From Opitutaceae bacterium (GTDB lineage Bacteria; Verrucomicrobiota; Verrucomicrobiia; Opitutales; Opitutaceae), in the NCBI GenBank assembly GCA_018667915.1, contig JABIRI010000134.1, positions 1 through 38,360 of the forward strand: 38,360 bases of DNA, read 5' to 3'. Each line of letters starts with the position of its first letter. Position 1 is the stretch's first letter. Made by a program: the position numbers and the translations under genes. A model generated the notes under the pieces. The model was not told the DNA's origin. It was given only the letters and a program-made list of their open reading frames with translations, and searched no databases. This document shows positions 1 through 38,360 of this stretch, piece by piece.

Positions 1-1088
1 ACGCCAGAATCGCCGAAGTTGATGATGTCGCTGGCAGGGTCCATCGCTCCTTTGGGCACGTAGTTGTATTCCTTCTTCTCATTCGGGTTGTTGTAGATGG
101 ATCCTAATCGTGGCATGCACATCGCCAGTGCGAATCGAGTCGTGCCCGGATAGTTGATCAAATCCCGCTCATCCACTCCCGCGCGGCGGTAGAGCACTTC
201 GGCCAGCATCGCGAGATGCAGGGTGGTGTAACCCCAGTAGCCGACGCCCTCGTCGTAGGAACCGTCGAGACCGTAAATAGTGGAGAAGGCCTGTGCACTC
301 CGCCGTGACATTTGGAGCCACTTGTCGGCTTGCGGGTGGCGGCCTTGAAGCCAGAGCGCGGCGAAACCGAGGGCGCAGGTCGGGATGATTTTGAGATTGG
401 TGGAGTTGAGAATCAGCGGCCACCGGCTCAGGTCGAAGTCGGCTCCAATATCATCGACCGCGTGGTTGATATCCCAGCCGCGGACACGGTCGGGATACAT
501 CATGCCATAGAGGGCGTTGTAACAGGCGGGCGCGCCTTTTTCGGCGATTTGTTTTTCGGTCTCGGCGACGAGGGCGGGATCGAGTTCATCACCGATCCAA
601 TCCAAGGCGCAACAGGTTGCGATCGTCGCTTCGGGCGCGCGTTGGAAACCGAGAGGCTCGTTTGCTCCTTCGACAAAATAGTCCCACGGATCGTATTGGA
701 GAATGCGTTCGAGGGCGGCGGTCGCGAGCTCGAGGTCGATCGGTTTGCGCCACACGGCATAAGCAAGCGCGGCGTTCTCCAAATCTTCGCGAATCTCGCG
801 CATGTGCCGGACGCGATTGCGCAGATCGGACTCGTGACGAATGAAGTGCAGGCGTTCGGCGTGATCGACGTCGGCCAACTTGGCCCGGACAGTAGCGAGG
901 CGAGGGTGCTCGAGGTTGCGACGGATACGCGGGATATCGGCAGGATCGAAGAGGAGGCCGGGGGGCTTGGAGGCAGAGCTGTCGGGCGTAAAGCCCGACC
1001 CACCTTTGGCAGCGTGGAGGTGGGTGAGTGGCAGGGCCGCAGCTATCGTGGCGGTAGACTTGAGGAAGTCACGTCGGGGGAGATTCAT
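1..1088 (-). CDS. Tat-exported heparinase II/III-like protein (3' end cut by window edge)
   Basis: The reading frame is open from the ATG at 1088 to the window edge, giving 362 residues without a stop. The N-terminus is a good Tat signal (MNLPRRDFLKSTATIAAALP). It is followed by a Gly/Ser/Pro-rich linker and then a segment typical of heparinase II/III and alginate lyase-like proteins (LLFDPADIPRIRRNLEHP, about residues 46-63). The rest is rich in Trp, Tyr and His with helical repeats, as in an (alpha/alpha) toroid; the C-terminal beta-sandwich would lie beyond the window. The likely role is periplasmic or surface cleavage of a uronic-acid-containing polysaccharide, but no catalytic residues can be assigned and the family is a best guess. 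Residues 30-36 are encoded by a REP-like hairpin (see 981-1004). The gene points away from the GxGYxYP gene upstream, on the same strand, with three hairpins in the 225-bp gap. Confidence 0.7.
   Translation of the reverse strand, partial: MNLPRRDFLKSTATIAAALPLTHLHAAKGGSGFTPDSSASKPPGLLFDPADIPRIRRNLEHPRLATVRAKLADVDHAERLHFIRHESDLRNRVRHMREIREDLENAALAYAVWRKPIDLELATAALERILQYDPWDYFVEGANEPLGFQRAPEATIATCCALDWIGDELDPALVAETEKQIAEKGAPACYNALYGMMYPDRVRGWDINHAVDDIGADFDLSRWPLILNSTNLKIIPTCALGFAALWLQGRHPQADKWLQMSRRSAQAFSTIYGLDGSYDEGVGYWGYTTLHLAMLAEVLYRRAGVDERDLINYPGTTRFALAMCMPRLGSIYNNPNEKKEYNYVPKGAMDPASDIINFGDSG
981..1004 (-). repeat. REP-like hairpin inside a coding region
   Basis: The 7-bp arms GTCGGGC (981-987) and GCCCGAC (993-999) enclose the loop GTAAA and are followed by CCACC. 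Read on the minus strand, the element is nearly identical (one loop base differs) to the copy at 29782-29804. Here it is translated in frame as about GSGFTPD, just after the Tat signal of the heparinase-like protein. Confidence 0.8.
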
Positions 1089-1126
1089 TTTAGGAAATTG
1101 GATTTCGGGTTTTCCGTGTCAGGAGA

Positions 1127-1149
1127 CCGGGGTCGGCGACCCCGGCTAC
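1127..1149 (-). repeat. GTAG-headed REP-like hairpin, copy A
   Basis: On the minus strand this reads GTAG followed by an 8-bp perfect stem (CCGGGGTC / GACCCCGG) with a 3-nt loop. A GTAG tetranucleotide at the foot of a short hairpin is the classic layout of REP sequences acted on by RAYT (TnpA-REP) transposases. It lies between the heparinase-like gene and the GxGYxYP gene. Confidence 0.75.
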
Positions 1150-1198
1150 ATATAGCTGATGAGCCGTTGGTGGGTATTAGGATCGCGTTGAAGTGGAT

Positions 1199-1222
1199 GT
1201 AGCCGGGCTCGATGAGCCCGGC
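1199..1222 (+). repeat. GTAG-headed REP-like hairpin, copy B
   Basis: On the plus strand GTAG (1199-1202) is followed by CCGGGCTC, the loop GAT and GAGCCCGG. The architecture is the same as copy A (8-bp stem, 3-nt loop) but the orientation is opposite. The stems differ by a compensated base pair, as expected for hairpins kept under structural selection. Confidence 0.75.
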
Positions 1223-1295
1223 AGAGGATTGGAATTCTTGTTACATGATACCTGATACTTGGGACTTCTGCGGAGCAGCTTGCTACTTGTCACTT

Positions 1296-1317
1296 CGCGC
1301 GCAGCAGCGCGCGCTAC
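1296..1317 (-). repeat. GTAG-headed REP-like hairpin, copy C, overlapping a stop codon
   Basis: On the minus strand GTAG (1317-1314) is followed by CGCGCGC, the loop TGCT and GCGCGCG. The TAG of the head (1316-1314) is the stop codon of the GxGYxYP gene, so the element begins inside that gene's last codons. Confidence 0.7.
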
Positions 1318-2987
1318 GGATTGTGGTCGATGGGGTCTTCGGGCTCTTGGTAGCGGGTGCCGTAGGTTTTGTTGCTGGCGGCGAGCTTCATGAACTTGTC
1401 GACGGCGACGACTTCCACGTCGTCATTGAGGCTGTCGAGAATGTTAGCCACTTGTTCGATGGTGGTGCGTTCGCGCACGTGCATGAGCAGGAAGTAAGGA
1501 CGCTGCGGATTCAGGCGAATCAACTCTTCGAGATCGGCGGCCGCCTCTTCGGTCGGACGGTGAACGCCGAGGTAGTAGTCGTAGCTGATCATGGGCTGGT
1601 CGTCGCGCAGATCAAACGTGCGGGCGGAGCCGTAGCCGTTGATGAATCCGAGGGCGTCGGGAAACTCCCGGTAATAGAGGTCGACGGTGCTTTTAGGCAG
1701 ATCGGTATTGCCGACGTGGCGGTTGCCTTCGGAGTAATCCATGATCTCCATGACGCGCAGATCGAGCCGGTCCATCAGCACACGGGCGTCCGCCATGAGG
1801 GTCGGGAATTTCTCGGCGGGAATAGACTTGGGATACATGTAGCCCGGGCCGCTTAAACCGGCGACGAAGTAGTCGTTAGGGGTCTTGTCTTCGTAGAAGT
1901 ATTGGAGTGCGGGTGGGTTGAGCCACGACCAGTTCATGAGGACCTGCCAGCCGTAAGGGATCTTGCCGCGCCCGGGTTTGGTCCAAGCGCCAATACCCAT
2001 GGAATCGGTGGCGAGAGCCGCGATGTAGACCTTGTCTTCGGCGACAAGTTTTTCGTCGGGATCAACGGTGTGGTTGTTGGTGAACTTGAAATCGGGCGTG
2101 AGGGGAATCTGCGAAGTGAAGGATACGTTGGGCAGATTATGCAGTCCCTCCATCTTGAGGCCGTAGTTTCCGACGAGGGTGGTGTGTTGGCCTTCGGTGT
2201 CTTTTCCGTAGGAGTGCCAGCCGAGCACAATGCTGGCGGGATTTTGGCCGGCGAGCACACGGTTCAGCAAGGCGAGTTCTTCGGGGTCTTCGGGGTTGGC
2301 GGAGAGGTCGGAGCAGAAGGCGCGTTGTTGCACCGCGAAGTCGGCGATACCGGGCTTCATGACAGCACCCCATTCGCCACCTAGGACGGCGTAGAAATCA
2401 CGCGAAGTTCGGTGGTAGTATTCATCGAAGGCCCACTGGTAAATGACGTGATCGGGTTGGTCGGTAAATTTGCCGCGGAGGTCGATGACGGTATCGAGGC
2501 CGTGTTGGGCGGCGATTTCGATCTGGTCTTCGTTGATGACGAGCAGATCTTCGACGCCCGAGATCGTGTAGGCGACGATGAGGGAAGCGCGGATACCCTT
2601 GTCCCAAATGACGGTGCCCTTGGCGGAGGATCCGAACTTGGCGAGAGCGGTATCGAGGTCACCCTCGGTGTGGCGTTGCCAATCGATTTTGTGGCGCTCG
2701 GCGAGGTAGTCGATGAGTGGGCCGGCGATTTCCCACTGCCAGTCGGCAGGATACTGCAGGTAGATTTGCGGAGCGTTACGATTGGCGAGCCCTTGGAGGG
2801 AAAGTAACGTGGCGTTGTGCGGCAGATCGCCGTCGAAGCGCCAGTTGTCGATCACGGGGATGAGCGCAGCCTGATCGGGCGCTTTGTCCACAGTGTTGAT
2901 CTTGGGTTGAGCGGCGCCAAGAGCCCCAGAACAGGCGGTAATTAAGACCAGGGTTGAAAGATAGTTTCGGAGTTGTGGGGAGAACAT
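1314..2987 (-). CDS. GxGYxYP domain protein, putative secreted glycoside hydrolase
   Basis: This 557-residue protein carries the signature GPGYMYP at residues 380-386 that names the GxGYxYP family, a set of mostly uncharacterised proteins regarded as putative glycoside hydrolases. The N-terminus is an export signal; it could be cut as a lipoprotein (ITAC, Cys19) or as an ordinary Sec signal after about residue 26. The motif GLANRNAPQIYL (66-77) marks the N-terminal domain, and the C-terminal domain contains LLMHVRERT near residue 510. The gene follows a small lipoprotein gene on the same strand after 65 bp and precedes the heparinase-like gene, so it probably helps degrade the same glycan. 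Its TAG stop is provided by the head of a REP-like hairpin. Substrate and mechanism cannot be read from the sequence. Confidence 0.8.
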   Translation of the reverse strand: MFSPQLRNYLSTLVLITACSGALGAAQPKINTVDKAPDQAALIPVIDNWRFDGDLPHNATLLSLQGLANRNAPQIYLQYPADWQWEIAGPLIDYLAERHKIDWQRHTEGDLDTALAKFGSSAKGTVIWDKGIRASLIVAYTISGVEDLLVINEDQIEIAAQHGLDTVIDLRGKFTDQPDHVIYQWAFDEYYHRTSRDFYAVLGGEWGAVMKPGIADFAVQQRAFCSDLSANPEDPEELALLNRVLAGQNPASIVLGWHSYGKDTEGQHTTLVGNYGLKMEGLHNLPNVSFTSQIPLTPDFKFTNNHTVDPDEKLVAEDKVYIAALATDSMGIGAWTKPGRGKIPYGWQVLMNWSWLNPPALQYFYEDKTPNDYFVAGLSGPGYMYPKSIPAEKFPTLMADARVLMDRLDLRVMEIMDYSEGNRHVGNTDLPKSTVDLYYREFPDALGFINGYGSARTFDLRDDQPMISYDYYLGVHRPTEEAAADLEELIRLNPQRPYFLLMHVRERTTIEQVANILDSLNDDVEVVAVDKFMKLAASNKTYGTRYQEPEDPIDHNP

Positions 2988-3052
2988 TTCGGGAATTTGG
3001 GTGAAAGAAATGAAATGCCGTGAATCAACGGGAATTCCGGCGAGGATCAGAA

Positions 3053-3508
3053 TTACCGGGTTATTCCGGCGAGTTGAGTGTCCGCTTCGCCGTATCGCGT
3101 CCAGTCGTGGACGACACCATCAACGACCAGAATTTCGGTGACCTCTGTATTGGTTATAATTTTAGGTTCGGAGAAGGGGGTTTCGACTGTGATCATTTTG
3201 GCACGGAATGGGTCCCAATAGGTATTCTCCTGTATACGAGTAATTTCCAGGGCGGTCCGAGTGGTAAGGGTGCGTCGGTAGACCCAGAGCTCGGTTTCCC
3301 CATAGGTGGCCTCGAGGGTTTTTTTGAATGCGGGTTCACCCAATAATTGGGTGAGCGTAGCAGCGGGTATTCCTCGGTGGATGTGAACTGCATGGTCCAG
3401 TTTTTTGAGCTGAGGCGATGAGGCGGTGGTTTCACAGCCCACGCTCAAGAAAAGTAAAGATGCTAGCGATAGGCAGCCCGCGATCTTTCTAAACTTGAAG
3501 CGTAGCAT
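3053..3508 (-). CDS. Small lipoprotein, SmpA/BamE-like fold suspected
   Basis: The protein has 151 residues. The N-terminus MLRFKFRK plus a hydrophobic core ends in a lipobox (SVGC, Cys25), so it should be a lipid-anchored envelope protein. The mature part has the pattern LGEP...ETELWVYRR followed by TEILVVDGVVHDW, which resembles SmpA/OmlA/BamE-type domains. It is paralogous to the lipoprotein at 21530-21967 (shared CETT after the lipobox, (L/M)GEP, W-Y, and I-DG-V--W near the end). Both sit beside glycan-degradation genes. It lies 22 bp downstream of the gene at 3531-4082 and probably shares its transcript. Function unknown. Just past the stop there is a short direct repeat, ATTCCGGCGAG, at 3034-3044 and 3063-3073. 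Confidence 0.7.
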   Translation of the reverse strand: MLRFKFRKIAGCLSLASLLFLSVGCETTASSPQLKKLDHAVHIHRGIPAATLTQLLGEPAFKKTLEATYGETELWVYRRTLTTRTALEITRIQENTYWDPFRAKMITVETPFSEPKIITNTEVTEILVVDGVVHDWTRYGEADTQLAGITR

Positions 3509-3530
3509 GTATGGATTGGGTTGAGGTTTT

Positions 3531-4082
3531 TTAAGACGTGGGGCTGGGAATCCGTTTGAAAACGTGGATGACGGGTCGTGGGCGGGTGCTGCGCAGGTCG
3601 GTGACGATCAAGACGTCACCGTCGGGGGAAATTTGGTATTGGCTGATGATGTTGACGTCGCGGGACCCTTGTTGGGTTTCAAGCACGAGGTCGGTCTCGA
3701 GACGGAGGAGTTTCCCCTCATCGAGGGTTTTGGCGCGGATGGTTTTGGTGGCGTCGCGCGGCGAGTAGGCTCCGAGGTGCCGGTTGTCGATCCACCAGCC
3801 CTGAGGCACGACATTCACTTCTTTGGTAAGGTCGAGTGGGATGGTGTCAGTATGGGTGCGACGGCCGCCGCCGAGGTTTCGGCTGATGGTGAGTTGATCC
3901 CCCGTTTGGGTGATATTCAGCTCGCAGCGACTCCAGGGACTGAGGTCGGTACTTTGGTCGCGATCAAACTTCCAGGTGCCGAGAAAGGCGGAAGGATCAA
4001 GCGAGTGCGCGGAGGAAAGTGAGGCGGTCGTCAGGGCGACGAGAAAAAGGGAAGCGCGGAGGGCACGAGCAATCACAGACAT
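3531..4082 (-). CDS. Secreted protein of unknown function, about 160-residue mature domain
   Basis: The protein has 183 residues with a Sec signal (MSVIARALRASLFLVALTTA, cut near SSAHS). The mature part starts FLGTWKFDRDQS and continues with alternating strands (GDQLTISRNLGG, QISPDGDVLIVTDLRS), a pattern often seen in small secreted beta-barrel or lipocalin-like proteins with a LGTW-type start. No catalytic motif is visible. It lies downstream of the TonB receptor but is separated from it by a strong terminator (4111-4146), so it probably has its own promoter. The small lipoprotein follows after 22 bp. I do not recognise the family with certainty. Confidence 0.6.
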   Translation of the reverse strand: MSVIARALRASLFLVALTTASLSSAHSLDPSAFLGTWKFDRDQSTDLSPWSRCELNITQTGDQLTISRNLGGGRRTHTDTIPLDLTKEVNVVPQGWWIDNRHLGAYSPRDATKTIRAKTLDEGKLLRLETDLVLETQQGSRDVNIISQYQISPDGDVLIVTDLRSTRPRPVIHVFKRIPSPTS

Positions 4083-4110
4083 GACGAGTGGGGTAAGTGT
4101 TAAAGGGTGG

Positions 4111-4146
4111 AAAAAAAACCGGCTCCCAAGTTATTGGGAGCCGGTT
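4111..4146 (-). terminator. Rho-independent terminator of the TonB-dependent receptor gene
   Basis: A 13-bp perfect stem (AACCGGCTCCCAA at 4117-4129, TTGGGAGCCGGTT at 4134-4146) with the loop GTTA is followed on the minus strand by a run of eight T (4118-4111). It lies 38 bp past the receptor stop and is the clearest intrinsic terminator in the window. Confidence 0.93.
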
Positions 4147-4162
4147 GCAATTTTATAAACGA

Positions 4163-4179
4163 ACGAAGCAATGCTTCGT
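4163..4179 (-). repeat. Small hairpin directly after the receptor stop codon
   Basis: ACGAAGC (4163-4169) pairs with GCTTCGT (4173-4179) around a 3-nt loop, six bases past the TAA of the receptor gene and just before the main terminator. It may protect the 3' end of the transcript. Confidence 0.5.
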
Positions 4180-4184
4180 GCGGT

Positions 4185-7100
4185 TTAGAAGTTCAACGTA
4201 GCGGATGCGGTGAACAAACGACCTTCCTGAATACGGTAGTACATGCTGCCGTCCGGGTTGGCGACGAACGGAATCAATCCGTCGTTGTTGGTCAGATCCT
4301 TGATGTTGAGCTGGAGATCGAACGAACGATCACTTGGCAGATCGTAGGACATCCGGGCGAACACATCAACGTGAGTGGTCGACGGAGCGTAGAACGGACG
4401 ATTCAGATCGAACGCGAGGTCGCCGAATGCGTTGGGTCCGACTTCGAAGCCGATACCAACTTCATCTTGCCAGCGCAGACCACCACCAACGGTGAGGTCA
4501 CCAAACCACTTCAAGATATCATTCTCAGATTTTCCGAGGTGGTAGCTGGTGTTGAACGCGAAGCGCCATTCGGCCTGCTCCTTGGCGGGATTACCGTCTT
4601 GAAGCCTTGCACGAGCAACACCGTCGACGAGGCTGGTTTGGGCCAGCTCGGAGAGGGTTTGAGACCCCGCTTCGTTGATGAAGTAATTCTGCGCGAAGCT
4701 GCTGTTTACCCAGTTTTCGATCACGAAATCGTTAACAAAACGCTGCATTTCCGGCCAGGTGTTGGCGGCGACCGTTTCCTGGCGACCCGCCGTAAAGAGC
4801 AGGGTCCACTCGGGGGTCGGGTTGTAAGCGATTTCCATCTCCATACCTGTGGCAGTGAAGTCCTGCGTGCCGGTATCGGATGAGTTACGAGCCGTGGTGG
4901 CTGCTTCTGGATTGGACCAGTCAACTTGGAATCCGCTGACATCGATTACACCTTGCGGAGGCAGCACTGACTGCACTTGGGCAGTGGTGAAGCCTTGAGC
5001 GACGTTGGAGGGATTATCGAACTGATGAGCAAGATTACGCAGTACATTTTCGGCCACGTAGATGGTGCCATTTTCGAAGCGGTTGTTGACCACGGAGGAT
5101 TCAAACCAGTTGAAACGAGCGGACAACTTCCCGTCGAGTCCTTCGACAATGAATCCCATCTCTTCGGTCGTGCCCGCGGTGGCAGGAACGGTGTCGTTGA
5201 AGATGGTTACATTGCCGCCGGTTGGCGTGAAGTTATCGGCTGAACTCTTGTAGACGGAGAGTTCGAAGGGCAGACGGTCGCGGAGGAACGGAGGCGTATG
5301 CACCATGATCGAATACGAAGTCGTTTCGTCATCAGCCGTTACCGGGAAAGGACCTTGAGGTCCGGCCAAGTAGGTAGGATCGAGGGTGTCCCGAATGTCG
5401 CGGCGGACAGTGCCTACTCCGATTCCGGTCGAGGCAGCTCTATCGCTACGCCATGTGCCGGTGAGGACAACCGTGTCGTCCCAGATCGAGTGCTGACCGA
5501 TGAACACTTCCGAATCAACCGTGGTGATCCGCTTGTTCGCGTGAGACGCGGCCGGCCAACTGTTGGGCTGGTAGAGCGTGTTCACGTTGGTGTCGAATTG
5601 CACGAATCTGCCCTCTTCAGGCCCCCATCCGAGGAAGCTCGCCGCGATCGGTTCTCTCCGATTGTTGCTGCGAGCGCGACCAAAGGGGACGGCTCCAATA
5701 TTAGCTCCGGCGAGATCGCTGAGGGAGTTAATTGTGAGGAAGTTCATATCGTTGCCAACCGGGAGAGCGAACTCCTGACCGCTACGAGCAGACACGATGT
5801 GGTATCCGGGTATGTTGCGATCTAGATCGAGGTGATCGAGAGGATCGGACCTGGCGGAATACAAGGTCTGGTTGTAGTGTCGACTTTCGTCGAGCAAACC
5901 AGTCAGGGTAAATTTACCGAGAACCTTGGTCACCCAACTGTCCTCGTCCATGAAGTCATCGAAGTGAAGTTCGGCGAAACCTTGGAGGCGAGTAGAACTG
6001 CGATCATTGTAGGTGCGATTACCGCCTGAACCACCACCCATGATTGGGCGGCCAAACGTTGGATTAGGCAGCAAAGGACCTGCGCCCGTTCCATCTGTCG
6101 TGCCCAACAAGTATTCATTCATGTCGATGTAGATCGTACGCTGTTGAACACCTTGGAGGGAGTTGTTATCCGAGCTTTCGAAGGTTTGCTCGTTGTGAGT
6201 GAACTCGAAACCAACGCGATTATCGAAGTAAGTGCCTTCGATGGATGCGGTGTAGTTCTCCCAATCGCCGCGTTGTTGAGCGGTTCCGCCAGAAAAGAGA
6301 TTCTTGCGGTAGTCAAAGATGCTGCGATCGAGGAGCTGGTCGGATACATGACCGTTACTCCAGAAGGCTGACGTGCCTTCAGCGACTCTCGTTCCGTCGG
6401 AGCGGTAACCGCCGGTACGACGAATCATTTGGGTTTCATCCCAAGTTTTGATCCGCATCCACTGACCGGCGGGCGCACCAGGGGAGGTGGGACGCTGGGC
6501 TTCTTGTGGGAGAGCAGCATCACCGGGTCGGCCTACAAGGTAGCTATGGCCACCCCAAGTCGGATCGGGATTGGAAGGATCCTGATAGAAGCGGTAAAAA
6601 CCAACGGAAGCTTGGCCAGCGCCAGTAAGATGAAAAATTGCACTGTGGGCGACACCTGGGAAGATATCTCCAGTGCCGCGGAATATGGCTGCACCATCGG
6701 CGGGATTCCGGGAAATAGGCTTACCTAGGTTGATCCAGGGCGTAATACCGTCATTAGGCGGGATGAAGTCAGGATTCGAGGAGAGACGCTCCGTGTATTC
6801 TGCATTCGCCCGGGCGGTGAGGCCTAGAGGAAGCTTGACCGTGACGGCCGCGAACAAACGATTGTCTTCGAGAAACGCCTGTTTCTGCTCGTAGCCTTTA
6901 TCTTCCGAAAGGGCCGCAACCCGAATGGCAACTTTGTCACCGATCATCTGGTTGTAACGCATCGAGTAACGTTGCGTGCCATATTGGTCGGTTTCGAAAC
7001 GCACGCGACCACGGTTGCCGAGGAAGTCGGCTTTGATGGTCGAAGCATTAACGATACCGCCAGGGCTGCCTAGACCGTAGAGGGCCGAGTTAGCACCACG

Positions 7101-7589
7101 TTGAACTTCGACACGATCTGTATTGAAGGTATCAAACGGGATGTTCGTGATGAAATAATCGCGGGTGAGATCGGCGGTAGCCAGTCCACGCACGCGGGTC
7201 AGACCACCACTGGGGTCACCACGTTGCTGCGCCGGAATGGGGTTAGCGCCTTGAGACCCGGAGTGATTACCACCCAGACCACCGATTTCGGTGTTCGGCG
7301 TGAAGATCAGGACGTCTTCGAGATTTTGCGAACCGGTGTCGCGGAGAAACTCTTCATTCACAATGGAGATGGAAGAGCCGATGTCCCGCAGGTCAGTGCG
7401 GAGACGGGTGCCAGCAAGCGTGGATGTCGCTTGATACCCGACGTCGTTGTCGCCTGTAACTTCAAAGGGGGAGAGTTCGATGACGTTTTCGTCATCTAAT
7501 TCTTCCGATGCACTTTGAGCATACAGACCGAGGGGGGAGATCAAAATACACGGCAGAATTCGCCATAATTTGATGTAGTTTGTTTTCAT
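4185..7589 (-). CDS. TonB-dependent receptor, outer membrane
   Basis: This 1134-residue receptor imports a substrate across the outer membrane using TonB energy. After a signal peptide (cut near LYAQSA) comes VIELSPFEV (about residues 36-44), a TonB-box-like motif common in receptors of Opitutae. The plug domain follows (about 55-185), with DIGSSISIVNEEFL, TRVRGL and RVEVQRGANSALYGLGSPGG. The remainder is a long beta-barrel of alternating strands ending in Phe (ATLNF), as required for BAM-mediated insertion. No SusD gene lies next to it, so the system is SusD-less. It has its own strong terminator. The LacI-type regulator lies upstream on the same strand after a 135-bp gap with its own terminator, so the receptor has a separate promoter. 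The cargo is probably an oligosaccharide, judging only from neighbours. Confidence 0.93.
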   Translation of the reverse strand: MKTNYIKLWRILPCILISPLGLYAQSASEELDDENVIELSPFEVTGDNDVGYQATSTLAGTRLRTDLRDIGSSISIVNEEFLRDTGSQNLEDVLIFTPNTEIGGLGGNHSGSQGANPIPAQQRGDPSGGLTRVRGLATADLTRDYFITNIPFDTFNTDRVEVQRGANSALYGLGSPGGIVNASTIKADFLGNRGRVRFETDQYGTQRYSMRYNQMIGDKVAIRVAALSEDKGYEQKQAFLEDNRLFAAVTVKLPLGLTARANAEYTERLSSNPDFIPPNDGITPWINLGKPISRNPADGAAIFRGTGDIFPGVAHSAIFHLTGAGQASVGFYRFYQDPSNPDPTWGGHSYLVGRPGDAALPQEAQRPTSPGAPAGQWMRIKTWDETQMIRRTGGYRSDGTRVAEGTSAFWSNGHVSDQLLDRSIFDYRKNLFSGGTAQQRGDWENYTASIEGTYFDNRVGFEFTHNEQTFESSDNNSLQGVQQRTIYIDMNEYLLGTTDGTGAGPLLPNPTFGRPIMGGGSGGNRTYNDRSSTRLQGFAELHFDDFMDEDSWVTKVLGKFTLTGLLDESRHYNQTLYSARSDPLDHLDLDRNIPGYHIVSARSGQEFALPVGNDMNFLTINSLSDLAGANIGAVPFGRARSNNRREPIAASFLGWGPEEGRFVQFDTNVNTLYQPNSWPAASHANKRITTVDSEVFIGQHSIWDDTVVLTGTWRSDRAASTGIGVGTVRRDIRDTLDPTYLAGPQGPFPVTADDETTSYSIMVHTPPFLRDRLPFELSVYKSSADNFTPTGGNVTIFNDTVPATAGTTEEMGFIVEGLDGKLSARFNWFESSVVNNRFENGTIYVAENVLRNLAHQFDNPSNVAQGFTTAQVQSVLPPQGVIDVSGFQVDWSNPEAATTARNSSDTGTQDFTATGMEMEIAYNPTPEWTLLFTAGRQETVAANTWPEMQRFVNDFVIENWVNSSFAQNYFINEAGSQTLSELAQTSLVDGVARARLQDGNPAKEQAEWRFAFNTSYHLGKSENDILKWFGDLTVGGGLRWQDEVGIGFEVGPNAFGDLAFDLNRPFYAPSTTHVDVFARMSYDLPSDRSFDLQLNIKDLTNNDGLIPFVANPDGSMYYRIQEGRLFTASATLNF

Positions 7590-7670
7590 AACCTTGGTGT
7601 GTTCTTTTGGGGGTGAGTGGTAGTTTTAGTCCGAGGACAAAATTACCGGAAAAAATTTGGTTGGGAGTTT

Positions 7671-7695
7671 AAAAACAGGGTGGAAAAATCCACCC
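7671..7695 (-). terminator. Intrinsic terminator of the LacI-family gene
   Basis: The 7-bp stem GGGTGGA (7678-7684) / TCCACCC (7689-7695) has an AAAA loop and is followed on the minus strand by TGTTTTT. It lies 30 bp past the regulator stop and separates it from the receptor gene. Confidence 0.8.
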
Positions 7696-7724
7696 CGGCA
7701 ATGGGGACACGCTAACCAGAACTC

Positions 7725-8753
7725 TCAATCTATCGGCGGCCGTAAGGTCGGCGAGACTGAAAGTCCTATGCGTCCGGTGCTGTCCGGGTTCTCGACCCGC
7801 CAAACGAGGTGGGCGATGACCTTATGGATCAGCGTGGAAAGATTAATATCAATAGAAGCAGGATGATGTTCTAAATTGTTGTATATGAGCGGATTGAAAT
7901 TTCCGAGAATGACTTCAAAGTCCTTGCGATGCTCCAAGCCGGCGTTGCGGAGGGTGCGGAAGAAGGCTCCAGCGAAGTGATCGACCGGAATGTAAAGGCC
8001 ACTGGAGCGGGGAGTCTGTTGGGTCAACCGGCGGACCAACTGTTCAGTTTCACTGTTGAGCGGATCAATTTGCAGGTAGCTTACGCCAGGGTCTTCCTTG
8101 CCCAGAATACTGTGGGCCTTGAGTCCGAGTTCCTCGGCTCGCTTGATGAACGCTCCGACGCGGCGAACGTTGGCACTGTAGCCCGGATCCGTGGTGAGAA
8201 CGGCCACGGTCTTGTGGCCTTGTTTGGCCAAATATTCGGCGGCAATTCGACCATTTTCTTCGTTGTTTGGTTCGACGAAATCACCGGGAAATTCTTCTGA
8301 CCGACGAGTCATGAACCATACGGTGGGTAAATGCTTGAGTTTTGCCAACACCTCGGGGGCGGGTTCCATCCCCTGAATAATGATACCATCCAACTTCTCG
8401 GTGGTCAGCGCGCGAGGAAGTTCCCGCGGTGAATTCGAAAAGAGCATGTGCAAATCGACATGATTTCGCGGATTACGCTCCTGCAAGTCGGTGATGCGTT
8501 CCTGAAACCAATTGAGGCTCGGGTTGCCGGCTTTCGCTCCTACGAACCAAACTCCCAGACGTAGTGTGGTGGGTTTTTTTGTTTTCGGCCCCCGGCGCCG
8601 ATTGAGGGGAGCAGGCGTGTAATCATGCTTCTTCATCACGGCACGAATGCGCGCCAAACTTTCGGGCGCGACGATCTCGGGCTGGTTGATTGCGCGGGAC
8701 ACCGTGGAGGGGGATACGGAGGCCTGCTTAGCGATATCTGCGATAAGCATCAT
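7725..8753 (-). CDS. LacI-family transcriptional regulator
   Basis: This is a sugar-responsive repressor. The N-terminal helix-turn-helix reads IADIAKQASVSPSTVSRAIN, followed by the hinge helix region and a periplasmic-binding-protein-like effector domain (LRLGVWFVGA, LDGIIIQGM, GHKTVAVLTTDPGYSANVRRVGAF). I chose the paired ATG codons at 8753/8750 because the helix-turn-helix must start within a few residues; a longer frame to 8807 adds non-homologous residues and would cover the promoter. Product 342 residues. The gene has its own terminator and probably its own operator (8752-8789), suggesting autoregulation. Dyads of the same type precede the GH78-like operon and the symporter operon. Among known LacI proteins the closest role would be a local regulator of glycan use; the effector is unknown. 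Confidence 0.9.
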   Translation of the reverse strand: MMLIADIAKQASVSPSTVSRAINQPEIVAPESLARIRAVMKKHDYTPAPLNRRRGPKTKKPTTLRLGVWFVGAKAGNPSLNWFQERITDLQERNPRNHVDLHMLFSNSPRELPRALTTEKLDGIIIQGMEPAPEVLAKLKHLPTVWFMTRRSEEFPGDFVEPNNEENGRIAAEYLAKQGHKTVAVLTTDPGYSANVRRVGAFIKRAEELGLKAHSILGKEDPGVSYLQIDPLNSETEQLVRRLTQQTPRSSGLYIPVDHFAGAFFRTLRNAGLEHRKDFEVILGNFNPLIYNNLEHHPASIDINLSTLIHKVIAHLVWRVENPDSTGRIGLSVSPTLRPPID

Positions 8754-8789
8754 GAAAACAAATGAAATTTCATCGAAAATGAAGTGAAA
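8752..8789. promoter_or_regulatory. Putative LacI-type operator cluster at its own gene
   Basis: The perfect palindrome ATGAAATTTCAT lies at 8762-8773, followed by TTTCATCGAAA at 8768-8778. Extra half-sites are ATGAAA at 8752 and GTGAAA at 8784. Two half-sites are exactly 10 bp apart. The cluster covers the leader and the likely -10 region of the regulator gene, as expected for autorepression. Confidence 0.65.
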
Positions 8790-8807
8790 TAAATGCACTG
8801 AGGTCAA
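8779..8807 (-). promoter_or_regulatory. Possible promoter of the LacI-family gene
   Basis: On the minus strand TTGACC (8807-8802) has a 17-nt spacer to a weak -10 (CTTCAT, 8784-8779). The -35 is good and the -10 is poor, so this is tentative. Confidence 0.35.
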
Positions 8808-9231
8808 GAGGATTCGGCGGCATTGAGAAAATGTTTAGGAGGTTCGAAATACAGATTCTGAAAATTGGTTTCAGGATTTTTTTCGCTGAAAGATCTCCCA
8901 CTGCAGTGATCTTGATGGGGCGTTTATTTCAGGCCAGTATTACGGGGTAATCGTAGGGGGGGGGGAGTGAGAGTTGCCTCGAAATTGTGCGGAGGCTAGC
9001 ACGCTCCGGGGAGGCGGTTCAATTGAGTAGGTTTACGCGCGCTATTCAGTCGGTCAAGCGGGTGTTGCACATTCCTTGTTCATGAAAAACGGGCGCCGGC
9101 TTTCATAAACTTTCAATGAAATAACATGAAATGATTGCCTGATTCATTGATGATTCTTTGATTTACAGTCGGTTTTGTGAATTCGTTCCACCCAGTCGGC
9201 ATGATCCCGATTTCCTATTGCTATTAACCCC
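8790..9231. other. Intergenic region between divergent LacI and GH78-like genes
   Basis: This is the largest gene-free stretch in the window. It holds a run of ten G at 8956-8965, the small palindrome CACTGCAGTG near 8900, and the nested dyad at 9101-9131 that probably controls the GH78-like operon. No convincing open frame or structured RNA was seen in it. Confidence 0.6.
9101..9131. promoter_or_regulatory. Nested 31-bp dyad, putative tandem LacI-type operator
   Basis: An outer inverted pair TTTCAT (9101-9106) / ATGAAA (9126-9131) and an inner TTTCAATGAAA (9111-9121) share exactly the same centre, 9116. Half-sites are 10 bp apart, one helical turn. It lies 101 bp upstream of the GH78-like start, and a further ATGAAA is at 9082-9087. 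The half-site matches those at 8752-8789 and 26155-26170. Confidence 0.65.
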
Positions 9232-11697
9232 GTGCAAGTGCCTCCCGATTCTCCCTCAATCTCTCGTCCGTTCATCAAACGCTCTGCTTGGATCTGGTCC
9301 GAAGAGGGCACCCATGCGGTCCCGGCAGTCGATGCTCGATCTCCATCGCACTACCAAGTGCGCCGGTTTCAGCTTTCCTTTGATCTAGCGGAGGCGGCAG
9401 AACGTGAATGCTTGGTCCATGTCAGTGCGGACAGCCGTTTTCTGTTCTACTGTAATGGTGTCCTGCTGGGGCGCGGACCTGCGAAGGGGGATATCAACCA
9501 TCATTTTTACGATACGTTCGATTTAGTGCCTCAGTTGCGGCCGGGAAAAAATGTCCTGTCAGCGTTGGTATGGGACATGTCACATGTGGCTCACCGTCCG
9601 ACCGACTTAGGCGCCCCGTGTTCGGTCATGACTTACGCGGGCGGTTTCTTGTTAGAGGGACAGGTTCCGCAGAATGGGGCGGACCACGTTCTAGATACCG
9701 GCACTGCCCCTTGGCGCGTTGCTGTAGATACGGAGCATCGTTTTCAAAACGACGGGACGCGGTTCGAGGGTTATCACGGATATTTCGAAGAGCGCCATGA
9801 TTCCGACTCGACCGGAACCTGGTATGCCTCCGAGCAAGTTGGTGACGAGTGGAAATCTGCGCGCACCCTGTATTTGGCCGAATGCCTCGAGGAGCGACGA
9901 GATCCCACCAGTCCTTATGGTCTCGTCCCGCGGATGATTCCGCAACTAACCGAAGGCGATCCGGTCAGGTTTGATAGCGGGTTCCACCCGGGTGGAGCCG
10001 ATTTGGCGTCGGAGTGGGCGTCCGTAATCCGTAATGACGGTGCGCCCGTGGTGGTGCCGCCCCACTCGCGAGTCGAAGTCATCTTGGATACCGGTGTGAT
10101 TACGACAGGCTATCCGCGCATCGTTGCCTCCGGCGGGGCCGATGCGAAAATCCGACTTACCTACGCCGAAGCCCTTCGGCTCCCTTGGGACACGCCGGAT
10201 GCCGTGTTATTGGGCGAACAGCAACCCCTCGAAAACCTCGCTTCACATTTTGCGGACGAAGGCACGGGCTGGACGTTTGATCGCCGCGGTTTGATTCATG
10301 GCTGGTCCGATGTTTGGCGCCCGGCTGGTCCGGATACGACTTATGAGCCCCTGCATTGGCGGGCGTTTCGGTATGTCGGCATCACCATCGAAACCGGTGA
10401 TCAGCCGTTTTCGTTATCAGGTGTTTTCTATCGGTATTCAGCCTATCCCTTCGAAACTAAGGCGCAATTCAAGTGTGATGATCCGGGACTAGAGCGCATC
10501 TGGGATGCGGGATTGCGCACGATGCACCTCTGCGCACACGAGACCTTCGAAGACTGCCCCCACTACGAACAAATGCAGTATGCGGGCGATACGATGATCA
10601 CGTCTCATCTCGGTATGTTAACGGCGGGGGATGAGCGCCTCAGTCGACAATCCTTGTATCAATTTGATTGGTCCCGTGGTCCAGACGGATTGACCGAAAG
10701 CCGGTTTCCCTCGCGACTGCGGCAGGTGATTCCTTCCTGGAGCCTGCACTGGATTACTACGATCCGTGATTTCGCCCTGTGTAGTGGCGATTTAAATACC
10801 GTCTCCGAACTGTTGCCGGGAGCGAAGGCAGTGATTGATTGGTTCCGCCGCTATCGGGATTCAAGTGGTTTGCCGGCGAAGTTGCCTTACTGGAATATTA
10901 CCGATTGGTGTCCGTGGTGGCCTCGCGGTGTGGTGCCGGGGGCTGATTCGGGTCCAACTTGTATTATATCTGCACAGTGGATTCAGGGATTGGGAGAAGT
11001 GGCTCAACTGTGCGAATGGGTCGGCCAAACTGCGGAGGCGGATTTGTTGCGCGACGAAGCAGAGACGGCTCGCAAGATTCTGCACAAGACATTTTGGTCC
11101 GAAGAAGAGGGGCTTTATTTCGATCGGCCGGGTGGTCCGGAAGTAAGCCAGTATGGTAACGCATGGGCGGTGATGTGTGGCGCGGCCGACGATGCTACCT
11201 GCGAACAACTGCGGGCCCGTTTCCCCAGAGATCCATCTCTCGCGCCGGGGTCATTCTTTTGCTGGCATGCCGTATTTAATGCTATGGAGCGCATGGGCAC
11301 CTACGATGAAATGACCGAGTCGTTGGGGCCATGGCATGAATCGATCAATCTGGGCCTCGATACATTCGTGGAAGAGAACAGTTACTGGCGCTCCCTGTGC
11401 CACGCTTGGAGCTCCCATCCGGTGTTGGAGTTCCTGCATCGTGTCTTGGGTATCCGTTCGACTTCGCCGGGGTTTGCCACCATACGGATCCGTCCGTTTC
11501 CGGGCAAACTCAAGCGGGCTTCCGGTCGGTTGTGCACGCCGCGCGGTTATGTCTCGGTGAACTGGCAACGGATCGACCAATCCTTTGCCATCGAAATTGA
11601 TTCCCCGTCGGATACTCCGGTTGAAATCGTGCTGCCCGACGGATCAACCCACACTTCAAACGGTGGGACTTGGAAACATGGGGAGGTTTCCGCATGA
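9232..11697 (+). CDS. GH78-like alpha-L-rhamnosidase family protein, cytoplasmic
   Basis: This 821-residue enzyme has the domain order of GH78: an N-terminal jelly-roll sugar-binding part (FLFYCNGVLLGRGPAKGD), a second beta domain, an (alpha/alpha)6 barrel and a C-terminal beta-sandwich. The motif DCPHYEQMQYAGDT starts at residue 441. Its D441, E446 and D453 have the same spacing as Asp567, Glu572 and Asp579 of Bacillus RhaB as I recall them, so inverting hydrolysis of alpha-L-rhamnose or a related sugar is likely. No signal peptide is seen, so it acts on imported oligosaccharides. The GTG at 9232 is used because a stop precedes it in frame and no ATG is suitable; GTG at 9238 is an alternative. 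It opens an operon: the next gene overlaps by ATGA. The motif differs from the textbook DCPxRDER form, so another terminal sugar is possible. Confidence 0.82.
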   Translation: MQVPPDSPSISRPFIKRSAWIWSEEGTHAVPAVDARSPSHYQVRRFQLSFDLAEAAERECLVHVSADSRFLFYCNGVLLGRGPAKGDINHHFYDTFDLVPQLRPGKNVLSALVWDMSHVAHRPTDLGAPCSVMTYAGGFLLEGQVPQNGADHVLDTGTAPWRVAVDTEHRFQNDGTRFEGYHGYFEERHDSDSTGTWYASEQVGDEWKSARTLYLAECLEERRDPTSPYGLVPRMIPQLTEGDPVRFDSGFHPGGADLASEWASVIRNDGAPVVVPPHSRVEVILDTGVITTGYPRIVASGGADAKIRLTYAEALRLPWDTPDAVLLGEQQPLENLASHFADEGTGWTFDRRGLIHGWSDVWRPAGPDTTYEPLHWRAFRYVGITIETGDQPFSLSGVFYRYSAYPFETKAQFKCDDPGLERIWDAGLRTMHLCAHETFEDCPHYEQMQYAGDTMITSHLGMLTAGDERLSRQSLYQFDWSRGPDGLTESRFPSRLRQVIPSWSLHWITTIRDFALCSGDLNTVSELLPGAKAVIDWFRRYRDSSGLPAKLPYWNITDWCPWWPRGVVPGADSGPTCIISAQWIQGLGEVAQLCEWVGQTAEADLLRDEAETARKILHKTFWSEEEGLYFDRPGGPEVSQYGNAWAVMCGAADDATCEQLRARFPRDPSLAPGSFFCWHAVFNAMERMGTYDEMTESLGPWHESINLGLDTFVEENSYWRSLCHAWSSHPVLEFLHRVLGIRSTSPGFATIRIRPFPGKLKRASGRLCTPRGYVSVNWQRIDQSFAIEIDSPSDTPVEIVLPDGSTHTSNGGTWKHGEVSA

Positions 11698-12551
11698 GTG
11701 CATTATTACGGTTAGATGATTCCACCCCCGGGAGGCTTACCATCGGCTTAGGCGAGGACCGCCATCTCTGGTCGTATTGCTTCGAACCGGAAACACCGGC
11801 GAAGGAATCTACGCGGCCGTATATTCACCCTCTGTATTCGATCGATGGAGACGTTTTGACCAATCTCCGGCCCAATGATCACCCGTGGCACCACGGCATC
11901 AGTTTTACGCTGACCTCGGTCAATGGAGCAAATTTTTGGGGCGGTCCTTCCCACCGGGCGGAGGACAGTTACCAGTGGCGTCCAGATCATGGAACGCAGC
12001 GTCATCTCGAGTGGTTGGAAAAGACGCCTGGACAGTTAGTTGAGCGCTTGGCGTGGATCGATCCTCAGCGGGAAGGATGCATCCTTATTGAGGAAAAGCG
12101 CACGTTGCGCACGAACCATCAGGAAGATGGCTGGGGGTTGCGTTGGACGAGCCAAATCCACAATCCCGGTGTGGAAGATCTGATCTGCGAAAACTACCAC
12201 AGTTTGGGAGGCTTGGAAGGTTCTCACTACTCGGGTCTGCAATACCGCGGGACGCGCGAATTTTTACACCAGCACGGAGATGATTCGATTAAGATGCTCG
12301 GAGAATGCGGTTCCAGTGAATTGGATGAGTTGCACGGGCACTCCGCGAACTGGCTGGAATGGCAGGGACAGGTCGATACCACGCTGCGCCGAACCCGCAT
12401 TCGTTTTGAGTCGCTGAGCGGTCCGATCCCGTGGTTTGTGCGCCCCAACGACCCGATGGTTGCGTTTGCCCCTCACCGGGAAAAGCCGTTAGTTATATCT
12501 GCCGGTCAGACGGTGATGTTTGACCACGCCCTAAATTTCCTCCGCGCATGA
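11694..12551 (+). CDS. DUF6807 (PmoA-like) family protein
   Basis: The 285-residue protein matches the family once labelled methane oxygenase PmoA, now DUF6807, which has no connection to methane oxidation in such loci. The signature NDHPWHHGI (about residues 61-69) contains His63, His66 and His67, and is preceded by RPYIHPLYSIDGDVLT. The fold is expected to be a mutarotase-like beta-sandwich. No signal peptide. The start at 11694 overlaps the stop of the GH78-like gene (ATGA); an upstream in-frame ATG at 11670 lies inside that gene and is less likely. The stop overlaps the next start, again by ATGA, so the three genes should be translationally coupled. The family is frequent in carbohydrate loci of Bacteroidota, Planctomycetota and Verrucomicrobiota, and its reaction is unknown to me. 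Confidence 0.8.
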   Translation: MSALLRLDDSTPGRLTIGLGEDRHLWSYCFEPETPAKESTRPYIHPLYSIDGDVLTNLRPNDHPWHHGISFTLTSVNGANFWGGPSHRAEDSYQWRPDHGTQRHLEWLEKTPGQLVERLAWIDPQREGCILIEEKRTLRTNHQEDGWGLRWTSQIHNPGVEDLICENYHSLGGLEGSHYSGLQYRGTREFLHQHGDDSIKMLGECGSSELDELHGHSANWLEWQGQVDTTLRRTRIRFESLSGPIPWFVRPNDPMVAFAPHREKPLVISAGQTVMFDHALNFLRA

Positions 12552-13819
12552 ATATAAATCGTAAAACTTTTCTGCGTAACCTTGGTCTTGGTATCGCCGG
12601 GGGCGGAGCCACTCGGGCCTTCGCTCAGAATTGGGAACTCCCTCAATATCTCGCGAATAACCCGAAGCCTTTTTGGTCTGCGATCCGTCGGGGTTACGAT
12701 ATCGAGGCGGATTTTCGTTATTTGAATTCGGGTGGGCTGGGTCCTTCTTCGCGAGCGGTTAAAGCTTACACGACCCAGATCGAAAACGAACTCGAGGCGC
12801 GGGTCGAAACCGGTCACGATCTATTGGAGGGTGCGCGAGTCGATGTGGCTGATTTTTTGGGAGCCGCGGCCAACGAAGTTACCTTCGTGCGCAACGCCAC
12901 GGAGGCAAACGGAATCATCGCCGGTGGCATTGAGCTAAATCCCGGCGACGAGGTTATTTTTGAATCCCACGCCCACCCGGGTGGTTCGTTTCCCTGGTTA
13001 CTGCAGGCCGAAAAACGTGGCGTGAAAGTGCACTTGTTTGAGCCGGATCCTGAATCGATTTCCGGCAACATTGGGCGGATCGAAGAACTTGTCACCGCGC
13101 GCACGAAAGCGGTGCAGGTTTCCCATATCACGGCCCCAACCGGTATCTTGCTTCCGGTGCGGGATATCGCGTCGCTGTGCCGGGCGAAAGGCATCTGGTT
13201 TCATGTGGATGGGGCACAATCCGCCGGTATGATCCCCATCAATTTCGCCGAAATGGGATGCGACTCTTATGCCACGAGCGGCCACAAATGGGTAGGAGCT
13301 CCCCGTGAAACCGGCGTGCTGCTCGTCAAACGTAAGCGTCAGGATGCGGTGAAATCCGTGATGGTCGGGGCCTACTCGGCGGGGTTGGAAGAACTTCCCG
13401 GAAAACTTGATTATTATCCCGGCGCAATGCGTTTTGAGTATGGCACCCGCGACGTTCCCCGCGTCATGGGGATGGTCGAGGCGATGCGTATTCAGGAAAT
13501 GATTGGTCGGGAACGAATCGCGGGACACGGGCGCTCGTTGGTCGCCCGACTGCGGCAGGGTATAGAAAAAATTCCGAGTATTGAGGTGCTTTCTCCCCGT
13601 CATCCTCAACTGAGCAGCTCGATGTTAAGTTTTCGCACTCCTCAATTGGGTTATCGCGATATGTTTAGCACGTTAGTGAATGATTTTGGACTACGCTGCC
13701 GACCGGTATCGGAGCAGGGCCTCGATGCCGTGCGGGTGTCGTGTCACGTATTTAATACCGTCGACGATATCGACCACCTGATCCACGCGATCAAAATGAC
13801 CGTTGAGGCCAACGCATGA
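12548..13819 (+). CDS. Exported class V aminotransferase-fold PLP enzyme
   Basis: A 423-residue fold-type I PLP protein of the class V group (cysteine desulfurase / isopenicillin N epimerase-like). Visible features are the phosphate-binding and cofactor region VRNATEAN, Asp221 in FHVDGAQSAG (cofactor ring nitrogen) and Lys247 in SGHKWVGAP (Schiff base). The N-terminus NRKTFLRNLGLGIAGGG resembles a Tat signal with RK instead of RR and ends at FAQ, so the enzyme is probably exported, which is uncommon for PLP enzymes and would suit Tat since the cofactor is loaded in the cytoplasm. It is the third gene of the GH78-like operon. Convergent with it, 17 bp away, is a RidA-like gene whose family detoxifies enamines released by PLP enzymes. 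Substrate unknown; an amino sugar or amino acid released in the periplasm is possible. Confidence 0.82.
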   Translation: MNINRKTFLRNLGLGIAGGGATRAFAQNWELPQYLANNPKPFWSAIRRGYDIEADFRYLNSGGLGPSSRAVKAYTTQIENELEARVETGHDLLEGARVDVADFLGAAANEVTFVRNATEANGIIAGGIELNPGDEVIFESHAHPGGSFPWLLQAEKRGVKVHLFEPDPESISGNIGRIEELVTARTKAVQVSHITAPTGILLPVRDIASLCRAKGIWFHVDGAQSAGMIPINFAEMGCDSYATSGHKWVGAPRETGVLLVKRKRQDAVKSVMVGAYSAGLEELPGKLDYYPGAMRFEYGTRDVPRVMGMVEAMRIQEMIGRERIAGHGRSLVARLRQGIEKIPSIEVLSPRHPQLSSSMLSFRTPQLGYRDMFSTLVNDFGLRCRPVSEQGLDAVRVSCHVFNTVDDIDHLIHAIKMTVEANA

Positions 13820-13836
13820 ACTCGCGGTCGAATCCT

Positions 13837-14361
13837 TTATTTGATCTCCACGATCAGCGCAATCTCGACGCTCGCGTCGAGGGGGAGGGATCCGGCGCCG
13901 ATGGCCATGCGGGCGTGCCGGCCTTTGTCGCCAAAAATTTCAACAAGCAGGTCGGAGCAACCGTTGATCACCTTGGATTGATTGGTGAAGTCCGTCGGGC
14001 AGTTTACAAATCCTTCCACCCGCACGATGCGCTGCACGCGGTCGAGCGAACCGATCTCGCTGCGCAACGTGGCGAGCAATGCCAGGGCGGTGCGCTTGGC
14101 GGCGTGTTGGCCTTCCTCAAGCGTGATATCGACGCCAACTTTGCCGGTTATAAATTCGCCCGCTTTGTTCTTGGGAATGTGTCCGGCCAGAAAGACCAGA
14201 TTGCCCGAGCGCACTGCCGGCACGTAGTTCGCGACCGGCTTCGAGGTTTTAGGCAATTCGATTTTCAGCTCCACCAGACGCTCTTCTGCCGTTCCGGCGC
14301 TGACGCCAGAAATTACCACTGCACTCAAAATTAGTCCGCCCCAGATTTTTCTAAGATTCAT
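13837..14361 (-). CDS. Exported RidA-family (YjgF/UK114) protein
   Basis: A 174-residue protein with an N-terminal signal peptide (MNLRKIWGGLILSAVVISG) and one RidA domain. The residues used by active RidA enamine/imine deaminases appear conserved: Arg151 in RHARMAIGAGSLP and Glu166 in DASVEIALI. I chose the ATG at 14361 because it gives the signal peptide; the frame runs on upstream but only as antisense to the propeller gene. RidA proteins are normally cytosolic, so export is notable. The gene sits alone on the minus strand inside a plus-strand series, convergent with the exported PLP enzyme (17 bp) and divergent from the propeller gene with only 12 bp between start codons. A role in handling reactive products of the neighbouring PLP enzyme is an inference from context. 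Confidence 0.85.
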   Translation of the reverse strand: MNLRKIWGGLILSAVVISGVSAGTAEERLVELKIELPKTSKPVANYVPAVRSGNLVFLAGHIPKNKAGEFITGKVGVDITLEEGQHAAKRTALALLATLRSEIGSLDRVQRIVRVEGFVNCPTDFTNQSKVINGCSDLLVEIFGDKGRHARMAIGAGSLPLDASVEIALIVEIK

Positions 14362-14373
14362 CCCATTATCCCT

Positions 14374-15414
14374 ATGCAATCTACCCCTCACCGCAACTGC
14401 TTTACTCGACTGACCGCGCTCGTGGTCGCGTTGGGGAGCTCCGCCCTCGCCGCCGTGGCGGCTCCGGCCTACGATTTTTTTATCTGTGCCAATGTAAACC
14501 AAAACTACGTGATTGGTTCGAAGATCGATACTACCAACGGGTTGTTTCGACATGATTCCGCGAATAATACGTGGCATCATTTCGGCTACAATGATCGCAC
14601 CATTTCGGCGGTGGCGGTCGATCCCCGGGATCACGACACGATTTACACCACCACGCTGAATGGCATTTGGGTGAGTTACGACGGGGGCGACACCTGGAAA
14701 ATGACCAACAGCTGGGATATGACCGAAGGGCGTGACGTCGCGGTCGATCCGCAGTCGCCGGATACCGTTTATTTCGCTTTGCCCGATGGTATCGCCGTAT
14801 CCACCGATCGGGGACAAAAATGGGAGCGGCGCGAGAACGGATTACCTGATCGCGGTAAGTTTACCCAGGCGATCTCCCCCGACCGAGTCATCGCGGATCG
14901 CGTTTTAGCGGGATGCGAAAAAGGCATCTATCTTACGGAAAATGCAGGTCGGTCATGGCGGCAGGTTTTGCCCACTGAAACCACGGTCAATGATCTCGAA
15001 CAATCACCTCACGATGCCGACCGTTGGCTCGCGGTCACCGATACGCACGGCGCCTGGCAGTCGCATGATAACGGGGAAACGTGGAACCTGATTACTGACC
15101 TTCCGAATGATCGGGCGATTTACAATGCTACCTACGACCCAACCACTCCGGGTCGCCAAGCAGTGGCCAGTTGGGCTCATGGTGTTTGGACGAGTGAGGA
15201 TGGCGGTGCCAGTTGGGCGCAACGTAGCGCCGGACTGCCGGAGAAGCCCAAGGCTTGGCGGGTTGGGGTGGATCCCAATTCCGGTCGACTCTACGTCAGC
15301 GTATTCGAGGACACCCTCTATTACTCCGATGACTTTGGCCGCTCCTGGGAGCCCGATGTATTGGCCGGATCTTCAGTAAACGCCTTTTTATCCATCCGTC
15401 GCGAAAACCCCTAA
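14374..15414 (+). CDS. Secreted beta-propeller with six Asp-box (BNR) repeats
   Basis: The 346-residue protein has a signal peptide (ending near AAPAYD) and six Asp-boxes of the S-x-D-x-G-x-x-W type: SYDGGDTW (101), STDRGQKW (143), TENAGRSW (188), SHDNGETW (230), SEDGGASW (274) and SDDFGRSW (318). Their regular 42-45 residue spacing indicates one complete six- or seven-bladed propeller. Asp-boxes stabilise propeller folds in sialidases, xyloglucanases and many binding proteins and are not catalytic, and no sialidase Arg triad or FRIP motif is seen. It may bind or cleave a glycan outside the cytoplasm. The next gene follows after 6 bp. The start lies only 12 bp from the divergent RidA start, so its promoter must overlap that gene. 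Confidence 0.8.
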   Translation: MQSTPHRNCFTRLTALVVALGSSALAAVAAPAYDFFICANVNQNYVIGSKIDTTNGLFRHDSANNTWHHFGYNDRTISAVAVDPRDHDTIYTTTLNGIWVSYDGGDTWKMTNSWDMTEGRDVAVDPQSPDTVYFALPDGIAVSTDRGQKWERRENGLPDRGKFTQAISPDRVIADRVLAGCEKGIYLTENAGRSWRQVLPTETTVNDLEQSPHDADRWLAVTDTHGAWQSHDNGETWNLITDLPNDRAIYNATYDPTTPGRQAVASWAHGVWTSEDGGASWAQRSAGLPEKPKAWRVGVDPNSGRLYVSVFEDTLYYSDDFGRSWEPDVLAGSSVNAFLSIRRENP

Positions 15415-15420
15415 ACCACG

Positions 15421-17331
15421 ATGAAACCCTTTACCTATCTTCTTAAACCCATCGCTTCAGCGGCCATCGCGTTGGTGGCGACGGGAATCTCCCTCCACGC
15501 ACAACCCTCGGCCCAAGGTCCCGCTTCCCGGGAAGTCGTCGAAAGTGTCGATGAACGCCGCAACCAGTATCTGGCCCGGGTGCGTGAGATGCAGGACCAC
15601 CGCGTGGGTCTTTATCACGAAGATAATTATGCGCGTATCGATAACTCTGCCATGGCCATCCTCCTCATGCGGGGTGATGAAATCGAAGCCTGCAATCGTA
15701 GGGTGCTCGAGCTCATGGAAGAGCCCGGCACGGGTCCGTTCTGGATGTTCCCGACGGCCATGGTGGCGTATGCCGGACGTGATAAGCTGTCGGACGAAGC
15801 GCGTGGAGCCATCCGCGATGCTTGGCGCACGACCCGTCAATTACGGGGTGATACCGAGAACCATTGGGTGATGTATCATGCCGCCATGTATTTGATGGCG
15901 CAGATGTATCCTGATGAGCCGGGTTCGGAGTGGTGGAACGGACTCAGCTCCAGTGAGAACTTGGAAGAAGGCCGCTCGTGGTTGCTTGATTGGATGGATA
16001 TCACCACGACGATCGGGCAGGGAGAATACAACCCGACGCACTACATCGGTGAATACGCGATCCCGCTGCTCATGCTCTCGGTATGGTCGGAGGAACCGGC
16101 GATGCGCCAACGCAGTCGTATGCTGCTCGACTGGTTGTTTGCTGAGCTCGCAACGGTCACCCTTGACGGCATGTTGCGCGGCCCAAACTCGCGGACGGAC
16201 GACACCTCGGTAGTCGAGCGTTGGTATGCGCTGGCCAACTACTTTTCTTGGCAACTCTTCGGCAACATTCCGGCTGGGGAAGGATTCCGTGGTTGGGGCT
16301 GGGGAAACTATTTTTCGGTGCTCGCAGAGTATTATGACGTGCCCGAGGTGATTTACCGTATCGCGGTGGATCGAAAGCACGACATCCTACAACGCGACCG
16401 CGCCCGTTCACGGCGGATTTGGCGTTATGGTGATGAGCACATGCGGCCGATTTATAAGACACAGTATTTACGTGATGAATACGCGGTCGGTTCCCACCAA
16501 GGGGGCATAAGCGATCCCATCCAATCACACGTTTGGGATGTTACTTGGACGGTTGATGACCCGCGTGGCGTGCACAATACGATGTTCTCCCTGCATCCGC
16601 ACTCGTCCGGAAAGGTGATGCAAATGTTCTTTTGCACCTACCCTGAGCCGATGCCTCATGCGGTGACCTATGAGGGTAAACCCTCTTACAACTCGGCCAA
16701 TAAACTGCTCGGCTGCTCGCCTTACGAAGAAGTCGTGCAGGATCTCGATACAGTTATTGCTCTCTACGATATCGATCCCGAGGCGAACTTTCCGCAAGTG
16801 AACGGATTCTTTTCCAAAGATCTCTCTGATGTGACCGAGCACAACTCGGGATGGATCTTCGCGCGCGGAGGCACGACCTACTTGGCCTATCGCCCGCTGG
16901 CTGATTATCATTGGCAGCCGCACATCCGCTACCCGAACGGTCGCGACCCGACCGTTACGGAGGAAACGGGTGGACGGATTCTCACCAGCCCGCACGTCAA
17001 GAATGGCACGATTCTGCAAGCTGCCGACGGCGATGAGTTCACCGATATGGTTGCGTTTCAAAGTGCGATCCTGGCTTTGCCGCTCAGCTACGAGTTGGAT
17101 CCGGTGCCCTCAGTGCGGTTTACCTCCCTACGCGGTAAAGAGATCGTCGCCAAATACGGAGAGACCCCTTATATCGATGGTCAGCCGATCAACTATGGCG
17201 ACTGGAAGCTGTTCGAAGGTCCGCATCTGAATAGTGAGGTAGGCAGCCGGGTTTTGACGATCACCCATGGCCCTCTCGGCCGGGTGCTCGATTTCAACAC
17301 GCTGTCGTCCACCGATATCGTGTTGGAATAA
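15421..17331 (+). CDS. Secreted protein of unknown family, probable helical toroid plus beta-sandwich
   Basis: A 636-residue protein with a signal peptide (cut near SLHAQ). Residues about 40-330 are helical with repeated aromatic motifs (HWVMYHAAMYLMAQM, NYFSWQLFGNIPAGEG, GWGWGNYFSVLAEYYD), like the (alpha/alpha) barrels of polysaccharide lyases and GH88/105-type enzymes. The C-terminal part is strand-rich (HNTMFSLHPHSS, NSGWIFARGGTTYLAYRPL). This layout resembles lyase-type enzymes, but no established catalytic motif was recognised. It lies 6 bp after the propeller gene and 22 bp before the GH127 gene, within one transcript. It is a good candidate for an unclassified carbohydrate-active enzyme in this locus. 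Confidence 0.6.
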   Translation: MKPFTYLLKPIASAAIALVATGISLHAQPSAQGPASREVVESVDERRNQYLARVREMQDHRVGLYHEDNYARIDNSAMAILLMRGDEIEACNRRVLELMEEPGTGPFWMFPTAMVAYAGRDKLSDEARGAIRDAWRTTRQLRGDTENHWVMYHAAMYLMAQMYPDEPGSEWWNGLSSSENLEEGRSWLLDWMDITTTIGQGEYNPTHYIGEYAIPLLMLSVWSEEPAMRQRSRMLLDWLFAELATVTLDGMLRGPNSRTDDTSVVERWYALANYFSWQLFGNIPAGEGFRGWGWGNYFSVLAEYYDVPEVIYRIAVDRKHDILQRDRARSRRIWRYGDEHMRPIYKTQYLRDEYAVGSHQGGISDPIQSHVWDVTWTVDDPRGVHNTMFSLHPHSSGKVMQMFFCTYPEPMPHAVTYEGKPSYNSANKLLGCSPYEEVVQDLDTVIALYDIDPEANFPQVNGFFSKDLSDVTEHNSGWIFARGGTTYLAYRPLADYHWQPHIRYPNGRDPTVTEETGGRILTSPHVKNGTILQAADGDEFTDMVAFQSAILALPLSYELDPVPSVRFTSLRGKEIVAKYGETPYIDGQPINYGDWKLFEGPHLNSEVGSRVLTITHGPLGRVLDFNTLSSTDIVLE

Positions 17332-17353
17332 CCGTTAGATTTGGCCGCTGCTG

Positions 17354-19264
17354 ATGCCTACCCCGACTGCATTGCCCCTCGCCGCCGTTCGCCTCATGGG
17401 AGGCGTGTTGGGCGAGCGGGTAGAGAGGGTTGGCAAAGTGACGCTGTTGCGCCAATGGGATGCGTTGAATGATCGTATCCCCGGCGCTGAGCCCAGCCAT
17501 GCGGTGCGAAATTTCCGCATCGCGGCCGGTGACGAAGAAGGTGAATACGATGGACTGTGGTTCCAGGATTCGGATGTCGCGAAATGGTTGGAAGCCGCGT
17601 GTTATCGCATGAGTTTTGCTCCCGACCAGCGATTAGTCGCGGCGGTGGATGAATTGGTGGATCTCTACGAGCGGGCGCAGGAGGATGACGGGTATTTACA
17701 CACTTATCATCAACTCACCCCGGGCGCCGAACGCTGGTCGAATCTGCGTGATCTCCACGAACTCTATTGCGCGGGCCATTTTATCGAAGCTGCGGTGGCG
17801 CATTTCGACGTGACGGGTTCGATCCGATTGAGGACCGTAGCCCAAAAATTGGCCGACCTCCTGTGTCGCACTTTCGGTAATGCCGACGGACAAATCAGGG
17901 CGTATCCGGGACACCCCGAATTGGAATTGGCGTTAGTAAAACTGGCGCGAGCGAGTGGAAAAAAATGCTACCTGGATTTGGCAGACTTTTTTGTGCGGGA
18001 GCGGGGATGCGAACCTCATTACTTTGTGGAGGAGGCTCAGGGTCGTGGGGAAACGAAATCGCCCGTGTGGGCGTATTATGACGAGCAGGCCTATTGGCAA
18101 AGTCACGTTCCCGTTGTGGAGCAAACGGAGCCCCGTGGCCATGCGGTCCGCGCCATGTATCTTTACGCAGCGATGGCGGATCTGGCCCGAGAAACCGGCG
18201 CCGTCGATATGGCCGAAAGCGGTGTCCGACTTTGGAACGAAATGGTTGCCAAACATCTCTACATTATCGGTGGAGTGGGGGCGGACGGTCCCGGAGGTGA
18301 AAATTTTTCCGCCCCCTACGATCTTCCTGACGACCGTTCCTATGCGGAAACATGTGCGGCGATTGGTCTCATGATGTGGGCGCGTCGATTGCTCGACCTA
18401 CGCTTGGATGCGCGTTTTACGGAGGTGATGGAACGGGCGCTCTACAACAATGTGCTCGCGGGGCTCTCACAGGATGGTTGCCACTATTTTTATGTGAATC
18501 CCTTGGCGGTGAATCCCGGAGAAACGCGCCGTCGCTACGATTGTAAAATGGTCAAGACTCAACGCGTGCCGTGGTTTGGCTGTGCCTGTTGTCCACCTAA
18601 TGTGGCCCGACTGTTGTCTTCATTGGGGCATTATGCCGTTAGCCGCATCACCGGCGGTTTGGCCGTGCATTTGCTCACTCCGTTGGAGCTCGATAACGAC
18701 GGATGGCGGCTGCGAATTGAAACGAATTATCCGTGGACGGAGGCGGTGGAAATTGAAGTCAAGAGAGCGCCGGAGGGTTGCACGACATTGGCCGTTCGCG
18801 ATCTAGAGGCGACCTGGTTCCTCAACGAGGAACCCCTCGAAGAGACTTCGATTTCGGGCTATTTGAAACTCACCCGTGAATGGCAGGTGGGCGATTGCCT
18901 TTCCGCGAATATTCCTCTGCCGATCGAGCGCGTGCGAGCGCATCCCCGTGTCACTTCGGCCAGCGGGCGCGTGGCTCTGAAGCGCGGTCCGGTGATATAT
19001 GCCGTGGAGGAGGCCGACCATGGTGTGGGCCTGACAAGTTTAGGCGTGAAACGTGATGCCGTGCTCCGGGCGGACACCGATCCGCGTTGGGGAGTTACCG
19101 TTCTCACGGGAGATGCGGTGCGCGAATCTTCTCCGGCTACCCTTTACCAATCGGATCAGAATCCACAGTTTGAAACGACCTCCTTGCGGGCCATTCCTTA
19201 CGCATGGTGGGGCAACCGAGGCGAAGGCGAAATGAGAATATGGATACGGGATTACGAATCATGA
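17354..19264 (+). CDS. GH127 beta-L-arabinofuranosidase family protein
   Basis: A 636-residue protein of the GH127 (DUF1680) family. The zinc and catalytic residues of Bifidobacterium HypBA1 (Glu338, Cys340, Cys417, Cys418) correspond to Glu332 and Cys334 in YAETCAAIG and Cys412-Cys413 in CACCPPN; in HypBA1 a Cys of the CC pair is the nucleophile. Length and order (helical barrel, then beta-sandwiches) are typical. No signal peptide is seen, so it works in the cytoplasm on imported sugars. GH127 enzymes remove beta-L-arabinofuranose, for example from hydroxyproline-linked arabino-oligosaccharides of extensin or from rhamnogalacturonan II; some members act on other sugars. The stop overlaps the next start by ATGA, coupling it to an exported M28 peptidase. 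Confidence 0.92.
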   Translation: MPTPTALPLAAVRLMGGVLGERVERVGKVTLLRQWDALNDRIPGAEPSHAVRNFRIAAGDEEGEYDGLWFQDSDVAKWLEAACYRMSFAPDQRLVAAVDELVDLYERAQEDDGYLHTYHQLTPGAERWSNLRDLHELYCAGHFIEAAVAHFDVTGSIRLRTVAQKLADLLCRTFGNADGQIRAYPGHPELELALVKLARASGKKCYLDLADFFVRERGCEPHYFVEEAQGRGETKSPVWAYYDEQAYWQSHVPVVEQTEPRGHAVRAMYLYAAMADLARETGAVDMAESGVRLWNEMVAKHLYIIGGVGADGPGGENFSAPYDLPDDRSYAETCAAIGLMMWARRLLDLRLDARFTEVMERALYNNVLAGLSQDGCHYFYVNPLAVNPGETRRRYDCKMVKTQRVPWFGCACCPPNVARLLSSLGHYAVSRITGGLAVHLLTPLELDNDGWRLRIETNYPWTEAVEIEVKRAPEGCTTLAVRDLEATWFLNEEPLEETSISGYLKLTREWQVGDCLSANIPLPIERVRAHPRVTSASGRVALKRGPVIYAVEEADHGVGLTSLGVKRDAVLRADTDPRWGVTVLTGDAVRESSPATLYQSDQNPQFETTSLRAIPYAWWGNRGEGEMRIWIRDYES

Positions 19265-20649
19265 AAAACCTACAAAAACTTATAATCGGTGGCATCGCGT
19301 TGACGTTGTCGCTCACGCCACTGGTTGGCGCCATCACGCCGGCCGAAGTGGCGGCCCGGGTGGCGACGGATGATGTGACAGTCAAATTCCTCGAAATGCT
19401 GTGCGACGATCACGGCGGACGACTTACGGGTCACCCGGCAAATGAAGCCGCCATGGTCGATTTGGAGGCAGCGTTGCGCGAATTGGATCTCAATCCGACG
19501 CGCGAGAACTTTCCCATGCGCGGTTGGGTGCGGGCCGATGACACCCTCACAATGAATGGTCCGGTTACGCGGGAAATGCGCGCGATTGGAATTGGTTACA
19601 TCGAGCCGACCGGCCCGATCGCGGGACCGGTGGTGGATCTTGGAGCGGGTGGTCCGGAGGCGTTTGAACGTGATTTTCCGGCGGGCGCGATCGGCCTTTT
19701 CGGCCCCAGTGCGAAGGGGCGCACCGATGAGGTCAGTGCGCGGGCGGTTGAGCACGGTTTGTCGGCTTTGATGTTTATCAACCGGGTGGGGGGAGGTCAG
19801 CTCCTCGCGCGGACTGGCGGATTCCACGGCGAGTCTCTACCCTTGCCGGTATATTCCATTACGCAGGAAGAAGGTTTTTGGATGCGCCGATTGATTGTCC
19901 GTGACGTCGCGGTGGAGGTTGGGCTGCAGGCTCGCTCCTACACCAAGCCAATCGAAACCAGTAACCTGCGGGTGCGCATTCCGGGTCGCTCGAAGGAGAC
20001 GGTATTGGTCGGGGCTCACTTTGACAGTTGGGACCAAGGTCAAGGCGCGATCGATAACGGTTTGGGTATCGCGCAACTACTCGCCATCGCTCGCGTGCTG
20101 CGCGACGAGGAACTCGAACGCACCGTCGAACTGGTCTGGTATAACGGCGAGGAACAGGGCCTCTGGGGATCGCGTTATGCGATCGAATCGGGGGTGGATG
20201 CGAAGAATCCGCCCGTCGTTATGCTCAACCTCGATATGGTCGGTGTGCCGATTGCGGTGAACGCGATGGGCCACGATGATCTATTACCCGTGCTGGAGCG
20301 ATGGAACAGCAGTCGAGGCGACGCGGCCCTGGAGCAGGGCGTGCAAAACAAATCATGGGTCGCGAGCGATCATACTCCTTACCAAGTAAACGGCGTTCGT
20401 ATCATCACGTTCAACGCGCCGATCGACCACGATTCTGTGCGCTACTACCACGACTTTGGTGATACCTACGACAAACTCACGCCCGAGTTGATCAAAGACT
20501 CCGCGGCCACGATCGCCTCGTTGGTGGTCGAGCTGGCGCAGGTCGCCGACTTGCCGACGGGGACATTACCCCCGGCCGAAGTCGAAGCCCTTTTACTCAA
20601 AGCCAAACTCGATAGCCGTCTGAAGGCTACGGGCATGTGGAAATTTTAA
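19261..20649 (+). CDS. Exported M28-family metallopeptidase
   Basis: A 462-residue zinc aminopeptidase-type enzyme. The start at 19261 overlaps the GH127 stop (ATGA) and gives a clean signal peptide (MKNLQKLIIGGIALTLSLTP); a longer frame from 19204 would lack one. The five metal-binding positions of clan MH are visible: His253 in GAHFDSWD, Asp265 in GAIDNGLG, catalytic Glu297 with Glu298 in NGEEQGLWG, Asp325 in NLDMVG and His397 near the end. A PA-like insert (about residues 110-230) precedes the catalytic part. It should release N-terminal residues or cleave dipeptides in the periplasm. Its place between GH127 and a second peptidase suggests that the substrate has a peptide component. Confidence 0.88.
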   Translation: MKNLQKLIIGGIALTLSLTPLVGAITPAEVAARVATDDVTVKFLEMLCDDHGGRLTGHPANEAAMVDLEAALRELDLNPTRENFPMRGWVRADDTLTMNGPVTREMRAIGIGYIEPTGPIAGPVVDLGAGGPEAFERDFPAGAIGLFGPSAKGRTDEVSARAVEHGLSALMFINRVGGGQLLARTGGFHGESLPLPVYSITQEEGFWMRRLIVRDVAVEVGLQARSYTKPIETSNLRVRIPGRSKETVLVGAHFDSWDQGQGAIDNGLGIAQLLAIARVLRDEELERTVELVWYNGEEQGLWGSRYAIESGVDAKNPPVVMLNLDMVGVPIAVNAMGHDDLLPVLERWNSSRGDAALEQGVQNKSWVASDHTPYQVNGVRIITFNAPIDHDSVRYYHDFGDTYDKLTPELIKDSAATIASLVVELAQVADLPTGTLPPAEVEALLLKAKLDSRLKATGMWKF

Positions 20650-20663
20650 ACCCGATCATTATC

Positions 20664-21449
20664 ATGAAACGCTCCTGTCTCTTCGCCTTTGGTCTTTTGT
20701 TCGCCACTCCATCGTTTGCTCAAAACACCGATTGGATGACCTCGCCCCGCGCCTCGATTTTAGCGGTGGGAGGTTCGATGATGAACGGCAACCATTTCGC
20801 CGATGCGACTCTCGAGGTCATGCGGGAGCACTATGCCGGCACCAAGACGGTCGCATTGGTTTTGCATCCCTCACATGTCGTCGATCGCGACAAAATGGAA
20901 CGGCGACTGAAGGAAGCCTTCATGCACCTCGGCGGGCAAGACGCGTTTTCATTGCACCGGTTCGATACAGCCGAAGCCAACCGCCGTCTTGCCGAAGCCG
21001 ATGCGATCTTTGTGGGTGGTGGCGATACGTTCATGTTGCTCCGTGAATTTTATGAAACCGGCCAACTCGGGATCATCCGTCAACGCGTGCTCGAAGGGGT
21101 GCCATTGGCCGGCAGCAGCGCGGGCGCTAATATTTGTGGGCCTGTGATTGGCACCACCAATGATTTTCCGGTTACCGATGTCCCGACGCGCCGTTCGCTC
21201 GCGATCATTCCGGTCGTGATCAATCCGCATCACCCGCGTGCTGACCAGCAACCCGAGCACGACAGTCGCGCTTGGAAGATCCGCAATTACCTGCGTTGGA
21301 ATCCCACCGAACGTGTGATGGCCCTCGGTGACCGTGCTATGATTCGCCTGCACGAAGGCGAGCTCACCATCGCCCTCGGTCCCGCTTGGGAATACCGCTC
21401 GGGCAAAACCACCCCGCTGAAAACTGGCGACAAAGTGGAATTGGAATAA
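20664..21449 (+). CDS. Exported peptidase S51 (dipeptidase E / cyanophycinase-like)
   Basis: A 261-residue protein with a signal peptide (cut near SFAQN). It carries VGGGDTFMLL (117-126) and the nucleophile elbow AGSSAGANI with Ser152, plus INPHHPRADQQ with the probable catalytic His189 or His190. These are the hallmarks of family S51, which includes dipeptidase E (Asp-Xaa dipeptides) and cyanophycinase (beta-Asp-Arg). The start at 20664 was preferred over 20637, which lies in the end of the previous gene and spoils the signal peptide. It follows the M28 gene after 14 bp and ends the series at a hairpin (21480-21506). Together the two peptidases could finish an Asp-containing or isopeptide-linked substrate. 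Confidence 0.83.
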   Translation: MKRSCLFAFGLLFATPSFAQNTDWMTSPRASILAVGGSMMNGNHFADATLEVMREHYAGTKTVALVLHPSHVVDRDKMERRLKEAFMHLGGQDAFSLHRFDTAEANRRLAEADAIFVGGGDTFMLLREFYETGQLGIIRQRVLEGVPLAGSSAGANICGPVIGTTNDFPVTDVPTRRSLAIIPVVINPHHPRADQQPEHDSRAWKIRNYLRWNPTERVMALGDRAMIRLHEGELTIALGPAWEYRSGKTTPLKTGDKVELE

Positions 21450-21479
21450 CCACCACCATCCTCCACTCCCGCCCTCTCC

Positions 21480-21506
21480 GCGAATGTTCGTATTACGAAC
21501 ATTCGC
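21480..21506. repeat. 12-bp palindromic hairpin, left copy (possible bidirectional terminator)
   Basis: GCGAATGTTCGT (21480-21491) and ACGAACATTCGC (21495-21506) form a perfect 12-bp stem with the loop ATT, between the convergent ends of the S51 gene and the lipoprotein gene. There is no T-run. The core is 20/25 identical to the hairpin at 22162-22186 on the other side of the lipoprotein gene. Confidence 0.8.
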
Positions 21507-21529
21507 TCACGTTAAGAAAAGAACCCGAG

Positions 21530-21967
21530 CTATTCGATCCGGATTTTGTCGTCGTCGATGCGTTGCTTCCATGAAATCACCTTTCCGTCCATGATGAGAA
21601 ATTCAGTGATTTGATCTAAGGAGGAAGATTCCTGCGTAAACGTGGGTTCCGACACCATGATGGTTTGTTCGGTATTTCGGTCGTAAACGGCGACCTGTCG
21701 CGTGCCGTCAGGGACCATACGGATCTTCGAGCGCATTTTGTCTTGATAGGTCCAGATTGCACCCGTGGCGCCCGATTTTTCGATGGATGATTTCCGGTCA
21801 GGCTCGCCCATCTGCTCGATGAGCGTCATCACAGAGTCACCGCGCTTCACCGTAAAAGCTGCGGGCGGTGGCGTCTTGCTTCTCTTGGTGGTCGTTTCGC
21901 AGCCGGTTAACGCGAAGAGAACGACAAAAAGTGAGAGGATTCTAGAATAGAATGTGCGTGCTTTCAT
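21530..21967 (-). CDS. Small lipoprotein, paralogue of the one at 3053-3508
   Basis: A 145-residue protein starting at the ATG at 21967, which gives the signal MKARTFYSRILSLFVVLFAL with the lipobox LTGC (Cys23); the frame continues upstream but without a plausible signal. Mature part: MGEPDRKSS, IWTYQDKMRS and, near the end, ITEFLIMDGKVISWKQR. These positions match LGEP, LWVYRR and TEILVVDGVVHDW of the other lipoprotein, so the two are diverged copies of an SmpA/BamE-like envelope protein. It stands alone between convergent neighbours and is flanked by two related palindromes, which suggests a transposable or recombined cassette. Function unknown. Confidence 0.72.
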   Translation of the reverse strand: MKARTFYSRILSLFVVLFALTGCETTTKRSKTPPPAAFTVKRGDSVMTLIEQMGEPDRKSSIEKSGATGAIWTYQDKMRSKIRMVPDGTRQVAVYDRNTEQTIMVSEPTFTQESSSLDQITEFLIMDGKVISWKQRIDDDKIRIE

Positions 21968-22114
21968 TTGATTGGAGGGAGTTTGTGAGGGTGTTGATTT
22001 ATTCGGATCGCAGGGCGACCAGGTGGCTGATTTTCGTGATACGGTTTGCCTCTTCCACTGCATGCCTCCGGCGATGTGGTGCTGAGTCAAGTCGTCGAGA
22101 TGCAGCTGTAGTTA

Positions 22115-22150
22115 GTAGTTCAGCTCCGCTTCCTTGAGTCGGGGCTGAAC
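22115..22150 (+). repeat. GTAG-headed hairpin, copy D
   Basis: GTAG (22115-22118) is followed by TTCAGCTCCG, an 11-nt loop and CGGGGCTGAA, a 10-bp stem with one G-T pair that extends one more base pair into the head. The layout matches the REP-like hairpins near 1127-1317 but the stem is different and the loop longer. It lies in the 227-bp gap between the lipoprotein and mutarotase-like genes. Confidence 0.6.
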
Positions 22151-22161
22151 TTAGAATTAGC

Positions 22162-22186
22162 CCAATGTTCGCATCACAAACATTGG
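22162..22186. repeat. Palindromic hairpin, right copy, terminator of the symporter operon
   Basis: CCAATGTT (22162-22169) pairs with AACATTGG (22179-22186) around a 9-nt loop, 9 bp past the stop of the mutarotase-like gene. It shares 20 of 25 bases with the left copy at 21481-21505. Confidence 0.7.
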
Positions 22187-22194
22187 AATACCGC

Positions 22195-23049
22195 TCAGGC
22201 TGCGGGTTCGCCGAATTCGTAGGTAAGTTGCCAGTCGCGATGTGCTCCGGGTGTGAGGTCGAGTAGTTGGTAGGGTTCGATCGAGAAAGTGAATCCGTTC
22301 ATCCAGATCGGACATTCCGATAGCACAAAATTGGTGGTGAATTTGATTCCGTCGGATAGTCGTGGATGCCCGATTGTGCATTCGAGTTTCGTGCCGGTGA
22401 CACCATCGAGCAGCACAAAGGCGCCGTCGTCTTTGCCGATGTATTCGCGGCTGGGTGTGAGCACGCCTCCGTTGAATTCGAATCCCGAGTCCGGTGATAG
22501 TGACGCGTTGCGGGGTAGCTCTACGCGAAGGCTCGCGTTTTCTCCTAAGGCGAAGAACGGATGGGCGAACCACTCGAAATGCATCGGCTGGTCACTGAGA
22601 TTCAGGAGGCGGCTTTGACTGCGCAGGACCCGTCCATCGAGCTCAACGATGCGGGTAACTTCACACGCATAGCCGGCCGCTTGGTGGCGGGTGCGAAACT
22701 CGACCCGGGTGGACTGAGCATCGATGTGCCAGAAACACGGTTCGACGACGGCAATAGTTTCGTCCACTCGACCGAGTTTACCCACTCCAGGAGCGATACC
22801 TTCGTCGCCTTGCCAAAGCCATTTTTGGCCGGCGCGGGACCGATCCCGAAAAGATTCAGGAAGGCCGTGGCCGTTAAATGGCTCGGGATTGGGCTCAACG
22901 CCTTCGGGGCCACTGAGCAACGGCCCGGCGACATGGTCGTGGACCTGCCAAATGAAACCACCGCTACAAAATCGAGGTCCGAGCCGAGAGATATCGGCGA
23001 CGGGGTCGAGCAGATCAACGCGCAGGGAGTCGTTGGCGAGGGAAAGCAT
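22195..23049 (-). CDS. Galactose-mutarotase-like protein
   Basis: The 284-residue protein is strand-rich and resembles the galactose mutarotase / aldose 1-epimerase superfamily: N-terminal LANDSLRVDLLDPVADISRLGPRF, a central strand pair with MHFEWFAHPFFAL (His residues near 157-164) and a C-terminal WQLTYEF. The canonical mutarotase catalytic pair cannot be assigned with confidence, so it may be a sugar-binding or epimerase relative. No signal peptide. It is the last gene of the symporter-dehydrogenase operon, 11 bp after the dehydrogenase. A role in converting sugar anomers for the dehydrogenase is plausible from context only. Confidence 0.6.
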   Translation of the reverse strand: MLSLANDSLRVDLLDPVADISRLGPRFCSGGFIWQVHDHVAGPLLSGPEGVEPNPEPFNGHGLPESFRDRSRAGQKWLWQGDEGIAPGVGKLGRVDETIAVVEPCFWHIDAQSTRVEFRTRHQAAGYACEVTRIVELDGRVLRSQSRLLNLSDQPMHFEWFAHPFFALGENASLRVELPRNASLSPDSGFEFNGGVLTPSREYIGKDDGAFVLLDGVTGTKLECTIGHPRLSDGIKFTTNFVLSECPIWMNGFTFSIEPYQLLDLTPGAHRDWQLTYEFGEPAA

Positions 23050-23060
23050 GGCAGCCCGAT

Positions 23061-24137
23061 TTAGCGGTCGCCGGAGATCTTTTGATAGTAAGGGTCACCT
23101 TCGGTGATCGTGCCTTGTCGCACGGGGCGCTCGGTGAAGGCAGACTTGTAGATCGCGGTGAGCAATTCAATGGTGCGGCGGGCCTCAGGGCCGGACGTGT
23201 GAGGACGTTCGCCGCGGTCCATATTTTCGATAAAGGCGCGGAGTTGGGCGCCGTGAGTCGAACCGACGTCGGGGGGGAAACTTTGCCAGGCTTGTTGCAA
23301 TGCGTCGTCTTGCGCCGGAGGCGCGAGGGTGAGTTTCCAATTGTCGCGGGTGTAACCGTAAAGGTGATCGAGTTCGGCAGTGCCGCGTTGGAAGTCGAGG
23401 CGTAGGTAAGTGTCCTGCCGCGGGCTTAATGCACTGTTCACAATGGAACCGAAGGCGCCGTTCTTGAAGCGCACCAGGGCCATGGAAATGTCTTCGACTT
23501 CGATGTCGCGATCGAGCGTGCCAGCCATGGATCGCACTTCTTCCCAATCGCCGAAAAGATCGAGGAAATGGTCCATCGCATGAATACCCAGCCCCATGGT
23601 CGGTCCTCCCAGTTCGGTCGCCCATTTTCCGCGCCAAGGCACGGCATAGTAGGCTTCGTCACGATACCAGAGGGTGTTGCACACGCCAACGAGCGGCTTG
23701 CCGAGTTGACCGTTTTTTGCGAGGCGTTTGAGGTGTAGATTTGACGAAGCAAACCGCATCTGGAAGACGCAGGCGGTGTAGCAACCGGTGCGATTCTCGG
23801 CTTTGTGAATCAGATCGAGCTCGGCCAGCGAGCCACAAAGCGGTTTTTCGCAAAGCACCCAGGCGCCTTTCTCCATCGCCTTGATGCTCATGGCGGTGTG
23901 GGTGCTGGGGGGGGTGGCGATCAGGACAATGTCGGGTCCGACTTCTTCGAGCATTTCGTCGTAGTCGGTAAAGGAGAGGGGCACGTTGGCCCGCTCGCAG
24001 ACAGCTTTTAACTTGTCGGCATCCAGATCAACGGCCGCCACCAGTTCGACGCGATCGCTCACGTTTTCAACGGCTTGCAGATGGGCGTCACAGATGGCAC
24101 CCGTGCCAACCAATACAGCGCGATAGGTTTTACTCAT
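23061..24137 (-). CDS. Gfo/Idh/MocA-family NAD(P)-dependent sugar dehydrogenase
   Basis: A 358-residue oxidoreductase. The N-terminal Rossmann domain has VLVGTGAI (8-15) and the family motif CEKPL with Glu97-Lys98-Pro99. The C-terminal domain carries GGPTMGLGIHAMDHFLDLFG, where His186, Asp189 and His190 are in the position of the usual catalytic Asp/His region. Such enzymes oxidise or epimerise sugars, inositols or their derivatives in the cytoplasm. The start overlaps the symporter stop by 4 bp (ATGA), so transport and oxidation are coupled. A run of eight C in the coding strand (23907-23914 on plus as G) lies within ATPPSTH and could be prone to slippage. Substrate unknown. Confidence 0.9.
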   Translation of the reverse strand: MSKTYRAVLVGTGAICDAHLQAVENVSDRVELVAAVDLDADKLKAVCERANVPLSFTDYDEMLEEVGPDIVLIATPPSTHTAMSIKAMEKGAWVLCEKPLCGSLAELDLIHKAENRTGCYTACVFQMRFASSNLHLKRLAKNGQLGKPLVGVCNTLWYRDEAYYAVPWRGKWATELGGPTMGLGIHAMDHFLDLFGDWEEVRSMAGTLDRDIEVEDISMALVRFKNGAFGSIVNSALSPRQDTYLRLDFQRGTAELDHLYGYTRDNWKLTLAPPAQDDALQQAWQSFPPDVGSTHGAQLRAFIENMDRGERPHTSGPEARRTIELLTAIYKSAFTERPVRQGTITEGDPYYQKISGDR

Positions 24138-26047
24138 GGAGTTTCAGGAGATTCGGATAAGACGGTAAGACCTTTGAGAGACCTCGTCGGAGCGGGAAAG
24201 AGATAAGAGGAGAAGTATCCCACGATCATGCAAGACGCTACTGCGGCAGGATTTAGTAGAATCGGGCTCACGTGGGGGGCGAGAAATATCGCACAGGCCA
24301 CGCTGGCGGCGGTGCCGAGGAGGGCGCCTTGCCAATTTGCTCTGCGGGTGAACATGCCCAGTGCATACGTGCCGGCAAATCCACCACCGAGGATGGCGGT
24401 CAATTGCAGCATCGCATCAAACATGGACTTGATGTCGAAAAAGGTGAAGAGCACCGCCACGACCGTGCTGATGATTCCGGCGAGGATGGTGACAATGTAG
24501 GCGAGACGGAGGCTTTTCGCTTCGGTCGAGTTCTTCGAGAGGCGTTCGTAGAAATCAACGGAAGTGAGGGTCGCGACGCTATTGAGTCCGCTGGAGAGGG
24601 TCGACATGGATGCCGCAAACAGACCGGCGATGATCAGTCCGGTAATACCCATGGGAAGTTCAGCGGCGATGAAGACGGGGAACGTGGCATCGGTATCGAT
24701 CAGCGGGTTGAGCCGTTCGGGATGCGTTTTGTAGAAGGCATACAGCGCGGTGCCGATGGAGTAGAAAAGGAAGCTGCCGGGAATGACGACGGCGGCGAGC
24801 GTGAGCACGGAGGAACGGGCCTCTTTGTCATCTCGTGTGGCGAGCACCCGTTGCATCATCACCTGTTCTTTTGGCCATGTCGGCACATCGGTGGCTACGA
24901 CGAGCAGAATAGCCCAGATGGTTGGGGTCGCGAAGTCCCAGCTCAGATCGAACAACTTCGCTTTATCCTCTGCGTTTGCGATGGAGATGATCTCCGTGAT
25001 GCCGCCGTCGACGCCTACAATCACGTATCCGATGGCGAACAAGGCCCCACCGACCATCACGAAGACTTGGATCACATCCGTCCAGATCACCGCTTTCATG
25101 CCGCCGATGAGCGTATAGATCGTAGTGACGATACCCATCAGCACGATACACATCACAACATTGGCACCGGTGACACTGGCGATGGCGAGAGCCGGCAGGT
25201 AAAGCACCACACTCAAGCGGCCGACCAATTGGAAAAGGATGACCAGCGCACTCGCCATCAACCGGATCGAGGGGTGAAACCGGATCTCCAAGTAGTTGTA
25301 GATGGAAATCAGATTCAGGCGCCGAATCATCGGGATAATCTTGTAGGCAACAAAAAGCAGTCCGAATACGCCCACGCACTGTTGCGAGAGATAGAGCCAA
25401 TCCGTGCGGAAAGAGAGCGCCGGAATAGCGATGAAGCTAATCGCACTGGTGCCCGTGGCATAAAGACTGAGGCCAGCGGCCCACCACGGAACGTCGCGCC
25501 CAGCCAAGAAATAGTCCGTCGTCGAACCGGCCTCCCGTTTCTCGCGGTTATAACAATACCAACCTACTCCAAGCATCGCGAGCAGGTAGCCGGTGATCAT
25601 GATCCAGTCGATCATGGGGAGTGATGTCACCGTTTGCACCAGTTCCACCACCGTAGGACTGGCCTGACCTTCGATCTCAAAAAGAAACCCGCGATCAATG
25701 GGTTGAATTTTGATGGGTTCGCCGGGAAGTTCGAACGACCCCGCTGAAACCCATGTATCGGTAATGGCGTGATAGGTGAGGAGTTTGAAGGAAGAATCAT
25801 CCGCACGCGTCAGTCCCAGAAAAAATGCCTGACCTGATCCACTCGTGACATCGCTATAAAGCGGGAACGGAGAGGGCGCATGACCATCAGGCAGATCCGT
25901 GACCTCGGTGACGATATTCGTGGCTTCAGTGCTCGTGACGATCCGGGACCTTACATCGACTAACTCATTCTCAGCTAATACAGTTGCAGTGGATCCGCCT
26001 AGCAAAAGCAGCGAAGTCACAATAAAGCGGAGAAGGGAGTTTGGCAT
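24134..26047 (-). CDS. Sodium/solute symporter (SSS family) with extra N-terminal periplasmic domain
   Basis: A 637-residue protein. Residues 1-25 form a signal peptide (MPNSLLRFIVTSLLLLGGST, cut near VLAEN). Residues about 28-140 form a soluble, strand-rich segment (FKLLTYHAITDTWVSAGSFELPG) that looks like one or two blades of a kelch-type propeller. The SSS transporter core then begins at MIDWIMITGYLLAMLGVGWY and continues with SSS motifs such as FLAGRDVPWWAAGLSLYATG and GLFAASMSTLSSGLNSVATL. SSS proteins of this type import sugars or sialic acid with sodium. In related bacteria some SSS transporters are fused to a whole kelch/mutarotase propeller, and here only a short part seems left. It heads an operon with the dehydrogenase and mutarotase-like genes and is preceded by a LacI-type site at 26155-26170. 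Confidence 0.9.
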   Translation of the reverse strand: MPNSLLRFIVTSLLLLGGSTATVLAENELVDVRSRIVTSTEATNIVTEVTDLPDGHAPSPFPLYSDVTSGSGQAFFLGLTRADDSSFKLLTYHAITDTWVSAGSFELPGEPIKIQPIDRGFLFEIEGQASPTVVELVQTVTSLPMIDWIMITGYLLAMLGVGWYCYNREKREAGSTTDYFLAGRDVPWWAAGLSLYATGTSAISFIAIPALSFRTDWLYLSQQCVGVFGLLFVAYKIIPMIRRLNLISIYNYLEIRFHPSIRLMASALVILFQLVGRLSVVLYLPALAIASVTGANVVMCIVLMGIVTTIYTLIGGMKAVIWTDVIQVFVMVGGALFAIGYVIVGVDGGITEIISIANAEDKAKLFDLSWDFATPTIWAILLVVATDVPTWPKEQVMMQRVLATRDDKEARSSVLTLAAVVIPGSFLFYSIGTALYAFYKTHPERLNPLIDTDATFPVFIAAELPMGITGLIIAGLFAASMSTLSSGLNSVATLTSVDFYERLSKNSTEAKSLRLAYIVTILAGIISTVVAVLFTFFDIKSMFDAMLQLTAILGGGFAGTYALGMFTRRANWQGALLGTAASVACAIFLAPHVSPILLNPAAVASCMIVGYFSSYLFPAPTRSLKGLTVLSESPETP

Positions 26048-26154
26048 GGGGTAAAACGGGTGATTCGCCAGACATTTTAACGGCCGTAGCGGGTCAATTG
26101 GGGTATGAAAAAATGAACGACGTTTCAGAAATTACGAGGCGATAGGTAAATTAA

Positions 26155-26170
26155 TTTCATGAAATTTCAT
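26155..26170. promoter_or_regulatory. Putative LacI-type operator of the symporter operon
   Basis: Two overlapping perfect palindromes, TTTCATGAAA (26155-26164) and ATGAAATTTCAT (26159-26170), lie 108 bp upstream of the symporter start. The second is identical to the palindrome at 8762-8773 in front of the LacI-family gene. TTTCAGAAA near 26123 may be an extra weak site. Confidence 0.65.
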
Positions 26171-26285
26171 TCAGCGTTAAGCGTGAAATCCCTGCCGCCG
26201 GCGATCCGATTGCCCGCGAGACCCGACTCGCCCAGTGGAGAAGCGGCATAACCCATTGATTCTGTGGGAGGGTGAGGATTGAAGA

Positions 26286-27098
26286 TTACCCGATGATGTC
26301 TTCGGCGTGTCGGACCGCCTCCAACCAACCTGCGGGTCCGATGGCGGGTATCCGATGCAAACGAGGCAGATCTATCGCGTGCCAAGCTCCGGCGGGTTGT
26401 TGCACGAGATACGGCATATCGGCCGCTTTCAGCATGTCCGCGTCGTTCGAACTGTCTCCAATCGCGATGGAGGTGACCAGCCCGTCAATCAGGGACGAAT
26501 ACGCTTCGACGACCCTCTGAAGTGCGGTGCCTTTGTTACAGCTGACGGCACTTACGGTAAAGAATCGGCCGCCGCACAAACATTGGAGGCCATGACTGGT
26601 GAAGGCGGTTTGCACCTCGGCCCATTGGCGCGGGTCAAGCTGGACGGTGAGTGTTTCACTGAAGTCTCGCAGTCGTGCTCGGTGGGCGGCGCCTTCCGAG
26701 AGGCCCGTCAATGTCGCGACTTCTTGGTCACTTAGATTAGCGTAGGGTTTCAGATCGATATTGAGGCAGGCCGATACGACGCTGATTTTCTCTTGAATCA
26801 TGTCCGCGGAGGTGCCGAGTCCGATGAGGCGGCCTCCTTCCGGTAACGGGCTATCATTCTGATCCGGAAAAAGAGGACAGTTTGGGGGCAAGTAAATGCC
26901 GCTGCCATTTTCCACGATACCGATCGTATCGATCTGCATCTCTTGCATGAGCGACTGTTGCTCGCGCCGGGTTTTGGAGGAGCAAAATACGACCGGTACG
27001 CCTTGAGCCAAAAGGGCCTGAACCCGCGGAGTGGTCAGTTCCGCCGAGTAGGTTTCGAAGTCGATCAGGGTGCCATCGAGATCGGTGAAAACGATCAT
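26286..27098 (-). CDS. mpgP: Mannosyl-3-phosphoglycerate phosphatase
   Basis: A 270-residue HAD-superfamily (IIB) phosphatase that dephosphorylates mannosyl-3-phosphoglycerate to mannosylglycerate. The motifs are FTDLDGTL (Asp6 nucleophile, Asp8 acid/base), CSSKT (Ser40/Ser41, motif II), Lys189 in CNKGTAL and GDSSNDADML (214-223, magnesium-binding). Length fits the family. It starts 1 bp after the stop of the synthase gene, so the two are a tight synthesis operon. Glucosyl-3-phosphoglycerate could be an alternative substrate, but the synthase upstream is clearly of the mannosyl type. Confidence 0.92.
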   Translation of the reverse strand: MIVFTDLDGTLIDFETYSAELTTPRVQALLAQGVPVVFCSSKTRREQQSLMQEMQIDTIGIVENGSGIYLPPNCPLFPDQNDSPLPEGGRLIGLGTSADMIQEKISVVSACLNIDLKPYANLSDQEVATLTGLSEGAAHRARLRDFSETLTVQLDPRQWAEVQTAFTSHGLQCLCGGRFFTVSAVSCNKGTALQRVVEAYSSLIDGLVTSIAIGDSSNDADMLKAADMPYLVQQPAGAWHAIDLPRLHRIPAIGPAGWLEAVRHAEDIIG

Positions 27099-27099
27099 A

Positions 27100-28287
27100 T
27101 CAGGCCCGCACCGTCACAGCGTTGAAATTGAGCGACGCATCGCAGCCCGCCATGAACTCATCCAGATTGAGCTCCGATAGTGAAGGGTAGATTCGGACGG
27201 GCGCAATTTCTGCCGGGGCAGTCTCTCCCCGGCGGGCGCGCACGTTGTCCATGATCTCGCGCTTGAGCAGTTCGGGACAAATCGGGGAGTGGTAAATGAC
27301 CGATAGAGACGCATCGATCATATCCTCGACGTGATCATCGCCCTTGGATTCATGCATATGAGGATTGCGCGATTCGATCTGACAAATGGTGACCTTTTCA
27401 CGGACGAGTTCGGGGTCAGTTGAATCGAGAATGCCGCCGTATTGCTCCAAGAGATTCATGTAGTGATGCGTCTCCACGGCGTATCCGGCAGCGAATTCCA
27501 ACTTCAGGGCGAGATCGACCGTAAGCGCGTGTTCGCCGGCGTTGCCCGTTTTTACGATCTCGGTTTCGAACCCGCTAAATTGCGTGAGTAAACGGTTGAG
27601 CATCGCGTTTGAATTCACCGAACTGCGCCCCCATTTCGCGAAGAACAAATTATTCTCCATCACCTTCGGTTTTGAGTGCCAGGAAATGCGCACAAATGTG
27701 TTTTTGCCGGGGTTCATGGCGAAACCGGCCGCGTATTCGTTCACGTATTCCTGCACCGCGCCGGGGAAGTAGTTGTCGCTGTCGACAAACCCCAAGTATT
27801 TTTTACCGAGCCATTTGGCGAGAAGGGTTCCGACGATCATCCCCTCGGCTTTGCCGGAGCGAACGATACCGGTTTCATCCAACAGGTGTTCGTAGCCCGC
27901 GTTCCCAAACGCTTGGGCCAACCCGGGGTCCTTTTGATGCACCACCAGAATCTTTTTGCCCGTGAAACGTCCGAAGTTCTCGAGCGCTTCCTTTTCCAAA
28001 CCAAAACGATCCACCGGCCCTCGGGGGCTGTTAGAGACGACGATGACCTGGCAGGGGCTTGGAATGCCAACCAGCACGCCTTCGATAAGCTTCAGGCGTT
28101 CGTTTTTAACCGGCACCACAATGGCCATTTCACGCATGCGATCGTGCAGGACTTCGCCGGGAACCCGCTCCACCATGGAGTCGTTTTCATGCGGGCCAGT
28201 GCCGCCATCCAATTCGTAGACTTTTTGGAGTCCGTAGATTTGGAGGGAGCCGATTCGTTCGCAGTCTCGTGGTATTTCAAGTCTCAT
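27100..28287 (-). CDS. mpgS: Mannosyl-3-phosphoglycerate synthase (GT55)
   Basis: A 395-residue cytoplasmic glycosyltransferase joining GDP-mannose and 3-phosphoglycerate. The N-terminus MRLEIPRDCERIG is close to the Thermus enzyme as I remember it. GT55 features are IVVPVKNERLKLIEGVL (56-72), HQKDP (117-121), RSGKAEGMI (143-151), the metal-binding FVDSDNYFPGAV with Asp169 and Asp171, and GNAGEHAL. Mannosylglycerate is a compatible solute of thermophiles and halophiles and of some marine bacteria, protecting against salt or heat. The gene is followed by mpgP and diverges from the hydrolase at 28334, with a 46-bp region between starts, so synthesis and breakdown are probably controlled together. 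Confidence 0.95.
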   Translation of the reverse strand: MRLEIPRDCERIGSLQIYGLQKVYELDGGTGPHENDSMVERVPGEVLHDRMREMAIVVPVKNERLKLIEGVLVGIPSPCQVIVVSNSPRGPVDRFGLEKEALENFGRFTGKKILVVHQKDPGLAQAFGNAGYEHLLDETGIVRSGKAEGMIVGTLLAKWLGKKYLGFVDSDNYFPGAVQEYVNEYAAGFAMNPGKNTFVRISWHSKPKVMENNLFFAKWGRSSVNSNAMLNRLLTQFSGFETEIVKTGNAGEHALTVDLALKLEFAAGYAVETHHYMNLLEQYGGILDSTDPELVREKVTICQIESRNPHMHESKGDDHVEDMIDASLSVIYHSPICPELLKREIMDNVRARRGETAPAEIAPVRIYPSLSELNLDEFMAGCDASLNFNAVTVRA

Positions 28288-28333
28288 AATTCGCAGTGTT
28301 TACCTGCTCGCGGAGGGCGGCGGGCGCATTTAC

Positions 28334-29719
28334 ATGAGCAGACCTAATGCCAAATCGATCGATTTGGATGAAATCGGCCCAGGATCTGCTTTTAGCCGTG
28401 ACGCATTGTCATCCCCAAAACCCTCTACTGTTCCCGAACCCCGCTCGCTCGAGCTGGATCGTCGGGCCCTGACCATCCTTCGCCAAAACGAATGGGGTGG
28501 CTACACGCTGCCCACCCGGGGGCTCTATCCCTATCAATGGAACTGGGACAGTATGTTCGTTGCGTTGGGACTGGCGGAGTTCGACCTCGACCGAGCGTGG
28601 ACCGAAGTTGAAACCCTCTTTGAGGGCCAATGGGCGAATGGCATGGCCGCCCATATTGTATTTCGCCAAGACGATCCCAGTTACTTTCCCGGACCATCGA
28701 TTTGGCGTGCAGAGGGATCGGAGTTGCCGACCTCAGGCTGTTCCCAGCCACCCGTCGCGTCCACGGTGGTCCGCGATCTGTATGAACGGGAGCCGGTAAG
28801 TGGGCGGGCGTATTTGGAGAAACTATTTCCCAAACTCATGGCCTGGCATCGCTGGTTTCACACCATGCGCGTTATCAGCGGCGGTGCGGCCATAGCGGTC
28901 ACGCATCCGTGGGAATCGGGTCGAGACAATTCACCGGATTGGGACGCTGCCCTGGCTAATGTCGACCCCGCGGGGATTGCTCCCTATACTCGGCGCGACA
29001 CCGGACATGTCGACGCGGCGATGCGTCCGACCAGCGCCGAATACGACCGGTATTTGAAGTTGGTTGAATACGGCCGCCAAACCGGGTGGGACCACGCGCA
29101 CATTACCCGCGAGGGGCCCTTCGCCGTGGCGGATCCGGGAGTGACGTTTATCCTCATGCGCGCGGATCGTGATCTGAAGGCGCTGGCACTGATTTTGGAT
29201 AAGCAAGACTCGGCCCATGAAATCGACACTTGGTTATATCATGCCGAAGAGGCCGCCGACTATTTGTGGAGCGAAACGATGGGGGCATATGCCGCTCGAG
29301 ACCTCCGCACGGATAAAGCGGCAACGGGCGTGTCGAGTGTCGCGTTTCTATCCTACTACGCGGGAATTTCCGTGCCGCGACGAGACGCCAAACTACAAGT
29401 AACCTTGCAACGAATACTCGATGCCGCGCCTTACGCCCTGCCGAGTTTTGACCCGGAGCATCCGCGATTCGATTCACGCCGTTATTGGCGCGGTCCGGCC
29501 TGGGCGGTGGTCAACTATCTTGTTTCGCGGGGTCTCGCGGAATACGGATTCATCCTCAAGGCGGAACGCATTCGTGGTGATACTCGGCGCATGATTCGAA
29601 AATCGGGATTCTTCGAATACTTCGACCCCATCACCGGAGCTGGTGCCGGGGGCGATGACTTTGCCTGGACCGCCGCGATGTGGCTTTGCTGGGCCTCACC
29701 GACGACGGATGCGAGTTAG
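28334..29719 (+). CDS. GH63 mannosylglycerate / glucosylglycerate hydrolase
   Basis: A 461-residue cytoplasmic inverting hydrolase of the GH63 subgroup that cleaves mannosylglycerate and glucosylglycerate to sugar and glycerate, known in Thermus, Rubrobacter and Selaginella. Family features are YPYQWNWDSMFVALGL (about residues 65-80), HPWESGRDNSPDWD, RYWRGPAWAVVNYL and GGDDFAWTAAMWL near the C-terminus, carrying the conserved acids of the (alpha/alpha)6 barrel. The first about 35 residues are low in homology and the start could be later. It diverges from the synthase gene and ends 18 bp before a pair of REP-like hairpins. With mpgS and mpgP it makes a complete turnover cycle. Confidence 0.88.
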   Translation: MSRPNAKSIDLDEIGPGSAFSRDALSSPKPSTVPEPRSLELDRRALTILRQNEWGGYTLPTRGLYPYQWNWDSMFVALGLAEFDLDRAWTEVETLFEGQWANGMAAHIVFRQDDPSYFPGPSIWRAEGSELPTSGCSQPPVASTVVRDLYEREPVSGRAYLEKLFPKLMAWHRWFHTMRVISGGAAIAVTHPWESGRDNSPDWDAALANVDPAGIAPYTRRDTGHVDAAMRPTSAEYDRYLKLVEYGRQTGWDHAHITREGPFAVADPGVTFILMRADRDLKALALILDKQDSAHEIDTWLYHAEEAADYLWSETMGAYAARDLRTDKAATGVSSVAFLSYYAGISVPRRDAKLQVTLQRILDAAPYALPSFDPEHPRFDSRRYWRGPAWAVVNYLVSRGLAEYGFILKAERIRGDTRRMIRKSGFFEYFDPITGAGAGGDDFAWTAAMWLCWASPTTDAS

Positions 29720-29736
29720 GAGGGTGCTCTCGGATT

Positions 29737-29804
29737 GTCGGGCGTAAAGCCCGACCCACATTTCCGAACCCGCGCGTTGCGGTGGGTCGGGCCTTACGCC
29801 CGAC
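29737..29804. repeat. Inverted pair of REP-like hairpins (BIME-like)
   Basis: Copy 1 is GTCGGGC (29737-29743) / GCCCGAC (29749-29755) with loop GTAAA. Copy 2 is GTCGGGC (29786-29792) / GCCCGAC (29798-29804) with loop CTTAC. Each has a GTGGG foot, pointing toward each other across 30 bp. The pair lies between convergent genes and can serve as a bidirectional transcription barrier. A third copy lies inside the gene at 981-1004. Confidence 0.82.
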
Positions 29805-29816
29805 AGTGTCGGATTG

Positions 29817-31118
29817 TTAGGCTGACCCTGATCCTCGGGTCACCGCCGCGAGGATCTTGGCGCCGGTGAGTCGTTGTTCCGGACTGAGCGAGTGGGGAGT
29901 TTTGTTGCCGTGAATTTCGGCCATTTTCGCGAAGTTGGTTTGCGCCGATTTTACGAAATCCTCGACCGATTCCTCGTGGCCGCAGAGTTTCATGATCTCG
30001 GGCAACCACTGGTGGCCATAGCGCACGTGGTTTTGTTCGTCGTTGCGATCGAAGGCGAGCAAGGTGTCGGCTTCGAAATCGTTCAGCTCGCGGATGCGAT
30101 CCATGATCGTCGCTTTGGTGGCGAAACTGCCCGCCTCGAATTCCATCGTCATCAACGCGTAGCGTTCGGCGGGCGGCATTTGGACGAGGATATTGTAGAG
30201 GTCGAGGGAGTGCTCGATCGTCATCAGGTCGAAGCCGAGTTTTGGCAGCTGACGGTAGCCGAATTGGCTATGGCGTGACTCGTCCCAAAGATGACGAGCA
30301 AGGTCATGGTGCAGATCAAACGGAGCTTCGAGCGTTTCGACGAACACAGTTGCGAGGTAGTCGACGGCGTCCAGTTCCATCATGAGCCATATGTAGATCA
30401 TGACGCGAATCACGCGGGCATCCGTGGTGGGATCTTCCAACCAATCACGCACGATCGGCGTCTCGTCGGGATTTTTACTGAACACACTTGAACAAAGTGG
30501 ATATGGACCCCGGTTACAGGTGGCCGGGTGGGTGTAGGGTGCCGCTTCGTGTTGCCACGTCAGGTCGGCCGTGCCGTCGGCATGGAGAGTCGCGATCGCG
30601 GAGCTGAGATGTTCGCACCAGGCGTGCGTATCAACCGATTCATTGAGATGGGGCTCCATTTCTTCCGCATGGCGTTCTTCGTCGCCGATAAATTCTTCAA
30701 CCAGTTTGCGCGATGGCCAATCGGCGAGGTGGTGGGTGGCCTCAAGGTAGTGGCGATAGGAGGCGAGCACGTGTGGTTTCAATACCCGATAGAATCCCGC
30801 CAGCAGGGTGTCAGGATCTGAGGGCGTGATCGCCTCAGCAAACACCCGCCAAATCGCGGGGCGCACGGAGTCGGTCTTGCCAAAACCAGTCAACTCTCGG
30901 CCACGTTCACGCAGGAAACGGGCATGGCCTGCGCTCTCCCAAACATGCTGGCAAACGAGGTATTTCAGATCCGGTTCACCGACGCGGGGAACGAGTGTTG
31001 TGGCACTGGAGATGAAGGCGCGTTCGAGTTCGAAGAGCTCGCGCTGGAGACGGGCCATTTCCTGCACGGCCGCGGTGCGGCCGCCGGATGAAGGAGGGGT
31101 GAGGGTGGCGGTAGACAC
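29817..31118 (-). CDS. Tandem ferritin-like (di-iron) domain protein
   Basis: A 433-residue all-helical protein with two ferritin-like four-helix bundles. The first has Glu30/Glu32, Glu61 with His65 (ESAGH, one residue longer than ExxH), Glu126 and Glu147-x-x-His150 (EERH). The second has Glu248, Glu280-x-x-His283 (ESRH), Glu326/Glu328 and Glu361-x-x-His364 (EQNH). Both bundles thus appear able to bind two metals, as in di-iron oxygenases. No signal peptide. The start is a GTG at 31118; Met21 is an alternative. It lies 20 bp downstream of the dioxygenase gene and probably forms one transcript with it. Substrate and family name are not known to me; an oxidative enzyme is the best guess, with iron storage unlikely for a tandem monomeric layout. 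Confidence 0.7.
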   Translation of the reverse strand: MSTATLTPPSSGGRTAAVQEMARLQRELFELERAFISSATTLVPRVGEPDLKYLVCQHVWESAGHARFLRERGRELTGFGKTDSVRPAIWRVFAEAITPSDPDTLLAGFYRVLKPHVLASYRHYLEATHHLADWPSRKLVEEFIGDEERHAEEMEPHLNESVDTHAWCEHLSSAIATLHADGTADLTWQHEAAPYTHPATCNRGPYPLCSSVFSKNPDETPIVRDWLEDPTTDARVIRVMIYIWLMMELDAVDYLATVFVETLEAPFDLHHDLARHLWDESRHSQFGYRQLPKLGFDLMTIEHSLDLYNILVQMPPAERYALMTMEFEAGSFATKATIMDRIRELNDFEADTLLAFDRNDEQNHVRYGHQWLPEIMKLCGHEESVEDFVKSAQTNFAKMAEIHGNKTPHSLSPEQRLTGAKILAAVTRGSGSA

Positions 31119-31138
31119 GGGAAGGAGGGAGGGTTGTC

Positions 31139-32065
31139 TTAGCAGATGCGGCCGCGCTTGCCGGCTTTAGCGTGGCCGGGAGGTTTCGGGCCGACCCAGC
31201 GTTCATCGATGGGCTCGGAAGCGCGTTGGTAGCGGCAATCGCTAGATATGCGGAGGCGATTTTCGGTTTGGTTATCGAGCGAAGCGTGGACGAGAAACAT
31301 ACCGAAGGTGATGAAATCGCCGGCTTCGAATTCGGCGGTCAGCCAGCGCCCGCCAAACTTGTTGCGCACGAAGGGAGGGTTATGGGAAAGCGAACCGGTA
31401 AACGTCCAGCCGCCATCCTCGGCGCGGGCAACTTGTTCGGGTTTGTTTTCGCAATAGGCGTCGACGTCACGGTAGACGTAATTTTCGAGCAAATCCATGC
31501 GTTGATTCGATTTCTCTAGCACCATGAGTCCCCCGAGTTCGAAAGAGATGTCCCCGTAAGGAACCCATGCCGTCATATGGCGATGTGTTCCACGTCCCAT
31601 GTAAGGCAAGTCGCAGTGGGGGTTGGTGCCGTTGCCGGGAGGCATGGCCCGAAGCCAAGTGAAGTCGTAGTGTCGCACGTCCTCTTCGTAGAATTTCTTG
31701 TAGAACCCCGAAAGTCGTTCGCCGTAAAGCACGTTTTGAAGGGGAGTGTTATTATCGGAAAGTTCGGGATGAAAGGCGGCTCCATAGTCGTCGGCCATGA
31801 CGGCATCCATCGTCAGATGATCGGAATTCAGGGCACCTAGGGAGGCCAAGCGATCAGTGATCTCGCGGCGGGCTTCGAGCACATCCTCACGACCGAGGTA
31901 GCCTTTCATATAGAGATAGCCGTCTTCATCGAAACGGCGGCGCAGTTCCTTGAAATCATTCTCAGCGTCGGAAGAATCGCGGAGAAGACCGATCTTGTCT
32001 TCGTCCATGTCGAGGTCGTGACCGTAGGATCGGATCTGCGGGAGGGCGGGTGCGAGTGTGCTCAT
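31139..32065 (-). CDS. Phytanoyl-CoA dioxygenase (PhyH)-family iron/2-oxoglutarate oxygenase
   Basis: A 308-residue non-haem iron oxygenase of the cupin fold. The iron-binding set is His150-x-Asp152 in NPHCDLPYMG and His260 in FGMFLVHAS; Arg270 or Arg272 in ENRLRISSD would bind 2-oxoglutarate. The N-terminal helix FDEDGYLYMKGYLGREDV is typical for PhyH proteins. I chose the ATG at 32065; the frame extends to an ATG at 32146 and neither start has a Shine-Dalgarno sequence. PhyH enzymes hydroxylate or cleave very diverse small molecules, so the substrate is open. The ferritin-like gene follows after 20 bp, and an AraC-type regulator diverges upstream. Confidence 0.85.
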   Translation of the reverse strand: MSTLAPALPQIRSYGHDLDMDEDKIGLLRDSSDAENDFKELRRRFDEDGYLYMKGYLGREDVLEARREITDRLASLGALNSDHLTMDAVMADDYGAAFHPELSDNNTPLQNVLYGERLSGFYKKFYEEDVRHYDFTWLRAMPPGNGTNPHCDLPYMGRGTHRHMTAWVPYGDISFELGGLMVLEKSNQRMDLLENYVYRDVDAYCENKPEQVARAEDGGWTFTGSLSHNPPFVRNKFGGRWLTAEFEAGDFITFGMFLVHASLDNQTENRLRISSDCRYQRASEPIDERWVGPKPPGHAKAGKRGRIC

Positions 32066-32168
32066 AGCAAAAGGGACAGGAAGAAGGGTTGCGGCGGTGG
32101 AATTTCCGTCGGCGCTAAGATAGCCGGACTCTCCGTCGTCGAACATGGTTGAAATGGGAATAAATTTG

Positions 32169-32174
32169 TATAAT
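32169..32174 (+). promoter_or_regulatory. Consensus -10 box 10 bp upstream of the AraC gene start
   Basis: A perfect TATAAT lies at 32169-32174 with the ATG at 32185. A possible -35 TTGAAA at 32149-32154 leaves only a 14-bp spacer. If used, the transcript would begin at or just before the start codon (leaderless). Confidence 0.4.
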
Positions 32175-32184
32175 TTGGTAGATT

Positions 32185-33033
32185 ATGAGCACTCAGCCCA
32201 TTTTTCGCGATGAACCCTGGCTGTCGCAACCGATTTCACTCGGAGAATCCACCATTATGGCGGCGGGGCAGGTGCGCAACGTGGCGGGAATTGAACGAAA
32301 ATCCATGCGAACTTTGGGCAGTTTTGGTCTGATCTATATGGTGGATGTGGAGGGTTACTATGTGGATGAATTGGGCACGCAGTGTGACCTGCGAAGCGGA
32401 GATGCGGTTTGGATCCATCCGGGAGTCGCGCACGCTTACGGACCCAAGCGGGGAAAAACTTGGACGCAGATCTACGTCGTTTTCGACGGTCCGCAGTGGG
32501 AACGCTGGGCGGCTGAGGGCATCACCAATTTTCGCCGGCCCGTGACACATGCCGAGCCCGTGGAAGGTTGGGCACGCCGTTGGCATGATGCGTTTCCTGC
32601 AGATGCTGCGCCTACCCTGGCCCATGCGCTTCGCACCTTTGGCGTGATTAACCAGCTCTTACTTGAATTGCTTGCCGTCCATGATGAGTCGTCTCAATCG
32701 ACGCGGGATGCGTGGTTGTTTGAAAGCCAGCGATTGTTGGGGGAACGAGAAGCATCGCGCGCGCTTAGCCCGCAGTCGGTCGCACGGACCTTGGGCATGA
32801 GTTACGAGAGTTTCCGAAAAAAATTTGCTCACCACATCGGTGAATCACCCGGGCATTACCAAAAACGTAGGCGCATCGAACACGCTTGTGCTGCGATCTA
32901 TCAGGGCACGCACAGCTTCAAGGCTCTCGCTGATGAGTTGGGGTTTTGTGACGTGTTTCATTTCTCCAAAACATTCCGGCAAGTCGTGGGCGAAACGCCT
33001 TCAGCATTTCGAGTGAAGGCAAGGGGGCTCTGA
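32185..33033 (+). CDS. AraC-family transcriptional regulator
   Basis: A 282-residue regulator with an N-terminal cupin-like sensing domain (YYVDELGTQCDLRSGDAVWIHPGVAHAYGP, here cited as about residues 56-85) and a C-terminal double helix-turn-helix. The first reads LSPQSVARTLGMSYESFRKK and the second FKALADELGFCDVFHFSKTF, ending with the typical GETPSAFR. It is divergent from the dioxygenase/ferritin-like pair with a gap of about 40-120 bp depending on the dioxygenase start, so it is the obvious candidate to regulate that pair. The inducer is unknown. Confidence 0.9.
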   Translation: MSTQPIFRDEPWLSQPISLGESTIMAAGQVRNVAGIERKSMRTLGSFGLIYMVDVEGYYVDELGTQCDLRSGDAVWIHPGVAHAYGPKRGKTWTQIYVVFDGPQWERWAAEGITNFRRPVTHAEPVEGWARRWHDAFPADAAPTLAHALRTFGVINQLLLELLAVHDESSQSTRDAWLFESQRLLGEREASRALSPQSVARTLGMSYESFRKKFAHHIGESPGHYQKRRRIEHACAAIYQGTHSFKALADELGFCDVFHFSKTFRQVVGETPSAFRVKARGL

Positions 33034-33064
33034 GCCACAGGTGAGTTTTGTAAATAAATGATGT

Positions 33065-33076
33065 TTTGACATCAAA
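33065..33076. promoter_or_regulatory. Small dyad upstream of the toxin-antitoxin operon
   Basis: TTTGA (33065-33069) and TCAAA (33072-33076) form an inverted repeat around CA, 24 bp before the preferred antitoxin start. Antitoxins of the ribbon-helix-helix type usually repress their own operon through such sites. Confidence 0.4.
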
Positions 33077-33099
33077 TAATGAGCATCAAATCATCAATT

Positions 33100-33372
33100 A
33101 TGCGCACAACTTTGACGATCGATGAAGATATCATGGAGAAACTGAAGGAAAGCGCCCATCGGCGAGGCGTCCCGTTTAAGCGGGTGGTAAATGAGGCGTT
33201 GCGTTCCGGAATCGTGTTCGAAACGAGGCCAAGGGAGATCGCATCGGTTGAGGTGGTTCCGTTTTCGCTTGGGCTGAAATCTGGGATCGATCCCGATCGA
33301 CTCAACCAGCTGGCCGACGATCTGGAGGCGGAATCCTATGCAGAGTCATTGGCGAAATCTGAACGGCCATGA
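33100..33372 (+). CDS. Ribbon-helix-helix antitoxin (VapB-like)
   Basis: A 90-residue protein whose N-terminus MRTTLTIDEDIMEKLKESA is the standard ribbon-helix-helix start: a short strand followed by two helices (KRVVNEALRSGI). I chose the ATG at 33100 because homologues begin MRTTLTID; an ATG at 33079 adds seven residues. The C-terminal part, rich in acidic residues (DRLNQLADDLEAESYAES), would bind and block the toxin. The stop overlaps the toxin start by ATGA, the usual coupling in type II modules. Confidence 0.85.
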   Translation: MRTTLTIDEDIMEKLKESAHRRGVPFKRVVNEALRSGIVFETRPREIASVEVVPFSLGLKSGIDPDRLNQLADDLEAESYAESLAKSERP

Positions 33373-33797
33373 TTTTGCCGGATGTTAATGTATTGGTGCA
33401 CGCGCACAACGCCGATTCAAAGGTGCATGGAAAGGCCCGCGATTGGTGGTCCGGTGCGCTCGGCGGAAGCGAAGGAATTGGTCTGCCATGGGTCACGATT
33501 CTGGGTTTTATTCGGGTTACTTCTCATCCGCGAGTATGTGCTCATCCGGCGCCAGTGGATCAAGTGATGGCCAAAGTGGAGTCCTGGTTGGACCTGCCTC
33601 ATGTGCATATATTGGAACCGGCAGAGCGACACTTCGACGTGCTCCAACAATTGCTGATTGAATTGGGCACGGCTGGGAATTTGACGACCGACGCGCACTT
33701 GGCGGCGTTAGCGATGGAACGCGGTTACACGCTTTTTTCGACAGACATGGATTTCCACCGGTTTGAGAATCTGCGCTGGAAAAATCCCTGTCGCTGA
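33369..33797 (+). CDS. PIN-domain ribonuclease toxin (VapC-like)
   Basis: A 142-residue PIN-domain protein, expected to be a magnesium-dependent RNase that cuts RNA when freed from its antitoxin. The acidic residues are Asp5 in LPDVNVLVHA, Asp108 in TTDAHLAALA, and Asp126/Asp128 in STDMDF. The conserved Glu usual near position 40-45 is absent (WVTILGFIRVTSHPRV), which is normal for this VapC subfamily as far as I recall. It is coupled to the antitoxin by ATGA and ends 34 bp before the convergent glycosidase-like gene. Confidence 0.87.
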   Translation: MILPDVNVLVHAHNADSKVHGKARDWWSGALGGSEGIGLPWVTILGFIRVTSHPRVCAHPAPVDQVMAKVESWLDLPHVHILEPAERHFDVLQQLLIELGTAGNLTTDAHLAALAMERGYTLFSTDMDFHRFENLRWKNPCR

Positions 33798-33831
33798 TCC
33801 TCTGTCAGTCAGAATGAGTAGGTTGAGAATT

Positions 33832-36126
33832 CTACTGAATCCAGCCTTCCGGCCACTTGGTGCCGGGGACTTCGCGCCACAGGATTTCACGGTCGATCCG
33901 GGGTTTGTGGTGCCGGTATTGCGTGGTCAAAGCGATACGTTTGCGCAGGAGTTCCGGTAGGTTTTCTCCGTAGAAGTAGGTGTGGTTCCCGGCGGCTGAT
34001 ACGACCATGAATTCGGTGTCGGTCGTTTCAATGAGCTCGAGCAGTTCCTCGGTGTTTTTGAGGTCTAGGTCGATCGCTTCCTGTAGGCGTTTTTCATGCG
34101 CAGCTCTCTCCTCTTCGTTGCCGGATTCGAGATAGCCGTAGACCGTGCCTACCCACGCGCACACGCTCCGCAGTGCAGCCGCCCAATGGAGGTAACCGCG
34201 CACGCGATCCCGGAGGTCACGGAAGACGCGAGCGGCGACGGAATCGGATTCGATTCCCGCCAAAACAGTATCGAGGTCGGCGATGAGCTTGCGCACCCGC
34301 GGCAGCAGCTCGGTGTCCATGTCGTGGCTCATCTTGTCGCCTTGTTCGCGGGTGATGAGATCGAATAGCACATCGCGACCAAGATCGTTTACACCGGGGT
34401 TGTTGTGTTGGAAACAGCCGTGTTTCTCGTAGTAGCGGCGATCCTCAAGCGGGATAGCCTCGATGTCCGGCACGAATGGTCGATCCCACGTGCGCTGCCA
34501 GCAGAAACCGAACGCACAATAAAGGGCCACGAGCGGCTGCCAGATCAACGCTTCCTCAAAGGTCCGCCAGGCGTCGTCGAGTTGTTTTGCATGAGGTGCG
34601 CCGATCAAGTCGGTCGCGTAGTTCAGCAGCACATCATCGATGGACGCCTCCGGTGTAAACTGGGCGGCGCGAATCGCTACCGGGTTGGGCCAGAACGGCG
34701 TCGCTTCGGCGTGGGCGAGCCCACCAAAACAGCTCGCCCGGTCGGCGCCCATGCCTTTGAGCGCGGTCATCTTGGCGTGCACCATGCGCGGGAAGGGCAT
34801 TCCCAGAAGGGGTTCGTGGTTCATGAGCCCTGACGCGCCGTAGTTCATGATCGGATTCACCCCGGCAGCCTTTGATGCGGACATGGCTGGTGCTTCCGTG
34901 TCGTCCATCGTGGTGTGCATGACTGAACCTGCCACGCCCATATTTTCAGGGTATTTGGGATGCGGATATGGGAGATCGTAACCGTGAACCAGCATGGAGG
35001 GACCTTCCCAAGTGAGATGGCCGCCCAGTCCTGCCTTGATCGTGTCGTGTTCGTTTTTGAAGGGCTCAAGCCGCAGGACGACGTCGAAGTCCGGATTGGT
35101 TTTAGCCGCGGCCATTTGGAGATTGGCCATGTAGTCGATGATGCTTTTGCCGGCAGTTTGGGCGATATTGTCGTGGTCGCGCCATTCGCGGATCATGTAG
35201 GGACCGCCGTTGCGGCCGACATAGAGCGAAGACGTATGCTCAAAGCCTGCGCCGCTGTCGTTCGCCCAGATGGAAAGGTAGGAAAGTTCCGGGACGGCGT
35301 CCATCATGCGCTCCATGCATTCCGCGTAGTGGCGCTGGGTCACAGGGTGATCTTGGGCGAGGCAGTAGCGGGGCAGACGGGAGCGGAAGGGATGGTCCAC
35401 CCGAGCGCCGCGTAGGGTGGGGTATTTGACGAAAAATTTCTCCGGCATGTTGCGAGGTTCGAACATCAATACGCCGGGTTTGAGGCCGTAGCGTTGAGCA
35501 AGTTCGGCGAGATGCTTCAAGCGCATCAGGTTCGCTTCAAGATAGTGCTCCGGCCACAGCCCTTCGGTGAGCTTGCTGTTTACGAAGTGATTAAAACCGG
35601 CGCAGTAGGTATAGAACTGCGGGTAAAACTCAGCCTCCACGGACTCCTCGTAGGGGAAGTGGGCGTGCAAGGAGTTGATCTCACAATGGGTGAATCCCGT
35701 TTCGGCGAGTTTGCGCACGTAGGCTTCGTCTTCGAATCCGCGGGCGGAGCGCCAATACTGGGTCAAACAGGCGTCATAGTGCGGACGATGGAAATTAAAC
35801 GTGGCCGGCAACAGCACCCCGTTGCCGAGATTGGCGCGGACTTCGGATGTGAGTCCACTCTCCAACAGGCTGAGGCCGCTGAAGAGAAAACTGCCATGCG
35901 TGGCGATCAACTCACCGGAGCCCTCGTCGTTCAGGCGCAACCAGATCCATTGTTCATGTCCTTCGATATCGCCGGGCTCCACGAAGTTGCGGTCGGCTAG
36001 TGCAATATTGAAGCCCGCTCCCGCTTGTTCGGCGGCGGACACGGCTGCGCCCGTGCGTTCGGCGAGCACATTGGCGGCTTCTTTTTCGACCGCGGAGGCT
36101 GTGGCAGAGATGGTGATGTTTTTCAT
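33832..36126 (-). CDS. Unclassified glycoside hydrolase-like protein (GH20/67/84-type layout)
   Basis: A 764-residue cytoplasmic protein starting at the ATG at 36126 (MKNITISATASAVEKEAANV); the frame extends to 36270 but would run into the GH51 gene. Residues 1-105 resemble the small alpha/beta N-terminal domain of GH20, GH67, GH84 and GH115 enzymes (helix-rich start, then GSFLFSGLSLLESGL). A TIM-barrel-like part follows (GFTHCEINSLHAHF, YGLKPGVLMFEPRNMP, LSYLSIWANDSGAGFEH, VVLRLEPFKNEHD). The Asp in WANDSGAG and the Glu residues in MFEP and RLEPF are candidate catalytic acids. The C-terminus is a long helical domain (about 575-750). It lies 13 bp after the GH51 gene, so the two act together, perhaps on arabinose-decorated uronides. 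The family assignment is by layout only. Confidence 0.6.
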   Translation of the reverse strand: MKNITISATASAVEKEAANVLAERTGAAVSAAEQAGAGFNIALADRNFVEPGDIEGHEQWIWLRLNDEGSGELIATHGSFLFSGLSLLESGLTSEVRANLGNGVLLPATFNFHRPHYDACLTQYWRSARGFEDEAYVRKLAETGFTHCEINSLHAHFPYEESVEAEFYPQFYTYCAGFNHFVNSKLTEGLWPEHYLEANLMRLKHLAELAQRYGLKPGVLMFEPRNMPEKFFVKYPTLRGARVDHPFRSRLPRYCLAQDHPVTQRHYAECMERMMDAVPELSYLSIWANDSGAGFEHTSSLYVGRNGGPYMIREWRDHDNIAQTAGKSIIDYMANLQMAAAKTNPDFDVVLRLEPFKNEHDTIKAGLGGHLTWEGPSMLVHGYDLPYPHPKYPENMGVAGSVMHTTMDDTEAPAMSASKAAGVNPIMNYGASGLMNHEPLLGMPFPRMVHAKMTALKGMGADRASCFGGLAHAEATPFWPNPVAIRAAQFTPEASIDDVLLNYATDLIGAPHAKQLDDAWRTFEEALIWQPLVALYCAFGFCWQRTWDRPFVPDIEAIPLEDRRYYEKHGCFQHNNPGVNDLGRDVLFDLITREQGDKMSHDMDTELLPRVRKLIADLDTVLAGIESDSVAARVFRDLRDRVRGYLHWAAALRSVCAWVGTVYGYLESGNEEERAAHEKRLQEAIDLDLKNTEELLELIETTDTEFMVVSAAGNHTYFYGENLPELLRKRIALTTQYRHHKPRIDREILWREVPGTKWPEGWIQ

Positions 36127-36139
36127 GGGCGGAAGTAGT

Positions 36140-37696
36140 CTAGGAAATTGAAATAAGAACGATGGATCGGGCTGGAATCGGTAAGGTGAGGATACCGGTT
36201 GCTGAAATGGAGTCGGGCGTGAACTCGCGCGGGACAATCCGATTGGGTTCATCAAACGTGTTGTGCGCATCGCAGGATTCAGCCGTCAGTATGCGACCAG
36301 CCAACGTTCTGTCCGTGGTCTCAGCGGCCGGTAGCGTAAGCTGAATTTCGTGCGCGGTGTCGGGATCGAAATTGATCAACGAAATGTTCACATGACCTTC
36401 GGTATCGCGGGAGGCGGAGGCATCCAACAGCGGCAGATTTCCAGCGGTCGATTCGTTTTCGGGGGGAGAGGCGATCGAGAGAGGCAGGAACGTCGCATTC
36501 TGATGCACTTTCATCATCTCAAACACGTGGTAGGTAGGCGTGCAGAGCATGCGCGGGCCGTCTGTGAGAATCATGGCTTGGAGCACGTTCACGGTTTGCG
36601 CGATATTGGCCATGCGAACGCGTTCGCGATGTCGGTGGAATATGTGCAGCGTTTGGGCCGCGACTAGTGCATCGCGTAGGGTGTTTTGTTGGTAGAGGAA
36701 CCGCGGGTTTGTGCCAGCCTCGACGTTGTGCCAAGTGCCCCATTCGTCGACGATCAGACCGACACGTTTCTCCGGATCGAACCGGTCCATAATCGCGCTA
36801 TGCCGGGTGAGGAGATCGTCCATGCGCGCCGTGCGTCGAAACGCGGCAAACCACTGGTGGGGAGCGAAGCCGGTAGCCTCGCCTTTGTCGTCCCAGTCAT
36901 CGGTGGGAATGGTGTAGAAGTGAAACGACAGGCCATCCATGTAGTCGGCTGCTCGTTCCATCACGACTTCTGTCCAACGGAAATCGTCTTCACTTGCACC
37001 GCAGGCGATGCGGTAGATCGGGCGATCTGGTTGATGATGGCGCACGTAGGTTTGATAGCGGCGATACTCGTCCGCGTAGAATTCGGGCCGCATGTTGCCG
37101 CCGCAAATCCAGTTCTCATTACCGACGCCGAAGTAGTGCACGCGCCAAGGTTCTTGGCGGCCATGCGCGCGGCGGAGTTGAACGAGGGTCGAATCAACGT
37201 CGGCGGTAAGATACTCCACCCACTCTTGCATTTCCCGCACCGTGCCACTGCCGACGTTACCGGCGATGTAGGCGTCGCAACCCAGCATCTCGACCAGGTC
37301 CATGAATTCGTGGGTGCCAAATTGATTGGATTCCACGACGCCGCCCCAGTGGTTGTTGATCATCGCACGACGTTCGTTGCGAGGGCCGATCCCGTCCTTC
37401 CAGTGATACTCGTCAGCGAAGCACCCTCCCGGCCAGCGCAGGACGGGAATGGAAAGTCGCTGCAACGCCGCAACAACATCGTTCCGCAAGCCACGGGTGT
37501 GAGGAATTTTCGATTCCTCGCCGACCCAAATCCCTTCGTGGATGCAGCGTCCCAGGTGCTCAGCGAAGTGGCCGTAGAGCTCGCGGGGTATTTTGTCCGT
37601 TGAGGAATGATCGACGGCGTCTAGGGTGATTTGAGTGGAGGGTAGAGGCACGGGTTGATTGGGTTTTAGGGGTGGGATAAACCTAGCATAACTCAC
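36140..37696 (-). CDS. GH51 alpha-L-arabinofuranosidase
   Basis: A 518-residue cytoplasmic retaining enzyme. Residues about 36-55 ([20 protein letters not shown]) and [15 protein letters not shown] (85-99) are family hallmarks. The acid/base is Glu194 in GVGNENW and the nucleophile Glu318 in VDEWGTW. A C-terminal beta-sandwich ends the chain. It removes terminal alpha-L-arabinofuranose from oligosaccharides. The start is uncertain: the GTG at 37696 gives the longest product, and a GTG at residue 16 is possible. AAGGAG lies just upstream of 37696 but too close for a normal ribosome-binding site. It heads a two-gene operon and diverges from an AraC regulator 67 bp away, which probably controls it. 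Confidence 0.93.
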
Positions 37697-37763
37697 TCCT
37701 TACATCCTTGGTAATGGGGGTGAAAAAAATTGGCATATTGGGCGATTGTTGTAGTCATAAGCA

Positions 37764-38360
37764 ATGACACTCCATCGACCGGCCCCCTTCCCCGTGCCCG
37801 CGAACGGAGTATATTTTGCCGAAAGCATGCACTTGAAAGACTTCGAAGCATCGCTGCACAAAGACCCGTTTCACAAAATCATTTTCATCCAACGGGGTCG
37901 CATGGAACTACAATCAAAGGCGGGCCGAAATTCGGTCACTGTCATGGGGCCGGAACGCACTTTGTTTGCGGTGCCGGCGGGGGTGCGGCATCGGTTGCTC
38001 GACCATGAATCTTCCGTCATTCTCGTGCTCGGGTTGGGAGACAAATTCCTCCGGCGAGATCGGGATATTTGGGATATTTGGCAACGCCTGTTGGTGCACC
38101 CGGTGAGTGGGCGCATGATGGAAGGTGGCTTCGCCGGCTGGTGGCGGCGGGCGGTTCTGGAACAGACCTTACAAGGTCCGGGGCACGCCGTGACGGTGCG
38201 GGCCATGGCCATGCAAGTATTGGTCGCCGCCGATCGTCACGTGTCGGGCCCCACCGATGACTCCGCCGGAGAACGGGTGCGGGCGGTGCAACGACGTGTG
38301 CAGGAAACGTTCTTCGAAGACTGGTCGATTGATCGTGCGGCCCAACGGGCGGGGTTGTCG
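37764..38360 (+). CDS. AraC-family regulator, cut by the right window edge
   Basis: The frame from the ATG at 37764 stays open to the edge (199 codons). The N-terminal part is a cupin-type sensor domain (FHKIIFIQRGRMEL, FAVPAGVRHRLLDHESSVILVLGLG). The last visible residues (DWSIDRAAQRAGLS) are the beginning of the first AraC helix-turn-helix; the second one is outside the window. It is divergent from the GH51 operon with a 67-bp gap, so it is a likely arabinose-type regulator of GH51 and its partner. No Shine-Dalgarno sequence is seen. Confidence 0.85.
   Translation, partial: MTLHRPAPFPVPANGVYFAESMHLKDFEASLHKDPFHKIIFIQRGRMELQSKAGRNSVTVMGPERTLFAVPAGVRHRLLDHESSVILVLGLGDKFLRRDRDIWDIWQRLLVHPVSGRMMEGGFAGWWRRAVLEQTLQGPGHAVTVRAMAMQVLVAADRHVSGPTDDSAGERVRAVQRRVQETFFEDWSIDRAAQRAGLS

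What the first reader, a model, noticed from the sequence alone, without database searches (positions are those of the whole stretch)
9232..21449. Glycosidases coupled with two exported peptidases: a possible glycoprotein-degradation locus
GH127 enzymes are known from hydroxyproline-linked beta-L-arabino-oligosaccharides of extensin. Here GH127 is coupled by ATGA to an M28 peptidase, followed by an S51 peptidase, with a GH78-like enzyme, TonB receptor and LacI regulator nearby and GH51 about 15 kb away. The combination suggests use of an arabinosylated protein such as an algal or plant cell-wall glycoprotein, which is not a described verrucomicrobial system to my knowledge.
Basis: inference. 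Interest (0 to 1): 0.62.

Follow-up and report, generated by a model that had tools for sequence, protein, structure and literature searches.

The report
Conserved Opitutaceae glycan-and-peptide degradation locus
A conserved set of genes in freshwater and soil Verrucomicrobia pairs an unrecognised lyase-like protein with exported peptidases and amino-acid-handling enzymes, probably to eat a sugar polymer that carries amino acids; the arabinose enzyme that first drew attention looks like an optional extra.

Summary
The reported genes are real: GH127 (17354-19264) overlaps an exported M28 peptidase by ATGA, S51 follows, and GH78-like, TonB receptor, LacI and GH51 lie where stated. The conserved core is these plus M28 and GH78-like, not GH127. 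NOV636's predicted fold is nearest to glycosaminoglycan and alginate lyases. NOV636 and BNR occur in the same 11 of 103 order-level genomes; paralogues are fused in three genomes. M28 and PLP (over 40% identity) share 10 genomes, 9 with NOV636. GH127 is in 4 of those 11, and in 23 of 43 loci holding both PLP and M28. A perfect 12-bp palindrome marks the lacI-operon gap, the SSF symporter, an amidohydrolase-DegT cluster and a GxGYxYP pair in the three genomes of the genus examined. Best reading: a LacI-type regulon for a uronic-acid glycan bearing amino acids or peptides, with arabinose side chains in some members. Extensin is not specifically supported. No activity was tested; substrate and PLP reaction are inferred.

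The parts
9232..11697 (+). GH78-like six-hairpin glycosidase, no signal peptide seen (start GTG uncertain)
   Evidence: PF17389 85.6 bits, PF17390 48.4 bits; in 41 of 43 loci with PLP and M28
11694..12551 (+). DUF6807 protein, ATGA-coupled to GH78 and to the PLP gene
   Evidence: PF14100 178.8 bits; junctions; 41 of 43
12548..13819 (+). class-V PLP-dependent enzyme with Tat-like signal (SufS/PvdN fold)
   Evidence: PF00266 187 bits; R at 5 in 57 and R/K at 6 in 55 of 59 rows, PLP lysine K247 in 59 of 59; AF2 pLDDT 87.3, SufS Z 45.5, PvdN Z 44.7
13837..14361 (-). RidA/YjgF-like protein with signal-peptide-like N-terminus, opposite strand in the PLP-BNR gap
   Evidence: PF14588 82.8 bits, scanned as the longer ORF; start; same slot and strand in 41 of 48 loci
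14374..15414 (+). exported beta-propeller (BNR/sortilin/Ycf48/GH74-like), partner of NOV636
   Evidence: PF15902 75.7 bits; PDB relatives GH74-type and Ycf48; same 11 of 103 genomes as NOV636; paralogues fused to NOV636 paralogues in 3 genomes
15421..17331 (+). NOV636: exported protein without Pfam match, predicted alpha/alpha toroid plus beta domain, lyase-like
   Evidence: no Pfam, no significant PDB sequence match; AF2 pLDDT 87.9; all 24 Foldseek hits at E<=0.001 are polysaccharide lyases; VIA best GAGase VII Z 11.4, 421 aligned, rmsd 5.6; GDTENH invariant in 117 of 117 ungapped rows, Y208 in 120 of 120
17354..19264 (+). GH127 beta-L-arabinofuranosidase-like, no signal peptide; accessory member of the locus
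   Evidence: Geobacillus GH127 588 bits; E316, E332, C334, C412, C413 invariant in 25 rows
19261..20649 (+). exported M28 metallopeptidase, ATGA-coupled to GH127
   Evidence: coupling; H263, D275, E307, E308, D335, H407 invariant in 47 rows (numbering from 19231; ligand role recalled)
20667..21449 (+). exported S51 peptidase, PepE (aspartyl dipeptidase)-like
   Evidence: PF03575 111 bits; PepE NCBIfam 132 of 156 needed; S151, D166, H188, H189 invariant in 34 rows (roles recalled)
7725..8753 (-). LacI-family regulator (longest ORF reaches 8807)
   Evidence: PF00356 50.6 bits
8762..8773 (.). perfect palindrome ATGAAATTTCAT, 9 bp upstream of the probable lacI start, in the lacI-GH78 gap: putative operator
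   Evidence: 0 in 100 shuffles of the window; 9 sites in the genome, reversed control 0; in the lacI-GH78 gap of L059, L176 and L177
26159..26170 (.). second perfect ATGAAATTTCAT, 112 bp upstream of the SSF gene
   Evidence: 44-112 bp upstream of SSF in L060, L061, L176, L177
24134..26047 (-). SSF sodium:solute symporter, probable regulon member
   Evidence: PF00474 160 bits; palindrome upstream
22195..24137 (-). 284-aa protein without family (w22) and GFO/IDH/MocA oxidoreductase, downstream of SSF; membership uncertain
   Evidence: w22 in 16 and GFO in 12 of 75 relatives
4185..7589 (-). TonB-dependent receptor, divergent from the operon
   Evidence: PF07715 Plug 44.3 bits; a TonB receptor next to LacI in relatives, sequence little conserved
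1314..4082 (-). GxGYxYP putative glycosidase (1314-2987) and 183-aa protein w4 (3531-4082); 3053-3508 between them unassigned
   Evidence: a second w4-GxGYxYP pair elsewhere carries the palindrome in three genomes of the genus
36140..37696 (-). GH51-like alpha-L-arabinofuranosidase; its relatives lie inside the operon beside GH127 in other members
   Evidence: PF06964 160.7 bits; ArfA NCBIfam 225 of 625 needed

Best explanation
The block is a catabolic locus under a LacI-type regulator, the centre of a scattered regulon, for a uronic-acid-containing glycan that carries amino acids or short peptides. Proposed order of steps: a TonB receptor imports oligomers; in the periplasm NOV636 (lyase-like fold) with its propeller partner BNR cuts the chain; exported M28 and S51 peptidases free amino acids; an exported PLP enzyme acts on the released amino acid or amino sugar, and the exported RidA-like protein clears its enamine or imine product. 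The SSF symporter moves sugars inward, where cytoplasmic GH78-like, DUF6807 and, in some members, GH127, GH51, GH36 or GH43 enzymes trim them and a sugar-acid and amino-sugar pathway finishes. Shown here by computation: gene content, synteny, co-occurrence, fusion of paralogues, predicted fold, export signals (by rule of thumb), palindrome. Inferred: that NOV636 is catalytic, the substrate, the PLP and RidA reactions, and that this LacI binds the palindrome.
For: Gene order conserved (42 of 43; closed same-genus genomes G183 and G348). NOV636 and BNR in the same 11 of 103 genomes, neighbours in 98 of 115 copies in the named loci, paralogues fused in 3 genomes. M28, and PLP over 40% identity, in the same 10 of 103, 9 shared with NOV636 (hypergeometric 2e-10; relatedness not corrected); in the closed genome G032 the genes are far apart yet all present, in G028 and G095 on different contigs. 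All 24 Foldseek hits at E<=0.001 are polysaccharide lyases; invariant Asn-His and an invariant Tyr 60 residues on. Heparinase II/III-like proteins beside NOV636-BNR or M28 in other families. Palindrome: 9 sites in each of three genomes of the genus, 0 reversed controls; in all three at the lacI-operon gap, SSF, amidohydrolase-254aa-DegT//epimerase and w4-GxGYxYP; also upstream of NOV636 paralogues or fusions in G183 and G348, and at the starts of NOV636 or BNR genes in L108, L114, L128. Homologues of palindrome-marked genes lie beside RidA-PLP (G032, G078, G099) or NOV636-BNR (G040, G095) in other families.
Against: No activity data. The fold match is remote (TM 0.28-0.41 among the 24 hits, 8-12% identity), active-site geometry was not mapped, and the helical half alone also matches glycosidase toroids (endoglucanase CelA Z 10.2 over 236 residues), where Z under about 13 may be only a common arrangement. 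M28, S51 and PLP could serve general peptide use: in G032, G078 and G099 S51 sits by a second PLP gene, in G032 also an OPT transporter; the M28 beside RidA-PLP in G032 and G078 is only distantly related (72-73 bits). 20 of 75 named loci show no PLP or M28, some of them on short contigs; G031 and G040 have NOV636 but no close M28 or PLP, G078 the reverse. PLP is missing from the fetched stretch of G191. Two palindrome sites in G183 and four in G348 have no matching neighbour; eight genomes of other genera have 0 (seven) or 1 site, so the regulon evidence is mainly from one genus; G183 has a second LacI beside such sites.
Confidence: 0.43

Rival explanations
1. Hydroxyproline-rich glycoprotein system: GH127 and GH51 strip Hyp-linked arabinosides, GH36 removes serine-linked galactose, peptidases digest the protein.
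For: GH127 with conserved Glu/Cys site; GH51 always with GH127 where present (18 of 18); a Melibiase (L064) and a GH43 (L070) gene downstream in relatives; glycosidases beside a putative peptidase known in Xanthomonas (PMC6085000).
Against: GH127 not found in 20 of 43 loci with PLP and M28 and, at E 1e-80, in 7 of 11 order-level genomes with NOV636; no endoprotease among scanned window ORFs; does not explain NOV636, BNR, PLP, RidA.
Confidence: 0.13
2. Arabinogalactan-protein or gum-type substrate: GlcA, Rha, Ara and Gal side chains on a protein core.
For: One substrate would combine uronic acid (NOV636), rhamnose (GH78-like), alpha- and beta-Araf (GH51, GH127), galactose (Melibiase in a relative) and peptide.
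Against: No galactanase family recognised among the window ORFs scanned; amino-sugar genes at palindrome sites of this genome are not explained; GH78-like is far from the rhamnosidase equivalog cut-offs.
Confidence: 0.2
3. Amino-sugar (GAG-like or bacterial capsule) polymer without peptides: PLP and RidA deaminate an amino sugar acid, and M28/S51 are amidases or recycling enzymes.
For: Best folds are GAG lyases; GlcN6P isomerase and GlcNAc 2-epimerase (this genome) and DegT (three genomes) next to palindrome sites; a PLP deaminase with a RidA protein in amino-sugar-acid catabolism is known, the RidA role there unknown (PMC9537276).
Against: Two peptidase families with conserved catalytic residues; that chitin pathway is cytoplasmic and fold-type III.
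Confidence: 0.15
4. Loose neighbours: unrelated catabolic genes kept together by descent within Opitutaceae.
For: Most loci are from one family; relatedness inflates co-occurrence.
Against: Co-occurrence across families f1, f3, f8, f21 and, in closed G032, without linkage; joint absence in three f1 genomes (G050, G091, G102); fusions; shared palindrome.
Confidence: 0.09

Closest known systems
PL33/PL35/PL17/PL8/PL12-type lyases with alpha/alpha toroid (e.g. GAGase VII 8khw, Alg17c; PL numbers partly recalled)
   Same: Overall predicted fold; invariant Asn-His and a Tyr 60 residues later, a spacing like that of H202/Y258 of Alg17c or H202/Y257 of heparinase II, residues mutated in PDB entries listed
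   Different: No sequence similarity detected by HMMER; BNR propeller partner, adjacent or fused
HRGP beta-arabino-oligosaccharide system (HypBA1/HypBA2/HypAA) of Bifidobacterium and Xanthomonas
   Same: GH127, an alpha-arabinofuranosidase and a nearby peptidase
   Different: Core here is lyase-like protein, propeller, PLP, RidA and M28; GH127 optional; GH121 not tested
ong cluster for oxidised chitin (Pseudoalteromonas)
   Same: PLP enzyme and RidA protein with an SSS-type symporter in one sugar-catabolic cluster (PMC9537276, passages)
   Different: Cytoplasmic, fold-type III PLP enzyme; here exported, fold-type I, with peptidases
PvdN (periplasmic PLP enzyme of pyoverdine maturation)
   Same: Tat-like signal, class-V fold, VIA Z 44.7, tied with SufS and C-DES
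   Different: NCBIfam PvdN 93 of 650 bits needed; catabolic context
Noncontiguous operon
   Same: A gene on the opposite strand inside a run of co-directional genes, in the same slot in 41 of 48 loci
   Different: Overlapping transcripts not shown

Membership tests
GH127 beta-L-arabinofuranosidase | GH127 catalytic domain and Glu/Cys zinc-nucleophile site | tested here: met
   Pfam 321.5 bits; residues invariant in 25 rows (roles recalled)
GH127 beta-L-arabinofuranosidase | activity on beta-L-Araf | not testable with these tools
   needs assay
GH127 aceric acid hydrolase | NCBIfam NF049879 cut-off 950 bits | tested here: not met
   355 bits
HRGP arabinoside system | GH121 beta-L-arabinobiosidase | not tested
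   no GH121 model or sequence used
HRGP arabinoside system | GH127 consistently present in the locus | tested here: not met
   23 of 43 relatives with PLP and M28; 4 of 11 NOV636 genomes at E 1e-80
Polysaccharide lyase (alpha/alpha toroid plus beta domain) | fold | tested here: met
   AF2 model, Foldseek best E 3.2e-07, VIA best Z 11.4 over 421 residues at rmsd 5.6; remote
Polysaccharide lyase (alpha/alpha toroid plus beta domain) | sequence match to a known lyase family | tested here: not met
   21 members against Pfam; profile against PDB; CAZy not available
Polysaccharide lyase (alpha/alpha toroid plus beta domain) | catalytic Asn/His/Tyr in the cleft | tested here: inconclusive
   N147, H148, Y208 invariant but not mapped in 3D
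SufS cysteine desulfurase | NCBIfam TIGR01979 cut-off 475 bits | tested here: not met
   156 bits
SufS cysteine desulfurase | catalytic Cys | tested here: inconclusive
   window has C384 at the aligned place; Cys in 52, Thr in 5, Leu in 2 of 59 rows
PvdN | NCBIfam NF051467 cut-off 650 bits | tested here: not met
   93 bits
RidA/YjgF | Pfam YjgF domain above cut-off; conserved Arg | tested here: met
   82.8 bits, cut-off 35; R151 invariant in 40 rows (role recalled); NCBIfam TIGR00004 only 30 of 106
Bacteroidetes-type PUL | SusC/SusD pair | tested here: not met
   TonB receptor present, no SusD hit among window ORFs scanned
Noncontiguous operon | one transcript antisense to the embedded gene | not testable with these tools
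   needs RNA data; gene layout met

The most novel reading that the evidence does not exclude
NOV636-BNR is a new two-part (sometimes fused) polysaccharide lyase family, and the exported PLP and RidA pair carries out a periplasmic elimination or deamination on amino acids bound to, or just freed from, the glycan, for example from O-glycosyl-serine or uronic-acid amides: glycoconjugate catabolism that uses PLP chemistry outside the cytoplasm, under one LacI-type regulon that also holds amino-sugar and sugar-acid enzymes.
Probability: 0.22. Interest if true: 0.82.

Novelty: new variant of a known kind. Interest (0 to 1): 0.58.

Why it matters
If right, it gives an unnamed protein family (381 encoding stretches found) a testable role as lyase, adds amino-acid chemistry to what a glycan-degradation locus can do in the periplasm, and hands experimenters a short operator sequence that predicts which genes join in. 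My literature searches returned no description of it (listings seen only, open-access PMC papers only).

Tried and rejected
Rejected: RG-II via aceric acid hydrolase (355 of 950 bits). GH127 as the key enzyme. ORF 13816-14334 (+) as a gene: it is antisense to the RidA-like gene. Early counts of RidA and BNR were too low or wrong in part, because over-long ORF starts made neighbours overlap and an untrimmed RidA query matched antisense of BNR; recounted without the overlap filter.

Led nowhere: NOV636 sequence searches of PDB; promoter and terminator scan no better than shuffles; literature searches for a Verrucomicrobia GH127/Hyp system, exported RidA, Opitutaceae lyases, or class-V aminotransferases with M28. 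Fold search did not separate cysteine desulfurase, C-S lyase and PvdN for the PLP enzyme. The 2-mismatch palindrome search was not significant (4 found; 10 of 100 shuffles reach that); only the exact form is. A search for other perfect palindromes in the lacI-GH78 gap of 18 loci gave no common motif outside the genus.

Bias and limits: the 75 named loci are the best 80 of 381 by similarity to the window's NOV636, so they favour close kin. The 103 order genomes and 387 phylum genomes were drawn evenly from larger groups. RidA presence alone is not diagnostic: 66 of 103 genomes have some RidA match. Of the 11 order genomes with NOV636, M28 or PLP lies within the fetched neighbourhood in 5, all of family f1; G099 and partly G095 and G028 are on short or end-of-contig pieces, so linkage there is unresolved. 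The crude signal rule was passed by 71 of 120 NOV636, 17 of 59 PLP, 30 of 40 RidA, 28 of 47 M28, 25 of 34 S51, 47 of 98 BNR and 0 of 25 GH127 ORFs, many with wrong starts; the window's own PLP failed it and is called exported only from its Tat-like motif. GH78-like and DUF6807 were checked in the window only.


Full report
What is there. The window is contig C302 of a 4.28 Mb, 361-contig genome; the nearest named relatives by NOV636 are Opitutaceae and other Verrucomicrobia MAGs. Reading + from 9232: GH78-like, DUF6807, PLP enzyme, [RidA-like on minus], BNR propeller, NOV636, GH127, M28, S51. Three junctions are ATGA overlaps (GH78/DUF6807, DUF6807/PLP, GH127/M28). LacI, a TonB receptor and GxGYxYP run the other way on the left; w22, GFO and SSF run the other way on the right. 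In the window, GH127, GH78-like and DUF6807 show no signal peptide; RidA, BNR, NOV636, M28 and S51 show a hydrophobic N-terminal stretch and PLP a Tat-like motif. Across homologues the crude rule was passed only in part (counts under Tried and rejected).

Is it conserved? In 103 order-level genomes drawn evenly, NOV636 occurs in 11 and BNR in the same 11. M28 occurs in 10. PLP reaches the threshold in 13; the 10 above 40% identity are the same 10 as M28, the other 3 are at 28-30%. NOV636 and M28 share 9 genomes; G078 has M28 and PLP without NOV636, G031 and G040 have NOV636 without them. The genes are clustered in 5 of the 11, all family f1. In closed G032 they are far apart (PLP 1.43 Mb, NOV636 1.40 and 1.51 Mb, M28 3.38 Mb); in G028, G095 and G099 they are on different contigs, some short. 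S51 occurs in 7, 6 of them with NOV636. GH127 at E 1e-80 occurs in 8, only 4 of them with NOV636. In 387 phylum genomes NOV636 or a distant relative occurs in 32, 22 of them of the window's family.

Named loci. Of 381 relatives the best 80 gave 75 loci. BNR is found in 74, PLP in 51, M28 in 47, GH78-like and DUF6807 in 46 each, RidA in 45, S51 in 32, GH127 in 30, GH51 in 20. In the 43 with both PLP and M28: BNR 43, GH78-like 41, DUF6807 41, RidA 36, S51 27, GH127 23, GH51 14; order kept in 42, the exception (L077) having only a weak M28 fragment. In loci with PLP or M28, GH51 always comes with GH127 (18 of 18): an arabinose cassette between NOV636 and M28. 20 of the 75 show neither PLP nor M28, some on contigs of 3-12 kb. 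Of 8 loci fetched from the family in the phylum sample, closed same-genus G183 and G348 have the window's gene order unchanged, five more show the locus in whole or part (PLP missing from G191's stretch), and G413 has only the NOV636-BNR pair.

NOV636. No Pfam family matches it or 20 homologues and no solved structure matches by sequence. The AF2 model (pLDDT 87.9, pTM 0.87) has a helical toroid and a beta-rich half. All 24 Foldseek hits at E<=0.001 are polysaccharide lyases, led by GAGase II, a chondroitinase and alginate lyases, with TM-scores of 0.28-0.41. VIA gives GAGase VII Z 11.4, rmsd 5.6 over 421; dermatan sulfate epimerase, PL17 and PL8 enzymes follow within 1.5 Z, but so does endoglucanase CelA over 236 residues of the toroid (10.2), and glucuronyl hydrolases reach 9. 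So this is shared architecture, not proof of activity. GDTENH is invariant in 117 of 117 ungapped rows, and E202, Y208 and R258 in 120 of 120. Paralogues of NOV636 and BNR (346-354 bits, against 1505 for the window's own) form one chain in G035, G183 and G348.

Amino-acid side. The PLP enzyme has the SufS/PvdN fold; its lysine is invariant, while the desulfurase cysteine position is Cys in 52 of 59. The RidA-like gene sits on the opposite strand between PLP and BNR or NOV636 in 41 of 48 loci; in the other 7 it was not found there. This layout resembles a noncontiguous operon (term in 24 papers, listing only), but there are no transcript data. M28 and S51 keep their presumed catalytic residues.

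Regulon. ATGAAATTTCAT occurs exactly at 8762, just before lacI, and at 26159, before the SSF gene; no shuffle had it. The genome has 9 sites and none of the reversed control; same-genus G183 and G348 have 9 each; of eight genomes of eight other genera, seven have 0 and one has 1. In all three genus genomes it marks the lacI-operon gap (in G183 it lies 121 bp before GH78 rather than at lacI), SSF, the amidohydrolase-254aa-DegT-hydroxyacid dehydrogenase//epimerase cluster and a w4-GxGYxYP pair; in G183 also a second locus with NOV636, LacI and TonB receptor, and a fusion, in G348 a fusion. Six of the 75 named loci hold it, at lacI (L059), SSF (L060, L061), NOV636 (L108, L114) or BNR (L128) starts. 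In the window's genome it also marks a GlcN6P isomerase//GlcNAc 2-epimerase pair, GFO oxidoreductases, an amidohydrolase//aminotransferase-M81 group and an enolase-superfamily//SDR-PALP group, not found at palindromes in the other two genomes. Unmatched sites: two in G183, four in G348. No match to the window's LacI lies in the six fetched stretches around the other sites of this genome, some only 7-11 kb long; G183 has a second LacI beside two sites, so paralogues may share the motif. Independent support: homologues of palindrome-marked genes lie beside RidA-PLP in G032, G078 and G099 and beside NOV636-BNR in G040 and G095.

Interpretation. A lyase-like core with exported peptidases, PLP and RidA and an amino-sugar and sugar-acid regulon points to an amino-acid- or amino-sugar-bearing uronic glycan; arabinose enzymes are member-specific. 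The precise substrate is open: AGP-like, GAG-like and HRGP-like readings are ranked as rivals. Precedents: HRGP enzymes beside a putative prolyl oligopeptidase gene in Xanthomonas (PMC6085000, abstract and passages); a cytoplasmic PLP plus RidA sugar cluster, with the RidA protein OngD needed but of unknown role (PMC9537276, passages); PvdN as a PLP enzyme acting on pyoverdine (PMC7497351, passages); beta-L-arabinofuranosidase families (PMC10850190, passages).

Noticed in passing
13837-14361 (-): Exported RidA-like gene on the opposite strand inside the operon in a conserved slot (41 of 48 loci): a candidate noncontiguous operon.
   Followed up: partly
8762-8773, 26159-26170; genome contigs C26, C93, C200, C304, C307: Perfect palindrome ATGAAATTTCAT, 9 sites in each of three genomes of the genus, linking scattered catabolic operons.
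   Followed up: yes
26286-29719: Mannosyl-3-phosphoglycerate phosphatase and synthase with a divergent MGH1-like mannosylglycerate hydrolase: apparent synthesis and breakdown of a compatible solute side by side.
   Followed up: no
29817-33033: DUF455, PhyH dioxygenase and AraC genes whose relatives recur beside RidA, PLP or M28 in G032, G095 and G099 and near NOV636 in some named loci.
   Followed up: partly
33079-33797: CopG-like antitoxin and PIN-domain protein: probable toxin-antitoxin pair.
   Followed up: no
6-1088 (-), cut by the contig end: 361-aa fragment without Pfam match, related by phmmer to heparinase II/III-like proteins that neighbour NOV636 or M28 in other genomes.
   Followed up: partly
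33835-36270 (-) and 22198-23049 (-): 812-aa and 284-aa proteins without Pfam or NCBIfam match that recur near the locus in relatives.
   Followed up: partly
G000:C310:25544-27397 (L016, L051): Second NOV636-BNR pair in the same genome (37% identity), without PLP or M28 in the 20 kb fetched.
   Followed up: partly
L197:2660-3995: Class-III aminotransferase read in two overlapping frames beside a palindrome site: possible frameshift or assembly error.
   Followed up: no
L135, L138, L141: S51 beside a second, different class-V PLP gene in three genomes, with an OPT oligopeptide transporter in L135.
   Followed up: partly
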